DNA of 64,000 nt, from positions 62,001-126,000 of IMG/VR virus record IMGVR_UViG_3300028829_006090; one strand, given 5' to 3'. Numbering within the stretch: the first letter of the stretch is position 1; the number at the start of each line of letters is the position of its first letter. The notes under the pieces were generated by a model. That model was not told where the DNA came from. It did not search any database and was given only the letters and a program-made list of their open reading frames with translations. The position numbers and the translations under genes are program-made. Of the stretch, positions 1 through 64,000 are shown one piece after another. Source of the DNA: a virus.

Positions 1-39
1 TGGATAATCCTGCTGGGCAGATACGTGGCGCGTGCTCAT
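1..39 (-). CDS. Start of a truncated gene (first 13 codons)
   Basis: An ATG at 39-37 overlaps the TGA of the preceding gene in an ATGA arrangement, and the frame stays open to the window edge. The visible N-terminus reads MSTRHVSAQQDYP. The rest lies outside the window. By position it should be another tail-tip or fibre gene, but 13 residues do not allow a family call. Confidence 0.55.
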   Translation of the reverse strand, partial: MSTRHVSAQQDYP

Positions 40-749
40 ACTGTGTCGTCCTTAGCTTGCGTGAACTTGAGAGATCCTTCCTCTACCGATATACGTAAAT
101 TGGCTCTAGGATGATTCTCCAGCCATATAGAGGAGTTGGATACTCCGTTTATGCTTCTAACCGGGATCGCATCCGACACAGCAGGGTCAGTTCCTAATAC
201 ATCAAGCCGCAGGCTGCCGGCCTCTGTAAGGGCGAATCGGCAGCCGGTTCGCGCTACTACTCGGACGTCTCCGTATATGGCCCGGCCGTTGGCAACAACG
301 TATCGTACATACGGAGCCTTGCTGACATGGCACAGATCTACCAGAAATACGGCCACCTTGCTGAACACTCGGACTACTGTACCTGTGACTGATCCTATAA
401 ATCGGGCAACTCCTTCTGGATTAAAAAGTAGGTGACCTACTGGGATACCTACAGAATTTTGTACCTCGACGTCTGTAGTATCGTAGTCTATAACACATGT
501 TCCGATCTCCTGACCTCCGTCATCGGATATATGCATCCGCACCTGTGGCCGGTCCCCGTGTGTGCCGTCTACCTTCGAGACCTTAAGAGGCAGGGAAAAG
601 TCTCCCTTCAGATAGAACGCCGCATCTATGAGAAGATCCGTGCCTATATCGACGGCGCCGTCCCGCAGGAGGGAATTCTCGTCGAACGGATAGCTGTGCT
701 TGACTACCTCGTCCCTAAAGTTTTGATTGGTGATCGCGTATGCCGGCAT
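36..749 (-). CDS. Tail-tip/fibre-region protein, paralogue A
   Basis: A 237-residue protein with no recognised enzyme motif. Its start follows GGAGGACGTCTAG and directly abuts the stop of the gene before it (TAGATG), which suggests translational coupling. The N-terminal third has the pattern SYPFDENSLLRDG and then a beta-rich stretch. Comparable tyrosine-proline-aspartate starts occur in the genes at 750-1661 and 2897-3877. Near its C-terminus it has RSINGVSNSS, which resembles RTINGMLPDP in the 2897-3877 protein. I infer a set of duplicated adhesin or tip components at the distal end of the tail operon. The function is inferred from position only. Confidence 0.6.
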   Translation of the reverse strand: MPAYAITNQNFRDEVVKHSYPFDENSLLRDGAVDIGTDLLIDAAFYLKGDFSLPLKVSKVDGTHGDRPQVRMHISDDGGQEIGTCVIDYDTTDVEVQNSVGIPVGHLLFNPEGVARFIGSVTGTVVRVFSKVAVFLVDLCHVSKAPYVRYVVANGRAIYGDVRVVARTGCRFALTEAGSLRLDVLGTDPAVSDAIPVRSINGVSNSSIWLENHPRANLRISVEEGSLKFTQAKDDTV

Positions 750-1661
750 CTAGACGTCCTCCGGAACTGTATATAGGGATCCTATGGCCCTACCTGCAGT
801 GATGTCGATTAGCGGGATATTCACAATGTCGGTAGGCCCTACGAAATAGTCTTCCTCGATCTCTATAGGTACGGTAGAAGAGGAGGTAACCGGCGCACAG
901 TCGTCGCCTTCCTCATATGTCCTGGGCTGGAAGACGTCTAGAGGAAGTTCCTCATAATCTCCCCCACCCTCGTCCCCTCTTGGAATGATAAGCTCTCCGA
1001 AGTCTCCGCAATCCTGTACCTTGCCAACTATGTCTATGTCTATATTGCCTAGTTCATCCGGCGTAGCTCCGCCTACAGAGAATATGTATCTCTCCGTATC
1101 TGCGACAGCGCCTCCTGTCTGTCCGGACTTCAAGGCAATTAGCTGATCTTGGCTGAGGACCTCGTCCGCTCTATCTAGATATACCGTATCCCCTTCGACT
1201 GTTACCGACAGGAAGTCCGTATTGCTGGCAAACTGCAAAACGTCTGCCAGGTCCTGGTCGAAGGAGTTAGTAGTTAGTTGGATAGGTATGCCGGACTGCT
1301 TCAGAGATACAATGGTCTCTGGGTCCAAGTCTATCTCCACATCCCCTATATAGAACGCGTCGCGAACTCCGGACCCTAGCACTACCCAGCCTGTCCCTAC
1401 TACTTCCATCTCCATCGGATATACTCGTGCAGGCTCGGCCGCCACCTGCATGAGATGAGCAATCGGCAGGCCTGAGGTACGGTCCTCTATGGCGATAAAT
1501 ACAAAGCTCGACGTCACCCGCACGCACACTACTACTGGGTCGTATGCTTCGGGAACATTGAGAGACAGGTCCAGGAGGATGTCGTTGGGGACACCTAGTT
1601 CGTGGAAGTCGCTGAGCGGATACTTTATGTCCGCGTTATTGGAGTAGAGTAGGGGAGTCAT
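750..1661 (-). CDS. Tail-tip/fibre-region protein, paralogue B
   Basis: A 303-residue, acidic, beta-rich protein. Its ATG overlaps the preceding stop (ATGA at 1661-1658). The N-terminus has IKYPLSDFHELGVP, matching the tyrosine-proline-aspartate pattern of its neighbours, followed by a segment rich in V, F and I. In the middle, FSVGGATPDELGNIDIDI resembles the N-(I/F)-N-I-x-G segments of paralogues A and C. The C-terminal 70 residues are rich in E, D and P. Placement after baseplate genes suggests a structural protein of the tail tip or fibre. No enzymatic motif is visible. Confidence 0.6.
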   Translation of the reverse strand: MTPLLYSNNADIKYPLSDFHELGVPNDILLDLSLNVPEAYDPVVVCVRVTSSFVFIAIEDRTSGLPIAHLMQVAAEPARVYPMEMEVVGTGWVVLGSGVRDAFYIGDVEIDLDPETIVSLKQSGIPIQLTTNSFDQDLADVLQFASNTDFLSVTVEGDTVYLDRADEVLSQDQLIALKSGQTGGAVADTERYIFSVGGATPDELGNIDIDIVGKVQDCGDFGELIIPRGDEGGGDYEELPLDVFQPRTYEEGDDCAPVTSSSTVPIEIEEDYFVGPTDIVNIPLIDITAGRAIGSLYTVPEDV

Positions 1662-2893
1662 GCGGAGGATGCCGGTTCTGGGGGACGGAAGTAGACAGCA
1701 GTGTCTCGGGATACAGGATTATCCGGCCCAGCAGGTCCGAGATGCGTATGAGATACGGTAAGGTCTATATCTACCCGGTATGAGTAGATAGGATCGTTTG
1801 TCAAGAGCGTTCCCAGCAATACGACCGCGAAGTCTGCATACATCTCCGCTCCTGTAGTGATATCTCCTCCCGATATCATCTCTACCTGAACTTGGCTTGC
1901 GCTCGGGAAGGTAACTCCGAGACCTCCGATATCTGCAGAGCACCGCTCTTGCCGGACGAGCGGTATGACGTCTGTGATGGAGTCGGAAATGCCGGCCCAG
2001 CTAGACACATTGCCGCCGCTATCGATCTTCTTGAAGGATAGCAGGAACTGGAAGGTAACGCCGTTCACTCCGTCCCCTATATCTCGGTCAGATATGTTGC
2101 GGTAGAGTCCTGCGACCACTACGGATTGTCCGTATGCCTGCGCGGACAGCTTAACTGTAGAGTTGTGGACTAGGTAGTCCCAGTACTTACGGGAGGACAT
2201 AAACTGCTGAAGTGTCCCTGTTGCAGCCTCCCGAACTCCTCCGTCCGGATGGGCAGGAATGCTCCCGGAGTCCGTCGAGTTGTCGTAGCTGAGGGAGAAG
2301 ACATAGTCGTAGAAGGCCTCTATTCGATTGAGGTACTCTTCTAGTCGATAGTATTGCGGGCAGTCCAGGCACGGCGCACACGCGTCTGTGTACACTAGCT
2401 CCGCGCCTGTTAGCATAGAGGTAGATGACGCACCATACTCGGGTATCACGTACCGGCCGTCCTGGGGGTACCCAGCACCTAGGTCGGATTCGAACTCTCC
2501 GGCCGCCACACAGGCGTCCCCTGTTAGGAACACTGCCCCGGATATATCTTCAGCATATGTCTGATTTACAGATGTCGTGAAGATGGACCGGTCTGAAAAT
2601 ACCCACGCTCTGCGGCGTACGTCCAGCTCCTCTCCAGATGAGATCTCGCCTTCTCCAATGTATGCCAGTGCGTTGAACTTCTGCCTATAGTACGGATCCT
2701 CTCCTCCGGCATCCGGGTCCAGCTCCAGGAGGATGTCCTCGTCGTCGAGCTCTGTATTGAACGAGACATTAGCTCCAGCTACTAACGATACGCCCCCGTC
2801 CTGGACTATGTCGATACTTCCGTCAGCGTGCTCTACGCATAAGCTAACCAGCCTGCGCAGGGACGCATCTGTGTCGTCGCAGTTTGAGGACAT
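1658..2893 (-). CDS. Large tail-tip/fibre-region protein with a cysteine cluster
   Basis: A 411-residue protein; GGAGG lies 8 bases before the ATG. It opens with a beta-rich segment (GGVSLVAGANVSFN) like the middle of the 2897-3877 product (KEGANVSLDVDT). A central cysteine cluster, DACAPCLDC, is followed by a helical stretch ending in RIEAFYDYVFSL. The 2897-3877 product ends with an analogous cysteine cluster plus LKAFYDSTSSA. The two genes therefore look like partly overlapping derivatives of one larger ancestor. The C-terminal half is beta-rich and contains a THLGP segment. Probably a structural adhesin or tip protein; a precise role cannot be assigned. Confidence 0.6.
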   Translation of the reverse strand: MSSNCDDTDASLRRLVSLCVEHADGSIDIVQDGGVSLVAGANVSFNTELDDEDILLELDPDAGGEDPYYRQKFNALAYIGEGEISSGEELDVRRRAWVFSDRSIFTTSVNQTYAEDISGAVFLTGDACVAAGEFESDLGAGYPQDGRYVIPEYGASSTSMLTGAELVYTDACAPCLDCPQYYRLEEYLNRIEAFYDYVFSLSYDNSTDSGSIPAHPDGGVREAATGTLQQFMSSRKYWDYLVHNSTVKLSAQAYGQSVVVAGLYRNISDRDIGDGVNGVTFQFLLSFKKIDSGGNVSSWAGISDSITDVIPLVRQERCSADIGGLGVTFPSASQVQVEMISGGDITTGAEMYADFAVVLLGTLLTNDPIYSYRVDIDLTVSHTHLGPAGPDNPVSRDTAVYFRPPEPASSA

Positions 2894-2896
2894 GTA

Positions 2897-3877
2897 CTAG
2901 ACCTCCGAACCGAGTACAAGCAGCTTATTCTGTATGCTGGAGATAGCCGAACTGGTAGAGTCGTAGAACGCTTTGAGCGTGGCGTATCGCTGGTTAAGGT
3001 TAGCGATGGATGCTAAGATATTGTCTATGTTAGTGTCCTCATCGCAACAAGGTCTGGCACATGGATTAGAGATGACCACCGAGTGGCTGCCCTCCGCCTC
3101 TATGGCGGTACAGTCTCCTCCTAGGATGTTAAAATTCCTATTCGGATCCGGCAGCATGCCGTTTATCGTGCGGATAGGTCTGCCGTACAGGTCGGTGAGT
3201 GCCGCTAGTACGTCCTCGTCGTTAGATAGCTGTAGGGTGGAGCCGGCGTTTAGGGAGGCAGATACTGTGACAACCGTCTCGGTGTCCCCTCCGTCTAATG
3301 TCCGGGTATCTACGTCCAACGATACATTGGCCCCTTCCTTTAGCTTCACGTTGCCTGTGTATAGTCGGTTGTTTATCGATATGTACTGGACATTTAGAAG
3401 GCCCTTGGACACACGGGTCTGCAGTATCTTGGTGGACTTATCCGTCGTACTCTGGTCGAAGCTCCACGATCCGAGACTACGGACAGTGTCGACACACTCT
3501 CCTATAGTGATCTGCCCTGTCATGTAGTAGAGCGGGGAGAGCGCGCCTCCCCCTGTATACTCGTAAGGCGTGAAGTCATACGTGGAATGAGGATCTGCGG
3601 ATGTGTCGATGCTGCGGAATACCCCTAGAGGGGATGTGATAAGCGCGTCATCATATCCTACCTCTATGTCGATGAAGTTTTTACGTACAACGACTCTCTC
3701 GATATAGAACTGACTCTTGTCCACCTCCGGAAGGCACGGCACACATAGGAATATGTCTGAGATAAGTGAACTCGGCATCGTAAACGACCCAGTAGCGTCC
3801 ACTGCCCCGTTATCGTCTTCTATGGGGTAGGAGCGATGCAGGTTCTCGTCCAAGAATTCTAGTAAAATAGCAGACAT
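2897..3877 (-). CDS. Tail-tip/fibre-region protein, paralogue C
   Basis: A 326-residue protein with a GAGGAG ribosome site before ATG 3877. The N-terminus (HRSYPIEDDNG) shows the same tyrosine-proline-aspartate motif as the genes at 36-749 and 750-1661. A beta-rich middle contains RTINGMLPDP. Near the C-terminus NPCARPCCDED precedes a predicted coiled coil of about 50 residues. The full domain order (N-terminal module, beta region, cysteine cluster, helix) suggests it is the most complete member of the paralogue group. Structural role inferred from its place in the tail operon. Confidence 0.6.
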   Translation of the reverse strand: MSAILLEFLDENLHRSYPIEDDNGAVDATGSFTMPSSLISDIFLCVPCLPEVDKSQFYIERVVVRKNFIDIEVGYDDALITSPLGVFRSIDTSADPHSTYDFTPYEYTGGGALSPLYYMTGQITIGECVDTVRSLGSWSFDQSTTDKSTKILQTRVSKGLLNVQYISINNRLYTGNVKLKEGANVSLDVDTRTLDGGDTETVVTVSASLNAGSTLQLSNDEDVLAALTDLYGRPIRTINGMLPDPNRNFNILGGDCTAIEAEGSHSVVISNPCARPCCDEDTNIDNILASIANLNQRYATLKAFYDSTSSAISSIQNKLLVLGSEV

Positions 3878-3891
3878 ATTCTATTTCTCCT

Positions 3892-5511
3892 CTAGGTAAG
3901 GAAGAGTCGGATGCCTGTGTTAAGCAATCGGTAGGCAGGGTCTGGAGTAGCTGCGGCTAGTGAATAGGACACCGCTCCACGGCTATACCCGGTAAGGTCG
4001 TACGATCCCGCGCTCTCGACATAGTAGACATCTGTGCTGCTAATAGATGACGGGAATGCCGGGAACGTATCGGCTGCCTCTGCAGTAGGTGTTACACCCG
4101 CTACGTCCGGAGTAGGTAACAGAGATACAGAGATATCTGGTGGAGTCTGACTGGCGCCGGGTGCCAGGAATTGCGCGAACACCTTCATAGAGTAGGACAC
4201 ATCTCCCAGATTCGGAAGGACTACGCGATACGAGGCCGACGAAGTACGATTAGAGGGAAACAGCGTAAGTACTTGTACGCCTTCTACCGTAGTGATAGAG
4301 TTATTGAGATTCTGCGTATCGGCTTGGAGCATGAGGTCGTTGAACAGCTCTACCTCTACCGTGACGTCGCCCACTCCGTCGCCTTGAGGAGACGACCGGG
4401 TAAGGCCTATCCCCACACTGACCGAAGACACTACTGGCCCTCGCTTCTGCACGTGGTCCGCTATCTCTTTGACAACGATGTGTCCCTCAGTATCTGAGGC
4501 CTCCTCCATCTCCAGGATAGTGAGAGATACGAGTCCGTTACTCTCCGCAACTGACAGAGCATTGGGGGAGAGGCTCCGGAGGGCGGTGATGATTGAGATG
4601 CCGTGGGAGTCGGCAGATGTGACTACCATCTCGATATCGCACTCAGGAGCGGCAAAGTCGTTCCACCATATCCCGTTCTCGTCTAGTACGACGGAAGTCT
4701 CGTCTACATGTAGGCCGCCGAGGTCGCAGGCAGCAGTACTAGATCCCTCGGCCGTGTCTGCGTGGTACAGGTAGACAAAGCTGGGATCCCCTACAGTAGG
4801 GAGTAAAGCATCTCCGACGTTCTGCTCGATAGAGCTGGTGGCTGTAAGGTCGTAGCCGTACTGAGCGCCATCTGGAACAAGGGATGCGTCGAAAGAGCCG
4901 GCCGCATCCCAGTCGTCCGTCCGTAGTCGGTAGCTCCTATGCGTATGTGTGATAGGCTCGTGCTGCGGGGGAAATACCCGTATTACGCCGCCGTCCGAGG
5001 CGTATAGGGTACGTACGCGCATCGCAGGAGGATCGAGCTCCACCGTTCCAGGAGAGGTCATCGACAGATAGTAGGTACCGGCGGATGGACTAGCTGTTCC
5101 GAATAGGTTAGTAGTGGCGGAAGTATCCAGAACGGCAAAGCCGTTAATGAGGATATCACCCACTCTATCCGCAGACTTAGCCGTAACTACCCCGACATAG
5201 ATGGCAGAATCTGCGGGGTACAGTTCTGTGCCGCCCTCGGATAGAGATCTCCACTGGGCCGTAGCCTTATCGTGTACGAGTGCGTCGGGGTCGTAGTAGA
5301 CCACTGTGCCCGTTGATATGCTTTCCGCAAGAGGGGCGTCCCGGAAGACAAGCTGCTCTCCCGCTTCGATAGCATCGACAATGCGCTTAAGAGATGCAGT
5401 CCTATCGGCTAAGACTTGGGTAGGTGCGTTGGTGATGGCGGCGTTTACCGGATCTCCGTCGCTAACAAAAGGAACGCTCTGCGTCCAGATAGATTCGTCT
5501 GTAGGGGGCAT
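3892..5511 (-). CDS. Large beta-rich tail/baseplate-associated protein
   Basis: A 539-residue protein starting MPPTDESIW after GAGGAACCACC. The first 80 residues contain a helix (ASLKRIVDAIEAGEQ) and then long beta-type sequence rich in T, S, V and D with few charged clusters, typical of fibre or adhesin shafts. A histidine-rich patch (EPITHTHRSYR) occurs near residue 190. No transmembrane segment or enzyme signature is seen. It sits between a short tail protein and the tip paralogues, so a fibre or baseplate-peripheral protein is the best guess. Family not recognised. Confidence 0.6.
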   Translation of the reverse strand: MPPTDESIWTQSVPFVSDGDPVNAAITNAPTQVLADRTASLKRIVDAIEAGEQLVFRDAPLAESISTGTVVYYDPDALVHDKATAQWRSLSEGGTELYPADSAIYVGVVTAKSADRVGDILINGFAVLDTSATTNLFGTASPSAGTYYLSMTSPGTVELDPPAMRVRTLYASDGGVIRVFPPQHEPITHTHRSYRLRTDDWDAAGSFDASLVPDGAQYGYDLTATSSIEQNVGDALLPTVGDPSFVYLYHADTAEGSSTAACDLGGLHVDETSVVLDENGIWWNDFAAPECDIEMVVTSADSHGISIITALRSLSPNALSVAESNGLVSLTILEMEEASDTEGHIVVKEIADHVQKRGPVVSSVSVGIGLTRSSPQGDGVGDVTVEVELFNDLMLQADTQNLNNSITTVEGVQVLTLFPSNRTSSASYRVVLPNLGDVSYSMKVFAQFLAPGASQTPPDISVSLLPTPDVAGVTPTAEAADTFPAFPSSISSTDVYYVESAGSYDLTGYSRGAVSYSLAAATPDPAYRLLNTGIRLFLT

Positions 5512-5521
5512 GGTGGTTCCT

Positions 5522-6091
5522 CTATAGGTTGAAGTAGATGCCCCATCGGATGCCGATCTGGGCGCCCGCGATCTTCGTAAAATGCGAAGGGCCTATATCG
5601 TTAAACGAGACGGAGGAAAATAGGATGTCTTGTTGGTAGTCGTCCGGATCGAGATAGGCGAGAGCAGCTCCGTAGAACTGCGACGTACCGTCCGTTAGGA
5701 TATTGCCGGCGCCGGCCAGAAGGCCTGTCCCTGTAGTGATGGCTACGAAGGTCACCTTATTGTTGTTGAAGGCCGCGTCTGTGGTGGAGTAAGAGGGCTG
5801 AGCTAGAGTGGCTGCCCGGTCAAAGTTACGTGTGCCTCCCCCGTCGCTGTGGTAGAAGGACGCAGTTCTCTGTACCGGTGGAGTAACGTCCGTGTACGGG
5901 CTGCCGTCATTATCGTAGGCGAAGTACATTCCGTTAACGGATAGCTTTCCGCCTAGGGCCTTAGCCAGCAGGTCCATGCCTGAATTAACGATGACGTTCT
6001 TCTTGCGTGCAAGGACGTGGTCCTGCCCGTCGCGTCGGGCGAAGAGTTCGATCTCGCCGACCGCCCCTTTATATGTCTCTAGCATATCCAT
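5522..6091 (-). CDS. Small tail-fibre-like structural protein
   Basis: A 189-residue protein with GAGGAT before the start; ATGs at 6091 and 6085 are both possible. The N-terminus is helix-forming (GAVGEIELFARRDGQDHVLA), then NVIVNSGMDLLAKALGG, a phrase often seen in phage tail-fibre or tail-tip proteins that start with an asparagine-serine-glycine turn. The remainder is beta-rich with aromatic residues. A half copy of the regulatory palindrome (TAGAATAC, 6096-6103) lies between its ribosome site and the start, over the preceding stop codon. Exact role unknown. Confidence 0.58.
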   Translation of the reverse strand: MDMLETYKGAVGEIELFARRDGQDHVLARKKNVIVNSGMDLLAKALGGKLSVNGMYFAYDNDGSPYTDVTPPVQRTASFYHSDGGGTRNFDRAATLAQPSYSTTDAAFNNNKVTFVAITTGTGLLAGAGNILTDGTSQFYGAALAYLDPDDYQQDILFSSVSFNDIGPSHFTKIAGAQIGIRWGIYFNL

Positions 6092-6100
6092 AATAGTATT

Positions 6101-6625
6101 CTATCCTCGTAAAATAGGTGAGTATATGAGTGTCTCGGCGACTTGGTCGTGCAGCTCGTCTGGGAGCTCTGGAGCGTAGAACACATCGACACTTTCGTCT
6201 CCGCTACTTAGGGTCAAGCCTTCTTCTATCTCCCTACGTTCTACTAACACAAAGAAGCAGCTACCTGCCGGCACTGTTCGTCGGAGTACAGACAATAGCT
6301 GGGCGACCAGGGTGCTGTCAAGCAGATCTACCGCTATTTTCAAGAACACGGCATTGTTCCGGAAGTACGCCTCTCGGATTTCTTCAAACGGTATAATAGT
6401 GTCTGGGATCTTGCCGTACTTCTCCGACAGCATGTCGAAAAACGGCAATGTGCTCCCGTTGCCTGTGTTTATATCGAGGAAGAACTTATCGACGTTCGCC
6501 TCGGATCCGCCGACGAAGAAGGTGTATATGTCCTCAGGCACGGAGGCCATCAAAGCCTTAGCTTCCTCTTCAGTCTCGACGTACCCGATTATCAGGCCGG
6601 AGCTGTTTATAATTTTATATCCCAT
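6101..6625 (-). CDS. Hypothetical tail-region protein
   Basis: A 174-residue soluble protein with GAGGATCCT directly before ATG 6625. The N-terminus reads MGYKIINSSGLIIGYVET, a beta-hairpin-like start. The middle is alpha/beta with mixed charge and no cysteine pairs. It lies just downstream of the baseplate J-like and wedge genes and upstream of fibre-like genes, so it could be a baseplate accessory or fibre-attachment protein. I do not recognise a family. Confidence 0.55.
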   Translation of the reverse strand: MGYKIINSSGLIIGYVETEEEAKALMASVPEDIYTFFVGGSEANVDKFFLDINTGNGSTLPFFDMLSEKYGKIPDTIIPFEEIREAYFRNNAVFLKIAVDLLDSTLVAQLLSVLRRTVPAGSCFFVLVERREIEEGLTLSSGDESVDVFYAPELPDELHDQVAETLIYSPILRG

Positions 6626-6691
6626 AGGATCCTCGGTATCTGCTTAGGCGCGCTGCCTAATCTACACACGTAGCGCAACTATCAAACTACT

Positions 6692-7720
6692 TTACGCCTG
6701 TATCGTATACCACCCGGGATGAGTATTCCGCTCAACCGGGACCCGACTGTTTACGAACAAGAGGCTTCCGGGAATCCCTGGGAGGAATCCCCTGTCGAGG
6801 GCGAGTCCTTCGAAATCTTCGAACGGCACACGGTCGCTCCCGGCATTGACGCTAAACGTATCGAAGATGAGATCTCCCTCGGAGAGGCTGCTTCCTACAG
6901 CGGCCGTAGTAACTGCAGAGACTGGTGCGGTATAGACCGCATTGTCTGTCTGTACGCAGAGGCGATCGCCTTCCTCGAATACATCGACTACTTCGCCGGA
7001 ACTGTGCACGTAGTCCGTATCGGACAGTACACCGAGCAAGCGCTTTATATTCCGAGCTGTGGCTCCGTCTACTCGGAGGTCCCATGCCACATGCACGGCG
7101 TCCGTAGATCTACTCTCTGCCCTAGCGTATATGCCCGCCATTGTGCCGAAGAACGAGCACAGGGCGTTGATGTCCTCTCGTACCTGAAAGCCCCATAGTA
7201 AGAAGTCCCTAAGAGTGGAGCCGTCCGCTGCAGAGCGCGGGCGAATAGATATCCCTGCCAGCTGCAATGGATCTTCGAAGAACGTGATACTATCATCCGA
7301 TACGTTGAAATCCTCCCCGGCCGTCAAAATCGTCCCGGGTGCCTGTATCCCTACTGATAGAAACTTAGGCGAAAATCCCTTATCTATAGGGAAGGTGCGA
7401 TTCTCCGTAGATAGGGTGTTCTCCCCGTATAGCGCGCCCGTGCCGCCGTAGGTGAGTCCCTCGTCTCCGTAAGTGTGTGCCGTAGTGTCTTCATCTGCCT
7501 CGCTGAATAGGAAGATCCGTGCATCTGTGTCCACGGTATCTGGTATTTCATACCTACTGAGGTAGCTGCCCATGCTATTGGCCGCCTTGTTCAGCCCGTC
7601 CAGGGGAACAGCAAAGGAGGTAGCGTAGCTGTCGACAAAGTCGGAGTCTAGGAATACCTGAGTCCAGAAATGTCCTAGCAGACGTATTGTCTCCTCTCTG
7701 GAGCGAGTCAGTGCGCTCAT
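6692..7720 (-). CDS. Baseplate wedge-like protein (probable P2 I / gp7-type position)
   Basis: A 342-residue protein whose ATG 7720 sits two bases after the stop of the baseplate J-like gene. The N-terminus is helical (REETIRLLGHFWTQVFLDSD) and resembles the leading helix of phage tail proteins that follow gpJ-type genes. The rest is beta-rich. Gene order gp25-like, J-like, then this gene matches the conserved wedge cassette of contractile tails, so a wedge component that contacts fibres is likely. The family call rests on gene order more than on sequence. Confidence 0.55.
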   Translation of the reverse strand: MSALTRSREETIRLLGHFWTQVFLDSDFVDSYATSFAVPLDGLNKAANSMGSYLSRYEIPDTVDTDARIFLFSEADEDTTAHTYGDEGLTYGGTGALYGENTLSTENRTFPIDKGFSPKFLSVGIQAPGTILTAGEDFNVSDDSITFFEDPLQLAGISIRPRSAADGSTLRDFLLWGFQVREDINALCSFFGTMAGIYARAESRSTDAVHVAWDLRVDGATARNIKRLLGVLSDTDYVHSSGEVVDVFEEGDRLCVQTDNAVYTAPVSAVTTAAVGSSLSEGDLIFDTFSVNAGSDRVPFEDFEGLALDRGFLPGIPGSLLFVNSRVPVERNTHPGWYTIQA

Positions 7721-7721
7721 C

Positions 7722-9293
7722 CTAGGACCCCTCGGACACAGCGATGTTTACATCAGACGGGAAGCAGAAGAACTGGCAGTTCTCGAAGGATATTCCGGTA
7801 TCCGTGGGAGGCTTTACGTAGTTCTGGCTGCTTGTGTACGCCGTACTGCCGTCTGGGAGATACAAGGTGGCCCGAAGGTTAATCGGCATCCTCACGGTCC
7901 CCTCAGGAGACAGTCTCTGACATGCGCTCGCCAAATCTGACGTGTACAGCGCCTCGATTCCAATTGGCTTTCCGTTGATAACATCAGCCACAGCTTGTTG
8001 GAACTCGGCAGCCTCTGGAACGATAACTCCGGATCTGTGGGATATGTCGATGTCGGCCTCTATAACTATAGGGATCACCGCCTTTACCACGTGATCGAAC
8101 ACCATGCTCCGGACGCCCTCGCCGTTTAGGAAGTCCTGTGTCTCGGAGACTCCCGGCATGTACAGAACTCGCGCAGTGAAGATAGCCTCAGTAGCGCTGG
8201 GATCTCCGATGTCTGCCTCGAATGCTACTGTCAGTGTCTGGTACTTGCTATATCGAGCCTGGGCTGCCGATTCGACTAGCGGCCAGCCTCCGGTAGCGGA
8301 GTAGCCGACCGTGCTCTGTAGGCCGGCGTTGATGAGCTGGTTGTCGTAGGTAATCTGAGTAACCGCGTACGCTCCCGCAAAGGAGGCGGCAGGTACTTCC
8401 AGTTCCCACGAACCGTCGTCTTGTTTGTGCGCTGTGATTGGGGCATCCTGCGCGACCGGCACTACTGCGGTCCGGATATAGGCATCTACGCGTCCGCCGG
8501 AGCTTATTCCTCCGTTATTGACCGAGTCCCGGGTCTGCAAGGCATCTCCCATTCCGAATACTCTAGCGTCCTGTACGATAAGGTCCTCGTTGCTGACTAG
8601 GAACTGCTGGATGTTATCCTTGCCTGTAAGGACCTTCGCATTCACACCTAGGCGAGCCCTATCTAGCAGCTGAGCGTTTGTCTCCTCGGCAGAGCCTCCT
8701 GTAAAGGTGGATCCTATCTCGACGGACGAGACATTAGAGTCGGAGACGTCGGACGTACAAGGGAGGCCGGCCGACAGTGTTGACGTTAGAGGCTCTACCG
8801 TGCTGGCTTGGATGGAGAACACCTTACGGCCGCCACCTAGATCGACGAACGGCACGTACGTTACAGTATCTGTGTCCTCGTACACCGTGGTTCCCGCCAC
8901 ACCGACATACGACTTCAATGGTCTGATAGAGACGCCGCTACATATAAATGAAGCTGAGGCCGGGATGTAGATGTTGTTGTTCCCGTTAGTGTAGATGTTG
9001 AGGGATCCCGAGGCGGACGATCCCTCCTTCCGGGTGACATTGTAGTTAGACAGGAGGTTATCCACTAACTCGTCGTCCGGGGAGTCTGAGTTAAGGACCT
9101 GTGCTAGGGAGTAGTTGTCCCGCACGGTCTCTAGGTCTACGTCCTGCTTTGCAAAGTAATAGGACGCAGGCTTGATCAGCAGCTCGAACAACACAGTGCC
9201 GGTAGACACGTCTATTGTCGGATAGGTCTCCGTTAGTAGCTGCTGGAGCTCTGTTGCTATTCTATCCTGCTTCTCTGAGAAAGACTCATCCAT
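7722..9293 (-). CDS. Baseplate J-like wedge protein
   Basis: A 523-residue protein. The helical N-terminus (TELQQLLTETYPTIDVS, then TVLFELLIKPASYYFAKQ) is followed by a beta-rich middle with GSLNIYTNGNNNIYIPAS, the pattern typical of the phage Mu/P2 gpJ and T4 gp6 family, in which an early helical domain precedes a beta domain carrying asparagine- and glycine-rich turns. The C-terminal third (VIEADIDISHRSG, then QQAVADVINGKPIG) also fits this family. It would form the wedge ring of the baseplate. It overlaps the gp25-like gene by 8 bases. Confidence 0.78.
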   Translation of the reverse strand: MDESFSEKQDRIATELQQLLTETYPTIDVSTGTVLFELLIKPASYYFAKQDVDLETVRDNYSLAQVLNSDSPDDELVDNLLSNYNVTRKEGSSASGSLNIYTNGNNNIYIPASASFICSGVSIRPLKSYVGVAGTTVYEDTDTVTYVPFVDLGGGRKVFSIQASTVEPLTSTLSAGLPCTSDVSDSNVSSVEIGSTFTGGSAEETNAQLLDRARLGVNAKVLTGKDNIQQFLVSNEDLIVQDARVFGMGDALQTRDSVNNGGISSGGRVDAYIRTAVVPVAQDAPITAHKQDDGSWELEVPAASFAGAYAVTQITYDNQLINAGLQSTVGYSATGGWPLVESAAQARYSKYQTLTVAFEADIGDPSATEAIFTARVLYMPGVSETQDFLNGEGVRSMVFDHVVKAVIPIVIEADIDISHRSGVIVPEAAEFQQAVADVINGKPIGIEALYTSDLASACQRLSPEGTVRMPINLRATLYLPDGSTAYTSSQNYVKPPTDTGISFENCQFFCFPSDVNIAVSEGS

Positions 9294-9717
9294 TAGACTG
9301 CTCCGCGCTGATATTATCGATAGGGACGTTAACCGTAAAGAACTCGCCCGCCAGTGACTCTATCGTAAGATCTACGGCAACGGTACCTCTATCTGTGGTA
9401 GTGGCTTGAACCCTATATGACGACAGCTGCTCATCTGCAGATACATCTGCCGGGTACGTGAGCTCTAGGTCGTCTTTTACTTTATCCAGGGCTAATGTGA
9501 AAAGGTTGTTTAGGAAATCCGGACGACTGTTAGCAGAAATAGTCTCTGTGGCCAGGTTGGTTCCTATCCCAAGATTCGTAGAGACCGAGGAGTCCGTAAA
9601 TAGAAGGACCAGTATCTTCTGCACCAGCTTATAGATGCCGTCGTTCGCAAGGTTCGCGATCCGTAGATCCGACACTGAGTCTGCAGGGTCTCCTAGTATA
9701 GCTAGATCTAAGCTCAT
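9286..9717 (-). CDS. gp25/gpW-like baseplate wedge protein
   Basis: A 143-residue protein immediately before the J-like gene, where T4 gp25 or P2 gpW relatives normally sit. It has an N-terminal helix (KLVQKILVLLFTDSSVST) and a segment NLGIGTNLA where the family usually shows a glycine-rich pore or lysozyme-like motif. The C-terminal part alternates polar and hydrophobic residues as in the family's beta strand (TVAVDLTIESLAGE). The identification rests on size, position and weak similarity. Confidence 0.55.
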   Translation of the reverse strand: MSLDLAILGDPADSVSDLRIANLANDGIYKLVQKILVLLFTDSSVSTNLGIGTNLATETISANSRPDFLNNLFTLALDKVKDDLELTYPADVSADEQLSSYRVQATTTDRGTVAVDLTIESLAGEFFTVNVPIDNISAEQSNG

Positions 9718-10136
9718 CCTGCCAGCCTCACGTCCCCTACAAGGGAGTTGGTGTTATCCAAGTACTCCGGATTTGCCCGAGTACCTATCTCCGGTAGTAG
9801 TGCCTGTAGCACTCCTCCTGCATCTATGGCCCGGCGCTTACTGGTGAATATGCCTGCCCACTTACTTATACGGTTACATCGTCCGCTCTCGTATGCACGC
9901 TGATAGTTCGCAAGAAAGGCGTTCGCCTCTAGCGCATTAATCAGAGTAGCCTGCCGGACAGAGGCTGTGTTTGCCAGAATGGAGATAAGCTCTCCGATAT
10001 TCTGAGACAGCCACTGCGGAGTAAGCGCGACCTGCAGAGCTTCAAACGTGTCGTCCGATGCATCTAGACCCAGGATCTGGTCGATCTCGGCCGAATACTG
10101 GTCCGCTAGCAGTCTGCATAGCTCCCGTGGTGTCAT
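9714..10136 (-). CDS. Small baseplate-region protein
   Basis: A 140-residue mainly helical protein that overlaps both neighbours by 4 bases (ATGA junctions), so it is probably translated by coupling from the sigma-like gene into the gp25-like gene. It contains TPQWLSQNIGELISILAN and RYAR-free amphipathic helices, without cysteines apart from two scattered ones. No family is recognised. Its position inside the baseplate cassette suggests a structural or assembly role. Confidence 0.55.
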   Translation of the reverse strand: MTPRELCRLLADQYSAEIDQILGLDASDDTFEALQVALTPQWLSQNIGELISILANTASVRQATLINALEANAFLANYQRAYESGRCNRISKWAGIFTSKRRAIDAGGVLQALLPEIGTRANPEYLDNTNSLVGDVRLAG

Positions 10137-10849
10137 GCCTTAACCTCCTCTAACTTCTGAACGATCTTAGATACCCGCTGACTGATAGCTGGCTGAGATA
10201 TGCCTAGCTTTGTAGCGATCTCCTTCTTACTTAGACGCGCTGCTCCGTTATATCCCGTAGTCCACTCGAAGATCTTCTTATCTTTCTCTCCGAGATCGAA
10301 ATACACGTAGTCGACCCATATATCTGAGGCGCTCTTCGACTTGCCAGCTAGATCACCTTTATCGGAGAGCGCTCGAGAGGTCGGAGCCTCCTTCAGTCTG
10401 GTTCTGTTTATCCGTTCCACAGATATGGACAATCCGTCCGCGATCGCTGTGTCGCTGGGTTCGCGTCCGTGAATGTCGGTATACTCTCGCGTGAACTCGT
10501 CCACTTGTCTGCGGTCGGTATGGGTCTGCTCTGGGAAGTGTAGGGCGTTCTGTCGCTTTGCCTTGATTCGGTTCAGGCGGCGTAGATGGTTGTAGACGTG
10601 CGTATTGAGAGCCGCGCCTCTGGTGGGATCGTAGCTCTTTATAGCATCTACAGCGAGGACACGCGCCTTTGTACGATACGCCTTATCTCCGCCTGCGTGC
10701 GCGGTAAGGCCGGACTTAACGGCGGGCTCTACCTCTTTTAGCACCGCATATAGATTATCGTCTGTAGGTGACTTCTTCCATTTCTCGAACGACTCCGGAC
10801 CTGTTAGCTCGGATGTCTTCCTAAATTGTCCTTTGAGGCCGGGATGCAT
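10133..10849 (-). CDS. Sigma-70-family-like transcription factor
   Basis: A 238-residue protein with sigma-like architecture. Residues 60-97 (VDAIKSYDPTRGAALNTHV) resemble region 2, whose usual phrase is FDPSRGV.FSTYA. Residues 100-150 (HFPEQ, then HGREPSDTAIADGLSISV) match region 3, usually GREPT.EEIA..LG.S. Residues 186-234 hold a region 4 helix-turn-helix (SKKEIATKLGISQPAISQ). Region 1.1/1.2 is missing and region 2.1 is short. It would confer promoter specificity on a polymerase. Unusually, it sits between the hub gene and wedge genes, overlapping the next gene by 4 bases. A partner in the same window is the phage RNA polymerase. It could instead redirect host core enzyme. Confidence 0.72.
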   Translation of the reverse strand: MHPGLKGQFRKTSELTGPESFEKWKKSPTDDNLYAVLKEVEPAVKSGLTAHAGGDKAYRTKARVLAVDAIKSYDPTRGAALNTHVYNHLRRLNRIKAKRQNALHFPEQTHTDRRQVDEFTREYTDIHGREPSDTAIADGLSISVERINRTRLKEAPTSRALSDKGDLAGKSKSASDIWVDYVYFDLGEKDKKIFEWTTGYNGAARLSKKEIATKLGISQPAISQRVSKIVQKLEEVKA

Positions 10850-10865
10850 AGTATCTCTCTCGTCT

Positions 10866-12455
10866 CTAATTGTTGAACTGTGTATGTTCCGGCAGTTCTG
10901 ACAGAAGTGTGCCGGACAGGTCCATACCTACCCACGAGGCCTCGTACAAAGGCTCACCGTCTGAAGTGAATCTGTCGGAATCGTTATCCTCTTTAGTCCT
11001 CAGACCGCCCAGTGTAATATCGGTATGGATAAACGGCTGGCCGCCTTGGCCCGCATCGCACGTAAAAATAGTCCTCACTACCTGTCCGACATACGACACG
11101 CCTCCCAGGGCAGATACAGGAGATCCGTCGTCGAACAGGCCCTTTACCTCTAAGATAGATCCCGGCATTATGTCTACCCGAAACGGCACCCTCACAGTAG
11201 CTGCGGTATTCTTTACCTGTTCCTCTCCGAATGCCGTTCGAAGGACTTTGGTAGATATAGCTCCTGCATTCTCGGCCGCCTCTCCTAAGGTGGCCGTAGA
11301 GTCCGAAGGAGCGTTCAGCAAACTTCTCAGCGGGATAAGGAACCGGGGATATGTCTTCTGGAAGTAGTAGGTGTTAGGTAGAGGCTTCCCGTCCTCTGTC
11401 GTCGGGAAGAATAGGGTATTTCTGATAGCTCCAACCAATGCGATGACATTCTCTTTTACGATGCGTACTCCGCGTACTTGCTGGTTAATATCTGCGCGCT
11501 TTGTGCGGGATACGGTAACGTACTCCGAAGGTCTGAGGGAGGTAGTTACGTTCTTATTTAGCGGATAGGCTGCTGCAATGTAGAGTCCTTGGGCATACGG
11601 CAGGATACGTATATTGAAGTACGCACACACTCTCTTCAGGGCATCCAAGCAGTTAGACGACCTCCATTGCTCGAGGAATGCTTCCACTGCCTCCCTACCT
11701 ATAGTTGTAGCGAGAAGCTCCGTGGCAGGTATACTCGTAAGGTTGGTCGGGTCATACGTCTTTATTAAGTCTGCCTCTGCAGATCCGTCGCCTCGGTCGA
11801 ACTCGCTGTGCAGGGCCTGCACTGCCTTCTTTAGCACTCTAGCTGGATACAAGGCCTCCGAGGGGCCCAGCTGTAGCGACTGCTCCCCCACCTCCTCGGA
11901 TACTCCTAGCAGGCTGTCCGTTATCGCCTGTGTACGCAGAGGGTTCTTTGCGGCGGGCTGCAGATTCAGATCCAAGTCTGTGCCTCCACCCGCATAGACA
12001 TATGTGCTACTGGCTGCTCCACCAAGAATGCTGGCGATATGGGCTATCTCCAAATTTATTGATACCCGATTGGAGGGGCCGGACGCGCTGTCCTGAAGAC
12101 TAACTGTCGAGACGATTCCTCGTATTACGGTGACTCTACGAGGCGCTCCGATCTCCTCTCCGGGGAACCGCAGAAGTACTACGAGTTCGCACGGGGCTCC
12201 CTCTAGTTTAGCCTGCAGCTCTCCGTCCATCGATAGCCGGCTACCTACTCCTATGCGTGTACCGAATGCAGGGACTGCGCGGGCAGTAGGTAAGCTATTT
12301 ACCTCGTAGCTGGCGGAGAACGACGTGAGGGGTAACGTCTCGTAGGGCTCAGACTCGAATACACTGGTCCCTAACGGCTCAGCCGGGTCCGCCTCGTATA
12401 TCTCGAGGTAGCTGTCCTCGATCTTATATCGTTTGAAGTTAAGCTGAGGAGGCAT
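10866..12455 (-). CDS. Baseplate hub-like protein (gpD/gp27-type candidate)
   Basis: About 529 residues. The frame is open upstream to 12653, but I start at ATG 12455 (MPPQLNFKRYKIEDSY), because the upstream part is low-complexity arginine/proline sequence lying inside the preceding gene and has the look of an out-of-frame shadow. The beta-rich N-terminus and a C-terminal domain with PGSILEVKGLFDDGSPVS, GQVVRTIFTCDAG and HTDITLGGLR fit hub proteins of the late-control-D kind, which end in a beta domain receiving the spike. Gene order (tape measure, two small genes, this, wedge genes) agrees. Moderate confidence. Confidence 0.6.
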   Translation of the reverse strand: MPPQLNFKRYKIEDSYLEIYEADPAEPLGTSVFESEPYETLPLTSFSASYEVNSLPTARAVPAFGTRIGVGSRLSMDGELQAKLEGAPCELVVLLRFPGEEIGAPRRVTVIRGIVSTVSLQDSASGPSNRVSINLEIAHIASILGGAASSTYVYAGGGTDLDLNLQPAAKNPLRTQAITDSLLGVSEEVGEQSLQLGPSEALYPARVLKKAVQALHSEFDRGDGSAEADLIKTYDPTNLTSIPATELLATTIGREAVEAFLEQWRSSNCLDALKRVCAYFNIRILPYAQGLYIAAAYPLNKNVTTSLRPSEYVTVSRTKRADINQQVRGVRIVKENVIALVGAIRNTLFFPTTEDGKPLPNTYYFQKTYPRFLIPLRSLLNAPSDSTATLGEAAENAGAISTKVLRTAFGEEQVKNTAATVRVPFRVDIMPGSILEVKGLFDDGSPVSALGGVSYVGQVVRTIFTCDAGQGGQPFIHTDITLGGLRTKEDNDSDRFTSDGEPLYEASWVGMDLSGTLLSELPEHTQFNN

Positions 12456-13158
12456 TGTGGCAGAGCTCCACAGCAGATATCGCAAATGCTGCCAGTTTAT
12501 TAGACCACAGGGGATCTGATTTCCACGTATCCTCCAGGTCCGGGTCGGACCATGCGGCGGGTATGGCTGCCGCCTTGGATAATAGGTCCGCGTAATCTGT
12601 CTTTGGCAGGACGGTCTTAGACACGGTGAACTCGTACGGCGATGCTGATGCAAAGTCGCTCTGCATACGAACCCGTACCCCTGGATAGATCGTCACATAT
12701 GAGCTTAGGTTCCCGGTAACGGTGTACGATCCAGACGTCCACTCTGAGGACACTGTATTCGTAGTGGTGTCTATCGAGCAGGACATGGATACCGAGGCCC
12801 GTCCTTCATCTAAGAATACCTCGTCATCAGAGAACAGGAAGATCCGCAGATCTGTAGGCTGAGCAGTAATCTCTATTGACAGGTCCGAGCTCGGGAAAGT
12901 CAGAGTAGCCTTGTCGTAGGTATTTACCGGATCGATGGCCTGTAGTCTATCGGCGAAGGGGGATCGGCGGACGAGCTCGAGAATACCCTCTGCCCGATGA
13001 GATCTAAGTAGGTCGTCCGAGAACGGACATAGGATGTCCAGCATACGCACTGCTGCGGCAGATGAATCTGTGTACGCCGATGCATCTACTTTACGAGAGG
13101 AGGTAGGGTCTGCGTATGCGGAGCCTTTGGAGAGTACGGACCAGGCTTGGTTAATCAT
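12439..13158 (-). CDS. Hypothetical baseplate/tail protein
   Basis: About 239 residues from ATG 13158 (MINQAWSVLSKGSAY). An upstream in-frame ATG at 13209 is formed by the palindrome at 13201-13222 and is unlikely to be the start; AAGGA lies upstream of 13158. The protein is soluble, with a helical middle (LRSHRAEGILELVRRSPF) and beta segments, and it overlaps the hub gene by 17 bases. No family is recognised. It probably belongs to the baseplate hub assembly. Confidence 0.6.
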   Translation of the reverse strand: MINQAWSVLSKGSAYADPTSSRKVDASAYTDSSAAAVRMLDILCPFSDDLLRSHRAEGILELVRRSPFADRLQAIDPVNTYDKATLTFPSSDLSIEITAQPTDLRIFLFSDDEVFLDEGRASVSMSCSIDTTTNTVSSEWTSGSYTVTGNLSSYVTIYPGVRVRMQSDFASASPYEFTVSKTVLPKTDYADLLSKAAAIPAAWSDPDLEDTWKSDPLWSNKLAAFAISAVELCHNASSA

Positions 13159-13200
13159 CTTTACATATGTCCTTGTGTTAGTGTCCGACGTACGGACGCA

Positions 13201-13222
13201 ATCTAGCATACGTATGCTAGAT
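13201..13222 (-). promoter_or_regulatory. 22-bp perfect palindrome with core TAGCATACGTATGCTA
   Basis: The 22 bases form a perfect inverted repeat around TACGTA. It lies between the stop of the 13222-13722 gene and the start of the next gene at 13158. It is the longest of five related sites. Its repetition at junctions suggests a promoter element or operator for a phage-specific regulator rather than a terminator, because no T run follows. Confidence 0.5.
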
Positions 13223-13722
13223 CACGCACCTCCGCCGTTCTGTTTTATGCGGCCTAGGAGCTGTAAGCTGAACCGCATCTGCCCTACGTCGGATTTCGAG
13301 AACGATGGAATATTCATAGATATGATGTAGGCCTCGACTACCAATCCGCTGAAGGATAGCTTCACCGATTTGTTGTCCGGGCTGGCGATATTGTATTTTT
13401 CGTACAGCTTGTAGAATCCCGGAGGATCGTTAGGCGTGCCTTGTTGGGCCGCGTCGCCGTTCGGACATCGCTTAGCGGGCACAAATACCCCGTCCAGCGT
13501 CCACGACGACAATCTCTGGCTAAAGACGTTAAGATAGGCATCTGGGCCCAGGCTATACATAATCTGATAATTCGGAGCTACACTTCCTCCGAAGTTACTC
13601 ACGAACAGATCTCCGTCTAGCTCCGCTCCATCTACGTCGGATATGGTGAGTAAGGATTTGCCATCTCCGTACTTATCCAAACCTACCGAGATCTGAGGTT
13701 CTTCGTATAGCGGCGTTCTCAT
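13222..13722 (-). CDS. Small tail/baseplate protein after tape measure
   Basis: A 166-residue protein. Its start codon shares a base with the tape measure stop (TAATG). The sequence is beta-rich (KLSFSGLVVEAYIISMNI) and ends with KQNGGGA. Proteins of this size directly after the tape measure are often tail hub or tail-tube-like initiator proteins, and the segment PSFSKSDVGQMRFSLQLLGR could be part of a tube-like fold. The stop codon coincides with the palindrome. Family not established. Confidence 0.55.
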   Translation of the reverse strand: MRTPLYEEPQISVGLDKYGDGKSLLTISDVDGAELDGDLFVSNFGGSVAPNYQIMYSLGPDAYLNVFSQRLSSWTLDGVFVPAKRCPNGDAAQQGTPNDPPGFYKLYEKYNIASPDNKSVKLSFSGLVVEAYIISMNIPSFSKSDVGQMRFSLQLLGRIKQNGGGA

Positions 13723-16082
13723 TACACTCCTCCTCCAGTCTTTACGGTTCCTTGATCGCCGGCCGGGTTATTAACCATAAGACCTAGGAGACTTGCCAGC
13801 GTATTGAGTACCGCTATAAGTTTAGCAGTCCAGTCCGTATTCTCGTCCTCATATGCGGCGTCGTATACGTTCTTCTTCTCCCGGGCAGTCTGTCCGTAGG
13901 CTTTCATAAAGTCTGACCTGCTCATCATGCCTTTTTCGCCGAACTTAAACTCGCCGCCGGTCTTGAGCGCCTCTCTATAGGCCGCGGCTGTTTCGAAGAA
14001 GCTGGCTTCTTGATCATCGTCTAGTCCGGCTATTTCGAACGAGTCTTTATCTAAAGACCCTATCGCCCCAAGCGCTAAGTATTTTGCAGCGTCCTGCTTA
14101 TCGCTGATAGAGACGCCGTTCAGTCCTCCTTCCGACTCTGTCAGCGCCTCTATCATACTTTTGTTTAATTCTCCGGGTGCCGAGACTTTAGCCGCGAATG
14201 CCCGGGCGGCGGACTGCTGATCTTCTAGTGTTTCTGCGGAGAAGATAGCTCTAGCAGCTAGTTGTTGGTCGGCAGTCATTCTGTTTCCGGCAATCTTATT
14301 AGTAACCAAGGCGCTTGCCGCTAAAGATGCAGAGTCTGCCGCTAAGCCGCCTCCTTTTTGTAGGCCCTCGAGTCCGCTGAAATAGTTCTTGAAATCGCCT
14401 CCTTCTAGATCCGCGTTGCCGGTTAGGAGGCGGTAGATATTCTTATCGCTATTTGCTAGATCACCGCTCTGAGCCATCTCTATGATCGCCCCTAGTCCAA
14501 ATGCCTTTCCTTTACCGGACACTGCATCTTTGAACTCGGTCTGCTCTTGGATGCTGTCCCGTATCCTACCCAGCTCAGCGTCGTTGCGAATAGACGAGGC
14601 GTATTTATCCAGAGCCTCTGCTCCTTGGAATCCCATAGCTCTGGCCTGTACTCCGAATGCTCGCCGCAGAGCTCCTCGTCCCGCTACGTCTAGCCCTAGG
14701 CCTTCTGCGATGTTGGACATAGTCATAGGGCCTGTTATGCCGGAAACTGCTTCTGCCCCGTACACACGAGTAAGGTAGTTACGTCGAGTATCGTCCAGCG
14801 CGGCAATCCCTCCGCGCATGGCCTCCAATCCTCCTACGCCGTCTTCAGCCCTCAGAGTTGCTGCTTCCTGGGAGAATCCGGCAGCTCGGATATCTTCGGC
14901 AGACAGTCCGGTAACTTCGGCGATATCTGATAAGCTGCGTATTTCTCCGTTGGCTACTCCCGCCTGTATTATCGCTTTTTGTTCTTCGTCTATGGCGTAT
15001 GCCCCGGAGATATCTCTAGCGAAGTCGCTATACATAGCTCCGGTGGTCTGCTTCAAAAGGGTCCGGCGATACTGCGAAGAGTTTATGAACTTATTGGTGC
15101 CCGTAACACGTCCAACGGCCTCTTGCTCTGCGAAGAGCATGGCAGCCGACGCTGAGTTGAGAGACCCTAGTCCGGCTCTATTAGACAGGCCCGCCGACTC
15201 TGCCATAGCCGCCTGAAGCTGAGAAGGGGAAGTGCTGGTAACAAATCCCGTGGTCCCCAGCCTCTGCGCTAAGGATCTGCCTGCGTCGTCGAAGGTCGCT
15301 GCAACGTCTGTACCCAGTAGCGAGTTCACACTGTCCATAACCTGCGTGACAGATCCCTGGAATACAGACCGGAATTCCGAGATAGACTGGGAGGTCTTCT
15401 GCACTAGCGCGACTGTCTTTGCTTTTATGTCCTCCGCACTATCGTCTCCTGACAGTATGTCGGAGAACCCGCCCGTGCGCGCTAGTTCGGAGTATACGAT
15501 CCCTACGTCTCGGCCCCTCATGCCTCCGTACGCTGATATGTTCGCGGGGAAATCTGCAGCTAAGCCCGTGGCCATGTTTCGGGCAATGCCTAAACGATCG
15601 TCGTCGGCGCCTCCGAATCCGGCCATAATGCCCATATATCTACCGCCGCTGCCGATGCCGGCCAGTAGTTGATCGGTCTGCAGTCGAGCGAACCCTGCTC
15701 CGGCAAGTAGTCCGAACGCATTGGATCCGGTAGCCGAAGGTCCTCCGAACATGTACGACGCAGCCTGGCTTGTGAATTTTTCCCGGGCTTTGTTTAGCTC
15801 TATATTGGCGTCTTCGTATACTGTCTGTATGACGTCGCGCTGGGCTTGGATGAAAAACTCGGATCCGACATCAGTTGGTGCGAACATCCCCTGCGCGCCG
15901 AAGGCGTACGGATTTGAGTTATTTCCCCCGAACCTTGCGCTGGCCCCTAGATACTGCTCGAGCTTAGGAGTGAACGCCTGCACGATCTGGGCTGCTATTC
16001 CGGAGTCTCCGAAGATCTGGCTGAGCTTCTGGAGAAGGATCTCCATCTCGCTTACACCTGAATAGTCTTCTTGTGGAGGCAT
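13722..16082 (-). CDS. Tail tape measure protein
   Basis: A 786-residue, Ala/Gly-rich, largely helical protein directly after the tail assembly chaperone pair, the standard place of the tape measure. It has long helices (AAQIVQAFTPKLEQYLG) and many small residues. A hydrophobic stretch near the C-terminus (LIAVLNTLASLLGLMV) could insert in the host membrane during ejection. At the usual rule of about 0.15 nm per residue, the predicted tail is around 115-120 nm. No muralytic domain is evident. It ends in a glycine-rich tail. Confidence 0.78.
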   Translation of the reverse strand: MPPQEDYSGVSEMEILLQKLSQIFGDSGIAAQIVQAFTPKLEQYLGASARFGGNNSNPYAFGAQGMFAPTDVGSEFFIQAQRDVIQTVYEDANIELNKAREKFTSQAASYMFGGPSATGSNAFGLLAGAGFARLQTDQLLAGIGSGGRYMGIMAGFGGADDDRLGIARNMATGLAADFPANISAYGGMRGRDVGIVYSELARTGGFSDILSGDDSAEDIKAKTVALVQKTSQSISEFRSVFQGSVTQVMDSVNSLLGTDVAATFDDAGRSLAQRLGTTGFVTSTSPSQLQAAMAESAGLSNRAGLGSLNSASAAMLFAEQEAVGRVTGTNKFINSSQYRRTLLKQTTGAMYSDFARDISGAYAIDEEQKAIIQAGVANGEIRSLSDIAEVTGLSAEDIRAAGFSQEAATLRAEDGVGGLEAMRGGIAALDDTRRNYLTRVYGAEAVSGITGPMTMSNIAEGLGLDVAGRGALRRAFGVQARAMGFQGAEALDKYASSIRNDAELGRIRDSIQEQTEFKDAVSGKGKAFGLGAIIEMAQSGDLANSDKNIYRLLTGNADLEGGDFKNYFSGLEGLQKGGGLAADSASLAASALVTNKIAGNRMTADQQLAARAIFSAETLEDQQSAARAFAAKVSAPGELNKSMIEALTESEGGLNGVSISDKQDAAKYLALGAIGSLDKDSFEIAGLDDDQEASFFETAAAYREALKTGGEFKFGEKGMMSRSDFMKAYGQTAREKKNVYDAAYEDENTDWTAKLIAVLNTLASLLGLMVNNPAGDQGTVKTGGGV

Positions 16083-16090
16083 ACTTTAGT

Positions 16091-16378
16091 CTACTCTGTA
16101 TCCTTAAGGGGTTTTCCGGTGACCGCGTGCACAATCTCGTCGAAATTGTCGATAAGGTTCTGTATTTCTGGAGATATCTCGGCTTGGCTGGGACTGTCCT
16201 CCGGGTCTTGCGATATCCACGGGAACTGGACGGCAGTCATCTTAGTTAAAACCGATTGTAGGTTTTCAAACTTCTGTTCCTGAATTATAGGCATAGCACC
16301 TACAGCCGAGGACCGGATATGGAGGGACTCCACTACCCGTCGTCGCTCGGCTTCCTCCAGCACGAGAGCCTCTCGCAC
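16091..16378 (-). CDS. Tail assembly chaperone, frameshifted C-terminal part
   Basis: The frame can be read from a GTG at 16378 (95 residues), but it stays open upstream across the end of the 16447-16974 gene, with coding-like residues (LTVSAFYDRALDLSTIS) before the GTG. There is no ribosome site before that GTG. This is the layout of lambda G/GT-type chaperones, in which a -1 ribosomal shift fuses the second part to the first. The product would bind the tape measure during tube assembly. I infer the shift lies at about 16460-16475. Confidence 0.6.
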   Translation of the reverse strand: MREALVLEEAERRRVVESLHIRSSAVGAMPIIQEQKFENLQSVLTKMTAVQFPWISQDPEDSPSQAEISPEIQNLIDNFDEIVHAVTGKPLKDTE

Positions 16379-16446
16379 TAGACTTTCAGGATCGTCTCTC
16401 GATATAGTCGAGAGGTCTAAGGCTCTGTCGTAGAAGGCGCTAACCG

Positions 16447-16974
16447 TTAGGCGAGCCCAGCGCCCTTCCAGAAAGATGCGTCCATTCCTGCTGAAGGGAG
16501 GGCCTCTGCGAGACGAAGGAACTCCATGAGCACCCGCGTAACGATGACCGGGATATCTTCCCCCAGGCTTCCGAATCGTTTATTGTGCTCGACTTCCCAC
16601 TCTTTAGGATCGAAGTCCAGTTCGAACTTCGTGCCGTTGAACTCCCGGCAATAGTATAAGCACTTAATCTTAATGCTTTGGGTAATCACTGCAACCTGGT
16701 CGTCGGACTCTACGGCTACGAGCGCCGTCTTCATCTGCTGCGCTTCGTCGGACGTAAGCATATCGAACCGTAAACTGAGCTGTCCGTCGAATAGTCCGTA
16801 CGTCTTGGAGAACACCTTTCCGGATAAGAGGGCTCGTACGTACTCCTTCTTCTCGGCCTCGGTAGGTGCGATGACTTCTTCGCCCTCTAATTTATGCTGG
16901 CAGCGAGGGCATTTAGCAGCAATCTTGTCTGGGACTTCCTCTGGGACGTCCTTTGTGACTTCGTCTGGGGGCAT
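16447..16974 (-). CDS. Tail assembly chaperone, upstream (G-type) part
   Basis: A 175-residue acidic protein located between spike and tape measure genes, the usual place for the tape measure chaperone. It has an N-terminal zinc-knuckle-like CPRC, then helices (SDEAQQMKTALVAVESDD) and ends ...FWKGAGLA. Its length and position fit G-type chaperones such as lambda gpG. The end overlaps the open -1 frame of the next coding segment. Whether the CPRC motif binds metal is unclear, since a second pair (KCLYYC) lies about 90 residues later. Confidence 0.62.
   Translation of the reverse strand: MPPDEVTKDVPEEVPDKIAAKCPRCQHKLEGEEVIAPTEAEKKEYVRALLSGKVFSKTYGLFDGQLSLRFDMLTSDEAQQMKTALVAVESDDQVAVITQSIKIKCLYYCREFNGTKFELDFDPKEWEVEHNKRFGSLGEDIPVIVTRVLMEFLRLAEALPSAGMDASFWKGAGLA
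16450..16480 (-). other. Probable -1 programmed frameshift region
   Basis: The zero frame ends ...GCA TCT TTC TGG AAG GGC GCT... and stops at 16447. The -1 frame is open through this overlap and continues into the 16091-16378 product. A perfect X-XXY-YYZ heptamer is not present. The best single-tRNA slip candidates are TTC to TTT and GGC to GGG. A 7-bp stem with a 5-base loop (CTCTCGA/TCGAGAG, 16396-16414) lies about 50 bases downstream, farther than a classical stimulator. Confidence 0.45.
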
Positions 16975-17003
16975 GATGTCTCCGGGTCTGGGTAATGTGT
17001 GGT

Positions 17004-19601
17004 CTACTTGTTTACCTTGTATTCGGACAAGGCTTTAGGCACTATACTGCCGTCATCGCTCTGTACAAGGAGCGCATCCGGTGCATCGAATCTCTCCTTT
17101 CCTGGATAGGGATAGGTCTCACCTATAACGGCGTGCACGACTGCCTGCTCCTGCCAAGTATTCTCTGTATCTAGGATGGTCTGCCACTTAGGGGCTACCA
17201 GAGAGAAGGAGCTCGCGCCGTATACGGCAGATCCACTGCTCGGAAAGGCAAATGAGGAGGATCGCTGTCCTTTTTGCGTAGCGAGTCCCTTATTGATAAA
17301 GTCCTCGTACAGTAGCCGCAAGGATGTAGTAAACAGTGACGTAACGTCCTCGTACTCTTCGATGTTGCCTGCTTCGGGTACCGCGAGCTCTATCGAGATG
17401 CGTCTTCCTATAGTGATCGGATCTACGTTAGCCCCGTCGTTCGATACGACGCTCTTCTCGGATAGAATCTGTCCTTTAGCTAACACAGAGCCTCGCAGGC
17501 CTATATCTCCGTTGATCTCTACTCGAGGATCTTCTCTTGGGAGGTCTGAAACCTTATCGGCTACGCCGGAGGCCTCGAGGGCCGGATTGTTTATAGCTCC
17601 ACCGGCCTTGTCGACTGTGAGGAGCGGAGTAACTACACTGATAGGTCCTCTGGATATAGATAGGATGGAGTTATCTCGCATGAATATACCTGTGGCGCTC
17701 TCCAACATAGTGAGGGAGGCCGACTGGGCGTAGGACATGAAGAGATTTTGGCCTCGGAGAGTGGTGCTGCCATTGCCCGAGTCGAATAGGATATCGCAGG
17801 TAGTCGTATCCGACTCTACCCCTCTATCGCTACCTTCTCCGTCTACGTCCGAGGAGTACCCGGATCCGTATATGTGGCTGCCGAGGATAGACACTCCTGA
17901 GCTTGGAGCCTTAAGCTGTATACCGGATCCGAACGGCAGCCCTTCGTTTAAGGCCTGTTCGTCGATGTCGTTGAGAGAGCCCTGCTCGGATCTATTTTCT
18001 AGAGTCAACATTCCCCCCGAACTACCACCGGATAGCATCTGTAGGTTCCCCTCTGCCTTTATGGCAATAGATCCTTCTGTAGAGGATACCTCTACCCGGC
18101 CCTTGGTTCTGTTGATGCGATTTCCGGGAACCTGCTCTATCAAATCTCTTCCGGGAAGTATCTCGACGTCTCCGATAGAGGCTATCGTTACCCTACCTCG
18201 GTTCATACGGATCTCGCCTCCGTATCCGTCCCCCAGCACTAGTCCCCCGTCATCCGACATAAGGAATACGGAGCTGTTCTTGAATAGCTTCACCTTCCTG
18301 CCCGGGTAGATCTCCTTATCTTCCGACACTAGGTCTGCGATTGTGTATTCGCTCTCCTGGGACTCTAGCGGGCGTACTTTTGTGGTAGATTCTCCCGGGA
18401 ATACGGCCTCTCTTACCTCCTCTATGGTGGGGAAGTGCCAGATTCCGTCGTCTTTCCGAAGGCCCTGGAAGTAGGTAGTAGCCTCTTCATAGGTCGCGAA
18501 CTCGTCGTGCATGAGAGGCATCAGTCTGTACACCTCGTCAATGCTAGACAGACCGAACGCCTCTCTCAGACGCTCTGCGTCGGATAGATCGGAGTATTCT
18601 GCAGGGAAGTCGTTGCCTTCTGCCGGCGCTGCGCATGCAATGTCCTCCTTCTTCCAAGGAGATACGATTGCATAAGTCTTCTCTAGCTTTATCTCCTTTG
18701 CCGCCCGGACTCGGTATATGCCGTCCATTCGCTGTAGGACAGATAATGTTCCCGGATACGTCTCTTCTCCGAAGGTATATGGGCCGCCTTCGCTGAAGTC
18801 TGTACGCATGGTATCGTAGACACCTTCCGATGCACCTCCACGGAACGCCTGGTGCCGGAACAGCCCTGTAGCGTTCTCAGTAGCTGGGACGATAGACGTA
18901 GTGCCGTCCTCGTTCTCGTACTCTTGCAAGGCACTTTGTCCGCCTATAGCCTCTAAGATCGATAGGGCGTACTGCTCGACGTCTGTGGCAACGTCTCCTC
19001 GATGTATTGACTCCCGTAGGTAGGACAGGTGATCCTGAACATAGTTCCTGGCGGTGAGGTCTGCTTGGGAGTCTATTCCGCTGAAGGTAATGGCGCAATC
19101 CGGAGCTATTCCCGCCTTGCACATGAACTCCGATAAGAGGAAGATGCCGCCCAAAGCTGTCGACTTATACCAATCGCCGGGCTGGGCATCTGTGAATCTA
19201 TTACTAGACCTGCTTTGTCTAAGGTCTGAGGAGGGTCCGGAAGTCTTCACGACCTCCCTATATGCAGCGTTATTCTCCACGCCTGCGAGGGACCCCTCCT
19301 GTATCGATAGTCCGGAGAACACACTGCCTTCCTGCTTGGGGAAAACGTCGAACGAGCCGATAATAAGGTTAGGGGAGAGGAAGTACTGTGCTAAGGCCGA
19401 GGCCTCGCGCAGTTTAGCTATCAGCACTACTCCGCCCGGGGAGTAACATGTGCCGCTAGTGTGGCCGCCGCGACGAGAGCTTCCTGTCTCTAAGGCCGCT
19501 GCGGTTATTGATTGGCCCTCTATCTCAACGAAATAGTGGTTGGCGTAGGCCCCTGCAACTATTACGCGCCCTATATGTAGGGATATCTGTCCTTCCTGCA
19601 T
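17004..19601 (-). CDS. Baseplate central spike protein (gp5/VgrG-like)
   Basis: An 865-residue protein placed right after the tube gene. The N-terminal 100 residues look like an OB-type beta barrel (SLHIGRVIVAGAYANHYFVE). The middle has helices, and the C-terminal half alternates short hydrophobic beta segments with Gly/Ser/Asn turns (TIASIGDVEILPGRDLI, then GRVEVSSTEGSIAIKAEG), the hallmark of a triple-stranded beta-helix as in T4 gp5 and VgrG. No lysozyme domain is visible. It would form the membrane-piercing needle under the hub. Confidence 0.68.
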   Translation of the reverse strand: MQEGQISLHIGRVIVAGAYANHYFVEIEGQSITAAALETGSSRRGGHTSGTCYSPGGVVLIAKLREASALAQYFLSPNLIIGSFDVFPKQEGSVFSGLSIQEGSLAGVENNAAYREVVKTSGPSSDLRQSRSSNRFTDAQPGDWYKSTALGGIFLLSEFMCKAGIAPDCAITFSGIDSQADLTARNYVQDHLSYLRESIHRGDVATDVEQYALSILEAIGGQSALQEYENEDGTTSIVPATENATGLFRHQAFRGGASEGVYDTMRTDFSEGGPYTFGEETYPGTLSVLQRMDGIYRVRAAKEIKLEKTYAIVSPWKKEDIACAAPAEGNDFPAEYSDLSDAERLREAFGLSSIDEVYRLMPLMHDEFATYEEATTYFQGLRKDDGIWHFPTIEEVREAVFPGESTTKVRPLESQESEYTIADLVSEDKEIYPGRKVKLFKNSSVFLMSDDGGLVLGDGYGGEIRMNRGRVTIASIGDVEILPGRDLIEQVPGNRINRTKGRVEVSSTEGSIAIKAEGNLQMLSGGSSGGMLTLENRSEQGSLNDIDEQALNEGLPFGSGIQLKAPSSGVSILGSHIYGSGYSSDVDGEGSDRGVESDTTTCDILFDSGNGSTTLRGQNLFMSYAQSASLTMLESATGIFMRDNSILSISRGPISVVTPLLTVDKAGGAINNPALEASGVADKVSDLPREDPRVEINGDIGLRGSVLAKGQILSEKSVVSNDGANVDPITIGRRISIELAVPEAGNIEEYEDVTSLFTTSLRLLYEDFINKGLATQKGQRSSSFAFPSSGSAVYGASSFSLVAPKWQTILDTENTWQEQAVVHAVIGETYPYPGKERFDAPDALLVQSDDGSIVPKALSEYKVNK

Positions 19602-19697
19602 CGTACTCCTATCCTCCTATGAAAACCGCAAGCTAAGTCTTCTATGCAGGAACAGAGTACAAGGACATGCACAATATGCAAGGGCCTCTGCCCTCTC

Positions 19698-19721
19698 GGA
19701 CTCTAGCGAGAGTTAGAGTCC
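19698..19721 (-). other. 8-bp stem hairpin across the tube gene stop
   Basis: GGACTCTA and TAGAGTCC form a perfect 8-bp stem with an 8-base loop, and the stop codon of the tail tube gene lies in the stem. A second small GGGC/GCCC hairpin follows. No T run is seen, so it is at most a weak terminator or an mRNA-stabilising or processing element after a highly expressed gene. Confidence 0.35.
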
Positions 19722-20221
19722 ACGGTCAGTTTAAGCACCTGGAGGGTGACATTGGCGTTAACGACAGTAATGCCACCCCCTCCGTTGCTGACGGTCATAC
19801 CGAAGTTGTTGATAAGGCACCCTTCGCATACAAAGCTCTGCGAGTTGGACCTCTCAGTCGCCGTACAGTTACCGTTCGCGTCGGTATACGTTCCCGGGCC
19901 GGTAGGCTTCAGGACGATAACACGCTTCTCGAACCCGCAGATCTTACCGAAGTCCTCGAGGAAGTTCTTAATAGTTCCTTGCGGACCGATGATCGTACCC
20001 AAGCTGAGAGTGCCGTTAGACTCTCCCGAGATGATATGGGTAAGCGGGCTGTTGAGCGGGGTAATTTGTGACGTAGACCGACGATATGCCAGGTTCACGG
20101 ACGTTATGATCAGGTCATCGAGCGACGCGCTCTGTCCACGGTCCCCGAAGGATATAACCGCACCGTCCAAGTTCCACGCTTGGCCTATATTCCTATCGAT
20201 TCCAAATACATCTTGTGCCAT
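19703..20221 (-). CDS. Tail tube protein
   Basis: A 172-residue protein immediately downstream of the sheath gene, in the classical sheath-then-tube order of contractile phages. AGGAGGAT precedes the ATG. It starts MAQDVFGIDRNIGQAWNL and contains a helix ETTIGPQ-free loop region, then strand-like segments (GGGGITVVNANVTLQVLKL) consistent with the tube fold, in which beta strands form a barrel and a single helix packs outside. The size matches T4 gp19-type tubes (about 160 residues). The RNA end carries hairpins. Confidence 0.75.
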   Translation of the reverse strand: MAQDVFGIDRNIGQAWNLDGAVISFGDRGQSASLDDLIITSVNLAYRRSTSQITPLNSPLTHIISGESNGTLSLGTIIGPQGTIKNFLEDFGKICGFEKRVIVLKPTGPGTYTDANGNCTATERSNSQSFVCEGCLINNFGMTVSNGGGGITVVNANVTLQVLKLTVDSNSR

Positions 20222-20236
20222 TTTAATATCCTCCTA

Positions 20237-23005
20237 CTAGCTGACTCTAAAAGTGATAGGCAAGTTGTTCAGAGGGTCCGGCATATCCGGATCGACTTCT
20301 ACATCGACTGTATCGCGAAGAACAGCATTCCGTTCGAGCTTGGTGACTGTTGCGGCAAGCATCTGGGGTCCAAGCTTGTTGGAGTACGATCTGTTCGTAA
20401 TAGAACTGATCGTAGCGCTCAGGCGGGACGACAACAGTTCCAGCATGGCCGGACTGATGTTGCCTTGTCCGAACAGGTCCGATGTAGCATCGAGGAAGTC
20501 CCGGCAGATGTGGTCGAGGTTAGTCGTCTTCGAGCTTTCCCTCTCGTTGAAGTTCGCATAATCGATAACCGAAGTGACCTGATGCCGCGTAAAGATACGG
20601 CCGGAGAAGTCCTTCTGTACGATCCATACTCCACCGCCTGCGATGGTGTTGAGATCCGCTCTGCTAAACTTAACCGCTGGATCTGATAGAGCAGACGATA
20701 CGTTGAGCTGGGACTGCGGAGCGTGAGGCGGGATGCCTGCGCGCTGGCCAGCGAGGCCTGCCGCAACGTAGAAGATCTCCGAGGCAGTGCCGTCGGACTC
20801 TACCGGATTATCGATGTACACCAGATTGATGCGTCGAGTGTCGAACTGCGCGGCACGAGCAGCAAGGGCTGCGGCGTACTCTGCGGCACTCTGATTGCGC
20901 CAGATCTCGATCTTCAGCGCGACTGCGACCGGGCTTCCGACATCTTCTACGAGGATGAGCTGAGACTCGGAGTTAACCCGGTCTACCGTATACTCGTCGT
21001 AGGTCGTAACGCCTTCTGCATCTGTGCTGAAGTTGATGCGAAGCAGATCGCCTGGGCGAACATCGTTGGTCTCGAACAGAGCGCCTGTTGCGTTCACTTC
21101 CCGGTAGGTATTGACTGGGAACAGATCGACAGTAGCTTCGATGTCGTCCTCGCTGGCGAGTTCTGTATAGACGTCCGTAAGCTGCGATACGGTATTGGGG
21201 ATCCAGCCGATGCGCCACTGATTGTTAACTTCCGAGCTGCGGTCTAGGACGTGCGTCTTAACTGCTTGATGGATGTCCGGATCGTTAGTGAGCGGGACGA
21301 TGCTGTAGACCTCGTCGTTCTCGGTGAGTACGTCGAGCGCTTCGTTATACCCGGTCAGATCGTCGGAGCATACCGGGACGTAGTAGACGCCGATCTGCCC
21401 TTCCTGGATAGCATGCGATACTGCCTTGCTGAGAGGATTCCGGGGACTGACTGGTCCGAGGATAGTCTCTCTCTGCGAATCGGAGTCCGCAAAGCCTACC
21501 TGTCCGCAGATGTCCGTGCGGAGTTCACGGAAGTCTACGACAAGCGTGCCTCCGATAACACTATACAGAGCATCTGTGCCGAGGATGTCGGAGGTAACTT
21601 GCGCCGATCCGTCGATAGTAACTGTATCTTCAGTGAGGGTCGAGTATGTGGACGGGAAGTCTACATCGACCTTATCGAACAATTCCAGATCGATATCACC
21701 TGCGATTACGTGGTCTACCGGATCGCGGAGTACGAGCGTGCGGAACGCACCTTCCGAGGCAGCCGCCATAGAGAAGGAGAACACGCCTGCCGTATTGAAC
21801 TGCGTACCCTTCTTGAAGATCAGTTCGACATTGTTATTGCCGATAGGATAGGACACGGATGTGTCTATAGCGAAGTCTGATGCCGGCACAGTAAGGGTGC
21901 CTGCGATGTCTGCTCCGTTACTGGTAATGAAGGACACGATGACATCGCCCGCTGTGGCCGAGGCCGGGTCCAGCGTTCCGCCCTGAGTGACGGTGATGAT
22001 GTACTTAGTGTTGGTATCTCCAGAGTAGCTAGGCGTAGCAGTAACTTCCAGATCGGCGGTGTCTGCAACATCTACCTGCAGATATGCCTGGGAGATCTCT
22101 ACCTGCCAGCTATCGTTAAGCGAGACAGAGCCTGCGCCGGAATCTTCGATCGTAAACGTAGCGCCGCGAGTGCCGAGCGCTGTGTCGTACTCCGAGCCGT
22201 TGTACACGACATCCGTACCGAGGATAATGTCGGTAGTGGTGTCTCCGCCTTGGGAGCTAATACGAAGAGTAGTGCCATCCAGGCCGCCCGTGCCGCCTGT
22301 CCCTACGTTGAGGACGCGGATCGTGTAGATATCGCGAGGCCAGCCATCTACCAGACCGCTATACAGCGTCGCATCTGCTGCGAACGTGTACTTAGTGGGC
22401 ACGGTAGTGGTGGGAACCACTGTGTTGGTGATCGAGAGACTGTCGTAGGCGAACCCATTGTCGCGATAAGGATCTGCGACAGGGACTACAGAGCCTGCGA
22501 TCTCCTCTGCGACGAAGCCGGATACCTGAGTGATCAGTTCCTGCTGTGCTCCGCCGTCGAACGCGCTGGAGGCGCCTTCTGTCTCGGGGAACCAGCGGAG
22601 GCGAGCCCAGTCGCCGACCTGTACATCTCGGTCGCCGAAGACCGTAGAGCGATCTGTGTCGTTACCGGTCTTAAAGACGAGGCTATCCGACGTGATCTTA
22701 TTGCCCGCAGTCTCGGTGAGTTCCGCGTTAGAGCTATCGCCGTAATACTTAAGCAGCGTATCCTCCAATAGAACGGACGCGTCATCCAGGTCTACGACTC
22801 CGCCGGGGACGGTGTCGGGCCAGTTATATACGGTACTGGACTCGGTGTCCAAGTACTCCCCGAGCTCGGCTCGTTCGTCGTCTACATCTGAACGGTGCAA
22901 GGAATAGAGCGGACCAACGCATGCTGCGTACAGAGGAAGCGCCCCCTGAGCTTGGGCCTGCTCAAATTCCTGGAAGATTTGTCTTCTAGGCTCTAAGTAT
23001 GCCAT
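20237..23005 (-). CDS. Contractile tail sheath protein
   Basis: A 922-residue protein, long for the family (usually 400-700), with a probable large inserted beta-rich region between residues about 150 and 450 (GGTGGLDGTTLRISSQ and similar). The C-terminal part has the sheath pattern: a helical region ending in a segment with DVEVDPDMPDPLNNLPI and ITFRVS, resembling the terminal beta strand that links subunits. It is directly followed by the tube gene. Contraction of this sheath drives the spike through the envelope. The first residues (PRRQIFQEFEQAQAQG) look like an N-terminal linker helix. Confidence 0.78.
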   Translation of the reverse strand: MAYLEPRRQIFQEFEQAQAQGALPLYAACVGPLYSLHRSDVDDERAELGEYLDTESSTVYNWPDTVPGGVVDLDDASVLLEDTLLKYYGDSSNAELTETAGNKITSDSLVFKTGNDTDRSTVFGDRDVQVGDWARLRWFPETEGASSAFDGGAQQELITQVSGFVAEEIAGSVVPVADPYRDNGFAYDSLSITNTVVPTTTVPTKYTFAADATLYSGLVDGWPRDIYTIRVLNVGTGGTGGLDGTTLRISSQGGDTTTDIILGTDVVYNGSEYDTALGTRGATFTIEDSGAGSVSLNDSWQVEISQAYLQVDVADTADLEVTATPSYSGDTNTKYIITVTQGGTLDPASATAGDVIVSFITSNGADIAGTLTVPASDFAIDTSVSYPIGNNNVELIFKKGTQFNTAGVFSFSMAAASEGAFRTLVLRDPVDHVIAGDIDLELFDKVDVDFPSTYSTLTEDTVTIDGSAQVTSDILGTDALYSVIGGTLVVDFRELRTDICGQVGFADSDSQRETILGPVSPRNPLSKAVSHAIQEGQIGVYYVPVCSDDLTGYNEALDVLTENDEVYSIVPLTNDPDIHQAVKTHVLDRSSEVNNQWRIGWIPNTVSQLTDVYTELASEDDIEATVDLFPVNTYREVNATGALFETNDVRPGDLLRINFSTDAEGVTTYDEYTVDRVNSESQLILVEDVGSPVAVALKIEIWRNQSAAEYAAALAARAAQFDTRRINLVYIDNPVESDGTASEIFYVAAGLAGQRAGIPPHAPQSQLNVSSALSDPAVKFSRADLNTIAGGGVWIVQKDFSGRIFTRHQVTSVIDYANFNERESSKTTNLDHICRDFLDATSDLFGQGNISPAMLELLSSRLSATISSITNRSYSNKLGPQMLAATVTKLERNAVLRDTVDVEVDPDMPDPLNNLPITFRVS

Positions 23006-23026
23006 GTCTAAGTATCTCCTCTGATA

Positions 23027-23740
23027 TTAGTTGAAGGTTGTCTGGTGAATAGCTACTCGTTTAACAATTGGCGATTCTGGAATCACCAACCAATTATACA
23101 TATACGACCAATCGAGATTAACAACTGTGTAAAATGAAGTCTTCGATTCGTCGTTACGGGTTCTTAGTTCGCTTACGCTTTGTGTTAGTAAGCTCCCTAA
23201 GTGGAAATCTCTCTTTATTACCTGCTGAAAGTGGAGCATCCGGAAAAATACTTCTTGTCCGAGCAGCTCTGCCTCCGCCCCGGTTCCTCCTTTGCAGACA
23301 ATGTTGTGGCCGCCTGTGATGGCCATATGGTGCCTCTCTCCCTCGCGCCATCCGTCGGACATACCTATCGCAGATTGATTACGCAAGGCCACCGAGTTGG
23401 ATCGAAAAGACTTACGTTTGATGAGCAGCGTAGGTAGCTGCTGCACCTCAGGCCCTAGAGAGCTCCATGAGGGTTTTATCAGGATTCGGCTAGGCTCGTA
23501 GTCGTACGACGATCCTTCTGCTGTCTCAGATATGTCGCAGCACTGCGTACTAGGCGTCCATAGATATCCCTTAAGAAGAGGCTCTTCGATATTGTCTGCC
23601 GATGAGAAGTGGTACTGCAGCAGCCGTTGAAACACTCCCGATAGCATAAACGGATTAGGGCCCGCCGTAGCGAACGCACTCGGCTGTTCACACGCCTCTT
23701 GCGGGATACCCCAGCACGGTTCTGGAAAGGAGTTGGGCAT
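23027..23740 (-). CDS. Neck or tail-completion protein candidate
   Basis: A 237-residue protein between the small paralogues and the sheath, where tail terminator or neck proteins are expected. It starts MPNSFPEPCWGIPQEA with aromatic/proline-rich sequence and two cysteines, with no clear ribosome binding site. The regulatory palindrome (23742-23757) ends one base before the ATG. If the palindrome is a promoter, the transcript may be leaderless or begin inside the gene, and an internal ATG (MLSGVF) could be used. Function by position only. Confidence 0.55.
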   Translation of the reverse strand: MPNSFPEPCWGIPQEACEQPSAFATAGPNPFMLSGVFQRLLQYHFSSADNIEEPLLKGYLWTPSTQCCDISETAEGSSYDYEPSRILIKPSWSSLGPEVQQLPTLLIKRKSFRSNSVALRNQSAIGMSDGWREGERHHMAITGGHNIVCKGGTGAEAELLGQEVFFRMLHFQQVIKRDFHLGSLLTQSVSELRTRNDESKTSFYTVVNLDWSYMYNWLVIPESPIVKRVAIHQTTFN

Positions 23741-23741
23741 T

Positions 23742-23757
23742 TAGAATACGTATTCTA
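23742..23757 (-). promoter_or_regulatory. 16-bp perfect palindrome TAGAATACGTATTCTA
   Basis: A perfect 16-bp inverted repeat, one member of the family of five junction palindromes. It overlaps the stop codon of the 23755-24168 gene (TAG) and lies next to the ATG of the next gene, so space for any other control element is minimal. Confidence 0.5.
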
Positions 23758-24168
23758 TTTCTTATTTGATCGGGTAGACAGTTCTTGTGCGGCGACCGCT
23801 ACTCCGGCCCCGGCTATAGTGGACAATAAATCTCGACCTATAGAGGGGTCTTTCTTTATCTTTCCCCATAGCGCAGACCCCAGTCCGCCTACGGCTGCCC
23901 CGCCTAGCGCGGCGGTTCCTGTATATCTTAGCTTTCGTGCCTGCTCCGCCTGTTCGCGGGTAGCGGCCCGTGTCTTCTCCAATGCCTTCAGCCCTTCTTG
24001 ATGCTGCTTGGTCTGCAGATTGACGTCTCCTCGGCTTGCCAAGTGACTCCCTCCGACCCAGCCCGCGGTGTATAGCAGAAACTTGAGAACCGGAGCTATC
24101 GCCCACGCCTCTTTCTCTAGCATATAGCCTGTACGAGACCCGGCGCAGTATGAAGATGTCTTATGCAT
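23755..24168 (-). CDS. Small Gly/Ala-rich virion protein, tandem paralogue 3
   Basis: About 137 residues from ATG 24168 (MHKTSSYC), which overlaps the preceding stop; ATG 24123 (MLEKEAWAIAP) is an alternative. The C-terminal half contains TAALGGAAVGGLGSALWGK, then PSIGRDLLSTIAGAGVAV, a Gly/Ala hairpin that could cross a membrane. The same G-x-x-x-W/L-Y-GK...RDL...G pattern is present in the two genes before it. Probably a small ejected or structural virion component; function unknown. Confidence 0.6.
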   Translation of the reverse strand: MHKTSSYCAGSRTGYMLEKEAWAIAPVLKFLLYTAGWVGGSHLASRGDVNLQTKQHQEGLKALEKTRAATREQAEQARKLRYTGTAALGGAAVGGLGSALWGKIKKDPSIGRDLLSTIAGAGVAVAAQELSTRSNKK

Positions 24169-24700
24169 TATTATTGTTCGCGCTGGCCGCATATCCTGCG
24201 CCGATCGCGCCTCCGCCTAGAGCAAAGATAAGATCTCTAGCTAGGTCGGGCTGTCCTGACATCTTTCCCCATGCCGCAGAACTAGCTCCAGCCAGGGCCG
24301 CGCCTCCTGCGCCGTACATCACAGGATCTTTCTCGTCGGGTTTAGCGGGAGTAGCTGCCGGGCTAGGTGCTGGCGTAGCTTCGGGCTTATCTTCGGGCTT
24401 ATCTTCGGAGCTGTGGTTAGCTATCAACGCGCTGCCTCCAACTCCAGCTCCTCCCGCTAAACCCAAGGCAGCAAGTATCTTTACCGCCAATCCAACCTTA
24501 TTTCTCGAGCTCCCAGTTGCCACGACTCGCCGCCTGAGGACACGGTCGCTGGCAGCGCCGCTCAACGTGGGGGTCTGCATAGCCGGGACCCTCGTAGGTT
24601 GGGCGCGTGCCCCGCGAGCGTGCAGCTGGGCCGTGGCCAGGTTTAGCACCGGGGTAGTGGCGTTCTTGAAAAATATACTTAGATCGTTAGTGGGGTGCAT
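24161..24700 (-). CDS. Small Gly/Ala-rich virion protein, tandem paralogue 2
   Basis: A 179-residue protein with a hydrophobic N-terminal half (VGLAVKILAALGLAGGAGV) and a proline/lysine linker (SSEDKPEDKPEATPAPSPA). It then has the shared C-terminal signature AAWGKMSGQPDLARDLIFA. Compared with its neighbours, the linker region is expanded. The end in NNNNA precedes an overlapping start of the next gene. The family is not recognised; two membrane helices are predicted by eye. Confidence 0.6.
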   Translation of the reverse strand: MHPTNDLSIFFKNATTPVLNLATAQLHARGARAQPTRVPAMQTPTLSGAASDRVLRRRVVATGSSRNKVGLAVKILAALGLAGGAGVGGSALIANHSSEDKPEDKPEATPAPSPAATPAKPDEKDPVMYGAGGAALAGASSAAWGKMSGQPDLARDLIFALGGGAIGAGYAASANNNNA

Positions 24701-24701
24701 T

Positions 24702-25181
24702 CTATGCGTTCTCCTGGTTAGACATCCCGACAGCTGCGCCTACAGCGGCTCCGGATAGTGTTGAAATTAGATCTCTCTGCAGATCGGGCTTGTCGGCTAA
24801 CTTGCCGTATAGTACAGACACAAGGCCAGTGCCTAGGCCCCCGGTAGCGGCGTATGCGGCCGTAGAGGCGGCCTGATCCTCTGCCTCCTCTTTATCGGAG
24901 AAGTCTAGAGGTTCTTCCTCGGCCCTGTCTAAGGATGTGAAGTAGTTGTATCCCGCTCCCCCTGTGCCGAGCGCGCCGGTGCCGAGCACGCCGGTAGTAA
25001 TGGCGATGCGTTTCGGGCTAAATGTCCACGTATTAGGGGCAGGTTGGGGCGGTTTTTGGACTACTCTCCGTAGAATGTCAATGACGGGCTGTAAGTTCAC
25101 CTTAGCGATCTTCTGGGACATGTCGGGTGAGGCGGATTTGGGGTATACGGACTGTAGTAGCTTCTCTGCTGGGGATAACAT
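24702..25181 (-). CDS. Small Gly/Ala-rich virion protein, tandem paralogue 1
   Basis: A 159-residue protein starting MLSPAEKLLQSVYPKSAS. It has one hydrophobic stretch (ITTGVLGTGALGTGGAGYN), an acidic linker and the shared ending VLYGKLADKPDLQRDLIST, then a Gly/Ala segment. It is the first of three tandem paralogues, separated from the next by a single base and probably translationally coupled. It could be a minor capsid or ejection protein. No enzymatic motif is visible. Confidence 0.6.
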   Translation of the reverse strand: MLSPAEKLLQSVYPKSASPDMSQKIAKVNLQPVIDILRRVVQKPPQPAPNTWTFSPKRIAITTGVLGTGALGTGGAGYNYFTSLDRAEEEPLDFSDKEEAEDQAASTAAYAATGGLGTGLVSVLYGKLADKPDLQRDLISTLSGAAVGAAVGMSNQENA

Positions 25182-25203
25182 ATGATATGAGGGGGTTTGT
25201 GAG

Positions 25204-26094
25204 TTAAAATACTTCGTCGTATGCGATGCCCTGTCGCCATCCCAATGAAGGATCTATTTCTCCTTTTTGGACGTCCTCGTCTGACTGATCGAGTGGAATC
25301 GTATATGCTATGTCTGTTCGAGGGAGTAACCGGAAATCTGTAGGGTAATACACGAGCGGAACAAATCTAACATACGTCGCGACCCGTATACCGCGAACCA
25401 CAAATCTCTTATTAGAAGAGCCGTGGACCCATATGTCGTAGGTATCCAATCGAGGATAGGCTATACACCGGGCTTGGTAGCTCTGGTTATCCTCTAGGGA
25501 GAATCCCTCTTTTACATCTAACGTGCTCCCTCCCCCTGAGAGGTCGACCCAATAAGGTATGGCGTCGTAGTATCCCTTCTGCAGGCCTGTTCCGTAGCAT
25601 GTGCCGCATACGGACGATACGGGCTCGTCTATGTCGTAATCTACACAGGATGTGCACTTCGCTCCGCACCATCTCCGCTTCAGCAGGTATCCTAGGCTAC
25701 CTGCGGAGGTCTTAACCATTCGAAGATACTCTTTACGTACGATGTCCCGGGATAGGCGCTTATCTCGTAACGGGATGTCCCCTAGAGTGGCGGCCGGCTT
25801 AGATGCGTACTCCCTGTCTCCGTCGAATGCGATGACACGGTAGAAGATGTCGCTCTTGTAGCCGCATCGGCGCCTATCCTCGTCCAAGTACAGACAGGCG
25901 TTGCAGATTGCGAAGTCCTTGTTGATACGCTCCCATTCTCCGCCTGCTCTGCTCCACTCTACATAAAACACAAGCGGGCGTGTTCCGGAGAACTCGAACA
26001 TGGGGTTGAGCTCCCACTCTACGATAGTCTCGTCCGAAGGAGTGACGTACGCCTCTACTCTACTGAATGCGAATATCTTAGCGGGCTTAGACAT
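25204..26094 (-). CDS. Neck/tail protein with fibronectin-like and zinc-ribbon-like parts
   Basis: A 296-residue protein. Residues 10-95 look like a fibronectin type III-like beta sandwich (TIVEWELNP, FYVEWSRAGG, FYRVIAFDGD). A zinc-ribbon-like group follows: C143, C147, C150 and then C163 and C166 (CGTCYGTG). The C-terminal part is beta-rich with basic residues. Position between connector and sheath genes suggests a neck or tail-attachment protein. The number of cysteines is unusual for phage neck proteins. Family not named with certainty. Confidence 0.55.
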   Translation of the reverse strand: MSKPAKIFAFSRVEAYVTPSDETIVEWELNPMFEFSGTRPLVFYVEWSRAGGEWERINKDFAICNACLYLDEDRRRCGYKSDIFYRVIAFDGDREYASKPAATLGDIPLRDKRLSRDIVRKEYLRMVKTSAGSLGYLLKRRWCGAKCTSCVDYDIDEPVSSVCGTCYGTGLQKGYYDAIPYWVDLSGGGSTLDVKEGFSLEDNQSYQARCIAYPRLDTYDIWVHGSSNKRFVVRGIRVATYVRFVPLVYYPTDFRLLPRTDIAYTIPLDQSDEDVQKGEIDPSLGWRQGIAYDEVF

Positions 26095-26113
26095 ACCTTA
26101 TTGTCTCGTATAG

Positions 26114-26129
26114 GAGATAGAACTATCTC
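26114..26129 (-). other. 7-bp stem hairpin in the junction before the connector gene stop
   Basis: GAGATAG and CTATCTC form a perfect 7-bp stem with a two-base loop, immediately after the stop codon of the 26131-27039 gene. No T tract follows on the minus strand. A weak processing or pausing element is possible. Confidence 0.25.
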
Positions 26130-26130
26130 T

Positions 26131-27039
26131 CTAGTAAGATAACCCTCTGTCTTGGATTAGCCCGTTGCCGAATGAAGCTATATCGGTACTGCCGAAGGCG
26201 TTGCCTACGTTTATGGAATACTTCTTCTGCTGTACCCACTCTCGGTACTCCTGGATGTACCGATCTCCCAGGTTCGTGTAGAAGTTTGCCTTGTCCTTAT
26301 CGTCCACACTGAGTCCGCCTGCGGAGTATCGTAGGCGGTTCCTTTCGTAATGCGGTCCGGCTATGCGGAGGAGCTCTCCGATTACCCCTACCGTCCAGTT
26401 ATATCGATAAGGGAAGTTCGCAGGTGTATAGCACGGCCGCAGAGGGGGAGGCTGTTCGTTCCAGTATTCGACCGGCCGGCGTATGGCCCATGCGATCTCT
26501 GTGTCGGAGAACTCTACGTTATCCAATAGGAAGTTGTCCTCTACGCACTTGTCTCGTATAGCTAGTCGGATCTCTGCTATAGTGAGCGGGCCGGAGCAGC
26601 TCGCCCAGTACGTATTGTTAGCCAGATTGGGGATTACCTCTACATAGCAAGGCAGGCGGTACCGCACATCCGTTGCGCAGAATCTGGTGGAGGTTGTATC
26701 CTCTACTGAAGATGAGCTGCCGCTTTCCGGATCCGGGATGAATAGGACAAGCTCACCTAGGAATAGGCCTGCCCGTGTAAGAGAGGAGCACGGTATGGAG
26801 AAGGCCGCCGTGCCTTCCTCCGCGTCTACAATTCCCTCTACGTTCAGGTAGACCTGGTTTGACCCGAAGGCATCCTTAGCAACAAGGCACACCGAGTACT
26901 CCTCTAGAGGAATAGGCAGACCCTGCGCGTCCCGGATGGTGACTGTGTATTCGCTTAGAGCGTCCTGGGTGAGGGATAGGACTGGCCACTCGTTGGGGCA
27001 GGATTCTCTATCCCCTAGGCAGATGTCGGCAAAAGGCAT
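26131..27039 (-). CDS. Head-tail connector (adaptor/completion) candidate
   Basis: A 302-residue protein. The C-terminal 150 residues have the helix-rich pattern of small head-completion proteins (LTIAEIRLAIRDKC, then FSDTEIAWAIRRPVEYWN), in which two helices separated by a loop carry an aromatic tail. The N-terminal half is beta-rich with several cysteines (CLGDRESCPNEW) and resembles an Ig-like or decoration domain. Together these suggest a fused neck protein. It lies between the lipoprotein gene and the cysteine-rich tail protein. The adaptor fold is inferred. Confidence 0.55.
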   Translation of the reverse strand: MPFADICLGDRESCPNEWPVLSLTQDALSEYTVTIRDAQGLPIPLEEYSVCLVAKDAFGSNQVYLNVEGIVDAEEGTAAFSIPCSSLTRAGLFLGELVLFIPDPESGSSSSVEDTTSTRFCATDVRYRLPCYVEVIPNLANNTYWASCSGPLTIAEIRLAIRDKCVEDNFLLDNVEFSDTEIAWAIRRPVEYWNEQPPPLRPCYTPANFPYRYNWTVGVIGELLRIAGPHYERNRLRYSAGGLSVDDKDKANFYTNLGDRYIQEYREWVQQKKYSINVGNAFGSTDIASFGNGLIQDRGLSY

Positions 27040-27043
27040 GTCT

Positions 27044-27967
27044 CTACGGAGTCCTCAATTTAGTCTTTATTCTCTTTACGAGCTGTTCTGTGGCCTTACT
27101 CTGCAGTTGACCGGCTCGTCCTTTCTCGCCCTCAGGTCCGTATACCTTGGATCTAAGGTCTTCGGGCATCTCAGCCTTGGCGTACTCGCCGGTCTCTACG
27201 ACCTCCTGTAACCCCCGCTTGTGGCGTATATAATCCACGATATGATAGATCATGACTGCCAGTACGATTAGCGCGCCTATGCTGCCGACTATCCCGAATA
27301 GCCACATGTATTTAGTCACAGCCATAACTGCCATGGCGACTGATATGAGCACGATACCCGCTATCGCGCCTCCGATAGCTTTAGGATTGCCGGTAAAGAA
27401 GAGCGTTACGCATATGGCAATGATGATCGATCCGGCCAGTACCATATACAGCATCGCTTTCCGTAGAGCTGCGTTGCGATCGGACTGCGCCTGCTCTAGC
27501 TGATCCTGCAGCGCCGCCTTCTCTTCCTCTCCCGCAGCGATGCGGTCCTCTAGAGAAACGGCCCTGTCTGTGAGTGTCTGGACATTTAAGGCCAGTCCCT
27601 GGAGAGATACGGCCAGTTTGGACACGTCTATCCCGGCAGCCCGGATAGTCTCCGCCTCTCCTAGAATGTTATCCGCCTCTGCCTTAATCGCTGTAAGGTG
27701 TTCCGTCAGATCCTTCTTAGCGGACGCAGGCGCCTTTATCCCGACCGTCTCGGCATGGGACTTAACAGAGTGGGCGGATGTTGTAATCTTAGAGGCAGAG
27801 CTGTCGATCCCTTGGCCGGCAGTACTGGCTATTCCGGCCGCCTTACCTAGAGCGGGACCTGGGGACGGCGGCGTGGAACTCGAGGACGGCTCTATGTGCT
27901 CGCACGCGGCTGCTACGAGGAAGATGCCTAAAATGGCGGGGAACGGGCTAACTTTGTCGAGGCTCAT
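27044..27967 (-). CDS. Lipoprotein with coiled coil and C-terminal membrane helices (spanin-like)
   Basis: About 307 residues from ATG 27967 (MSLDKVSPFPAILG), preceded by AGGAGC. The frame is open upstream to 28054, but that part lacks a ribosome site. The N-terminus is a lipoprotein signal with lipobox LVAAAC. It is followed by a long helical region (EADNILGEAETIRAAG, then LEDRIAAGEEEKAALQ) and two or three C-terminal hydrophobic helices (MLYMVLAGSIIIAICVTLFF, IGALIVLAVMIYHIV). A lipid-anchored N-terminus plus C-terminal membrane helices is the layout of one-piece spanins such as T1 gp11, which fuse inner and outer membranes in lysis. Here the protein is much longer. A virion role is also possible. 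Confidence 0.6.
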   Translation of the reverse strand: MSLDKVSPFPAILGIFLVAAACEHIEPSSSSTPPSPGPALGKAAGIASTAGQGIDSSASKITTSAHSVKSHAETVGIKAPASAKKDLTEHLTAIKAEADNILGEAETIRAAGIDVSKLAVSLQGLALNVQTLTDRAVSLEDRIAAGEEEKAALQDQLEQAQSDRNAALRKAMLYMVLAGSIIIAICVTLFFTGNPKAIGGAIAGIVLISVAMAVMAVTKYMWLFGIVGSIGALIVLAVMIYHIVDYIRHKRGLQEVVETGEYAKAEMPEDLRSKVYGPEGEKGRAGQLQSKATEQLVKRIKTKLRTP

Positions 27968-28547
27968 CTTTTGTCGGGCTCCTAGGATCTGAGGGTGATA
28001 GTATCGGGGTGAAACAGGGTAGGTGGAATAAATCGTCCGGACGTACCCTATCATTACAAGAAATATCTACTGGGATTATAGTGCCGTAGCTGCGGAGTAT
28101 GAGCTCCGTGCAGTATAGGACGTCCTCTGATTTAGCAGAGAAGAGTATATCGTACGGCATGCCTAGCTTATCTATGGCGAATGCGGCTGCCTTGTACTTA
28201 GTCTGCTGGGAGGCCTTTGGCCTGAGTATACAGGCGTGGTCTGTTCGTAGGAACTGGAGGATATCTTCTTCGATTACTCCTTTACCCCCTATGGCATGTA
28301 CTACCTTTGTCTTAGACACAGCTAGCCCTACGTGGCTGTAGTAGCCTGGAATTAGGAGCGAGGTTAGATACCGATCGTATCGACGGAGTACGACATCTCC
28401 TGGCTCAATCGTATCGGAGAATACTCGAAGCATTCTACCGCTAAGCTTATACGACGTAGAGGAGAAGGAGAGAAAGGGAGGAGCAGGCCATATCTGTATG
28501 TTGCCCAAGAACGAGACTATCTGCCTCTTAAATTTGCTCAACGACAT
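27948..28547 (-). CDS. Papain-like (YiiX/C92-type, permuted NlpC/P60) cysteine peptidase-like protein
   Basis: A 199-residue protein. The motifs are DTIEPGDVVLRR, then GYYSHVGLAVS with histidine H72 and VLYCTELILRSYG with cysteine C146, the order expected in circularly permuted NlpC/P60 proteins of the YiiX group. These enzymes cleave peptide or amide bonds, often in cell wall or lipid-linked substrates. No signal peptide is visible. It overlaps the lipoprotein gene by 20 bases. I infer a peptidoglycan-active or lysis-associated role, but capsid-related proteolysis cannot be excluded. Confidence 0.68.
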   Translation of the reverse strand: MSLSKFKRQIVSFLGNIQIWPAPPFLSFSSTSYKLSGRMLRVFSDTIEPGDVVLRRYDRYLTSLLIPGYYSHVGLAVSKTKVVHAIGGKGVIEEDILQFLRTDHACILRPKASQQTKYKAAAFAIDKLGMPYDILFSAKSEDVLYCTELILRSYGTIIPVDISCNDRVRPDDLFHLPCFTPILSPSDPRSPTKDEPRQS

Positions 28548-28577
28548 GGCCTCTCCTCTCTAAGTTGGTCCTACCCT

Positions 28578-29204
28578 CTATTCGGCTTTCTTCGCAGCGG
28601 GGGCTTTCTTCGCAGCTGGGGCTTTCTTTGCAGCCGTGGTGGTAGGCTTTTTGCGTGTCCGCTTTGGAGCAGTAGTTACCTCTGTGGCGGGAGTCTCTAG
28701 CTTGGCCTTCGGCTCCTTAGAAGGGGTAATGTCCGCAGCTTCTTTGTGGGTAAGGGTGGTATCGGTCTCGAACATCTTCTGTGTGACCGGGGGACCGTTG
28801 GGGACATCTACATCGTGTCCGGGGAGCGTGACCTTGCGGGGAAGGAAGTCCTCCGCAGTGCCTGTGCCGAAACGAGTATCTGTGTTAGTAGCGCCTGACG
28901 TAACATCTACATCTGTGGCGGAGGACTCGGTAGTTGCCGGAGCCTTCTTTGGCTTGGCGGCCGCGCTCGAGGGCTTAGCGACCGGGAGATCCGTGATAAG
29001 GGTGACCTCTACAGCGCCTCGCTTGATGTCTTCGATGCAGAGCGGCTTATACCGCTTGTGCGTCACCTCTGACGGATATGCCCCGTCGACCTCGATCTCT
29101 TCGCCGGACTTAAGTGACCGACCGTGCTTTCCAATCCAGTATAAGAACCGATCGTGAGAGAGGTTGTTCTTAATGCGGGTACGTAGTACGAAATTCTTAC
29201 TCAT
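28578..29204 (-). CDS. Virion-region protein with lysine/alanine-rich (histone H1-like) tail
   Basis: A 208-residue protein. GGAGGC precedes ATG 29204. The N-terminal 70 residues are a compact domain (KNFVLRTRIKNNLSHDRF, YWIGKHGRSLKSGEE). The middle is a low-complexity linker, and the C-terminus repeats AKKAPA units with KRTRKKP, like histone H1 tails, so it probably binds DNA or RNA. The repeats are visible at DNA level. It sits after the capsid terminator and starts a new block. Possible DNA-condensing or head-completion protein; function is inferred. Confidence 0.62.
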   Translation of the reverse strand: MSKNFVLRTRIKNNLSHDRFLYWIGKHGRSLKSGEEIEVDGAYPSEVTHKRYKPLCIEDIKRGAVEVTLITDLPVAKPSSAAAKPKKAPATTESSATDVDVTSGATNTDTRFGTGTAEDFLPRKVTLPGHDVDVPNGPPVTQKMFETDTTLTHKEAADITPSKEPKAKLETPATEVTTAPKRTRKKPTTTAAKKAPAAKKAPAAKKAE

Positions 29205-29247
29205 GATAGTTAGCCTCCAAAGCTGTTGGTATGAGATATGAACAAAG

Positions 29248-29280
29248 AAGGGGGCTGAGGATAATCTCCCCAGCCCCCTT
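29248..29280 (-). terminator. Strong intrinsic-terminator-like hairpin after the capsid gene
   Basis: AAGGGGGCTG and CAGCCCCCTT form a perfect 10-bp GC-rich stem around a 13-base loop. On the minus strand the stem is followed by CTTTGTTC, a moderate T-rich tail. The hairpin lies between the stop of the major capsid gene (29316) and the next start (29204). It is the strongest hairpin I found in the window. Confidence 0.65.
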
Positions 29281-29315
29281 AATTGACCGGGGTTGCACCG
29301 ATAGGTTAGGTGATG

Positions 29316-30299
29316 TTACGCAGTAACGTCATTCCAACCGTTGGTGGTAGCCGTGATGAACTCGGCGCGACAGACCGCACCGCTGTTCTTGATGGTAGCT
29401 CCGACCATCTCGTAGCAGAACATCTCGAACAGGAAGTTCTCATGCTTGGTCGAGCAAGTAACGTCCTCGAACGTGTAGAAATCACCCAAGAACTTCGGCG
29501 CTGCGAAGTAGTAGATGACGTCGTTAGGAACGAGGTCGGTCTTGATCGTGATGATATGGGGAACGCCCATGATCTTACGCTCGGTGAAACCATTGCGAAA
29601 CATCTCTTCAGCAAGGTCGCCGCCGATCTCGGTACGGTCCAGGGCAACAATGTCATGGATAGTGACGTTGTTGACAAGGGCAGTAGCCGCGGTCAGGTGA
29701 CGGGTCGTGCTTGGGAGACCCTTCATGGCAAGAGCCAAAGAATCACGGGACATAGCGCCCACAGTGATGTTACCCATGGCACCGACTTCGGTGACGCGAG
29801 GACTGGCAGCTGCGCTCTGCTCGTCCAACGTACCGACTACAGTGTTTACTGCGGCCATGTACTTACGGTCTTCCTCTGCGAGGATGTCCTTAAGCATAAG
29901 GTCGTTAAACACCTGACGGATGTCGAGGTCATAGGTCATGAGGTTAGCCACATCGGCGATGAAGCGAGCCGACATGATGCGGTCAAACATCACACGGTAG
30001 CGCGGAGCATCGATGTAGTGGTTCATCGGGACGTTGCCAAACGGCACCGAAATGGCGGGAGGTGTGTCCGGCTCAGTATCCTTGACAATAACCGGCTTGA
30101 CGGTATCGACCTGACGGTCGAGATCGGCGGGGGTAACCGGGATTGGGGGCTGGATGCGTCGAGCAAAACCATCTTCGCGAGCTTTGAGGCGAAGGTAGTC
30201 GTCCACACCATTCTGAGCGGTCTTCTGCACGTAGGGATCCGAGGAACCCAGGGATTCGATGACCGTCTGATTACGGGTACTGGTCTCTGTATTCAACAT
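29316..30299 (-). CDS. Major capsid protein (HK97-fold)
   Basis: A 327-residue protein located after scaffold-like and decoration-like genes. It has a polar N-terminal segment (MLNTETSTRNQTVIESLG), a helical segment (LDIRQVFNDLMLKDILAE) and an alpha/beta domain ending in TKHENFLFEMFCYEMVGATI, a pattern common in capsid C-terminal domains of tailed phages. Its size, its position and the strong terminator after it support a highly expressed head shell subunit. Processing of the N-terminus by the maturation protease is plausible but not shown. Confidence 0.75.
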   Translation of the reverse strand: MLNTETSTRNQTVIESLGSSDPYVQKTAQNGVDDYLRLKAREDGFARRIQPPIPVTPADLDRQVDTVKPVIVKDTEPDTPPAISVPFGNVPMNHYIDAPRYRVMFDRIMSARFIADVANLMTYDLDIRQVFNDLMLKDILAEEDRKYMAAVNTVVGTLDEQSAAASPRVTEVGAMGNITVGAMSRDSLALAMKGLPSTTRHLTAATALVNNVTIHDIVALDRTEIGGDLAEEMFRNGFTERKIMGVPHIITIKTDLVPNDVIYYFAAPKFLGDFYTFEDVTCSTKHENFLFEMFCYEMVGATIKNSGAVCRAEFITATTNGWNDVTA

Positions 30300-30317
30300 A
30301 ATGTCTATTCTCCTATG

Positions 30318-30962
30318 TTACGGGGTGACTGCTCGTGCGGGCAGGTACACCGGCCAGAACTGGAGAACGTCTTGCCCGTACGTTTCCGTACGCGCACCAG
30401 TGGAGACTACTCCAACGATGTTCTCTTCCAAGGCAAGCTCGCCGCCTGCCTGAATAGTACCGACATCGAGCCAGCCTTCGGGGTAACTGTCCGTGGGCTC
30501 GCCGCCGACGGTAGTGTATCCGATGAGCGGATCGTTCTCGTTGTAGGTCGAACCAGTGTTGAACTCAGTGGTAACGAGTTCGAAGCCACCGGTAGCAACG
30601 AGGGTGCCGACCTTCTTAGTAAGCACAGTGCTGTTATCGCTGGCCAAGGTCTGGCCTGCGATGTTACCTGCGTCTACGCGAAACAGAGAATTAGCCCCTG
30701 CGCCCCAGGCACCACCGCCTGTAACGTCGAGGTCATAACTCGCATTGATAGCGAACAACGCCATAGCGTGTCCACCGAGGGTGCCGGCCAGATCTTCGAA
30801 GGGGATCAATTCCCCGTCAGCATCCAGCCCCAGCAGAGAACCACGGTTCCAATTCGCCGCCGAATCGCCATTACCTTGGAACTGCAGGTCGTGCATTCCA
30901 TTGTAGCCGGAGATCGGGGTGAGGAGGTGATCGTAGTTCTGTCCAGGAGTGATATGAGCCAT
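30318..30962 (-). CDS. Capsid decoration/stabilisation-like protein
   Basis: About 214 residues from ATG 30962 (MAHITPGQNYDH), which has GGAGGAATT upstream; the ATG at 30977 has no good ribosome site. The beta-rich sequence (NSLFRVDAGNIAGQTLASDN, TLVATGGFELVTTEFNTG) with many small residues is typical of head decoration proteins. It lies immediately before the major capsid gene, as lambda gpD lies before gpE. Function by analogy; moderate confidence. Confidence 0.58.
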   Translation of the reverse strand: MAHITPGQNYDHLLTPISGYNGMHDLQFQGNGDSAANWNRGSLLGLDADGELIPFEDLAGTLGGHAMALFAINASYDLDVTGGGAWGAGANSLFRVDAGNIAGQTLASDNSTVLTKKVGTLVATGGFELVTTEFNTGSTYNENDPLIGYTTVGGEPTDSYPEGWLDVGTIQAGGELALEENIVGVVSTGARTETYGQDVLQFWPVYLPARAVTP

Positions 30963-31009
30963 CCTGAATTCCTCCAAATTTGAGGGTTAGTGTTTTTCCC
31001 GGCTGGGTA

Positions 31010-31495
31010 TTAGCCTGCCGAGAGGTTGTCAAAACACTGCTCGAATGCCCGATCTGACTCCCGCGCTTGCGCAGAGGCAGATGCCTGACCTGTCGGTACA
31101 GCGTGTCCCAATTTCGGCATCTCCGCGCCCGCACTATCCGAGCTGATGCGCTGATCCGCGAGCTTATCCAAAAAGGTAAGCAACGAATTGGCGGCATCGT
31201 CCTGAATAGCCTGCAAGGCCTGCTGGCGACTGCCTTCTTTGAGAAATCCTGCTTGGATAACCTTGTCGACGGTGCTTTCTATAGCGCCGTCCTCGAGGCT
31301 AGCCTGTTTGTCCTGTCCGTCTTCCGAGCACATACTGCACTTGTCGTAATCCTTGCCGCAGGCGCACTTGCCTTCAACGCTGGCGAGCTTCTCCTGGAGG
31401 CCGTGGATTTCGGCGGACTGGTCTTTGATAATGCTTTGCGTATCCGAGACATACGTGGCGATGTCGGCGGCCGCTTCTTTAGTGAGTGAGATCAT
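31010..31495 (-). CDS. Small head-assembly/scaffold-region protein
   Basis: About 161 residues from ATG 31495 (MISLTKEAAADIATYV). An upstream in-frame ATG at 31531 is created by the palindrome, but the good ribosome site (GGAGAGG) fits 31495. It has an N-terminal coiled coil (SIIKDQSAEIHGLQEKLASV) and a cysteine cluster (CACGKDYDKCSMC) that could bind zinc, then a helical segment ending DNLSAG. It probably acts with the acidic protein of 31549-32472 in prohead assembly. Confidence 0.55.
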   Translation of the reverse strand: MISLTKEAAADIATYVSDTQSIIKDQSAEIHGLQEKLASVEGKCACGKDYDKCSMCSEDGQDKQASLEDGAIESTVDKVIQAGFLKEGSRQQALQAIQDDAANSLLTFLDKLADQRISSDSAGAEMPKLGHAVPTGQASASAQARESDRAFEQCFDNLSAG

Positions 31496-31525
31496 ACTGG
31501 TGTCCTCTCCGTTCTGGGGGATATT

Positions 31526-31541
31526 TAGCATACGTATGCTA
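31526..31541 (-). promoter_or_regulatory. 16-bp perfect palindrome TAGCATACGTATGCTA
   Basis: A perfect inverted repeat with the same 16-base core as the one at 13204-13219. It lies between the 31549-32472 stop and the chosen start at 31495, leaving a plausible 5-prime leader of about 30-40 bases. It is a candidate promoter or operator for the head genes that follow. Confidence 0.5.
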
Positions 31542-31548
31542 TGTCCCG

Positions 31549-32472
31549 CTATTCCGCGATGGGAGCTGCTGCTTCGTCGCCGGACTCTTCCAAGACTTCG
31601 GACATGACCTCTGCCAGCTCGTCGGGAGAAATCCCGGCTTCCTGCAGAGCCTGTACGTCTTCTACGGCCTGGGCGAGTTCGTCGGCAGTTACACCGGCTT
31701 CGTCGAGGGCATCAGCAAGTGCATCGATGGTCGCATCGCCGCCTTCTTCCTCGACAGCAGCACCGTCTTCCATTTCAGCCGCGGCTGCGGGAAGTGCGGC
31801 CTCTTCGGGGAGGATAGCTTCGGGGAATTCCATAGCGACCTTGTCGAGGATGCCGGAGATGCCGCCGGCCTTTTCGATAAGGGCGGGGTCGATCTTGTTC
31901 TCAGCACAGGCTGCTTGGAGGTCCTGCTGGTCCTTGGCGCGCTTATGCATGCCGTAGAGATAGCCTTCGTAGTACTCTTGAGCAGCTTCGGCAGCCTGGG
32001 CGGCCATCTTATCGAGAGCGGTCGGAGCTTTAACGCTTTCGACAGGAGCCTCGGCAGACTCTGAGGCCGCCTTGAAGAGGACTTCGAGAATAGCGTTACC
32101 GAGGTTCTCGGCACGAGCTACTTTCTGCTCGCTGTTGATCTCAGTCTTCTTGACGGGACCGATATTGCCTTTCTGCTCGACGGGATCGTCGGTAGTAAGG
32201 GTCTGCGTGCCCTGGGTCTCTGCGAACGTATTGCCGGCACCTTCCTTATTGTCGGGAGCGGAGCTGACGGTGGAGCCGGAGTCATTAGCAGCTTGTGTCT
32301 GCTCGACGCCGAGATTGGTCTGCGATTCAGCAGGGTCCTTCTCCTTCATCTGCTCTTGGGGCGTGGCGTCCTTCGTGTCTTTGAAGGATGCTTCTTTCTG
32401 TGCTTGGGCCCGGACGGGCTCCAAAAACGTGTTGATCAAGGACAGGCTGTCCTGAATGCTGCGATTACTCAT
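31549..32472 (-). CDS. Acidic scaffold-like protein
   Basis: A 307-residue protein, very rich in E, D, A, Q and K with almost no aromatic residues. It has long helical stretches (ADELAQAVEDVQALQEAG) and a low-complexity C-terminus. This composition and its position between the putative protease and capsid genes resemble scaffolding or prohead-core proteins. K-x-A-(S/A) dipeptide contexts such as QKEASFKDT are frequent and could be cleavage sites. Assignment by composition and neighbourhood. Confidence 0.6.
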   Translation of the reverse strand: MSNRSIQDSLSLINTFLEPVRAQAQKEASFKDTKDATPQEQMKEKDPAESQTNLGVEQTQAANDSGSTVSSAPDNKEGAGNTFAETQGTQTLTTDDPVEQKGNIGPVKKTEINSEQKVARAENLGNAILEVLFKAASESAEAPVESVKAPTALDKMAAQAAEAAQEYYEGYLYGMHKRAKDQQDLQAACAENKIDPALIEKAGGISGILDKVAMEFPEAILPEEAALPAAAAEMEDGAAVEEEGGDATIDALADALDEAGVTADELAQAVEDVQALQEAGISPDELAEVMSEVLEESGDEAAAPIAE

Positions 32473-32488
32473 TTGATGAGTCTCCTAA

Positions 32489-35080
32489 TTAGGATTTGGC
32501 TTGGTTATGGACTACGACGCGGTGTGCGTACTTGTCTGCCCCGATGCCAGCCAGTAGTGAGATTTGATATTTCGCGTACTCATGCGACAAAACTCTTGAC
32601 TCAGCACTCATTGTCGGCTCAACAAACATACTTGCCCGCTTGTGTTGCGGAGGACCGCCTTGGATAACTACGAGGGTTATCCTACGACGAACCGGGTCAT
32701 CTTCAATTGAGAAACTTGGTTTTATATCTTTAGCCAAGTCCTCCAACTCTCTCCAATAGGTAGGAGAAAGCGGAGTATAACTTGAATCCGATATAGCTCC
32801 GGACGCGGAGCACGCCGCATCGGGGGCTCCACATTCGGCTTCAGTAAAGGCGCCCCGCATAGCTGGGCACATATTATCGATGCCTGGGATCTGATCTTTG
32901 TCCTTCTTAGTGACTATCTGGGCAAAGGATTCCGGAGGCAGTAAAATCTTATGATTAGCAAGGCAGCCGAGTACATCTTCCAGGGGGAATTCCTTTAGAC
33001 GCTTAATGATATCCTCGGGAAGTTCTTCGTCCGGGAAGGCTAAGGATAGATCTGACTCTTCTGGGGTGAGTCCTTCTGCTAAGATCTTCTTTTCGATCTC
33101 TGCGAGCTTAGACAGAGCATGGGCGTTATTCTTCTCGGATTCTGAGCCGACCTTGCTGATAAGGGATAGCGGAAGATACATGTTAGTAGCGTCATCTGCC
33201 GTGGGGTCTATCCCGCCGTTGCTGGCTACCTTGGCTAGTGCGAACGCTATCCTATCGGCCGGGACACGGACTTTAGATATGTCGTGGAAATGGGGCTTAT
33301 CATTGATCGCATAGACCTGGTGACCTTCTTTAGTGATCCCCAGCTTATTATACTTGAGGTGCTCGCAGTAGTTAGCGCGTGTCTTTGCCTCGTTGCCACA
33401 TACCGAGCAGATATCGAAAGGAACGCCGCAGTTGTGGGTAGATATGCCGTTCGCCAAGTAGCTGTGGTGTTCCGATTCGACCTCTAAGTTAAAGACGTCT
33501 GTGCTTCTAACAGTCACGTCAATGCTAGATACTGGGACCAGCATATGATCTCCGACTATTCTCCTAGTGCGTCTAGTTTTGGCTGTTCCTTTAATCTCAG
33601 GAATCTTGGAGCTTAGGCCGTGTAGAGCCTCTGTAAGCACCCTGCTGCACCACAGCTGATATTCGTATGTGAAACCATCCTCTGTGTTAGCTGACGCGCT
33701 TGTGACGTGCTTGATATTGTTTATCGATACAGGATGTCCAAGCATAGGGAATAAAATCTGAAGCTGGATCGCCAGCTCTCTGCTGGAAGTGCTGAAGTAG
33801 GCATTGCCTCTAACGGAGTCAACATCTGATGAGGTATAGTACCCGCCGTCTCCCTCATGATATCCTCCAAGCAGTTCCCACAAAGCTCCGTCTACCCACT
33901 GGAATACGGAAGGATGGATGTACTTATTTTTTGCCCCTGATCCAAATAGCATTAGTAGTGTTTTAGCCAGGTCTGCATCGAACAAGTTGATTGAGAAGGC
34001 TTGGTCGCAGTCTCTTCTTTTTGACTCTACTGGAGGGTTTCTAGTCCCTATCTCCCGGCATATGTCGTTTATGCGCTCTCTTAGTGTGTCTGACGCATGA
34101 CACGTAAAGCATATGCCTGAGGGGGTGCCGTCCTTATTGAACAGCACGTAGCCCTCAGCCAAGTAGTATCCGCAAAGCCGGGCAAAAGCTTCCGTTGCGT
34201 AAGCAGGATGAGCTACTGTTCTTGATAGGGGAGTCAGTAGGAGATCTCCCTCTAAGATTTCCGACGCCTCTAGCCACTCAGCGCGGTCAATTACATCTCC
34301 ATCCAAGATAAATCTGCCGCGCTTAAAGGCCTTTTCCCTACGTACCACCAAGAACGGGTGATTGGGGGTGCATTCTAGGGGAAGTCCTCCTGTGGGCTTT
34401 ATGGTGTAGATCTCGATGTCATCATACGATAATGAGCGAATAGCATCTACTTTTGAGCTCTCACCTGTGTGCAGTCGAACCTCGTCGCCTACGGCCACGT
34501 CTTGAATGGGAACTTGAGACATGTCGGACATTGTGACTAGTGTTCCGGATAGGAAGCAGCCCATTGAAAATAAGACAGGAGTATCGGACGCCAGTTTATT
34601 CAGCGAGTCTGCCCATATATCGTTATCCAGCTTGACGACTAGTTCCCCTCTATGCATTGCCGGGTTATAGGCCTCTAGCTCTATACTTCCTAACGACTTA
34701 GCTCCTTTGCGGGAATTGTGGTGCTCCCTATACACTCCGCCGTATTTGCTGAACGTGCTGTGATACTGTGTAAGGCCGCCGTCGATCTTCTTCTGATATT
34801 CCCTGCCTGTGCGGTGATGCTCTGGGACGGTGATAGTCCCTTCCTTCTCGTTGAAGAAGTCCGCATTGTTGTTAGGGCCGTAGAACTCTCCCGCACCTGT
34901 GGTAATGAGATGCACAAAGCTCTTACCCTTCTCCGGCTTGATGTCCATATGCATAACGTATTCCGACGCGGCGATCTTCGACATCTGCATCCTATCGACC
35001 CCTCGGCTGTGCACATCTATGAGATGGGCCGCCGGGTGGTCCTGGAACCAGCTTGTAGGGAGTATGCTCTTAGGGATCAT
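32489..35080 (-). CDS. Putative prohead maturation protease or head core protein, interrupted by an intein
   Basis: An 863-residue precursor. After intein removal (residues 175-550) about 487 residues remain. The extein N-terminus resembles phage head-maturation protease domains (FVHLITTGAGEFYGPN, TVPEHHRTGREY, IELEAYNP, MHRGELVVKLDND). At the insertion point the restored sequence reads PVLFSMG, then CGVPFDICSVCGNEAKTR, including a zinc-binding-like CSVC...C motif. The C-terminal part is mainly helical. Protease identity is inferred from position (before scaffold and capsid) and general pattern; the catalytic residues are not certain. A head-core protein is an alternative. Confidence 0.5.
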   Translation of the reverse strand: MIPKSILPTSWFQDHPAAHLIDVHSRGVDRMQMSKIAASEYVMHMDIKPEKGKSFVHLITTGAGEFYGPNNNADFFNEKEGTITVPEHHRTGREYQKKIDGGLTQYHSTFSKYGGVYREHHNSRKGAKSLGSIELEAYNPAMHRGELVVKLDNDIWADSLNKLASDTPVLFSMGCFLSGTLVTMSDMSQVPIQDVAVGDEVRLHTGESSKVDAIRSLSYDDIEIYTIKPTGGLPLECTPNHPFLVVRREKAFKRGRFILDGDVIDRAEWLEASEILEGDLLLTPLSRTVAHPAYATEAFARLCGYYLAEGYVLFNKDGTPSGICFTCHASDTLRERINDICREIGTRNPPVESKRRDCDQAFSINLFDADLAKTLLMLFGSGAKNKYIHPSVFQWVDGALWELLGGYHEGDGGYYTSSDVDSVRGNAYFSTSSRELAIQLQILFPMLGHPVSINNIKHVTSASANTEDGFTYEYQLWCSRVLTEALHGLSSKIPEIKGTAKTRRTRRIVGDHMLVPVSSIDVTVRSTDVFNLEVESEHHSYLANGISTHNCGVPFDICSVCGNEAKTRANYCEHLKYNKLGITKEGHQVYAINDKPHFHDISKVRVPADRIAFALAKVASNGGIDPTADDATNMYLPLSLISKVGSESEKNNAHALSKLAEIEKKILAEGLTPEESDLSLAFPDEELPEDIIKRLKEFPLEDVLGCLANHKILLPPESFAQIVTKKDKDQIPGIDNMCPAMRGAFTEAECGAPDAACSASGAISDSSYTPLSPTYWRELEDLAKDIKPSFSIEDDPVRRRITLVVIQGGPPQHKRASMFVEPTMSAESRVLSHEYAKYQISLLAGIGADKYAHRVVVHNQAKS
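33431..34558 (-). mobile_element. Intein with LAGLIDADG homing endonuclease domain (376 residues)
   Basis: Within the precursor, residue 175 is the first cysteine (CFLSGTLVTM) and residues 549-550 (HN) precede the C+1 cysteine at 551. Block B has CTPNHPF (T238, H241). Two dodecapeptides, LCGYYLAEG (302-310) and LLGGYHEGDG (403-412), mark a LAGLIDADG endonuclease. The penultimate histidine is present, so splicing should be efficient. By eye the DNA is somewhat more A/T-rich than its flanks, which fits horizontal spread. Confidence 0.88.
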
Positions 35081-35101
35081 ATAGAGAGGGCCTCTTGTAT
35101 C

Positions 35102-36595
35102 CTAGATGATATTAGGGGGAGCGCCTGTATTATTAGCAGGGGCGGGGGCAGGCATTTTAGCTGGGGCTTTCTTGTCCGACGAGGTTAGCACATCTGCTGC
35201 TAATGATGCACTTGATTTTATCGCCCTACCGGCCGAGTCGGCAATATTCCTGACGCCTAGCGAGCCCTGTAGAGCAGTGGGTCTCTCTGGACGCTGCGCT
35301 TCTAGGCGTTCTTTCTGTGCTAATTCGTCTGACGCTTGATCTCTCTGTTGGTCGCGAAGACCTTTTGAGATATCGGCCTCGGTCTTCAGCTCGAAGGGAT
35401 CCTTAAGGCCGGAGGACTGGATATTCTTGATCATAAGGCTGCTGAGGATCTCAGGCTTATTGTACGCCTCCGGGACCGTGCTTACTGCTGCGTTGTACGC
35501 CTTGAGAAGCTCCCCGTGTCCGTACGCCTTAAGCTCTGGGTGATACAAGGACAGCAGGATGAATGTCCTCTTGGCCTCCTGGCCCTTCATCTCGTTGAAC
35601 TGGTCCGCGTCCAGCAGCTCTTCTTCAACAGTCTTTACATGCTTCCGGGCCGACATAGCGTCCACGATCTTATCAGAAGACACTCCCGCGCCTGCGAGGA
35701 AGTTAGCCAGCGCATTAGCTGCGAAGTTAGATCCGAATTCTCCGCTGGCTGCCTCTTTATCAACAAAGAGGGCCATCTCGGTCTCAGCCTTTGCCATGTT
35801 CTCGGCCGCGGTATACAGACGGTTGATGGTTACGTAAGGCTCTTGAGTCGGGAAGCATACGCAGTTAGCGGTCTTAGTCATCTCTGGGAAGTCTACTCGA
35901 GCCTTGTATTCGATGATGTCCAGCAGCCCTTTACCTGTAGTCGGGTACCCGTTAACAATATACTGAGCTACCTTGCGCAGTCCTCGCGGAGTTAGAGGAG
36001 CCAGGTGCTCGCACACCTCGTCAAGGGCTCGCTCGAAGGCCATTTTATGGAACTGGATCTTCATGCGCAGTTCCTCCTTCAGCTTACTAGTAACGGCCGT
36101 CTTCTCCAGACAGGCCTGCTTTAGAAGTCGGTCGCAGGTACTTACCTCTTCTGCTGTGAGTTCCTTCTTGCTGGACGGCGCAGTCTGTAGGTGGTCGGAG
36201 GCCGTCTTGGCAAACATGTCTAGTGCAGCGGCTTCGTCCGCCTGCCGCAGCGCCTTGTGGGACTCTTCGAATAGAGCGTCCTTGGAAAAAGAAGGTAGGG
36301 CGAACACGGCTGCCGTCTTCTCGGTAGGCGTATAGATGGATCGTAAGATCTCTTGCGTATTGGCTAGTTCGAACGGATTGGCGCGCTCGTCCTGGGACGC
36401 CGCCTTAAACACGTGTACCGACTTCGATTTATTAAAGGCCTCCGCCATTCGGCTGATCTTCTCAGGGCCGTACTTCTTATCTGCGGCTACCTTAGCTATA
36501 GCGTCATTGGGGGACAGTCCACTATGAGTGAGTCCTATGGACTGCTCGATCGCACTAACTAATTCGTTCTCTTCCCTAGGCGAGAGCATTTTCAT
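35102..36595 (-). CDS. Large virion-region protein of unknown function
   Basis: About 497 residues. I choose ATG 36595 because GGAG lies ten bases upstream; the frame is open to 36622. The sequence is helical and Lys/Glu/Ala-rich (MLSPREENELVSAIEQS, then IAKVAADKKYGPEKISRMAE). It has repeated K-x-A-(S/A) patterns (QKAASQDERANPF, EKTAAVFAL) and a proline-rich end (APAPANN). A half copy of the palindrome (GAGAATAC) is next to the start. No recognised family; probably an internal or capsid-associated protein. Confidence 0.58.
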   Translation of the reverse strand: MKMLSPREENELVSAIEQSIGLTHSGLSPNDAIAKVAADKKYGPEKISRMAEAFNKSKSVHVFKAASQDERANPFELANTQEILRSIYTPTEKTAAVFALPSFSKDALFEESHKALRQADEAAALDMFAKTASDHLQTAPSSKKELTAEEVSTCDRLLKQACLEKTAVTSKLKEELRMKIQFHKMAFERALDEVCEHLAPLTPRGLRKVAQYIVNGYPTTGKGLLDIIEYKARVDFPEMTKTANCVCFPTQEPYVTINRLYTAAENMAKAETEMALFVDKEAASGEFGSNFAANALANFLAGAGVSSDKIVDAMSARKHVKTVEEELLDADQFNEMKGQEAKRTFILLSLYHPELKAYGHGELLKAYNAAVSTVPEAYNKPEILSSLMIKNIQSSGLKDPFELKTEADISKGLRDQQRDQASDELAQKERLEAQRPERPTALQGSLGVRNIADSAGRAIKSSASLAADVLTSSDKKAPAKMPAPAPANNTGAPPNII

Positions 36596-36653
36596 GTAAC
36601 GTATTCTCCAAATGTGGAACATATGTACCTAATAATAGGAACATACACCTTCT

Positions 36654-37574
36654 TTATTTATCTAAAACTCGTTTCGAGAGTTCTGCATTAGGCTTAAAAT
36701 GGGGAGAGATCCCCGGCTCGTAAAATGTTCTCGCCTCTTTTACCAGGGCGGGGATGCTCGGATCCATCAAGGCCTGCTCGAGAGACTCCAACACGCTGCG
36801 ACCAGTCTCTTCTGTGAGAGATCCGGTGCCGGCGATGTTTTTAGCCATAGCGGAGTTCTGCATGCTCCAGTGCCTGTCCGCATGGTCGAGGACCGCTAAC
36901 GCGTCCTGCCGATACATGTTTCGCAGACTGGACGTGAGGTTGAACTCTCCGTAAGATCGTCGGAAGGAACTTACGTCCCGGAACCAAGTCTTTATCGGAT
37001 CCGGCAGCATCCCGCCGGCTCGGAACGCAACAAACTCGCGGAACGCATCGAAGCCTTGGGTATACGCAATAATCTTCCACGTAAAGTCGCAATCGGTGGC
37101 GGCATGTGTTTTAGCCAGAGACTGCGCTAGTATGCTGCATAGGACATTAGCCTTGCGTTCCCGGTAGTGGTCAATATCGAAGTACACTTTGCGGTACATC
37201 TCGATCGTCTCGGCTCCGTGTAGCGGGCAGAACTCGTTAGCGATCTCTTTGTTCGTAGCGTCTGTCATCAGCATCGCCTCTACGAGCCACCGATACCCTC
37301 CTTGATTGCCTGCGTGGAGGTGGATCATAAATGCCTCGTGCATTGCCGGATACTTGGCAATGTACTCTGGATTGCGCTCTACGATCTCTTGTCGGCTGCC
37401 GTAGAACTCACATGCGGTCACCAAGTGCGTGTCCAGAGCTCGTCTGGCCTCTCGTATCTCCTTCTCGGCAGTGACTAGGGAGCTGTCGACAAAGCACCGC
37501 ATGGCAATAGTCCACCGCCAGTTCGGTGCTCGGAGATACGAGGGGATCTGGGCTTGGTGCCGAACCAGATGCAT
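36654..37574 (-). CDS. Helical virion-region protein of unknown function
   Basis: A 306-residue protein whose ATG overlaps the preceding stop (TAATG). It is strongly helical (REARRALDTHLVTACEFYG, AIAKYPAMHEAFMIHLH), with many aromatic and histidine residues and no membrane segment. The gap to the next gene holds a GGAACATA direct repeat at 36616-36645. Gene order places it with large virion proteins between the polymerase and capsid blocks. No motif for a named function is seen. Confidence 0.58.
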   Translation of the reverse strand: MHLVRHQAQIPSYLRAPNWRWTIAMRCFVDSSLVTAEKEIREARRALDTHLVTACEFYGSRQEIVERNPEYIAKYPAMHEAFMIHLHAGNQGGYRWLVEAMLMTDATNKEIANEFCPLHGAETIEMYRKVYFDIDHYRERKANVLCSILAQSLAKTHAATDCDFTWKIIAYTQGFDAFREFVAFRAGGMLPDPIKTWFRDVSSFRRSYGEFNLTSSLRNMYRQDALAVLDHADRHWSMQNSAMAKNIAGTGSLTEETGRSVLESLEQALMDPSIPALVKEARTFYEPGISPHFKPNAELSKRVLDK

Positions 37575-39778
37575 TATACCGCAATGTCCTCTGAGAGGGA
37601 GCCGAAGATGTCTTCCGAGAATGTGGGATTGTATGACGTCTTCTCGCGGAGGAAGAGGATAAGATCTCCTGTCTTCTTAAAGACATTAAGGAGTGTGTCC
37701 TCTAGCTTAGTGAGGTCATCCTTACCGTAACGGGCCTCGAACTCATCGTTATGCCAGTAGAACAGGAACAGCATGCGACCCACCTTATCCATGCCTACGA
37801 CCATGTCGGAGATATAATCCTTACGGATCTCCGAGATATCGGCCTTATCGATAAGGCCCTGCAGGACGCGGACATCGAACACTTCCTTGATCCCCTGCTC
37901 GGCAGCCTGCGTGGCCTGTCCGATTACCGTCTCCGGTAGAATAGGGGAATTGTCGGATGCCGACGGGGCGGTAAGTGCCTTTCCTTGTCTGGAATCTGTC
38001 TCTTCGGTTACTGCTTCTTCCTGAGAAGTAGCAGGACCTCCCATCCACGGCGGCTCGGCATACCCGTACGCAGCTGTATCGTAGGGTGCGGCGTGTTTGA
38101 TGAGGTATCCTTTGCAGGAGTTCGGAGCTGAGTGAGCCTCCTTCAGCATCTGCAGGGCCTGGCCGCCTCCGATTCCGTGCCTCCAGATGAGGTGTTTTAT
38201 AGCAGCCTCTTTAGAGATTAGCCCTGTGGAGCTCTCTCCGAACAGTACCTGAGCGTTAGAGCCGGAGCTATGGATACGCAGGTGACGGAGATTGGCCTGC
38301 TTGTGGATTACCTGGTGCAGGACCGTCGAGGAGTTCCCTAGAGACACATCACGAGGAGTGTGCTGCTTGGGATATGCCGGCGTGCGTCCGTCGAACAGCG
38401 ACCGGCGAGTAAAGATCCGAGTGCCTTCCGGAACAAACAGACGGCCGGTCTCTAGGCGGAGCTGGGCGTCCGGGCCGACGAACTCTACGCGGACTACACT
38501 CGGGCAGGAATCCCCTGCGAATGCTTGGTGACCGTCGGTATATCCCGTACTGTTGCTAACTGTGACGGAGAATGATCCGTCGGGATTGCCTTCACGGTTG
38601 ACGATACGAGTCAGGATAGAGTTCTGAGGGCTCTGGACAAATAGAAGCCCGGTGTCTCGCGCCAGCCCGGCCAGAATAGTTCGGGAGGCCTTCTTGCCGC
38701 CTTGGATGCCTGCCATCTCTTCGGACGTTACCCCGGTGGCCGGTTTACAGTACACGTCGGACGAGCACTTACTGGTATAGCTCTTCGGGTTGTCTATATC
38801 GACAAGACATATCTGCCGATTAGAGGAAGGAGCGAACCTGCGCGAGGTAATGGAGGCCTCGGAGGTGTGATTAGGCAGAAAGATGATGAATGTCTTAAAC
38901 GATCCGTCCGACAGTAGGACATCGTACAGGCCCGGGGACGTAGGGTTCTGCAGGACAGAACTGTCTACCTCCTCTTGGAAGATCTTAGACAGGTTAGTTC
39001 TATTGTCCTTCACATAGATACCGTTACGGACTAGCAGCTCCTTCTCCCGATCGGCAAGATCCTTCGCCTCCTTGGAAGTCATATCGGAGATTACGACAAC
39101 GTCGTCCTTCTCGGGCTTATCCGGAGTCGAGGCGCAGAAAGCAGCGTGCTTGGCCATTACTTCGACCTGACCTGTGTCGTAGAAGGAGAACAGAGAGTTG
39201 CTGAAGTCGGTGCTGTTGAGGAAGGTCTCCAAGAAGGAGTGAGACGCCGACTTACCTAGCTTAGGGATATCCCGGGCCAGGTCTACTGGAGAGAAGTTGG
39301 TAGCATCGAGCGCGGCCATCTTTACGGTCATGCGACGCCAAGTGTCCTGATCGATAATAGAGTTGGCGTCGAAGGATGCTTCCTTGCCTAACGTGACCAT
39401 GCCCTCATCCAGTATCTGGGTATTCTCCGGAGAGGCCTTATCTATATTCTGGTCGCTAGCTTCCTCTGCTTGGCCTATCGCTTTCGTGCCCTGCTCTTTT
39501 ATAGAAGAGATCCAGTTATCGAGAGCCGGCACGAAGATGTCCTTCTGCTTGACGTATATTAGGTCTAGCCCTTTGATGTCTCCCTTAATGAAAAACACCG
39601 GGATGTATAGCCAGAGATTATTGACTACAAACGCGGCAATGCCTACCGCCTTCGTGTCGTCCTCTGTCTTGTCGATTACCTGGAATCCCACGCGGTGCTC
39701 GACTAATGACGGCAGCTTCTCGCTGATCTGGGAATCGGCTAGCTGTCCAAACTTCTGCTCAAAACTGACGTCGGCCAT
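37574..39778 (-). CDS. Large virion-region protein of unknown function
   Basis: A 734-residue protein with GAGGAT before the ATG. The N-terminal domain is alpha/beta with hydrophobic strands (AFVVNNLWLYIPVFFIKG). The middle has a Pro/Ser-rich part, and a helical C-terminus (EDTLLNVFKKTGDLILFLRE) ends in SEDIAV. Contexts such as GKEASFDAN and KKASRTIL again show the K-x-A-S pattern. It lies next to the beta-prime C-terminal gene and could be packaged with it. The family is not recognised. Confidence 0.58.
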   Translation of the reverse strand: MADVSFEQKFGQLADSQISEKLPSLVEHRVGFQVIDKTEDDTKAVGIAAFVVNNLWLYIPVFFIKGDIKGLDLIYVKQKDIFVPALDNWISSIKEQGTKAIGQAEEASDQNIDKASPENTQILDEGMVTLGKEASFDANSIIDQDTWRRMTVKMAALDATNFSPVDLARDIPKLGKSASHSFLETFLNSTDFSNSLFSFYDTGQVEVMAKHAAFCASTPDKPEKDDVVVISDMTSKEAKDLADREKELLVRNGIYVKDNRTNLSKIFQEEVDSSVLQNPTSPGLYDVLLSDGSFKTFIIFLPNHTSEASITSRRFAPSSNRQICLVDIDNPKSYTSKCSSDVYCKPATGVTSEEMAGIQGGKKASRTILAGLARDTGLLFVQSPQNSILTRIVNREGNPDGSFSVTVSNSTGYTDGHQAFAGDSCPSVVRVEFVGPDAQLRLETGRLFVPEGTRIFTRRSLFDGRTPAYPKQHTPRDVSLGNSSTVLHQVIHKQANLRHLRIHSSGSNAQVLFGESSTGLISKEAAIKHLIWRHGIGGGQALQMLKEAHSAPNSCKGYLIKHAAPYDTAAYGYAEPPWMGGPATSQEEAVTEETDSRQGKALTAPSASDNSPILPETVIGQATQAAEQGIKEVFDVRVLQGLIDKADISEIRKDYISDMVVGMDKVGRMLFLFYWHNDEFEARYGKDDLTKLEDTLLNVFKKTGDLILFLREKTSYNPTFSEDIFGSLSEDIAV

Positions 39779-39832
39779 AATAAGTATCCTCTACACTCCT
39801 AACTTCGTGAACTAATAAAACTGAATCTGTGT

Positions 39833-42103
39833 TTACAACCTAACCGGGTCTAGCACTTTAGGAACATATGATGTGCCCTCGTGCTTGCTACTGGATCCTA
39901 ACTGGGCTGCCTCTAGGAATGACTTTTTAAGGCCAAACCCGGATAATCGTACTTTCCAGTCGGGATCGCTTCCGAGGACACCCATCGCTCTAACCACGTG
40001 CGGCTCGAATCCGGGCCCCTCTTTATGAGTAACAATAGTCTCTACCCCGTTATCTTCCAAATCTTTCGCAATCTTCGACGTTACTTTAGTACCTATAGAG
40101 TAATGCATGGTAGGCTTCTCCAGGTACGTACCTACCGCCCGCTTTGGGCGCAAAGGGTTAGAATCCTTACGTGGAATGTACTCACTAGCTAGCTGAGTAT
40201 ATGGAACAATGTCGGATATAGCATATCCCATAACGCCTTCCGGTCGTGTGATTTTAACTTTATCGAAGAATGCTCTGGACAATACCTCTACATTACGTCT
40301 ATGCGAGGATACTCCGTTTTTTGTAAGGATCTCGTAGAACTTGTCTTGGAAGTACCGGCGGCCTTCCCCTAGCCCTTTCGCCTGCGCGATCTCTGCAGGG
40401 TTAGGAGTGCCGTCTGTGAGCACATCTCCAGAAGTCACCTCATCTCCCACCTTTACGGTAATATTCCGTGTACCTGGAGAGTATTCTGGCTCTCCGTCTA
40501 TATACACGTACTTGCCTCCTTGAGGGGCGTCTACGATGCGTGTGACCTTGCCGTCTCGTTTAGACAGCACTGCGCCTCCCTTGAAAGTCTTAGGAACCTG
40601 GACGAATTGGTTTACCTCGTCGAACCCTGACACGTTGGACGTGTTCTCCCCTACCACTCCGCCTAAGTGCTTGGCGGATAGCGCGAGCTGCTGGGTCATT
40701 GGCTCTGATAATACTCGAGCAGACTCGATACCTATGTATGCTCCCATAGGCGGGAACTTATTCTGATCTCGTTTTCCGGAACACATCTGACATACGCCTT
40801 CCGGCATCTGGCAGGTTAGTAGTGACCGGATCATTACTCGCTTGCCTCTCAGGGTAGCGAGATCTTTACGGGATACGGCAGTATTTCTGGAGATGCCTTC
40901 AGTGTCCCGAGAGATGACTGATCCTAGTATCTCGGGGTCATCTCCATCTACCATAAGACCTACCCCATCTGCCCCGCAGTCCTTCCCGGTAACTCGAATG
41001 TGCTGCGACATAGCTGCGAGCTGTTTACCTAGAAATCCTGTCTTGGCCGTTGCGAACTGTACGTCTGAGTTGCTGACGATAAGGCCGTTCGCTAGTACGA
41101 ACATATGATCGGGGTGATCTACTTCCAGGTCGTACGTAGGAGTTAGACCGAGGGGCTCCGGATCACTCTGCTTCTTTAAGAATCCTGCTTTGGTCCACTC
41201 GTCCTTATCTAAGACAAGGGTCTTGTCGCTAACTCTACAGCGAGTCGCCTCTCCGATTGGATTCATATCTCCGCCTCGGGTCGCCAGTATCTTGTGATCC
41301 GGGGTAGCCTCTATGTATATGGAGGCTCCGCTACCGAAGTGGTATCTGTAGACGACTCTTACGCCGTTGTAGTGCCTGTCGATAACCTGTACTGGGAATG
41401 TATCTCCGGCAGGGCCGGATCCGAGCACCCATTCGCCGGGCCCTATGTCCTCTATACGCTTAACAGACGTGTCCGCCATCCGCACCAGAGTGTTGGGAGA
41501 CAAGCAGTATCCTTTTCGCGACGCGTACGACCCTGCCCAGAACTCCGGACCAGTCACTCCTTCTCCGTATCCGTGCATTCCAGGGATAGGTACAGGGCGA
41601 TCTCTGTGGTCTGCTACTAACATGTCGCCGAACAGGAGCTGCGTGAGCTGGGTCGGTGATCCGCGTAGTCCTTGCTTCACCATCTCCCCGTATGCGTTTG
41701 GACGAGTCTCCAGTTCGGCTAGTAGCGTCTTCTGGATAGTCGGCATAGCCTTCTGCATAGTCGACATGATCTGCTCGTCCTTCTGCGCTGAAGTCAAGGC
41801 GTTGCTCTGAGAGATGGCCCGTATCTTCTCTTGCAGCTGCTTACGATATGCCTTTGTCTTCGGTGGCAGCCTAAGGTCTGTAAGCCGCAACGAGGATGTT
41901 CCTCCGTACTCAGTCGCAACTACCCGGGAGATATCGGAGAGTCTTTTCAGCACCGTCACGTAATCGTCCGGGTGCTTCTCTGCTAACTCTTGGAAGAACG
42001 CCGACGAAGTCTTCTTGTTTAAGACTCGTCCGGGCTCTCGCATAGACTCGGGGATCGCCTGGTCTATGAGTATCCTCCCTAGCGTTGTACGGGCAGCGGG
42101 CAT
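39833..42103 (-). CDS. RNA polymerase beta-prime C-terminal subunit, interrupted by a mini-intein
   Basis: About 756 residues from ATG 42103 (MPAARTTLGRIL); the frame is open upstream to 42139. The start matches bacterial beta-prime at its TTVGR segment. Restored across the intein, SYASRKGY + SDVQFATAKTG aligns with the bridge helix (GARKGLADTALKTANSG in E. coli). Zinc site 2 is intact: C376, C431, C438 and C441 (KDCG, LLTC, GVCQMC). The trigger loop reads SEPMTQQLALSAKHLGG with H479 in the place of E. coli H936, while E. coli M932 and R933 become L and S. The long SI3 insertion is absent. Together with the gene at 45284-49732 it forms a two-gene multisubunit polymerase. Confidence 0.9.
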   Translation of the reverse strand: MPAARTTLGRILIDQAIPESMREPGRVLNKKTSSAFFQELAEKHPDDYVTVLKRLSDISRVVATEYGGTSSLRLTDLRLPPKTKAYRKQLQEKIRAISQSNALTSAQKDEQIMSTMQKAMPTIQKTLLAELETRPNAYGEMVKQGLRGSPTQLTQLLFGDMLVADHRDRPVPIPGMHGYGEGVTGPEFWAGSYASRKGYCLSPNTLVRMADTSVKRIEDIGPGEWVLGSGPAGDTFPVQVIDRHYNGVRVVYRYHFGSGASIYIEATPDHKILATRGGDMNPIGEATRCRVSDKTLVLDKDEWTKAGFLKKQSDPEPLGLTPTYDLEVDHPDHMFVLANGLIVSNSDVQFATAKTGFLGKQLAAMSQHIRVTGKDCGADGVGLMVDGDDPEILGSVISRDTEGISRNTAVSRKDLATLRGKRVMIRSLLTCQMPEGVCQMCSGKRDQNKFPPMGAYIGIESARVLSEPMTQQLALSAKHLGGVVGENTSNVSGFDEVNQFVQVPKTFKGGAVLSKRDGKVTRIVDAPQGGKYVYIDGEPEYSPGTRNITVKVGDEVTSGDVLTDGTPNPAEIAQAKGLGEGRRYFQDKFYEILTKNGVSSHRRNVEVLSRAFFDKVKITRPEGVMGYAISDIVPYTQLASEYIPRKDSNPLRPKRAVGTYLEKPTMHYSIGTKVTSKIAKDLEDNGVETIVTHKEGPGFEPHVVRAMGVLGSDPDWKVRLSGFGLKKSFLEAAQLGSSSKHEGTSYVPKVLDPVRL
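41069..41506 (-). mobile_element. Mini-intein (146 residues) inserted in the bridge helix of beta-prime
   Basis: Counted from ATG 42103, the intein spans C200 to N345, with block A CLSPNTLVRM, block B ATPDHKIL (T267, H270) and ending NGLIVSN before extein serine 346. No LAGLIDADG or other endonuclease domain fits in 146 residues, so it is a minimal Hint-type intein. The penultimate residue is serine instead of the usual histidine, which may slow asparagine cyclisation. The site is between the equivalents of E. coli L783 and A784. Confidence 0.88.
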
Positions 42104-42107
42104 AGAG

Positions 42108-42665
42108 TTATCTAAACTTATTATCGATGATGTTACCAAACACGGTGCCGAGGAACGGCACTGCCTGCCCTACCTCTATCCCCCTATCCTTCCAAGTCCT
42201 ACCGTCTATCTTACCTGTAAGATGTTTTGCTATAGACATGAGCTTGGCCTTTCTAGTAGGGTCCTTTTCAGACGTGGCGGCTTCGGTAAGCACTTGGCGG
42301 CGAGCGATCAGCGCATTTCGGTGCTTTAGATTAGGTGCCCGAGTCCTTGCTTTTTTAGCATTGCCCTCGATATCTCCCTGTAGGATTCCTCTCTGGGAGT
42401 TGATAAAATCTATCTCTTCCTTAGAGATATCTGACGTGGGGTTGCCTAGAACGTAGTCTTTATATTGACCTAAGCTGGATATACCCTTCCGTCTTCCCTG
42501 CATGAGCTCCCCTGCTGCAAGACCAACGCCTGCTCCGACGCCACCTCCAATCAGATACTTGTTGAAGGTCCTATCGGACTCGGGCACGAGCTTGCGGGTT
42601 AGCGCGACTCCGATGACAGCGCCGAGCGGGGTCGTAACTAGTGATGGGTTGATTGGATCCTTCAT
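42108..42665 (-). CDS. Small virion-region protein with Gly-rich membrane segments
   Basis: A 185-residue protein with GGAG before the ATG. It begins with a hydrophobic stretch (TTPLGAVIGVALTRKL), and a second Gly-rich segment (YLIGGGVGAGVGLAAGEL) is followed by a basic, helical C-terminus. It lies between the repeat-rich gene and the polymerase C-terminal gene. One or two membrane-inserting hairpins are plausible. Similar compositions occur in several neighbours, suggesting a group of virion or ejection proteins. Function unknown. Confidence 0.55.
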   Translation of the reverse strand: MKDPINPSLVTTPLGAVIGVALTRKLVPESDRTFNKYLIGGGVGAGVGLAAGELMQGRRKGISSLGQYKDYVLGNPTSDISKEEIDFINSQRGILQGDIEGNAKKARTRAPNLKHRNALIARRQVLTEAATSEKDPTRKAKLMSIAKHLTGKIDGRTWKDRGIEVGQAVPFLGTVFGNIIDNKFR

Positions 42666-42670
42666 CTGGA

Positions 42671-43471
42671 CTACTCCGCGTACTGGCCGAGGGCCCGCAG
42701 TACTTGAATAAGGGCGTTATCTTGGTCGGCGGCCTCTAGCTGCTGCGGCATCTCCGTGGGGACCGGCATGGGCGGCAGTTCTGCCATAGGGGGAAGGGCC
42801 TCTGGCATGGGCATCTCGCCTGCGGGCGGAAGTGCGCTTAGGGAGTCCGGTGTCAGATTAGCGACGCTTGGAGGGAGCGCAGCCTCCCCTCCCTCTGGAA
42901 CTGTCTCCGGAACAGAGACGCCCATGGTATTAGCCATCTGGACAAGCAGAGACTCTAGCTCATCGATGCGGGACTCCAGCTCCTTATTGGTGACTCTGGA
43001 AGATTCCTCCTCCTTTGCAGGGGGCTGGGAGGCAGCGGCGGCCTCGATCAGCATCTGCAGATCCTGTGCCGACAGGGTAACAGGCTGTGCTTCCATGCCT
43101 GCCATCCCGGGATCTCCTGGACCGGCAGCTGGCATACCCATCATACTAGGGTCCATCGGAGGCATCGGCGGTGCGCCGCCCATCATACTAGGATCCATCA
43201 TGCTAGGGTCCATCGGAGGCATCGGCGGTGCGCCGCCCATCATGCTAGGGTCCATCGGAGGCATCGGCGGTGCGCCGCCCATCATACTAGGATCCATCAT
43301 GCTAGGATCCATCGGAGGCATCGGCGGTGCGCCGCCAGCTAGTGCGGGATCCTCTGCAGGTGGCAGGGCACCCATCTGTCCCGGTACTGCTGCTGCTGGC
43401 GCGGGAGCTGGGGGGGCGTATGCCTCCTTGGTTAGGTGCATTACTTTATTTAGTAGGTCTTTATTCAACAT
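42671..43471 (-). CDS. Pro/Met-rich repetitive virion protein
   Basis: A 266-residue protein with a low-complexity middle made of near-identical units built from MGGAPPMPPMDPSMM, coded by tandem DNA repeats at about 43140-43335. Flanks include an N-terminal helix (MLNKDLLNKVMHLTKEA) and a helical C-terminal region (ELESRIDELESLLVQMA). Such Met/Pro-rich spacers are disordered and may be a flexible internal-virion linker. The repeats would allow length variation. No enzyme motif. Confidence 0.55.
   Translation of the reverse strand: MLNKDLLNKVMHLTKEAYAPPAPAPAAAVPGQMGALPPAEDPALAGGAPPMPPMDPSMMDPSMMGGAPPMPPMDPSMMGGAPPMPPMDPSMMDPSMMGGAPPMPPMDPSMMGMPAAGPGDPGMAGMEAQPVTLSAQDLQMLIEAAAASQPPAKEEESSRVTNKELESRIDELESLLVQMANTMGVSVPETVPEGGEAALPPSVANLTPDSLSALPPAGEMPMPEALPPMAELPPMPVPTEMPQQLEAADQDNALIQVLRALGQYAE
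43140..43335 (-). repeat. In-frame tandem repeat coding Met/Pro-rich units
   Basis: Several near-identical units share the + strand core CGGAGGCATCGGCGGTGCG and include variants with or without a second Met-Met-Asp segment. The units are 33 to 48 bases and always multiples of three. Unit count differences would change the protein length without shifting frame. Confidence 0.7.
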
Positions 43472-43511
43472 CGGGATATCTTATGCCTCTTAGGTGATTC
43501 GGATATTGCTA

Positions 43512-44042
43512 TTAATTTGAAGTGTACCCCGATATAAATGCGGAAACATTTATTGTCGGCATTTGAGAAGCGCACTTCCATTTTCTGCGTGCCTTACATA
43601 TTCTCTTATCAGGAGTCTTTGAGCAATCTATATTATGCATCTTGCGCTGTCCATCGGATCTAGCGCAGAAGCTCTTTCTTCTCTTAGACGCCGCGCCCCC
43701 CTTTTTAACTTTACCTGTGACAGGCGCTTTTAAGTTACTGCCTGGGTTTTCTCTCTCGTAAGACTTACGGCCAGCTTCGTTTAGGCCGCCTTCTCTATTC
43801 TGTCCCTTCTTACGAGTCCATGCAGGGCTCTTCTTTTTCTTATCCTTAGCCTCTTTGAATGCTGTCACGAACCTTACAAATTCGTTATCGCTTGAGGCTT
43901 TCTTCGCAAACTCCTCCAACTTATCTTCGGACATGCTGTTGGCGATCTCTTTTACCTTATCTGAAGCGTCCGGGCTCTCTCCTCGCTTATATGCTAGAGC
44001 CGCTCCAAAAAGTTTACGCTGATTTTCAGATTTAGCAGGCAT
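43512..44042 (-). CDS. Small basic virion-associated protein with phage-common repeat motif
   Basis: About 176 residues from ATG 44042 (MPAKSENQRKLFGAAL), which follows GGAGGAGAG. The N-terminal pattern, KSENQRKLFGAALAYKRGE, is common in small phage proteins. The middle reads SPAWTRKKGQNREGGLNEAG and KSYERENPGSNLKAPVTGK, then RRKSFCARSDGQRK and CSKTPDKRICKARRKWKC, typical of a widespread domain with four cysteines and basic residues that could bind DNA or zinc (I recall a DUF6321-like entry, not checked). It ends AFISGYTSN. Confidence 0.55.
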   Translation of the reverse strand: MPAKSENQRKLFGAALAYKRGESPDASDKVKEIANSMSEDKLEEFAKKASSDNEFVRFVTAFKEAKDKKKKSPAWTRKKGQNREGGLNEAGRKSYERENPGSNLKAPVTGKVKKGGAASKRRKSFCARSDGQRKMHNIDCSKTPDKRICKARRKWKCASQMPTINVSAFISGYTSN

Positions 44043-44043
44043 C

Positions 44044-45276
44044 TTACTTCTCTCCTCCATTGAACATATCTCTTGATATCCTTAGCTTAGATCCTGGGTC
44101 GTATCCGGGAAAATCTTCTCTCCGGCTGTTTATACCCACTGCATCTGCCAAGGACTGTACGAATGTGTTGGAGTTTACTCCTCGGCCTAGAATGTTCTTC
44201 CATATGGGTGGGTACATGTAGGGATTCTCCCTTTCGTTATATCTGTAGGCTTCCCCAGCCTTTAGTACTTTACTTATGATGTCGTCGGTGCTCTTCCCTT
44301 GGTTGACAGATCTGCTGATGTGCGTCTCCCAGAACTTAGGTAACTTGGGATTCTCCTGTGTTGAGAAGTACTCTCGAAAAGCCTTTACATCGTTTCCGTA
44401 GTTCCTATGGTACCGGAGCCTGCGTCTGCTGAAGAAACTAGGTTTAACATTGTATGCTCCTACTATGATGGCAGGAGTGTCTCCGTACTTATCTACCGCA
44501 TTGCCGAATCTATTGGGATCTTGTGGAACCAATATGAAGAACTGGTGTCTGCCTATAGGGGCCTTGCCGACGCCTGTGTCCATAGCGACTCTTCTCGATC
44601 CTATGTATATGCCGGGATTAAGGTTCTTGCTGTGTACTAGTTCCTTGCCTTTCTTCTTCGCCGCAGACTTGAATAGCTTCGTAGGCAGGCGGATGTCGTT
44701 CCCTATATCGCCCTTGGGGAAATCCTGCCTGCGCTTATCTATGCCTGCCACGTCGGCTAAGGTCTGTGCGAAGGTGTTAGAGTTAGGCCGCATTCCGAGG
44801 AGATTGGGAGCGAGGGCCGGGTAATACACTGGGCGCTTCGCTGTAGATTTCTCGTACGCCTTGCCTGCAGTCAGCATCCTACGGATAGTGTCGTCAATAT
44901 CTTTCTTTGGGATAATGGGCCGGCTCAGTACGGGCTTCCAAAAGGCCTTAGACTTGGGGCTGCCTGAGTGTGTGTCTGTGTACTCTCGGATGGCTGCTAG
45001 ATCGTCTGGCTCGTTCTGTCGGTACTTGAGACGGGGCCTGGATAGGACCCTTTCCCCCGGGACCCGGTATCCTCCGACCAATATTCCGCGATTGCCGTTG
45101 CCTAGATCGACGTCCAGTCCTTTGAACTTCTCGGGCTTATTAGGCACCATCACGAAGAATTGGTGGCGGAAGTAGGAGGGGTTCGCCGGGCTGTTCGCAT
45201 TGGCTACTCGGCGCGTGCCTAGGTATATGCCTGGAGCAAGCGTTCCGGTTTCTATGAGTTTATCTTGCTGCTTCAT
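44044..45276 (-). CDS. Tandem-duplicated protein, possible papain/NlpC-like fold
   Basis: A 410-residue protein made of two homologous halves of about 190 residues. Both halves contain GIYLGTRRVA-type starts, a RHQFFVMVP or RHQFFILVP strand, a segment around LSRPRLKYRQ or FSRRRLRYHR, and a closing NSNTFAQTLADVAGI or NSNTFVQSLADAVGI followed by DFP. The NSN-T-F pattern resembles the helix that carries the catalytic residue in some papain/NlpC-like domains, but with serine where a cysteine would be expected. Catalytic activity is therefore doubtful. It is next to the polymerase gene in the virion block. Confidence 0.55.
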   Translation of the reverse strand: MKQQDKLIETGTLAPGIYLGTRRVANANSPANPSYFRHQFFVMVPNKPEKFKGLDVDLGNGNRGILVGGYRVPGERVLSRPRLKYRQNEPDDLAAIREYTDTHSGSPKSKAFWKPVLSRPIIPKKDIDDTIRRMLTAGKAYEKSTAKRPVYYPALAPNLLGMRPNSNTFAQTLADVAGIDKRRQDFPKGDIGNDIRLPTKLFKSAAKKKGKELVHSKNLNPGIYIGSRRVAMDTGVGKAPIGRHQFFILVPQDPNRFGNAVDKYGDTPAIIVGAYNVKPSFFSRRRLRYHRNYGNDVKAFREYFSTQENPKLPKFWETHISRSVNQGKSTDDIISKVLKAGEAYRYNERENPYMYPPIWKNILGRGVNSNTFVQSLADAVGINSRREDFPGYDPGSKLRISRDMFNGGEK

Positions 45277-45283
45277 ATGTCTA

Positions 45284-48200
45284 CTATTCCAGTATGGTGA
45301 TGGGGTCGTCTATTGCTATCTTACCTGACCTATACGCCTTTCTTGCATCGGCCACGGTATTGAATACAGCGGCTGTCTTATCTGCAGGAGCCTTGGTAGC
45401 TAGATATAGCCCCTGCAGATATTCATTGGAAAGCTTATACGATGCCTGTCCTGATCGGGCGGAGATTAGATTGCGGTCCGGCATCATGCGGTCGACCACT
45501 TGGGATACCGCCTCGTCCGAGACAGGAACGGTGAATGACGCTGTGTCTCCGTCATAGTCCATGGCGAATGGCCCTACAATGGCCGGAGGCACTTGGACGG
45601 TAGATCCTTTTACGAGTACCGGCCAGAATCCCATGACACTGTACTTGTGTAAGGTAGGCGCCCGATTTAAGATGACAGGGCGCTTGGTGATAACAGACTG
45701 CAACGACTTGTACGCTAGGGGTGAGTGATCTTTGACCGCTGTTGCAGCCTCTGTGGCAGGGACGCCCTGTCGCACAAGGTCTCGGATAACAAACGGCTCG
45801 TATAGATTCCAAGCAAGCTTCTCTGGGATGCCCGCTTGGTTGAGTAGAAGGGACGGATTAGGTGCGACTACGCCTAGTCCCGACATATCGATATTAGTCC
45901 CTAGAACTCGGCGCTGAATGAAGCCTGTCTTCGGACTTCCTTTTCCGAATATGTGCGAAAGGATGCCCTTTACGTTCTTCTGTACGAGCTGATCCTTCTT
46001 CGGATCGGATACACCGATGAGAGCCTTGTAGCTATCCCATAGATCTCTTCGAGCATCGTTACGCATATCTGCCGGTAGTCCCTCTGTCTCGTTATAGTCG
46101 GAGATAGACTCCACTAGAGACTTATACAGGTAGTTCGGGTCGGCCACCATCGTCATCCCTCCCTGTGCTGATATAGGACGGAACCGAGGCGGAAGTACCG
46201 GAACTCGGGTCATCATGAAGTCCGATGGCTTCACCTTGTTAGTTTCGAAAGCATGTAGGAATCGGAACTTTTTTACAGCATCGTCGCGCTTAGATCTGAT
46301 GCCGTGCTTTATCTCGTGCAGCGCCTTGGCCTTTTCTGCCTTGACGTCGATTCTACCTAGCTTGTCGGCTAGAGCGTCCTCTCCGGAGGCCACTAAATCC
46401 TCCATCTCGGTTCTTTTTAGGCCCAATATACGCCGTATAGGGTCTACCATGATAGGGTTAGGCATGGCCGTAGGGAGGTCAATGTATGCCCATCTGTCGC
46501 CGTTAGCCGAGCTTCCGGTAGCGTCGGGGTCAAATAGGCCTCCTGGGATGGGCTTAAGACCTTTTGCTGTATATGTATCACCGGTAGAGATCTTTCTATT
46601 TCCGGTAAGGTCTTTTGCCTGTTGGTTGGTCATAGAGAATATGTCGTCGGAGAACGCGCCTTCCGACAGATGTACTCCGCCTGCTCTGAGGAGGTCCTTA
46701 AACTTCTCGTAGACTAGCGGAGTCTTCGGCATGGTAGGGGTCTGTCCCAGCTTCAGCTGACGCCAGAACATATCGTTCTTCTGCCCCTTGATGAGCTTCA
46801 TGTCCTTGAGGACCTCTGTCGCCCCGTGTGCTAAAAGAGCCTCTTGGTACATCTTGCCTAGGTGTTTAGCGCCTGTCTTGCCTCCCTTGGCCGGCTGGTC
46901 CTCTGCTGTGTACTTAGCCTGTGATCTGGACTTGCCTTTACCTTCGGACGTATGCTGCATCTTGTAGAAGTACGTCACTCCGGTAAATATCTGGGGGATC
47001 TTCTTCCCGGTTCTCGGATCTACTAGGTCCTCTCTATCGGATAGTCTATTCTTCTGGAGCTCGCTATGGGTGAACTCTATCATGTCTTCGTCTGAGAATC
47101 CCGGTAAGACGTAGGGCTTGCCTGTCTTCTCTGCGATCTTGCCTAGCTGGGCCTCTAGCTTCTGTGCCGGGTTAGTTCTGCTGACTACTCCCAGGGGAGA
47201 CAGTATGACGTCCATCTTTCTGCCCTTAGGGTCCGTCGGCATCTCAGAGTCCTTGATCACCTTAGAGATTACGCCCTTGCCGCCGTGCCGCATGGCCAGT
47301 TTATCTCCTACGCCCATGGGTATGTTCGTACGGACATTGATGTAGTACTGCTCTTTGCCTTCGGTCGCGTCTGTGACTACTCCGGGGTGTCTCTTCTCCC
47401 ACAGCACTGCCTTGTTGGAGCGCATGCGGCGGCCAAGGGATCCACCGGCATGCGGATCCTGCTCGGACATCGCCAGAGCAAGCGGATCTCCATATCGTAC
47501 GACCGATCCGGGCTTTATCATCCCCGTCGTTTCGTCGATCTTAGCGAGCTGCTCTTTATTGAAGGCGGCGGGGAAATTAGCTCTGAACTTATCCTTAGAG
47601 ACAGACAGGTCCTTTTCCTTCTTGAACTTAGCATGATACATATGCTCTGACGTGAGCTTCTTAGCTGCCGTCTCGGATATAACAATGGCATCCTCGAACA
47701 CCAGTCCGTCATAGTTCCAGTACGCTACGCGGAGATTAGTCCCGAGGGCCGCTACTCCCTTATCGCTGGTGAAGTTACTGGCTGCGAGCATGTCGCCCTT
47801 CTTCACCTTGTCTCCGGCCTTTACTAGGGCCTTGTTGCGGATGTACGTGGATCGGGCATACGGAAAGTTCTCGTACAGATCCACGGATCCCTCGGATCCG
47901 TCCGCATAGGTTAGGTCTACTCTATTCTTGCGGACGGCCTTAACTGTGGCGTCCCTAGAGGCGCGCACTGCTCCGAGATGGCCGCCTATGCGTCTCTCCA
48001 TGCTGGTGCCGCTTCCGGGATCGGTAGTTCTTACTAGCGGAGCCTCTCTGCTCACCAGAGGAAGTGCCTGGGGCCCAAATTTCGAGCCCATTAATAAACG
48101 CATTCCCTTATCTCCGGATTTCAGAGGAACCAGGTTAGCCCCATCGCTAAACATATCATCGTTGTTCGGTACGACGTAATCGATGTCTTCACGCTTTACC

Positions 48201-49732
48201 CATGCCATGCCCTTATTAGGCACCATCGCAATTACGTAGGGGTCTGTGTTCTTCTGGAATCCCGGCCATGTCAGGTTCTTTCTAGCGGCCTCTCGGATCC
48301 CTACCCACTTCTCCTTACCTGTACGGGCATCTATGAATTTAGAGTACAGCTGACGGTCGGGGCCTCTACGTACGTTGCGCGACATCTTCATATCTACGCC
48401 GATCTTTAAGCTTTCCGGAGCACGAACTGGATCAATGTAATTCAGGTACGTGGGCTGTACGCCTCGGGCCTCTTTAGGGACAACATCTACGCTAGTCATC
48501 GCGCCCTCGCCTAGGCGTAAGATCCGCTGGTTCTGGTCGTACATGTCTAGCGGATTGATCTCTTCGATGGGCTGAGCCATCCCTGAGCTGACAAACAGAT
48601 GCTGTACGTGTTTATCGAGAGGGGCGGTAGGTACTGCAGATATGTCTCCGTTCTTCTTTGAGACTTTCCATAGGATCTGTCGCAGCACTCCGTTCTGGTC
48701 GTTGGCTACCTTGTCACTAAGGAAGTCCGATATATCCCAGACGTCCTGGAACTCTAACGAATCCCTACTGTCGGAGTCTTCGTCTCCTTTGGCAACCCGC
48801 AGGATCTTCCCGGTAGCCGACATAATAGCCTCTGGAGAAGCGTTGGTGTGATCCTCTCCGAGAGTAACCCTAGTGACCCGGGGGTTGAGTCCGATTTTAC
48901 CGAACTCTTCAGTAAGTCCTTCCCGGACCGTGTCGTTGTATAGGGAGGACACTGTCGACCCTGTCTTCTGCTGTAAGAGCTGTGCAACTACAGGCCCTGC
49001 CTTGGCGTCCAGTGCTATGGGCGCTGCCGGTGCATCTGGCTCTGGGGCAACTGCGAATCCTTTTAGGAAGTTGACTGCGTAGGGAGACTTCTCTAAGGTC
49101 CTGTTCTTCTCCGCGATGTCTTTTCCCCACTGCGCCTCGATATCTTCGTGCTGCTTACCCATGGCCCGGAGGATAGGATATAGCGGAAGCTTACGGTTCT
49201 TATACTTCATGTAGAAGAAAGACGTCGACGGCTCCATGTATATACGGAAAGAGGGCCCGGACCGTGGAATAGCGTTGAACTGGGCCTCTATGTTCGAGTC
49301 ATCCGTTACGCGCGTGTATATTCCTGAGTTGAGACGAAGCTGCTTCGCTACAGTGTATTCCGTGCCGTTACGTACGTACGTGCCTCTGTCTGTAAGGTAC
49401 GGCACGTTTATGATAGTCTTCCGGCCAGTTCTGCCTAGCGACTTGCCTGTCTCCTTATCGATAACCTCCCACCGACCTGTCACCTTATCGCTAAGTGTCC
49501 GGCCCTCTAGGATCGCGTCCTTCTGCTGGGACAGCGAGTATCTACCTTTAGGCTTAGCGTACGCGACGTCTGTGGCCTTTAGCATGTATCTGTCGTTTTC
49601 GGAAAACGCTGATTGCTCTACTGAAGACAGGACCTTCTTTCGAAGATCGGTTCGTACTGAATCGTAGTCCGTATAATTTAGGAGACCGGTACCATCTGAG
49701 AAGTCCGGAGCAGGAGAAGGCATCTCAGGCAT
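45284..49732 (-). CDS. RNA polymerase beta/beta-prime N-terminal fusion subunit
   Basis: A 1482-residue protein. The beta part has VPYLTDRGTYVRNGTEYTV near residue 95, a Rif-region-like stretch INPLDMYDQNQRILRLGEG near residue 390 and the catalytic block DKLAMRHGGKGVISK near residue 805, with PLGVVSRTNPAQKLEAQLG after it. A junction near residue 1110 leads directly to the beta-prime start PIPGGLFDPDATG, without the usual gene break, and the zinc cysteines of beta-prime site 1 are absent. The catalytic loop is FAMDYDGDTASF (bacterial NADFDGD), and RAPTLH is kept. It ends at AYRSGKIAIDDPI, where the second gene takes over. No alpha or omega gene is visible here. Confidence 0.93.
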   Translation of the reverse strand: MPEMPSPAPDFSDGTGLLNYTDYDSVRTDLRKKVLSSVEQSAFSENDRYMLKATDVAYAKPKGRYSLSQQKDAILEGRTLSDKVTGRWEVIDKETGKSLGRTGRKTIINVPYLTDRGTYVRNGTEYTVAKQLRLNSGIYTRVTDDSNIEAQFNAIPRSGPSFRIYMEPSTSFFYMKYKNRKLPLYPILRAMGKQHEDIEAQWGKDIAEKNRTLEKSPYAVNFLKGFAVAPEPDAPAAPIALDAKAGPVVAQLLQQKTGSTVSSLYNDTVREGLTEEFGKIGLNPRVTRVTLGEDHTNASPEAIMSATGKILRVAKGDEDSDSRDSLEFQDVWDISDFLSDKVANDQNGVLRQILWKVSKKNGDISAVPTAPLDKHVQHLFVSSGMAQPIEEINPLDMYDQNQRILRLGEGAMTSVDVVPKEARGVQPTYLNYIDPVRAPESLKIGVDMKMSRNVRRGPDRQLYSKFIDARTGKEKWVGIREAARKNLTWPGFQKNTDPYVIAMVPNKGMAWVKREDIDYVVPNNDDMFSDGANLVPLKSGDKGMRLLMGSKFGPQALPLVSREAPLVRTTDPGSGTSMERRIGGHLGAVRASRDATVKAVRKNRVDLTYADGSEGSVDLYENFPYARSTYIRNKALVKAGDKVKKGDMLAASNFTSDKGVAALGTNLRVAYWNYDGLVFEDAIVISETAAKKLTSEHMYHAKFKKEKDLSVSKDKFRANFPAAFNKEQLAKIDETTGMIKPGSVVRYGDPLALAMSEQDPHAGGSLGRRMRSNKAVLWEKRHPGVVTDATEGKEQYYINVRTNIPMGVGDKLAMRHGGKGVISKVIKDSEMPTDPKGRKMDVILSPLGVVSRTNPAQKLEAQLGKIAEKTGKPYVLPGFSDEDMIEFTHSELQKNRLSDREDLVDPRTGKKIPQIFTGVTYFYKMQHTSEGKGKSRSQAKYTAEDQPAKGGKTGAKHLGKMYQEALLAHGATEVLKDMKLIKGQKNDMFWRQLKLGQTPTMPKTPLVYEKFKDLLRAGGVHLSEGAFSDDIFSMTNQQAKDLTGNRKISTGDTYTAKGLKPIPGGLFDPDATGSSANGDRWAYIDLPTAMPNPIMVDPIRRILGLKRTEMEDLVASGEDALADKLGRIDVKAEKAKALHEIKHGIRSKRDDAVKKFRFLHAFETNKVKPSDFMMTRVPVLPPRFRPISAQGGMTMVADPNYLYKSLVESISDYNETEGLPADMRNDARRDLWDSYKALIGVSDPKKDQLVQKNVKGILSHIFGKGSPKTGFIQRRVLGTNIDMSGLGVVAPNPSLLLNQAGIPEKLAWNLYEPFVIRDLVRQGVPATEAATAVKDHSPLAYKSLQSVITKRPVILNRAPTLHKYSVMGFWPVLVKGSTVQVPPAIVGPFAMDYDGDTASFTVPVSDEAVSQVVDRMMPDRNLISARSGQASYKLSNEYLQGLYLATKAPADKTAAVFNTVADARKAYRSGKIAIDDPITILE

Positions 49733-49739
49733 GAGTTAT

Positions 49740-50825
49740 CTACGCTCCCATTAACTCTGAGTACAAATCCTGCGATGCGGTGTCGCCTAGTTCGGAGGGA
49801 ATTAGAGACTGTCCTTTATCCGCGGCCGCGATGGCGGCCCGTCCTGTCGGTATTGCCGTATGTATGCTCTCCTTCTTTACTGCTCCTGCCTCGGATGAGG
49901 AGGGGACCTCGGGAAGATCTGACGCGTCCAGGATGACGGGAGCGCCTGTCTGCTTCTGCCGAGAGCTCATGAGCTTTTTCAGATCCTTCATACGTCCTCG
50001 AGCGGGATCTTGCTTGTCGGAGTAGGTCTTCATAGCCTTATAAGAGAACGCAAATGCGAACGTAGCCCACAGCCACCAGAAATTAGCTACCGCTTGTGGG
50101 TACCGGGTCGGGGATGTTAGTGTATCGCCTATAGACGGGTTCTGTTTTTCTATATCCGCTGCGTGGATAGTGTCTGCTGCCTTCTTCTGGCTGCCCATTC
50201 CCTTTACGCGCTCGTACTCTTCGTGGATCATCTTATCGACTTTGTTTTTAGTACTGGCGATGCTTGTGTCTAGCTGCTCTCGACGCTGGGCGTCCTCAGC
50301 ATAGTCCGCAAGGCGCCATCCGCCCGCAGTCGCTGCAAATACGGCAGCCGTGGCTAGGGCCAGATGAGCCGGATCGTGCTTACCGGAGGATATGTCGTCC
50401 AGGAATCGGCCTGTTGTACCTGCTACGCCTTGTAAGAGTCCACTAGCCTCCTTCTGCCCTTCGCCTAAGAGGCGGTCCTCTAAGGCCTCCTCCTCTTCCA
50501 GATCAGCAGCGTCGGGGTCGATAGTAAATGTTGGATACTTGCCTGAAGAGTAGGCCTTAGCGTCTGCTCTCCTTCTCTGCAGCTCCTGGTTGATTCCGAG
50601 CTCTTCAGCCTCTTTTAGCTTGTGTAGCTTGCGAAGTACGAACGCGAGTCCGCCGTAGCCTATGCCTAGGCCTCCTGCATGCAGGAGGGCCTTCTTTGTC
50701 GGACTCGCGTCCGGGGAGACTATAGTCCGATCGAAGGCGACGGGATTGAAAAAAGTATTGAGGACGCGGGCCATGTCGTCCTTGGCCGCCTTCTTTTGCG
50801 TATCGGTATTAGAGTCTGTAGGCAT
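49740..50825 (-). CDS. Membrane-segment-containing virion-region protein
   Basis: A 361-residue protein with several hydrophobic stretches (LGIGYGGLAFVLRKL, LALATAAVFAATAGGW, FWWLWATFAFAFSYKAM) separated by charged linkers. K-x-A-(S/A) contexts (GQKEASGLLQG, SQKKAADTIHA) are present. Its position between the polymerase fusion gene and the small Gly/Ala proteins suggests a membrane-active ejection protein, although no family is recognised. The long intergenic gap before it (50826-50929) contains the palindrome. Confidence 0.55.
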   Translation of the reverse strand: MPTDSNTDTQKKAAKDDMARVLNTFFNPVAFDRTIVSPDASPTKKALLHAGGLGIGYGGLAFVLRKLHKLKEAEELGINQELQRRRADAKAYSSGKYPTFTIDPDAADLEEEEALEDRLLGEGQKEASGLLQGVAGTTGRFLDDISSGKHDPAHLALATAAVFAATAGGWRLADYAEDAQRREQLDTSIASTKNKVDKMIHEEYERVKGMGSQKKAADTIHAADIEKQNPSIGDTLTSPTRYPQAVANFWWLWATFAFAFSYKAMKTYSDKQDPARGRMKDLKKLMSSRQKQTGAPVILDASDLPEVPSSSEAGAVKKESIHTAIPTGRAAIAAADKGQSLIPSELGDTASQDLYSELMGA

Positions 50826-50894
50826 TCTATGGGCTCTCGGTATCGTATATGAATGTTGAAAGGAGTTCGGGGCTGCACTGCCCTATGTCTAACA

Positions 50895-50910
50895 TAGAAC
50901 ACGTATGCTA
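50895..50910 (-). promoter_or_regulatory. 16-bp near-palindrome TAGAACACGTATGCTA
   Basis: One mismatch from a perfect inverted repeat around TACGTG/CACGTA. It lies in the largest gap inside the virion block, about 70-85 bases upstream of the 50825 start and downstream of the 50930 stop. It belongs to the same motif family as the four other junction palindromes. This copy precedes the block that leads into the polymerase gene. Confidence 0.45.
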
Positions 50911-50929
50911 AATTGTAACCGATGTATGT

Positions 50930-51490
50930 CTACGTCGTATCGGGGCTATCGTCGTCCGGAATCTGCTGGAGGGCCTGCATCAGACCGTCCATAGCGTCCT
51001 GGGCTGTATGGTATCGGCTACCGCTATCGTCCAGCTCCGGGGGAGAGAATTTATCCGAGGGGGTCCGGGTATCTGTCTCGGGCATTACTTTCTTCTTAGG
51101 CTCTTTTGCGGTACCGGCCGTGGCGTTCTCTACTGCCTTAGGCGGGGCGAAGTAGTGCTCCATCCATCGCATAAGTACGCGCCAGCTTTTGATGTCGTTG
51201 TCGTACACCTTCTCCTCGAACGAGATGGTGGCCAGGCTGTCGCAGACTTTCTGTCCTACAGCCCGGTACTGCTTCATGTCTTCCTCATTACTGAGGTCGA
51301 ACTGTGCGCAGCAGGCGTTGCTCTTTAGCTGAGGCTTTAGATCGTCAGCATCGTCTTCCTTAAATGGGTGCGGTTGACCTATGTATGGCAGCCCGCCGTA
51401 CTCGTATCCCTTTCCATAGTCCCGCAAAGCCCCGTAGGACTTTAGTGGGGACATAGCGCTGAAGGGATTAAATGCGGAGCGCTCGTGCAT
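50930..51490 (-). CDS. Hypothetical virion-region protein
   Basis: A 186-residue soluble protein with the N-terminus MHERSAFNPFSAMSPLKS. It is helical in the middle (EEDMKQYRAVGQKVCDSLA), with a tryptophan/histidine patch (WRVLMRWMEHYFAPPK) and a proline/acidic C-terminus. It overlaps the preceding gene by 23 bases. No membrane segment is seen. Nothing identifies a family; probably a minor capsid or ejection component because of its neighbours. Confidence 0.52.
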   Translation of the reverse strand: MHERSAFNPFSAMSPLKSYGALRDYGKGYEYGGLPYIGQPHPFKEDDADDLKPQLKSNACCAQFDLSNEEDMKQYRAVGQKVCDSLATISFEEKVYDNDIKSWRVLMRWMEHYFAPPKAVENATAGTAKEPKKKVMPETDTRTPSDKFSPPELDDSGSRYHTAQDAMDGLMQALQQIPDDDSPDTT

Positions 51491-51833
51491 TGCTGCCTCC
51501 TTTCTTGGTCTCTTCGTCTATCTCTGCCTGTACCTTACGGCGAGCCACGTCCGTCTCCAGCTTACGGAGATCGGAAAGCTCGATGGCTTTCTGGACTGTC
51601 TTGAAGTCCAGCTTTGACGGGGAGGTTATTCTAGAATGTATGTGGCCTCCGAAGCCGCCTGCAATTGCCGGGAGGACCAGCATATAGGGTAGGAGCTCTC
51701 CGGCAGAGGTTATCCCGAGTTCCAGTGCGTTGCCTACGACGTCTGCGAGTCCTGCTTTCTTCTCTATAGGGCTAGTCTGCGGCTCTATGTTGGCGTAGCC
51801 TCCGGAGAAGCCTAAGTATGTATCTGCGTTCAT
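51468..51833 (-). CDS. Small membrane-segment virion-region protein
   Basis: A 121-residue protein starting MNADTYLGFSGGYANIEP. It has one hydrophobic segment (LLPYMLVLPAIAGGFGG) followed by a basic helix (DLRKLETDVARRKVQAE). The GGYA motif near the start resembles short leaders in other genes here (AFIAGYAAEN, AFISGYTSN). Its start overlaps the 51833-52258 stop by one base. Likely a small virion or ejection protein. Confidence 0.52.
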   Translation of the reverse strand: MNADTYLGFSGGYANIEPQTSPIEKKAGLADVVGNALELGITSAGELLPYMLVLPAIAGGFGGHIHSRITSPSKLDFKTVQKAIELSDLRKLETDVARRKVQAEIDEETKKGGSNARALRI

Positions 51834-52258
51834 TATTCCCCAAACTCCGTAAATATTCCTGTACTGATAAGTGCGCCGGCTATCGCTCCTGCTGCGCTTA
51901 AGCGCTTAGAAACTATAGTCGGTAATGAAAATAGTGAGGATGCGGCACGGCCGAAAAGATACCCTGCTCCTCCGCCAGCGCCAGCTGTGACCGCGCTTTG
52001 CATTAAGGATCCCCCGCTTGTAAAGCCGAACTTCTTCTTCTCAGCTTTCTCGAATATCGCAGAAGCTATATCCTTCTGGGTGATGGATAGGTATGGATCT
52101 CCTTTGATGATCTGTAGGCTCTCTGAGATCGGAACGCTCTTAGATTTAAGAGATATGTCCTCGTTCATCATGTACGAGGCATCCTTCTCCAGCAAGTGCA
52201 TCCACGCCAGATCCCCGGCAGATGCGTATCCCTTCTTATATCCCGCAGACTTGCTCAT
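51833..52258 (-). CDS. Small Gly/Ala-rich membrane protein
   Basis: About 141 residues; ATG 52258 is eight bases after GAGGCG, a better site than ATG 52264. The N-terminus reads MSKSAGYKKGYASAGDLAW, and the second half is a Gly/Ala-rich hydrophobic hairpin (AVTAGAGGGAGYLFGRAASS, AAGAIAGALISTGIF). It fits the group of neighbouring proteins with putative membrane-inserting segments. Function unknown; probably a virion component. Confidence 0.52.
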   Translation of the reverse strand: MSKSAGYKKGYASAGDLAWMHLLEKDASYMMNEDISLKSKSVPISESLQIIKGDPYLSITQKDIASAIFEKAEKKKFGFTSGGSLMQSAVTAGAGGGAGYLFGRAASSLFSLPTIVSKRLSAAGAIAGALISTGIFTEFGE

Positions 52259-52260
52259 CG

Positions 52261-52755
52261 TCATCGCCTCATATCTTGGTAGGTTCGGCTGACGTCGTAA
52301 GCGACAGGAGCGTTTGCTGCTGTTCGTTTGTGGGCGTTCCGCTTCCTATCAAAGACTTCTTTGTACTTCGTCTTATAGGACGGGTCTACCAAGCTCTGCA
52401 GGGCTCGACCTGTGCCGGCGGATGTATCGATGTGTTTGAGTATCGGATACGCCGCTCCTGCTGCACCGCCGAGAGTAGCGGATATGCGGCTAATCGTCTG
52501 CACTGTGCCGTCTTCTTCTAGCTTACGTAGGGCTTCGGCCCTCTTATCCGGAGGTACTCGGATGAGTAGCGTTTTAACTAGTCCGTCCGTAAGCTTCTTT
52601 GCAGCGAAGTGTCCGCCAACTGCTCCGAGCGATCCCAGGATGGCCGATTCTGCCCAAGGTGCCTTGTCCGTAAAAGACTTATATCCTCGCATCGCGCCCT
52701 GGGCTGCCGATGACGCTGTGTCTATCCAGTTGGTTTTTGCAGGTGTTGTACTCAT
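52261..52755 (-). CDS. Small virion-region protein with Gly/Ala segment
   Basis: A 164-residue protein with GGAGAGAATCACT before its start. It contains SAILGSLGAVGGHFAAKKL and ISATLGGAAGAAYPILKH, both weakly hydrophobic, then a basic C-terminus (KEVFDRKRNAHKRTAAN). No enzyme motif. It is one of a series of similar small genes between portal and polymerase. Confidence 0.52.
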   Translation of the reverse strand: MSTTPAKTNWIDTASSAAQGAMRGYKSFTDKAPWAESAILGSLGAVGGHFAAKKLTDGLVKTLLIRVPPDKRAEALRKLEEDGTVQTISRISATLGGAAGAAYPILKHIDTSAGTGRALQSLVDPSYKTKYKEVFDRKRNAHKRTAANAPVAYDVSRTYQDMRR

Positions 52756-52778
52756 AGTGATTCTCTCCTACAAAGTAG

Positions 52779-53678
52779 TTACGTAAGTCTAGTCGGATTC
52801 AGATTCTGCCCCAGCTGTCGGTACATGGACTCCGATAGGTAGCTGGAAGGCTGTCTAGGCGTCACCGCTTTAGGCGCCTGCTGAGGTGCTGCAGATTTAG
52901 TCTTAGACATCAGCAGCATCGCCAATGGAGTCAGTGCCGCGGCACCTGCTACCCATGGAGCGGCCTTCTGCACAGTTCCCGATACTTTAGATCGGACGTG
53001 CTGTAGGAGCTCCTTCTTCGCCCCCTCTCGGTAAGGAGAATGTTTGACATAGGTAGCAAGATGGTGCATCTTGTCGTAGTCTTTCGCCTTCCGCGCGTCG
53101 GCGAAAGCTGTCCTAAAGGCTGTCTCCTTAGCACCCTCCCCTATGGGCAGCCTATTGCCCAAGTACGCGGCTAATTGGCCAACCTCGTCTTGCTTGGCAT
53201 GCGGGTATCTAGGTTGGATGTAGTTTTTGAATACGTGCTTGGCGTCCGCAGCATTGGGATTATATCTAATGTATTTTCCTCCTCCTGCCTCGCTATTATA
53301 GATTCTAGCCGGAGGAACGGCGTATCTGCCTCCACTATTACCTACGGGCCCGTACGGGGAATACCTGTAGGTCGGAGTAGTGGCAGGGCGATCCTTTACC
53401 GTAGGGGCCGTAGCGTATTCCAACATAGATGAAATAGATGGCCGGCCTTTTTCTTGGAGGAGGCCCGGGGGTGGTCCCGTGGGGCTCTGAAAGATAGGAG
53501 CCATTGCCTTGACCTCCGGAGAGAACTTGGGGGCGAACTTCTCTATGTTCTCGTCCGTTAGCACCTCATTGTTGAACCCGCTTACTATACTCCCCATTAT
53601 ACCTTCCCCCGCTTCCTTAGAAAAAGAAGCAGAGTATCCGGCTCTAACAGCTATATTGTAGTTGTGTCTATCTGTCAC
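52779..53678 (-). CDS. Virion-region protein with C-terminal membrane segment
   Basis: A 299-residue protein. Its N-terminal half is Pro/Gly/Tyr-rich and probably disordered (GPPPGLLQEKGRPSISSM). The second half is helical with a hydrophobic stretch APWVAGAAALTPLAMLLMSK. A KEAGEGIMG context lies near the N-terminus. A lysine-rich region before the hydrophobic segment might aid membrane binding. No recognised family. Confidence 0.52.
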   Translation of the reverse strand: MTDRHNYNIAVRAGYSASFSKEAGEGIMGSIVSGFNNEVLTDENIEKFAPKFSPEVKAMAPIFQSPTGPPPGLLQEKGRPSISSMLEYATAPTVKDRPATTPTYRYSPYGPVGNSGGRYAVPPARIYNSEAGGGKYIRYNPNAADAKHVFKNYIQPRYPHAKQDEVGQLAAYLGNRLPIGEGAKETAFRTAFADARKAKDYDKMHHLATYVKHSPYREGAKKELLQHVRSKVSGTVQKAAPWVAGAAALTPLAMLLMSKTKSAAPQQAPKAVTPRQPSSYLSESMYRQLGQNLNPTRLT

Positions 53679-53697
53679 GAATATCCTATCTGGGTTA

Positions 53698-53725
53698 GGG
53701 GAGAGTAATTTTTTTTTTACTCCCC
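53698..53725 (-). other. Inverted repeat with an A10 tract (minus strand) across a stop codon
   Basis: GGGGAGTAA and its near-complement TTACTCTCCCC flank a run of ten A residues on the minus strand, immediately at and after the stop codon of the 53717-55198 gene. On the plus strand the loop is T10. The T run is inside the loop and not downstream, so this is not a standard minus-strand terminator. Confidence 0.4.
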
Positions 53726-55198
53726 TACAATGCTTGAGAGGAAGCCCTTGGCCATGTTACTGAGTTGTCTAGATTTGCTGTCTTGCTGTTTCTGTATCTC
53801 TTCCATTTTTTTGCGGCGGGCGGTGTTTAGCTCGTTTTTTGGCGCGTTCGCGTTGTACTCCTCTTTATCCTTAGCTGTAGGAGTTGGGTGCATTACTTTA
53901 GGCGAGGGAGGGGCGTTATACTCCTGTTTGGCCTGACTGACCATAGCTCTGGCCGCCGCGACTGGGTTGTAACTACTGGCGTTGTACCCGGCGTCTAGTA
54001 TCCTGTATAGTGCGGAGGACTGGTTAGGAGCCGGAGTAGGAGCCGGAGTAGTAGCGGGAGGCGCTGCCGGATGCGGCGGTGCTGGAGCCGGAGGGGCTGG
54101 CGCGGGAGTGGTAGCTGGAGGGGCTGGAGCCGGAGGGGCTGGCGCGGGAGTGGTAGCTGGAGGGGCTGGTGCAGGAGCTGGCTCTGGTGCGGGGGGAGGC
54201 GTTGGAGCCGGGGGCTCTGGTGCAGGAGGAGCAGCGGGAGCAGCAGCAGCGGGAGCAGCAGCAGGAGTATGAACAGGGACCATGTTTTTGTACCTGTTCT
54301 CTAAGTCCGTTAGCCTATCCTGGGCTTTAGCAATCTGCGCACCGTAGTCCGTGCCGGATGATTCGAGCAGTCCGGCGGGCAGGGCTGTTCCGGCTTCTCT
54401 GAGACTATCTAGTGATTTTAGGTGACCGATATTCGCCTGTTCTTTTGCTACAGCTGCACGGTTACGGGCGATATTATCTACATTCGCGGTGCTTAGCCCG
54501 GGGGCAGTTATATTGAGGAGTTCTTTCTGCTCCGCCAAGGTTCTTTTGAATACATCCTTAGTGTAGGCGGTATGCGCAGCCGGTAACTGATTCTTCATAA
54601 GATCAGTCTTCTGCTCACTGGACAAGGCGGATTGATTATTAGCTAGCTCTAGGGCTGTACTGTACACGGCGGCCGGGGCTGTACTGATTGCCGCTATAGC
54701 CTCCGCATTCTTGTCCGGATCCTTCGCGAGAGCTTCTCGTACCTTGTCTAGATTGCGAGTAGCGATCGAGTCCTGTACGAACTTAACAGCTTCCGTTTTA
54801 CCTACGCCGAAGAAGTCCATAACCGCGAAGGCAAGTGTACCGATAAGTGTGCCGGCCAGTGCGCCTTTACCGCCTCCTAAGAGACCTCCGATGACTCCTC
54901 CGACGCCGGCTCCGCCCAGGGCCCATCCTATCTTCTGCGCAGTCTTATCTGACGATACCTGATACATGGTGTCGGACATGATAAGCGAGCTCGCCCATTG
55001 CCGAATCTGAGACAGCTTTTCCGGAGTATTATAGCCTGCTTTGTATGCCGCTCGGGTGAATTCGTCTCCCTCGACTTGAGGCACCATGTCTGCAGGTACC
55101 GGTGCTGGAGGCGGCGGGACCGCCCCTGTATTTGCCCATTTCTGGAAGAATTCCTCGGCCTCCTCGGCCGATAGTCTAGTATGAGGTAATTTGATCAT
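53717..55198 (-). CDS. Proline/alanine-rich virion protein with membrane segment
   Basis: A 493-residue protein with an N-terminal Gly/Ala hydrophobic region (IGWALGGAGVGGVIGGLLGG, TLIGTLAFAVMDFFG). A helical middle follows, then a long low-complexity part with repeated PAPAPPATTPAPAPP units coded by tandem DNA repeats at about 54030-54255. Such spacers are disordered and may act as flexible stalks. It overlaps the portal gene by 4 bases. I infer an internal or ejected protein near the portal; no known family is recognised. Confidence 0.55.
   Translation of the reverse strand: MIKLPHTRLSAEEAEEFFQKWANTGAVPPPPAPVPADMVPQVEGDEFTRAAYKAGYNTPEKLSQIRQWASSLIMSDTMYQVSSDKTAQKIGWALGGAGVGGVIGGLLGGGKGALAGTLIGTLAFAVMDFFGVGKTEAVKFVQDSIATRNLDKVREALAKDPDKNAEAIAAISTAPAAVYSTALELANNQSALSSEQKTDLMKNQLPAAHTAYTKDVFKRTLAEQKELLNITAPGLSTANVDNIARNRAAVAKEQANIGHLKSLDSLREAGTALPAGLLESSGTDYGAQIAKAQDRLTDLENRYKNMVPVHTPAAAPAAAAPAAPPAPEPPAPTPPPAPEPAPAPAPPATTPAPAPPAPAPPATTPAPAPPAPAPPHPAAPPATTPAPTPAPNQSSALYRILDAGYNASSYNPVAAARAMVSQAKQEYNAPPSPKVMHPTPTAKDKEEYNANAPKNELNTARRKKMEEIQKQQDSKSRQLSNMAKGFLSSIVGE
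54030..54255 (-). repeat. In-frame Pro/Ala-coding tandem repeat
   Basis: Near-identical units built on the + strand core GGAGGGGCTGGCGCGGGAG and shorter GCAGCGGGAGCAG repeats. They encode Pro/Ala/Thr-rich units within the 53717-55198 product. Length variation is likely here. Confidence 0.65.
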
Positions 55199-57063
55199 TG
55201 TACAGGTACCTGTCCTTGTCGCGCGAGCTGCACACCTTGTGTAGCCGCTTGGTTTTCGAGTTCGCTGAGTCTAGCTTTGACTTGGGCATACAGTGCCTCG
55301 TCCTGGTGCTTAAGGTCGGATAGCGTCCTACGTCGTGTAAGCGGGTCCGCTACGATAAGCTCTTGGGCGATCTGGTCTGCGTTGGTCAATAGGTCGTCGA
55401 TGGTTGCTCCAACCCCTGTAGCCCCTCCCGTTCCTGCGGAGGGAGGCATAGCGGCAGGAGGAGCTGCTGCTCCTGCGGGAGCACCGGCCTGCTGCTCTTG
55501 GGCAGCCATAGCGGCCTGCTCTTCCTGCATAAGGACCTGCTGTCCTGGGCCGGGCACGGTGACTGCTTGTACATTGGCCATCTGGTTGTCCATCTGGCGC
55601 TGGCGCTCTTCCATCTCTTCGGCAGCCGCTTCTTCCTGATCGAGCAGCTTCTTACGCTCTTGGTCGTAGTCTATGCCGATTGTCTGTAGAGCGGTGTCTT
55701 CAGATATCTTACCCGCGGCGGCGAGCTGCATCTTGAGACTGCGGATCTCCGGATCCTCGTATAGGGATACTGGTTTGACGAATGCGCGGACAGTTTCCCA
55801 GCTTAGTAGATCGCCCTGCTTATTCACTACCCACGTTGCCCACTTGTTGAGCTGGTTAGCGAAATGCTGCCACGTCCGTTCGAACATCTTAAAGCCGATA
55901 AGAGGTCCTGCAGCTGCTTGGAATCCTGTAATGGATGACTTGTAGAACTCAGGAGGAATACCCATAGAGTGTAGGAGCCGCATCTCGAAGTGCTCCATGA
56001 TGTCTACAGGTATAAGGCTCTTTGCCTCGCCTCCCAGTGTCTGGTACTCCAAAGGATAGGGGAGGAAGTTCCAGTCCGTAGGATTTCTACGGTGGCGCTG
56101 GATCATACCCATTACAGATCCGACAAAGTCCTTCATATTCATGTTGAGCATAGGATCCTTAGATCCGCCTGCGCTCGGAGGAGAGAACACGCGAAACGGC
56201 ATAAGGTACTCTACCAGGATAGTCTCCACGTACTTATCCAACATCGTCACTAAGACGGCCGTTTCAAAGTCCGCCATGAATGGGGGAAGTCCCCATCCCT
56301 TAAGATTAGGGATAGAGCAGGCAGCTACTGGGAAGGACATGTGATATAGCTCGTCGTTCGCAAACTCGAACTCGCTTCCTTTACAGATAGCCTCTACGAC
56401 CTCCCAAGGAGTGTCTTCAAGAAAGATGAGGTCTCCTCTAAGAACAGGGGCGGACAAAGAATCGTACTGTTTTAGGTCTATGCTGTACTTGGTGCGGCCT
56501 GACATCGGATGCTGATGGATGCGCATAAACTGCGGCGGCCAGCGGGTGATGACAGGCTTAGACTTCTCTTTAGGAAGCAGTGTATCTTCGTGCGGTAGCT
56601 GGCCCTTATAGGAGCAGGATGCGCACTCTCCGATGAAGCGGCAGTTCTCGAACTTAATCTTGTTTTTGAAATGCTTTAGAGGCGCACGCAGGCTACATCG
56701 GGGGCAGATAAGCTGGCGAAGGAACGGGCGGTGGATCGACGTGAATGAGTTCCCGAATGCCATGAAGTCGTCGCCTATTACAGCCAGCTCTTCGATCATG
56801 TCGAAGTTTTCGGCAATCGCATCGAGGTAGACCTTACGGCTACGGAAGTCCAGATCGTCTCCCTCTACATCCAGCTCGGTCATAAAATACCGAACAGCCG
56901 AGGAGATAGACTGGGAGTACATGCCGTGATGCATCCACAGTTCCTCTGCCCATGCAAAGGTCTCTCGGATAGTCTTAGGATAGACTCGCCGGGTCAGCTT
57001 ATTAAAGGGGGACGTTACATCCTTGTCCCATCGAAGGCCGGCGTCTTGTATACCTGAAGACAT
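55195..57063 (-). CDS. Portal protein
   Basis: A 622-residue protein. Portal-like features are the helical stretch GIPPEFYKSSITGFQAAAG, the wing/crown pattern FKMFERTWQHFANQLNKWA, and the central domain with VEAICKGSEFEFANDELYH and NPTDWNFLPYPLEYQTLGG. An unusual zinc-ribbon-like insertion is seen at C120-C123 (CPRC) and C147-C150 (CASC). The C-terminus is Gln/Ala/Gly-rich. As the dodecameric ring, it would serve DNA packaging and tail attachment. It overlaps both neighbours slightly. Confidence 0.85.
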   Translation of the reverse strand: MSSGIQDAGLRWDKDVTSPFNKLTRRVYPKTIRETFAWAEELWMHHGMYSQSISSAVRYFMTELDVEGDDLDFRSRKVYLDAIAENFDMIEELAVIGDDFMAFGNSFTSIHRPFLRQLICPRCSLRAPLKHFKNKIKFENCRFIGECASCSYKGQLPHEDTLLPKEKSKPVITRWPPQFMRIHQHPMSGRTKYSIDLKQYDSLSAPVLRGDLIFLEDTPWEVVEAICKGSEFEFANDELYHMSFPVAACSIPNLKGWGLPPFMADFETAVLVTMLDKYVETILVEYLMPFRVFSPPSAGGSKDPMLNMNMKDFVGSVMGMIQRHRRNPTDWNFLPYPLEYQTLGGEAKSLIPVDIMEHFEMRLLHSMGIPPEFYKSSITGFQAAAGPLIGFKMFERTWQHFANQLNKWATWVVNKQGDLLSWETVRAFVKPVSLYEDPEIRSLKMQLAAAGKISEDTALQTIGIDYDQERKKLLDQEEAAAEEMEERQRQMDNQMANVQAVTVPGPGQQVLMQEEQAAMAAQEQQAGAPAGAAAPPAAMPPSAGTGGATGVGATIDDLLTNADQIAQELIVADPLTRRRTLSDLKHQDEALYAQVKARLSELENQAATQGVQLARQGQVPVQ

Positions 57064-57863
57064 TAAGACTCTCTCCTAATCATTACTTGTATGCCGCAAT
57101 CGGTGAAAGGAAGTTCAAACTCTATACCGGGAAAGTATACTTCATACGTGATCCCATCACACGTTAATGAGAACTCCTCTGCTGACTTAGGGGGACTGAA
57201 CACCTGCGCGTCCGTGTCGTACACCAGGATAACGAACTCGTGCTCGACATAGACATAGGCGTATGTCCCTCTGTAGCTTCCGAAGGCGCCTTCCATCCGT
57301 ACACGTTTAGCGGCTGGCGTCTCTTCTTCCTCATTTTCCTTATCGACACGAAGGGCCGCCTGCACTGCCTCTGCGATCATTAAGGACATGGCTTTGGTCG
57401 ATAAAGTAGGAGCAGGAGTCTGCGTCGAGTCTGGGGCCTCTTCCGGGATATCCATATCTTTTGCTGCGTCCATGATATCCCGCAGCTGCTTCTCGACGGC
57501 GGATAGTTCCTCTTCGGGATCCGAGGCAGCTAATTCCTCTAATGTCGTCTCTTGCTCGTCGTCTGTTTCGGATCCTCGAAAGTAGGCTTTGAGTTGGGTG
57601 GGCTCGAACTCCTCGGGAGTATCATATAGCTCTCCGTTCTTATATCGGAACGTCTTACCTATTACTATGGAGCCGAATGGGGATCTCGACTTACGGAGCT
57701 CTCCCCTCTTTCCGGTAGTCGGCAGAACCGTTCCCTGCATAGCGCCCTGCATCGCCCCGAATGTGTATTCGTCCGCCTTGTCGGGATCTGCTAAGGCGAT
57801 TGCTCTATGCCCTGTGCCGGCTGCCGGCGTTGTCTCTGATACTTTGATAAAACCTTCACTCAT
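57063..57863 (-). CDS. Pre-portal protein of unknown function
   Basis: A 266-residue protein. Its stop codon shares one base with the portal start. The N-terminal region is basic and polar, the middle is very acidic with a helical stretch (EKQLRDIMDAAKDMDIPEE), and the C-terminal 80 residues alternate hydrophobic strands (YAYVYVEHEFVILVYDTD). It has the layout of a small scaffold or portal-accessory protein, but no family is recognised. Confidence 0.55.
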   Translation of the reverse strand: MSEGFIKVSETTPAAGTGHRAIALADPDKADEYTFGAMQGAMQGTVLPTTGKRGELRKSRSPFGSIVIGKTFRYKNGELYDTPEEFEPTQLKAYFRGSETDDEQETTLEELAASDPEEELSAVEKQLRDIMDAAKDMDIPEEAPDSTQTPAPTLSTKAMSLMIAEAVQAALRVDKENEEEETPAAKRVRMEGAFGSYRGTYAYVYVEHEFVILVYDTDAQVFSPPKSAEEFSLTCDGITYEVYFPGIEFELPFTDCGIQVMIRRES

Positions 57864-57877
57864 GATGTCGCCTTCTG

Positions 57878-58105
57878 CTATTGCTCCTCTACTTTCCGTA
57901 TGAATGTCAAGGCTGCTGAGGGGCTCCCTGGATTCAACTGCTTCACGATGGCCTGCAGAACAGGCTCTGTGACTCTAGCGGCAGATGCTAATGTACCGCC
58001 TTTTTCGAATATGTATTGGTATCGCCCTATTACTAGGCCGTACCCGCCTCTACTTCTCGGATAAAATAAAGGCTCGCCTGTCCATTCTACTGCTTTGGAT
58101 TGCAT
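57878..58105 (-). CDS. Small hypothetical protein
   Basis: A 75-residue protein beginning MQSKAVEWTGEPLFYPRS and ending IRKVEEQ. It contains an aromatic strand region GRYQYIFEKGG followed by a helix (VLQAIVKQLNPG). Short, with no recognised domain. It is separated by 14 bases from the next gene and preceded by a 45-base gap. Confidence 0.5.
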   Translation of the reverse strand: MQSKAVEWTGEPLFYPRSRGGYGLVIGRYQYIFEKGGTLASAARVTEPVLQAIVKQLNPGSPSAALTFIRKVEEQ

Positions 58106-58150
58106 TTAAGGGTCCTGCGTAAAAGACTATCGGTTACTGTTGGTACAAGT

Positions 58151-59206
58151 TTATGGCTGTACTATTACATCCTCTCTAGGCGTTGGGAAGGCCTCCCGCA
58201 CTAGGGATATTGCTTTCTTTGTGTACTCTACCGCCGTGTCTATATCTTCTGCGGAAGTATGTCGGCCTACTCTGAACAGTAGGTTACTGTGCCTTGCCGT
58301 CTCTTCGAACATGTAGGAGGTAAGCGGCGTACATAGGTGAGTGTTACGTAGTCCGTCTATAGTGTCGGACACTGATATACCTAGTTTACGTAGGGCCAGC
58401 ACTAGCGGCCTCGTCCACACTCCTTCGATATGCAGGTTAACGGTATGCTCTGCCCGCGGAGCCTCTTGGAAGTTCAGGTAGACACCAGGTATCTCCATCA
58501 TGCGCGATTCCAGTTTTGTCCTCATCTCTCGAACACGGCCTACATCTTCGTCCTGCATGCCTAGAACTGCCTGTATACCTGCTGAGAGTGTCCCGCACGG
58601 CGCGCTATGTAGGTATCCGGGTCTGAGGCCGAATTGCTGACGTCCCGCTGTCTCATTGCTTCGTATGTTCTCCGGATCCTTACTCCAGATAATCCCTACA
58701 TGTGGCGCGCCGCAGAAGGATCCGTCGAATAGCACTATGTCCGTGTCTGCCGATATATTGGCGAAGTAGGAGGGGTCCATAGCATAGGACATGTCGGCTA
58801 TTACAACTGTCTCTGGAGATATGCCCTTTATCATAGAGGACGTTCCCGGGAGGTCTGATACTACCCCGTACTCTTCATTCACTACGGATATGTATGCGTG
58901 GGAGAACTTGTCCGGATCCGTTAGGTACGTGTTCCACGCCCTGGCGCCGGACTTGCGGATCGGTACTACACTGCATTCCGGAAGGGATGTGACGCTCTCA
59001 GGCTCCAAGAAGGATGCTACTACAGAGCAAGCCGGGTGAACCACCATCCCTATGGATTCGGTGGATCCTGATGTGACAGCTATTACTCCTTCGTCGGAGC
59101 CTACAAGTACCCGAGTGCGTTCTAGAATGTCCCGCATCGCTATTGTAAGCCTATCGTGCTCTTCCTCGTCAGGGGGAAATATAGACACGCTATCGAAACA
59201 CGCCAT
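58151..59206 (-). CDS. Cysteine desulfurase-like fold protein, PLP lysine apparently missing
   Basis: About 351 residues from ATG 59206 (MACFDSVSIFPPDEE), preceded by GGAGG at 8 bases; the GTG at 59221 is less likely. It shows class V aminotransferase hallmarks: TSGSTESIGM (PLP phosphate loop), SVVNEEYGVVSDLPG (VNNETG.I.PI), GRQQFGLRPGYLHSAP (the usual GGGQE.GLR.GT) and a cysteine loop (THLCTPLT) near FRVGRHTSAEDIDTAV. Where SxHKxxGPxG is expected, the sequence is VLFDGSFCGAPHVGII, with no lysine. It may be a pseudoenzyme or use a different mechanism. Its role in a phage is unclear. Confidence 0.68.
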   Translation of the reverse strand: MACFDSVSIFPPDEEEHDRLTIAMRDILERTRVLVGSDEGVIAVTSGSTESIGMVVHPACSVVASFLEPESVTSLPECSVVPIRKSGARAWNTYLTDPDKFSHAYISVVNEEYGVVSDLPGTSSMIKGISPETVVIADMSYAMDPSYFANISADTDIVLFDGSFCGAPHVGIIWSKDPENIRSNETAGRQQFGLRPGYLHSAPCGTLSAGIQAVLGMQDEDVGRVREMRTKLESRMMEIPGVYLNFQEAPRAEHTVNLHIEGVWTRPLVLALRKLGISVSDTIDGLRNTHLCTPLTSYMFEETARHSNLLFRVGRHTSAEDIDTAVEYTKKAISLVREAFPTPREDVIVQP

Positions 59207-59442
59207 ATGTGTAGCCTCCACGCTAATTCACACCCGTAGTCTACCCCTTCTGAGCGCTTGCCGCAAGTGGATACAGCCTATAGGGGCTTCAGTCCTGTCC
59301 GATATCGCGTATATCTGCGAGTTACGGGCAGCTATGGGACCTATCTCGCACGTATATGCGAGTTGTCAGGGCGCAGGGAGGAGAGTTGACAGATTCGCTA
59401 CGCTGGCTCCGTCTGGGCCTCGATATGATCCGATCCGTGGGA
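59207..59442. other. 236-bp noncoding gap
   Basis: No convincing coding frame on either strand. The 134-codon plus-strand frame overlaps most of it but lacks a credible start and homologous pattern. It contains a hairpin-capable sequence CTCGCA-CGTATA-TGCGAG at 59345-59362. It could be a small RNA or regulatory leader, or remnant sequence. Confidence 0.4.
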
Positions 59443-59757
59443 TTAGATCTCGATAGAGTGATAAGGGATCTGTCTCTTCTTATCTCCTAAAGACTTCCGA
59501 CCTTGCTGCCTCCGTAGACTGTCTCGGATCTGATCCGGTGTACGTTCACTCGTTGCGGCCGTCCCTCGCCGCATGCCTTGTCGGGCATCCTTCTGGCTCT
59601 TCTTGCGGCGGGCGATAATTCGTTTGAGCCTCTCTTCTTCTGGAATGTCGTGCATAGGGAATAGTTTACGGATATCGAAGATCGGATCGCTTGCTACTTT
59701 ATCTAGAGACGCGGGGTTTTCTGCCGCGTATCCAGCAATGAAGGCGTCTGTGTTCAT
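59443..59757 (-). CDS. Small basic hypothetical protein
   Basis: A 104-residue protein with the start MNTDAFIAGYAAENPASL and a DKVASDPIFDIRK context, followed by an Arg/Lys-rich region (RIIARRKKSQKDARQGMRR) and a basic C-terminus. It resembles small phage proteins that bind nucleic acid or sit inside virions. The palindrome lies just upstream (59782-59797). Function unknown. Confidence 0.52.
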   Translation of the reverse strand: MNTDAFIAGYAAENPASLDKVASDPIFDIRKLFPMHDIPEEERLKRIIARRKKSQKDARQGMRRGTAATSERTPDQIRDSLRRQQGRKSLGDKKRQIPYHSIEI

Positions 59758-59781
59758 AAGGGGCTCTCTGTTTATTGGAGT

Positions 59782-59797
59782 TAGAATACGTATGCTA
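59782..59797 (-). promoter_or_regulatory. 16-bp near-palindrome TAGAATACGTATGCTA
   Basis: One of the five related junction palindromes; one arm ends in AGAA and the other in GCT, so it is imperfect. It overlaps the stop codon of the 59795-60415 gene and lies about 25-40 bases upstream of the next start at 59757. A candidate promoter or operator. Confidence 0.45.
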
Positions 59798-60415
59798 TTT
59801 GCCGAACAGTCGACGAAGCCATGAGGAGTCTTCCTCTGATACCTCTTCTGCCGCAGGCACGTTGTCTGGGGTTACGTCAGCCGGGGTCGCTTCTAACGCC
59901 TCGTCCTCCGTGGGGACCGTGATCATAGGGGCAGCTGTTGTTATAGCCCGGCGCAGGTCCAGTATCTCCCGTTCCTTATCATCTAGAGCGATATGTGCCT
60001 TACGTAAACTATTTCGTATATATTCGAGCTCGTCGTCTTGATTCTGTATTTTATCGCGCAGGGCGTCGACCATTTTATCCCGAACAGCTATGTCGGCTCG
60101 GGCAGTCTCTAGCGCGCGATCAGTCTCGGCTAATCGTATAGTTTGTCCAGAAATATCTGTTTTCCATCTGAGCTCTATATCGTCCCCGGTCTGTATCCAC
60201 TTCGCATATCCTGCCAATACCGCATCTTCCTTAGAGATGGGTGCGAGATCTCTTTCTTGGACCTTCTCTAGGATGTTGTTGCGGCTTAGGGAAGCGGCCG
60301 TCATCAGGAGCAGTAGTATCGATACTACGGTAAATCCGTACGCTTGTATGACCGGCTGGGCTCCGTATTTCGAGCAAGCCTCCTTGTGCTTCGCTACTAC
60401 CTCGTCTTTACTCAT
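59795..60415 (-). CDS. Membrane-anchored coiled-coil protein
   Basis: A 206-residue protein. After a short cytoplasmic start (MSKDEVVAKHKEACSKYG) comes a single hydrophobic helix (FTVVSILLLLMTAAS). It is followed by a long coiled coil (LAETDRALETARADIAVRD, DELEYIRNSLRKAHIALDD) and an acidic, disordered C-terminus. An anchor plus periplasmic coiled coil recalls inner-membrane spanin components or lysis regulators, but this lacks a signal for secretion beyond the anchor. Could also be a receptor or ejection protein. Function open. Confidence 0.55.
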   Translation of the reverse strand: MSKDEVVAKHKEACSKYGAQPVIQAYGFTVVSILLLLMTAASLSRNNILEKVQERDLAPISKEDAVLAGYAKWIQTGDDIELRWKTDISGQTIRLAETDRALETARADIAVRDKMVDALRDKIQNQDDELEYIRNSLRKAHIALDDKEREILDLRRAITTAAPMITVPTEDEALEATPADVTPDNVPAAEEVSEEDSSWLRRLFGK

Positions 60416-60435
60416 TATGTCCTCCGTGTGGTTCG

Positions 60436-61938
60436 CTATGGTACTTCTACTAAGTGGATAGGCATCTTCTCATGCTTGTTCCACTTACCGCGCCAGACTC
60501 CGTCTCGATCCTTTATGAGCGAGCAGATGAAGTCGTTCTTACTGGGCCCTATGAGTAGTGTGGGTTTCCCGTCCACTTCCCGCATCTCCCAGACATTCTC
60601 CAAATCTGCCTTGCCTTCTTTGATCTGTCCGTTGTCTGACAAGGATATGACTCTCTTGTCATGCCCTACACGGATATACACAAAACGCTTACCTGTAACT
60701 AAGGATGCATGCTTTGTTCCGGCGGCTACCTGGGCCTTTACGAATCCGTCTGGAACTAGTTCAATGTCCATGCGCTCGTGATTGTCCCACCTGCCTTTCC
60801 ACCGGCCGCCAAGAGTCTCTTCATGGAGTACACAAGTAACAGAGTTGCCAACTATGCAGAGCTCGGGACCTTTATCCCCGTCCTGGACAAACCATCCCTT
60901 CTCTAGCTGGGCCGCGCCTTTACCTATGGTGTTGTCTGGCAGCAGCTCCATCTTCCGCTTATCGTGTCCGATCCTGTGGTAGGTGAAGCGCACGCCTGCG
61001 ATCCTGCTGGCGGCTTCTTTGCCTTCTTCCGACTCCGGGGCAGGGTACTCGATCTTGCCGTCCCAGACGTCTTGTAGCTCCTTTAGGAACTCGAGGCACT
61101 TGTCCTCCATTAGGAAGCCGTGGATGCGGGGATTCTTGCCGGTAAGGGACCACTTCTGCATATTGCGATGCTGGAAGATCCGCTTATCGTCGAAATCGTG
61201 CTGACACATAGTGGCTCGCAGCGGGTGGATTAATCTCGAGGGCATTGAGTACCGCGTGCCGCAGATGTGCCACGCCATATGGAACGTGTCCTTGTCTCCA
61301 TGAATGTGGGTGTAGTAGAAGTCGGAGTGCTCGTTGAGGTGCATTGTAGTATTGAGCTCCTCCCAACAGCGGCGCTTATCTACTACGATCTGTCCGGACT
61401 CGAACTCCGGCTCGTCTCGGTACTCTACGCCGCAGATCTCCCATATCTGTCTAGTGCGGGCCAGTCTGCCGTAGTCCGGCCAGAAAATAGCGCCTGTGTC
61501 CCTGTATTGCGGAGTGTCTAAAAGAACTTCCGGGTCGATAAGGGGTACGTTGTCCGCGTCTAGGAAGATGACCTCTTCGAAGCTAGAGTGTATAATGGCG
61601 AACGGGTTGCACTCCCATCCGAACAAGCGGCGCGCCGGGTACTTTTTACGCACCTTGTACGCATCGATACATGTGACGTCGTATTTGCTGACCATATCGC
61701 GCATGCGGTCATCCATCTCACATACTCCGAGATGCCAGAACTCTATAGGCAGCTTACATCCGTGGTGGCGAAGCATCTTTACTGTCACCCACGCGTTCGT
61801 AAAGTAGCGCGGGCCTCCTGCGCAGATAACGATGCCTCTGCCCTTGAACCGGTCTGCAGGGTATTCTTCTAGATCCGCCCTGGCGGTACGTACCAGCTCT
61901 TGGTACTTTGCAATAATAGGGTTGGTAGCGGCCGCCAT
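60436..61938 (-). CDS. Glycosyltransferase with two C-terminal repeat modules
   Basis: A 500-residue protein. The N-terminal 270 residues have a GT-A-like fold: IVICAGGPRYFTNAWVTVK, IEFWHLG and FLDADNVPLI (the DxD motif, DAD). This resembles mannosyltransferases of the MNN2/GT71 type. The last 200 residues consist of two similar modules of about 90 residues, ending GRWKGRWDNHERMDIEL and GVWRGKWNKHEKMPIHL, which may bind carbohydrate. It is directly adjacent to another glycosyltransferase. It may decorate a virion or host surface polysaccharide. Confidence 0.68.
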   Translation of the reverse strand: MAAATNPIIAKYQELVRTARADLEEYPADRFKGRGIVICAGGPRYFTNAWVTVKMLRHHGCKLPIEFWHLGVCEMDDRMRDMVSKYDVTCIDAYKVRKKYPARRLFGWECNPFAIIHSSFEEVIFLDADNVPLIDPEVLLDTPQYRDTGAIFWPDYGRLARTRQIWEICGVEYRDEPEFESGQIVVDKRRCWEELNTTMHLNEHSDFYYTHIHGDKDTFHMAWHICGTRYSMPSRLIHPLRATMCQHDFDDKRIFQHRNMQKWSLTGKNPRIHGFLMEDKCLEFLKELQDVWDGKIEYPAPESEEGKEAASRIAGVRFTYHRIGHDKRKMELLPDNTIGKGAAQLEKGWFVQDGDKGPELCIVGNSVTCVLHEETLGGRWKGRWDNHERMDIELVPDGFVKAQVAAGTKHASLVTGKRFVYIRVGHDKRVISLSDNGQIKEGKADLENVWEMREVDGKPTLLIGPSKNDFICSLIKDRDGVWRGKWNKHEKMPIHLVEVP

Positions 61939-62991
61939 TTATGTCTCCACGCGCTGTAGGGTTATGTCTGATTTCTCGAAATGCTCCCATCGTCCCTGCC
62001 AGGTGTCGCCGGCAGCGTCTTGTCGAGCTTTGAATGTGAGGTACTCCTTCCAACAGGCCGCAGTATGTCCTGTTACCCAGAGTTCTATTCCAGTCTCCTT
62101 CTGCACGGGAAACCACCATTGCTCTAGAAGTCCTGAGTTCTGTATGGTCCCGTCTGGGCGAAGTATAACGTCGGATGTGGTATTGCCTTTATGTTCGAGG
62201 TCTCGAAAATACGTATACTCTCCGGATAGCCGGTCGAATTCCTCCTCCGCTATTACTTCGTAAGAGTTATTGACCGATCCTCGTATGTAGGATTCGAAGT
62301 TGTCCGATATATCCTTAGAGAAGTCCTTCTGTAAGCTCTTCACGGTAGTCTTCATATCCCGGCCGATCTTATGCGCACCTATTACCGGCATGCCTTTATC
62401 CATCCAGTCTCCTGCAGACTGTACCCAGTTGTATCGTCTATCCAGGTAGCGGATAGGTAGACGCATCATCTGGGCAGCCATGTTTAAGGAGGTCTGGTCT
62501 TTGAACTGTACCCAGAACCTAGCTTTAGGGTGCCTGAGCTTGACTGTCTTAGGGTTCAACTTTGCAATGATCCTGTCGTAGCATCCCTTAGCTGTAGACA
62601 GCAGGTACGCACAGGGATCTCTATTCAGCACTAGGAACCCTGAGTTAAAATAGCTGTCTAGCTCTAGCTCAAAGCCCTCTGCATCCATGGCGATGTGTCC
62701 GGATCGGTTGAGGTCCCTAACTGCTCCTAGGCCTCCCTGTGTGACGGCTGCCAGCTCTCTAGGATCCCATTCCCGCATCCACCACAGGTCTGAGTCAAAA
62801 TAGAACACGCATTCTGAATCTACCATATCAAAGATATGGTACTTCAAGTGGTGTGGGAACGGCAGGTTGTATTTAGCGAGATGCTCGTCTCCTAATACTA
62901 CGCACGGGAGGCCGGTAGTTCGTCGGAAACTGTCTGCAGCTTTATCTGCTAGCTTCCTGAAGCTTCCTGTTCCTATGGTTACGCCTGTCAT
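61939..62991 (-). CDS. Glycosyltransferase (GT8-like) with shared C-terminal module
   Basis: A 350-residue protein abutting the 60436-61938 gene (stop and start adjacent). GT-A-type features are an N-terminal glycine-rich strand (VTIGTGSFRKLADKA), the DSD motif in FYFDSDLWWMREWD, and the acceptor region (YFNSGFLVLNRDPC). The C-terminal 90 residues resemble the repeat module of the neighbour (GDTWQGRWEHFEKSDITL). The two enzymes may act in one pathway, adding sugars in turn. Substrate unknown. Confidence 0.65.
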   Translation of the reverse strand: MTGVTIGTGSFRKLADKAADSFRRTTGLPCVVLGDEHLAKYNLPFPHHLKYHIFDMVDSECVFYFDSDLWWMREWDPRELAAVTQGGLGAVRDLNRSGHIAMDAEGFELELDSYFNSGFLVLNRDPCAYLLSTAKGCYDRIIAKLNPKTVKLRHPKARFWVQFKDQTSLNMAAQMMRLPIRYLDRRYNWVQSAGDWMDKGMPVIGAHKIGRDMKTTVKSLQKDFSKDISDNFESYIRGSVNNSYEVIAEEEFDRLSGEYTYFRDLEHKGNTTSDVILRPDGTIQNSGLLEQWWFPVQKETGIELWVTGHTAACWKEYLTFKARQDAAGDTWQGRWEHFEKSDITLQRVET

Positions 62992-63000
62992 AGTGTCTCT

Positions 63001-63333
63001 CTATTTTTGGATCTTCATGTATTCGAACCTGTGGTTCCCGTTAAATCCATCTGGATCGCAGATGCTCCACCCACTCTCATCGACCCATCCGGGATATACA
63101 CCGCTAGTAGAGCCATAGTCCAACTGGCCGTCGTCCCATATAGCTATATGTAGCTGGTCTGGAAAATCTATAGGACGCATAAGTATGGCATCGGATGTTG
63201 GGGTGTCTATGGATACCGGAGACCATGTGGTCGTCAGCAACTCCTCTGCCTTAAGTATGTCGCATCGGTGTATGCTAAATCTAGCGTCGCTCCATGTGTA
63301 CCCGCAGTCCGGGCACGTGCTGTAGATGCTCAA
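63001..63333 (-). CDS. Small zinc-ribbon-like hypothetical protein
   Basis: A 110-residue protein beginning MSIYSTCPDCGYTWSDAR, with a second possible metal ligand set (H-R-C in SIHRCDIL). The remainder is beta-rich and aromatic (IAIWDDGQLDYGSTSG). The ATG overlaps the 63330 stop by 4 bases. It may be a small glycosylation or nucleotide-related accessory; no family is recognised. Confidence 0.5.
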   Translation of the reverse strand: MSIYSTCPDCGYTWSDARFSIHRCDILKAEELLTTTWSPVSIDTPTSDAILMRPIDFPDQLHIAIWDDGQLDYGSTSGVYPGWVDESGWSICDPDGFNGNHRFEYMKIQK

Positions 63334-63881
63334 GGTTCTGTGCTCCGTAGCGCGTGCTGCAGCATCGCTGCTGTTCGGCTATTGATTGTTGCGACCGCGA
63401 ATCCCTTATGAGGAAAGATCACATGCTCAAACTTCCCGAGAGCTTCGTGGTATCGTGACCGTTGCGCGTCGTGCACGCATAGAACGACCTCGTCATTATG
63501 TGTAGAGGCGTACTTGTATACATTCTCTATACACTCTGCCCGTCGTCGGGAGTCTACGAAGAACAGATCGAATAGGCCGGACTCGAACATGCCTGGATAG
63601 CCTGAGGCGTAGTACTCCGACGCCACCTTCATGTGCAGGACTGTCTGTCTCTGGAATTGTACGTCGGGAATCCACCGTTTCTCCTGCTCTACGGACACCA
63701 CGTTCGCGACTCCTTGTCTAAGTGCCATGTCTGTGTTCTTGCCCGGGCCCCATTCATACACACCTATAGGCTGCATAGCATCCAGCACCTCCTGATAGTA
63801 TGGGACATAGCTCTGCACGCCCTGGGAGCAGGGGCAGTTGTGCCTGTGTCCGCAGTAGGGAAACTTTGTAATGTCTGCCAT
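63330..63881 (-). CDS. Class I methyltransferase-fold-like protein
   Basis: A 183-residue protein. It has a motif I-like start YEWGPGKNTDMALRQG, then a strand-helix pattern with LFDLFFVDSRRRAECI that fits a Rossmann-like SAM-binding fold, and a late strand (EVVLCVHDAQRS). Four N-terminal cysteine/histidine residues (CGHRHNCPC) may bind metal. It is short for a complete methyltransferase (usually over 200). It is next to glycosyltransferases, so surface sugar modification is possible. Confidence 0.55.
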   Translation of the reverse strand: MADITKFPYCGHRHNCPCSQGVQSYVPYYQEVLDAMQPIGVYEWGPGKNTDMALRQGVANVVSVEQEKRWIPDVQFQRQTVLHMKVASEYYASGYPGMFESGLFDLFFVDSRRRAECIENVYKYASTHNDEVVLCVHDAQRSRYHEALGKFEHVIFPHKGFAVATINSRTAAMLQHALRSTEP

Positions 63882-63882
63882 G

Positions 63883-64000
63883 CTATTCGGTCTCCGGTAG
63901 CTCGAAAGGTTTGTACGGTTGTTTCTTCCATCCCTGCAGGTAGCAGTGCATCTCTCTGCCGAATCTGCCGTCAGTCCAGTATTGCCCTGAGGATGTTCCT
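63883..64000 (-). CDS. C-terminal end of a gene cut by the window edge
   Basis: The minus-strand frame runs from the window edge to a TAG at 63885-63883. The visible residues include QYWTDGRFGREMHCYLQG and end in ELPETE. The next gene starts one base after this stop. The rest of the gene is outside the window; nothing identifies its product. Confidence 0.6.
   Translation of the reverse strand, partial: GTSSGQYWTDGRFGREMHCYLQGWKKQPYKPFELPETE

Follow-up and report, generated by a model that had tools for sequence, protein, structure and literature searches.

Reviews place large phages on either side of a divide, with an RNA polymerase (RNAP) of their own and no sigma homologue on one side and sigma factors that act on the host enzyme on the other (Sokolova 2020, PMC7598289; Iyer 2021, PMC7824862; a 2026 review, PMC13282480). 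Phages of the phiKZ/AR9 type encode a multisubunit RNAP together with their own specificity protein (phiKZ gp68, AR9 gp226), and the phiKZ vRNAP is packaged and injected (PMC13282480). These RNAPs lack sigma sequence homologues; AR9 gp226, a component of the non-virion enzyme, does not resemble sigma in sequence (PMC13282480, PMC7598289). The virion RNAP of N4 is likewise packaged and injected for early transcription (PMC4496689). Reduced phage sigma factors such as T4 gp55, and those of jumbo phages without their own RNAP, act on host RNAP (PMC7824862). Tailed phages with bacterial-like β and β′ subunits have been described as mReC phages (Weinheimer and Aylward 2020, PMC7481178), and no sigma factor is mentioned in the main text of that paper. 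In Salmonella phage Arash, Gp10 (annotated as 'RNA polymerase sigma factor RpoS', OQ632216) was found in the virion with the RNAP; the protein is given one sentence, without analysis of lineage, synteny or pairing (PMC10585845).

The window analysed here, a stretch of 64,000 nucleotides, comprises positions 62001–126000 of a 164,893-base viral record (G000) and encodes both a sigma-70-family protein within a tail operon and a two-gene multisubunit RNAP. Arash Gp10 belongs to the same sigma family and has the same operon place and kinds of neighbours; it differs in being only ~26 % identical to the window protein and in having a less recognisable region 4, and Arash possesses an additional canonical sigma, Gp196, that is missing from the G000 phage. 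Assignment to the phiKZ/AR9 type was considered and rejected, as the specificity protein of the window is recognisable as a sigma-70 protein by sequence; the RNAP, a β–β′ fusion close to bacterial RNAP, is also unlike that type. The N4 enzyme resembles the present proposal in being packaged and injected, but is a single-subunit T7-like RNAP that uses hairpin promoters and no sigma (PMC4496689), a description that draws in part on general background. T4 gp55 shares the reduced sigma form, but works in phages that have no RNAP of their own (PMC7824862). The bacterial-like β and β′ are shared with the mReC phages, and the two may possibly represent one lineage.

That Arash particles contain a sigma has already been published (PMC10585845). 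No other virion sigma factor was found in the literature searched, most subscription journals being outside its scope, nor was any report found there of the sigma family, of a fixed place for its gene, of pairing with RNAP across the lineage or of a division between two sigma factors.

Identification of the tail-operon sigma gene

The sigma gene occupies positions 10133–10849 on the minus strand and encodes a protein of 238 aa with an ATG start. The frame has a coding signal similar to that of neighbouring ORFs (GC by codon position 0.56/0.43/0.58), and the chance of an equally long open frame at the same base composition is ~2e-5. Pfam matches to Sigma70_r3 (E=8e-6) and Sigma70_r4 (E=9e-6) both exceeded the curated cut-offs, and PHROG 351 (sigma) matched residues 67–234 (E=1e-10). 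The NCBIfam FliA/WhiG and SigBFG models also gave matches (1e-9 to 1e-7), which were far below the cut-offs of those models. The Pfam region 2 model did not match the sigma gene in this record. A profile built from 12 family members aligned with bacterial SigA across regions 2, 3 and 4 (profile positions 31–224, E=1.2e-12). In the 238-aa protein, region 2 lies at approximately aa 31–100, region 3 at 113–150 and region 4 at 185–235; region 1.1 is missing. Across the 12 members Pfam detected region 3 in all 12 and region 2 in five; region 4, though significant in the window protein, has degenerated in most relatives (PF04545 in one of the 12).

Structure prediction gave the same assignment. The 50 best PDB matches found by Foldseek for the AlphaFold model of the window protein (mean pLDDT 74) were all either sigma-factor chains or models of RNAP complexes (E 1.7e-7 to 1e-4), and the best matches of a second model, made for an Arash-like relative (mean pLDDT 73), were also sigma chains in RNAP complexes. 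TM-scores were low (0.2–0.4) because the domains were recognised but their relative placement was poorly predicted.

The ORF is therefore a genuine sigma-70-family protein by sequence and fold, whereas core binding and directed initiation are inferred. Every family member has the same region 2.3 core, DP..G..L.THV.N, and the DLIQEG motif of region 2.2, which faces the bacterial core, is replaced; with region 4 degenerate in most members, the mode of core binding is therefore not the textbook one. The residues that melt the canonical –10 element (E. coli sigma70 Y430, W433 and W434) are not kept, the aligned positions being an invariant His, an invariant Asn and His/Trp, respectively. With His and Asn in place of Tyr430 and Trp433, the promoters of the tail-operon sigma are probably not TATAAT-like. 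Promoter recognition is thus likely to be non-canonical, an inference made from sequence alone, which argues against a housekeeping-type sigma but not against membership of the sigma family.

The phage RNA polymerase

The larger RNAP gene (45284–49732, minus strand; 1482 aa), a homologue of Arash Gp206, encodes β fused to the N-terminal part of β′. The fusion contains Rpb2_6 (8e-46) and Rpb1_2 (8e-18) domains, its profile matched β (4e-103) and β′ (7e-67) in the PDB, and the catalytic NADFDGD motif appears as AMDYDGD. The C-terminal part of β′, a homologue of Arash Gp216, is encoded by an ORF of 768 aa at 39833–42139 (minus strand), which was identified by Rpb1_5 (1e-10) and NCBIfam rpoC (5e-48) and supported by alignment. 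In bacteria, sigma regions 2 and 4 dock on the clamp helix and the flap of RNAP. Both stretches of the phage enzyme align to bacterial RNAP, but another sequence takes the place of the arginine-rich one in the clamp helix (LYRRLINRNNRLK in Thermus). Replacement of both the clamp-helix sequence and region 2.2 is the pattern expected of a co-evolved, private sigma–RNAP pair; this remains a possibility inferred from the sequences and is not proof.

The C-terminal β′ ORF also carries a mini-intein of ~146 aa (41069–41506, minus strand), recognised by a Hint module (4e-5), by TIGR01443 (intein C-terminal splicing region, above its cut-off) and as an insertion in the alignment. Its first residue is Cys and its last residues are Val-Ser-Asn before Ser; it has no endonuclease. 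It splits the protein where the sequence aligns with the bridge helix of bacterial RNAP (ARKG before the insertion, ...TADSG after it) and is missing in five relatives.

Gene neighbourhood, conservation and co-occurrence with RNAP

The sigma gene begins 16 bases after a hub-like ORF (10866–12653), and its stop overlaps the following ORF by 4 bases (ATGA). The hub-like tail gene, whose likely ATG lies at about 12455 (10866–12455, minus strand), had no Pfam or PHROG match and was assigned by its position and a relative in G001 (E=1e-4); the Arash gene in this area encodes a cell-wall hydrolase, Gp8, which is a virion protein. The two genes that follow the sigma gene, one of 140 aa (9714–10136, minus strand, with GAGGAGG upstream) and one of 143 aa (9286–9717, minus strand), had no family match; they are the positional counterparts of Arash Gp11 and Gp12, both virion proteins (Gp11 in PMC10585845, Table 2). 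The next gene (7722–9293, minus strand) encodes a Baseplate J/wedge protein, supported by phrog_6 (1.1e-8), by a Pfam Baseplate_J match just under the cut-off and by homology to the virion protein Gp13 of Arash (phmmer to Arash 13472–15058, 1e-16). Further away, a homologue of the Arash portal protein Gp204 (55195–57063, minus strand; phmmer 2.7e-55) lies upstream of the RNAP gene, an arrangement also seen in Arash.

An initial annotation, made without database searches, had described a sigma-70-like gene at 10133–10849 with regions 2, 3 and 4 recognisable and region 1 absent. All of this held, with the exact ORF supported by Pfam, the SigA profile and Foldseek, regions 3 and 4 found by Pfam, region 2 found only through the family profile and no region 1.1. 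Homology to a structural protein family in place of sigma, which it had named as a refutation, was checked and did not emerge, the structure prediction having matched sigma factors. Its statements that the gene follows a hub gene and overlaps a baseplate gene held with regard to gene order and the overlap itself; only position and Arash synteny support the labels 'hub' and 'baseplate' for the genes directly adjoining it, 7722–9293 alone being recognisable as a baseplate gene.

Annotated phages that matched most of the sigma length by tblastn were limited to Vibrio phages D69, D148 and D181 and Salmonella phage Arash, and the same four were the only ones to match the RNAP fusion over >80 % of its length. 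Matches in Synechococcus phages were rejected as not belonging to the family, being sigma genes outside tail operons in phages absent from the RNAP search results. Single-sequence scans of viral contigs with sigma and with RNAP found no relatives. With three-sequence alignments as queries, 26 viral loci were obtained for RNAP and 13 for sigma, and the records were then cross-searched. Any RNAP match was present in 14 records of at least 160 kb, 12 of which contained a close β–β′ fusion RNAP (G000, G001, G002, G003, G004, G006, G011, G012, G019, G021, D69 and Arash); all 12 also contained the sigma. In the remaining two (G023 and G024), which had only a distant RNAP match, the sigma family was not found. 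The phages are related, so this co-occurrence reflects conservation within one deep lineage and does not count as 12 independent events.

The order hub or hydrolase gene, sigma, ~130 aa gene, ~160 aa gene, Baseplate_J and next tail gene was conserved in D69, Arash, L035, L040, L043, G001, G004 and G021, with an extra gene of ~95 aa between the hub/hydrolase gene and sigma in some phages. The sigma keeps this tail-operon place in D69, in Arash and in uncultivated phages, with sequence identities of 20–40 %. Few other genes are shared over such distances: 14 or 15 of the 196 genes of G000 had detectable relatives in Arash, D69 or G004; those with relatives in all of Arash, D69, G001, G021 and G004 numbered only nine. 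This nine-gene core consists of the terminase, the portal, the two RNAP genes, four structural-region genes and the tail-operon sigma; the hub gene and the two genes next to sigma fall outside it.

In a sister group (G007, G008, G009, G015, G016, G020 and G022), whose contigs are fragmentary, neither a tail-operon sigma nor a related Baseplate_J was found. Only the canonical second sigma was seen in this group, several members of which have the RNAP split into β and β′ N-part genes.

The sigma orthologue in Arash virions

Purified Arash particles have been analysed by tandem mass spectrometry (PMC10585845). The most detected protein was Gp206, the β fusion (128 unique peptides, 3516 spectra), and the C-terminal part of β′, Gp216, was also present (40 unique peptides, 1210 spectra). 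Gp10, the orthologue of the window sigma by sequence and position, was detected with 24 unique peptides, 100 % coverage and 467 spectra, and the second, canonical sigma, Gp196, was not among the proteins detected (PMC10585845). Counts were normalised per residue for 65 Arash genes, which are only part of the proteome list, and spectral counts are a crude measure. On this basis Gp10 ranked first in unique peptides per residue. Its 2.00 spectra per residue compare with 2.31 for Gp206 and 2.00 for Gp216, and the values for the large baseplate neighbours were lower (0.98 for Baseplate_J and 0.66 for the next tail gene); other tail genes approach it (gp16, 1.85; gp12, 1.51). The proteome of 116 proteins includes likely carry-over, such as ribonucleotide reductase, DNA ligase and primase, and the authors named carry-over as an alternative (PMC10585845).

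The Arash helicase Gp217 (L186 29262–30680), encoded directly after the β′ gene, was detected with 38 unique peptides and 1148 spectra. Its abundance in the virion equals that of RNAP, and it may possibly belong to the injected machine.

Proposed role and alternative explanations

The sigma homology, the conserved tail-operon place, the strict co-occurrence with RNAP and the presence of the orthologue and both RNAP subunits in Arash virions are shown. The reading that best accommodates them, and which we consider likely, is that the window protein acts as sigma for a bacterial-type RNAP carried in the virion, with early transcription as its probable task. The holoenzyme, the same behaviour in this phage and the early role are inferred, without binding or transcription data. 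In this view the protein would be a promoter-specificity subunit reserved for the multisubunit RNAP that the phage itself encodes in two genes. It would be made late with the tail proteins, join newly made phage RNAP and be packaged in the virion; at the next infection the preformed holoenzyme would be injected with the DNA and would read early promoters without host RNAP. Since Gp10 occurs in Arash virions with RNAP, these phages probably deliver their DNA together with transcription machinery that is ready to work. For the phage studied here, the presence of RNAP and specificity factor in the particle is supported by analogy only, through Arash Gp206, Gp216 and Gp10.

The initial annotation had also assumed two phage RNAP subunits, which were found at 45284–49732 and 39833–42139, and had proposed that the sigma serves either late feedback or, together with the phage polymerase, an initiation complex packaged in the virion. 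The Arash data support the packaging option; binding, promoter choice and timing remain inferred.

The most serious rival is a late intracellular sigma that, with new phage RNAP, drives late tail and head genes including its own operon, its presence in virions reflecting holoenzyme that was swept in. In its favour are the location of the gene in a late operon, the candidate-promoter palindrome that opens the stretch containing it and the carry-over raised by the Arash authors. However, Arash Gp196 was not carried over at all, whereas Gp10 is among the best-covered proteins, and the known virion RNAPs of N4 and phiKZ act early (PMC4496689, PMC13282480); we therefore regard this explanation as unlikely.

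A second rival is that the sigma redirects host RNAP, like T4 gp55 or SPO1 gp28/gp34, and that the phage RNAP uses another factor. This is the usual mode of most phage sigmas (PMC7598289, PMC7824862), and the fold is that of an ordinary bacterial sigma. Against it stand the perfect co-occurrence with phage RNAP, co-packaging with RNAP at similar abundance and replacement of the residues by which region 2.2 docks on bacterial β′, which leave it very improbable. A sigma-derived structural part of the baseplate with no transcription role would fit the fixed place between hub and wedge genes, the occurrence in virions and the decay of region 4 in most members, but is hardly tenable given that region 3 persists in 12/12 members with an invariant region 2.3 core, that abundance tracks RNAP and not the pair of large baseplate genes and that sigma belongs to the nine-gene core from which the hub and two adjoining genes are excluded.

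The packaged-sigma reading can be extended to a bolder one, for which we see no clear balance of evidence in either direction: that in a lineage of large phages the injected machinery is an entire holoenzyme of bacterial type, consisting of the fused β–β′, the β′ C-terminal part and a dedicated sigma from the tail operon, with a two-sigma relay in the Arash/D69 branch. In such a relay the packaged sigma would start early transcription, and the canonical second sigma, made in the cell, would then take TATAAG promoters. If true, this would be the first sigma-70 homologue working with a phage RNAP and the first carried in a virion, as far as the literature searched allows. The lineage already breaks the divide drawn in reviews, as an own multisubunit RNAP and a recognisable sigma occur together and the sigma, on the evidence of Arash, travels in the particle. 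Confirmation would provide a small viral sigma-dependent RNAP that could be rebuilt from three proteins, and would show sigma–core co-evolution outside cells. The start of transcription in such phages would become directly testable with the cultured phages Arash and D69.

Promoter motifs and other sigma factors

A 16-base palindrome, TAG(C/A)ATACGTAT(G/T)CTA, occurs in the window at 3868, 13204, 23742, 31526, 50895 and 59782, at junctions of co-directional genes, some copies having two to three mismatches. An exact copy, TAGCATACGTATGCTA (13204–13219, no strand assigned), lies at the junction that opens the hub–sigma–baseplate stretch and is a candidate promoter or operator. The stems flanking the palindrome vary in sequence yet often remain complementary, and 22 sites with up to four mismatches were found in the record, compared with 5–9 in simulated sequences. 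No copy was found in the relatives tested, and the palindrome therefore cannot be tied to the tail-operon sigma.

A second small sigma-like protein, of 164 aa and ECF-like (NCBIfam 5e-9), is encoded outside the window (G000:C1 159702–160196, minus strand; L002 1477–1971). It had no relative in five genomes compared, and a palindrome variant lies ~20 bases upstream of its gene.

A TATAAG motif was found upstream of many genes in Arash, D69 and G004. It was present in 12/119, 16/104 and 13/110 upstream regions where the second canonical sigma is encoded, compared with 1/95, 1/102, 1/63 and 3/101 where it is not. TATAAG was therefore not assigned to the tail-operon sigma, since it tracks the second canonical sigma, albeit in few and related genomes. 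This second sigma (A6 family; Gp196 in Arash) keeps the Tyr and both Trp melting residues.

D69 also carries a gene annotated as an Srd-type anti-sigma factor (L003 23371–23621), despite having its own RNAP and two sigma factors. In all six Arash-like relatives examined (L004, at ~11589, L040, L042, L045, L046 and L047), the sequence gggTATAAG(T/A), a motif of the kind used by non-structural genes, occurs 0.3 kb upstream of sigma, within a spacer of 13 bases that precedes gp9, the gene directly before sigma. The sigma gene of these phages may therefore have its own promoter there, so that co-expression with tail proteins, as originally proposed for the window gene, may not be the only mode.

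Follow-up and report, generated by a model that had tools for sequence, protein, structure and literature searches.

A survey of IMG/VR described the multisubunit-RNAP-encoding Caudovirales (mReC), uncultivated tailed phages that carry a bacterial-like but separate RNA polymerase (RNAP), with its genes placed among structural genes (Weinheimer & Aylward 2020, PMC7481178). Inclusion in that group required an NADxDGD motif; the main text mentions neither an intein nor a split, and it uses "fused" or "fusion" for crAssphage only (PMC7481178). The vRNAP and nvRNAP of phiKZ and AR9 have no alpha subunit and a beta-prime that is split after the DPBB/Asp loop, but beta itself is also split in these enzymes and is not fused to beta-prime, for a total of four to five chains (PMC7598289). 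The conserved genes of crAss-like phages are rich in introns and inteins, and the RNAP genes of their Zeta group are disrupted, which was described in terms of stop codons and frameshifts and not of mapped inteins (Yutin 2021, PMC7886860). The crAss-like RNAP is a very divergent virion enzyme of the single-chain type (PMC7886860), unlike the two-chain enzyme described here. In archaea, eukaryotes, chloroplasts and NCLDV, inteins have been described in the large subunits of RNAP, where they occupy strongly conserved positions of the active centre (Goodwin 2006, PMC1635734; PMC5784728). As for cellular genes, cyanobacteria and plastids split beta-prime after the Asp loop (rpoC1-rpoC2), while in Helicobacter and Wolbachia beta is joined to a beta-prime that is kept whole (rpoBC). 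We know of no organism that has both a split of the rpoC1-rpoC2 type and a fusion of the rpoBC type.

The DNA analyzed here, referred to as the window, is a stretch of 64,000 nucleotides corresponding to positions 62001-126000 of the 164,893-base IMG/VR virus record IMGVR_UViG_3300028829_006090. Its RNAP is encoded by two genes, A and C (Table 1). The first ~1000 residues of gene A were homologous to bacterial beta, with T. thermophilus beta as the top PDB sequence (E=7e-60). In the same frame, residues 1094-1480 could be aligned with positions 435-829 of T. thermophilus beta-prime (E about 1e-47). Both parts were also recognized by Pfam (Rpb2_6, 8e-46; Rpb1_2, 8e-18). The beta catalytic core (GDK..RHG.KG, EDA) was present, and PIPGGLFDP was found at residues 1061-1069. 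An earlier note on this DNA, made from the letters alone, had read gene A as beta motifs running in frame into beta-prime through PIPGGLFDP and DYDGD, and this reading was confirmed by the match of one ORF to both subunits. Alignment to E. coli RpoC showed that gene A lacks the N-terminal zinc ribbon of beta-prime and that the gene extends 86 residues beyond DYDGD, ending at about position 552 of E. coli beta-prime. The cyanobacterial gamma model runs about 70 positions past this end (its match ends at 550 of 619). In contrast to the phiKZ and AR9 enzymes, beta is whole and only two chains are present, and the window RNAP is far closer to bacterial sequence than theirs.

Gene C matched beta-prime from TTLGR onward (best E=7e-31), this motif being aligned with TTVGR at position 572 of E. 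coli. The break thus lies after DYDGD and before TTLGR, where the note had placed it. Only a loop of ~20 residues, from about 552 to 572 in E. coli numbering, is thus missing between the two genes, which together cover the RNAP core minus the beta-prime zinc ribbon and this short break loop. The bridge helix, zinc site 2 and trigger loop ascribed to gene C by the note were all present; however, an intein inside the bridge helix had been missed, and the start of the gene had to be moved. Most likely, translation starts from the ATG at 42103; with the TTG at 42139, the gene would overlap the ORF upstream of it. All four cysteines of zinc site 2 are retained in the window, in a lineage where this site was mostly lost (the motif C.{6}C..C was found in 13 of 80 gene C ORFs and is missing, for instance, from locus L005). 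The 10-mer TAGATAACTC occurs just twice in the window (42105-42114 and 49733-49742), each time just before a start codon, that of gene C or gene A. We considered this leader as a family trait and rejected it, since the pairing is not shared by relatives.

Table 1. Features of the RNAP locus and its surroundings (window coordinates)
Feature	Position	Strand	Basis
Gene A: fused RNAP beta + N-terminal part of beta-prime, 1482 aa	45284..49732	-	single open frame; homology
Beta motif GDKLAMRHGGKG, residues 809-820, E. coli K1065/K1073 region	47273..47308	-	alignment to T. thermophilus beta; E. coli mapping
Beta-prime N part of gene A, ~residue 1053 to end	45287..46576	-	alignment to E. coli RpoC
GGLFDP motif opening the beta-prime part, residues 1064-1069	46526..46543	-	sequence, alignment
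Catalytic Mg loop DYDGD, residues 1392-1396, equivalent to E. coli D460/D462/D464	45545..45559	-	sequence, alignment
Gene C: beta-prime C-terminal part, 756-aa precursor including intein, about 610 aa spliced	39833..42103	-	homology
N-extein of gene C, residues 1-199, TTLGR to first bridge-helix half (...ASRKGY)	41507..42103	-	sequence, extein alignment
Mini-intein, 146 aa, C200...N345, +1 Ser, without homing endonuclease	41069..41506	-	Hint, intein_Cterm, extein alignment
C-extein of gene C, residues 346-756: second bridge-helix half, zinc site 2, trigger loop, C-terminus	39836..41068	-	sequence, alignment
Zinc site 2 cysteines C376, C431, C438, C441	40781..40978	-	alignment to bacterial beta-prime
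Trigger-loop N-terminal part QLALSAKHLGG; H479 equivalent to E. coli H936	40658..40690	-	alignment
Four ORFs separating the RNAP genes: 410, 182, 266, 185 aa	42108..45276	-	two scanned, no family found
Portal protein homologue, upstream of RNAP genes	55195..57063	-	phmmer, Arash portal, E=9.4e-54
Major capsid protein homologue, downstream of RNAP genes	29316..30299	-	phmmer, Arash capsid, E=2.1e-25; phrog_2522, 1e-6

Structure prediction with AF2, which had been proposed as a check, agreed with these assignments in part. Residues 283-1482 of gene A (pLDDT 70.4) matched bacterial beta (4g7h_C, 1.3e-37), and the gene C precursor (mean pLDDT 67.8, poor over the intein) matched T. thermophilus beta-prime (8w8o_D, 7.6e-22). 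Thus, A and C modelled singly resemble the expected subunits, but the confidence was moderate and the global TM-scores of the models were low. In the gene C model, two helices, residues 185-200 and 346-366, represent the halves of the bridge helix and flank the insert.

This insert interrupts the bridge helix immediately past the position that corresponds to E. coli 783, and it matched Hint (Pfam, E=4e-5) and intein_Cterm (NCBIfam, E=2e-5). It begins with CLSPNTLV, contains TPDHKI and ends with YDLEVDHPDHMFVLANGLIVSN, followed by Ser, so that its blocks can be written as C1, TPDH (block B), YDLEV..HMF (block F) and a VSN^S end. It displays the characters of a class 1 mini-intein, namely, Cys1, the TxxH block B, a C-terminal Asn, a +1 Ser and a place in the Hint fold family. 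The common penultimate His is replaced by Ser, which counts against the splicing model, but the DnaE inteins, which are the nearest PDB sequences, likewise end in SN. When the spliced form of gene C was aligned with its intein-free counterpart in L005, no gap was seen across the site (YASRKGY/SDVQFATAKTGFLGKQL versus YGARRGV/ISTKLATADSGFLGKQL). Another relative, L157, carries an allelic intein of 386 residues at the identical position (SRKGY^C...VSN^SDVQFATA), with 43% identity to the window intein in the N-terminal splicing block and 67% in the C-terminal one. The ~240 extra residues of the L157 intein sit where other inteins of the set carry homing endonucleases, and for this reason the window intein is best read as the endonuclease-less remnant of a homing intein.

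We estimate at about 85% the probability that genes A and C encode one working phage multisubunit RNAP, of which the C part is spliced before docking. Gene A would produce a single chain made of the beta core and the part of beta-prime with the catalytic Asp loop. Gene C would produce a precursor of the remaining beta-prime, from which the mini-intein would be removed by protein splicing, joining GY to SDVQ and restoring the bridge helix. Mature C would then dock on A, bringing the bridge helix, the trigger loop and the DYDGD loop into one active site, in an enzyme that would have neither an alpha subunit nor a bacterial-type zinc ribbon and that would transcribe phage genes. The intein would represent a homing-deficient remnant of selfish elements that repeatedly invaded this polymerase lineage. 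From the sequences, the window RNAP is real and probably active: the ORFs, their homology and motifs, the conserved layout and the anatomy of the intein and its allele were observed directly, and splicing, assembly and activity of A and C are inferred.

Relatives of this locus were searched by tblastn against phage records and then by profile-guided scans of IMG/VR. Pattern scans using single window proteins retrieved no relatives, alignments being required, and a scan of genome contigs found none. After removal of duplicates, IMG/VR yielded 76 different fused A proteins, corresponding to 65 clusters at 95% identity. Together with the E-values reported above, these homologous fused ORFs exclude a chance match to RNAP. 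Beta-prime C was located downstream on the same strand in 66 of the 67 loci with sufficient DNA, and in none of the fused-gene loci were the two halves of beta-prime united in one ORF. By tblastn, the same continuous fusion with a separate downstream beta-prime C was detected in the cultured Salmonella phage Arash (OQ632216) and in Vibrio phage D69 (OZ195729), and the layout is shared by Vibrio phages D181 (OZ196140) and D148 (OZ196545). These RNAPs are about 30% identical to that of the window and have no intein; in the deposited records, the genes are called "RNAP subunit beta" or "hypothetical protein", without mention of the fusion. The claim that the arrangement is unlike that of bacterial genes was right as regards the fusion and the split, but the layout does not belong to this phage alone, since it recurs in at least 65 clusters, cultured phages included.

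The nearest relatives of the window are only about 40% identical to it. In a tree of the beta-prime N part, they formed one branch with the window (15 rows, 100/98), while the Arash-like phages formed another (20 rows, 97/99). Both branches were apart from bacteria (100/99) and from a phiKZ-type enzyme, in a tree with few references and long branches whose deeper order is unsure. Several matches labelled as Staphylococcus, Listeria or Enterococcus phages were rejected as relatives: they were unannotated fragments resembling bacterial rpoBC, and the one included in the tree grouped with E. coli. The branch leading to the window is itself long (1.09 changes per column) and, with the substitutions of trigger-loop residues, would be compatible with decay, i.e., a Hint insert that no longer splices or truncated pseudogenes in place of A and C. 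The replacement in gene C of the residue equivalent to E. coli R933 indeed counts against our preferred reading. However, both frames are open, and the Asp triad, the beta lysines, the zinc-site cysteines, the trigger-loop His and the splice residues are all kept. As the same two-gene layout is also found in many other phages, decay appears barely credible, and the view that A and C are not pseudogenes was upheld.

Further rearrangements were seen in single members of the family. Some Arash-like phages (L012-L014, L018, L019 and L026) show a further break within beta-prime. Group I introns (Rfam RF00028) interrupt the fused gene in Vibrio phage D181 and in L020. The introns were mapped to L004 6425-6705, L004 2628-2835 and L020 11476-11757; two of them lie in the fused gene at PFFNS^NHPGRL, and the third is close to the gene in the portal position of Vibrio phage D181. 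A homing endonuclease ORF is annotated inside the intron of the D181 fused gene. At L039 9908-14098 and L051 8231-13708, the beta-prime C frame is prolonged by long additional C-terminal regions, which are perhaps fusions to virion proteins; one has a P-loop-like motif and the other is proline rich. A frameshift breaks the fused gene just past its GDK-site intein at L040 5455-6500 and may be a sequencing error, a real frameshift or a split.

Whereas the RNAP inteins described previously come from archaea, eukaryotes, chloroplasts and NCLDV, the window's branch of bacteriophages carries about 40 distinct inteins in its RNAP genes, at about 16 sites over both subunits and up to six per enzyme. 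Named by the E. coli residue preceding the insertion, the sites are 513, 538, 546, 565, 762, 1066, 1106 and 1266 in beta and about 82 (clamp region, approximate), 336, 464, 783, 788, 796, 923 and 932 in beta-prime, 783 being the site occupied in the window and in L157. Nearly all of them fall in catalytic motifs: the bridge helix contains three, one (464) directly follows DFDGD and another two lie around the trigger loop. The ends at the beta 762 site (L136) are approximate, a further site near the Asp loop of L076 is possible, and an L130 insert near hmm 259-269 was left out because it has no intein ends. When insert segments of relatives were scanned, 9 of 10 showed LAGLIDADG or Hint/intein families, and the tenth, a 147-aa insert of L050, has clear splice ends and resembles the allelic intein of L041. 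This L050 locus (IMGVR_UViG_3300048837_000984) has six inteins in one enzyme. Two of these, mini-inteins of 141 and 143 aa (9557-10432), share one bridge helix and are separated by an extein of 8 residues, STQDAGFF; the alternative of a single 292-aa intein with loss of 8 bridge-helix residues was rejected in favor of this pair. At L050 6011-7582, an intein located directly after the catalytic DFDGD apparently begins with Gln and has an N-terminal extension of ~70 residues, and the L157 fused gene also carries an intein directly after DFDGD. A second homology match in the L005 fused gene, examined as a domain duplication, proved to be a LAGLIDADG intein. In the open-access literature searched, we found no report of bridge-helix inteins, of such an intein load or of an RNAP in which beta is fused to beta-prime N while beta-prime C is encoded apart.

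The position of these inteins raises the question of whether splicing acts as a switch, in which conditional splicing (by redox, temperature or a host factor) would determine when the polymerase becomes active. As the helix that spans the active cleft is the one interrupted by the insert, a C precursor that is not spliced should lack activity, and inteins of relatives are found at several active-site positions. However, the insertions affect a minority of RNAP loci, and none were seen in the RNAP genes of the Arash-like phages. The enzyme thus does not need an intein, and the absence of one from most relatives makes a selfish element the simplest view; the scattered distribution and the LAGLIDADG domains fit selfish homing. 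We regard a switch as very unlikely. It also seems unlikely, as a broader proposal, that the active centre of this phage RNAP lineage is a standing intein target and that splicing became a timing step in some members, holding the enzyme inactive until packaging or injection.

Few genes of the window received a name from PHROGs or Pfam, and the portal and capsid genes were identified by comparison with Arash. Homology to these two Arash proteins places the RNAP genes between portal and capsid, as the earlier note had proposed. The portal gene is upstream of the RNAP genes in Arash as well, where the fused gene follows just downstream of it. Neither the record that contains the window nor any of 20 relatives (21 genomes in total) yielded an alpha subunit (PF01193), in searches whose controls were positive. 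Proteins rich in proline with short repeats (PPMPPMDPSMMGGA; PAPAPPAT) are encoded in the structural region of the window (42671-43471 and 53717-55198).

Packaging of the enzyme in the virion, as suggested in the note, is plausible, judging by the position of its genes in the structural operon. It would then be injected with the DNA and transcribe early genes, as in N4, phiKZ or crAss-like phages. The location between portal and capsid homologues in both the window and Arash fits this model, as does the report that mReC RNAP genes typically lie amid hallmark proteins (PMC7481178); in contrast, Rhizobium phage RHph_Y65 and Cobetia phage Carin-5 carry theirs among replication genes. Gene position is no proof, however, as operons are shared with late genes, and the sigma-70-like proteins of Arash (gp196) and D69 fit an enzyme that acts with sigma during infection. 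Alternatively, the RNAP might be made during infection to transcribe middle or late genes, perhaps together with a sigma factor of the phage. Consistent with this, 7 of 21 related genomes, Arash and D69 among them, had a Sigma-70 region 2 match that exceeded the Pfam cut-off. In the window's record, on the other hand, the signal was weak and below cut-off (E=0.001; G000:C1:159993-160103, minus strand, in a 179-aa frame that is possibly a diverged phage sigma factor), and most genomes of its branch had none. Phage-specific intergenic palindromes are candidate promoters or operators and would also suit an enzyme made during infection. Each of the two models seems to us a real contender, with a chance slightly below even.

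The palindrome TAGCATACGTATGCTA has six near-matches in the window (at 3868, 13204, 23742, 31526, 50895 and 59782) versus 0.22 expected. It is nearly absent from relatives, although further copies were found in L031-L036, one L031 copy being a perfect hairpin with an 18-bp stem. This element is possibly a phage-specific promoter, operator or terminator.

We also compared the lineage with the mReC by marker. The NADxDGD motif was present in 17 of the 76 fused proteins and was missing from the other 59 and from the window, which has AMDYDGD. Terminase family PF03237 was found in 5 of 21 genomes but not in the window, the terminase of which matches PF05876. The mReC capsid family PF07068 had no match in the 21 genomes, in a search in which no positive control matched either. 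The window lineage and the mReC contigs probably overlap.

A simple, alpha-free RNAP of the bacterial type, made of two chains and with near-bacterial catalytic motifs, is thus present in at least 65 phage clusters. Since the layout occurs in cultured phages, its assembly, its promoters and its role in the virion are directly testable. Automatic annotation will misread these RNAP genes, and motif-filtered surveys may overlook many of them. The intein load constitutes a natural insertion series in the bridge helix, the trigger loop and the Asp loop, useful for asking why inteins pick active sites, how several splicings are tolerated in one enzyme and how short the extein between two inteins can be. 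With beta joined to beta-prime and beta-prime cut after the Asp loop, these phages indicate that evolution can freely re-divide RNAP.
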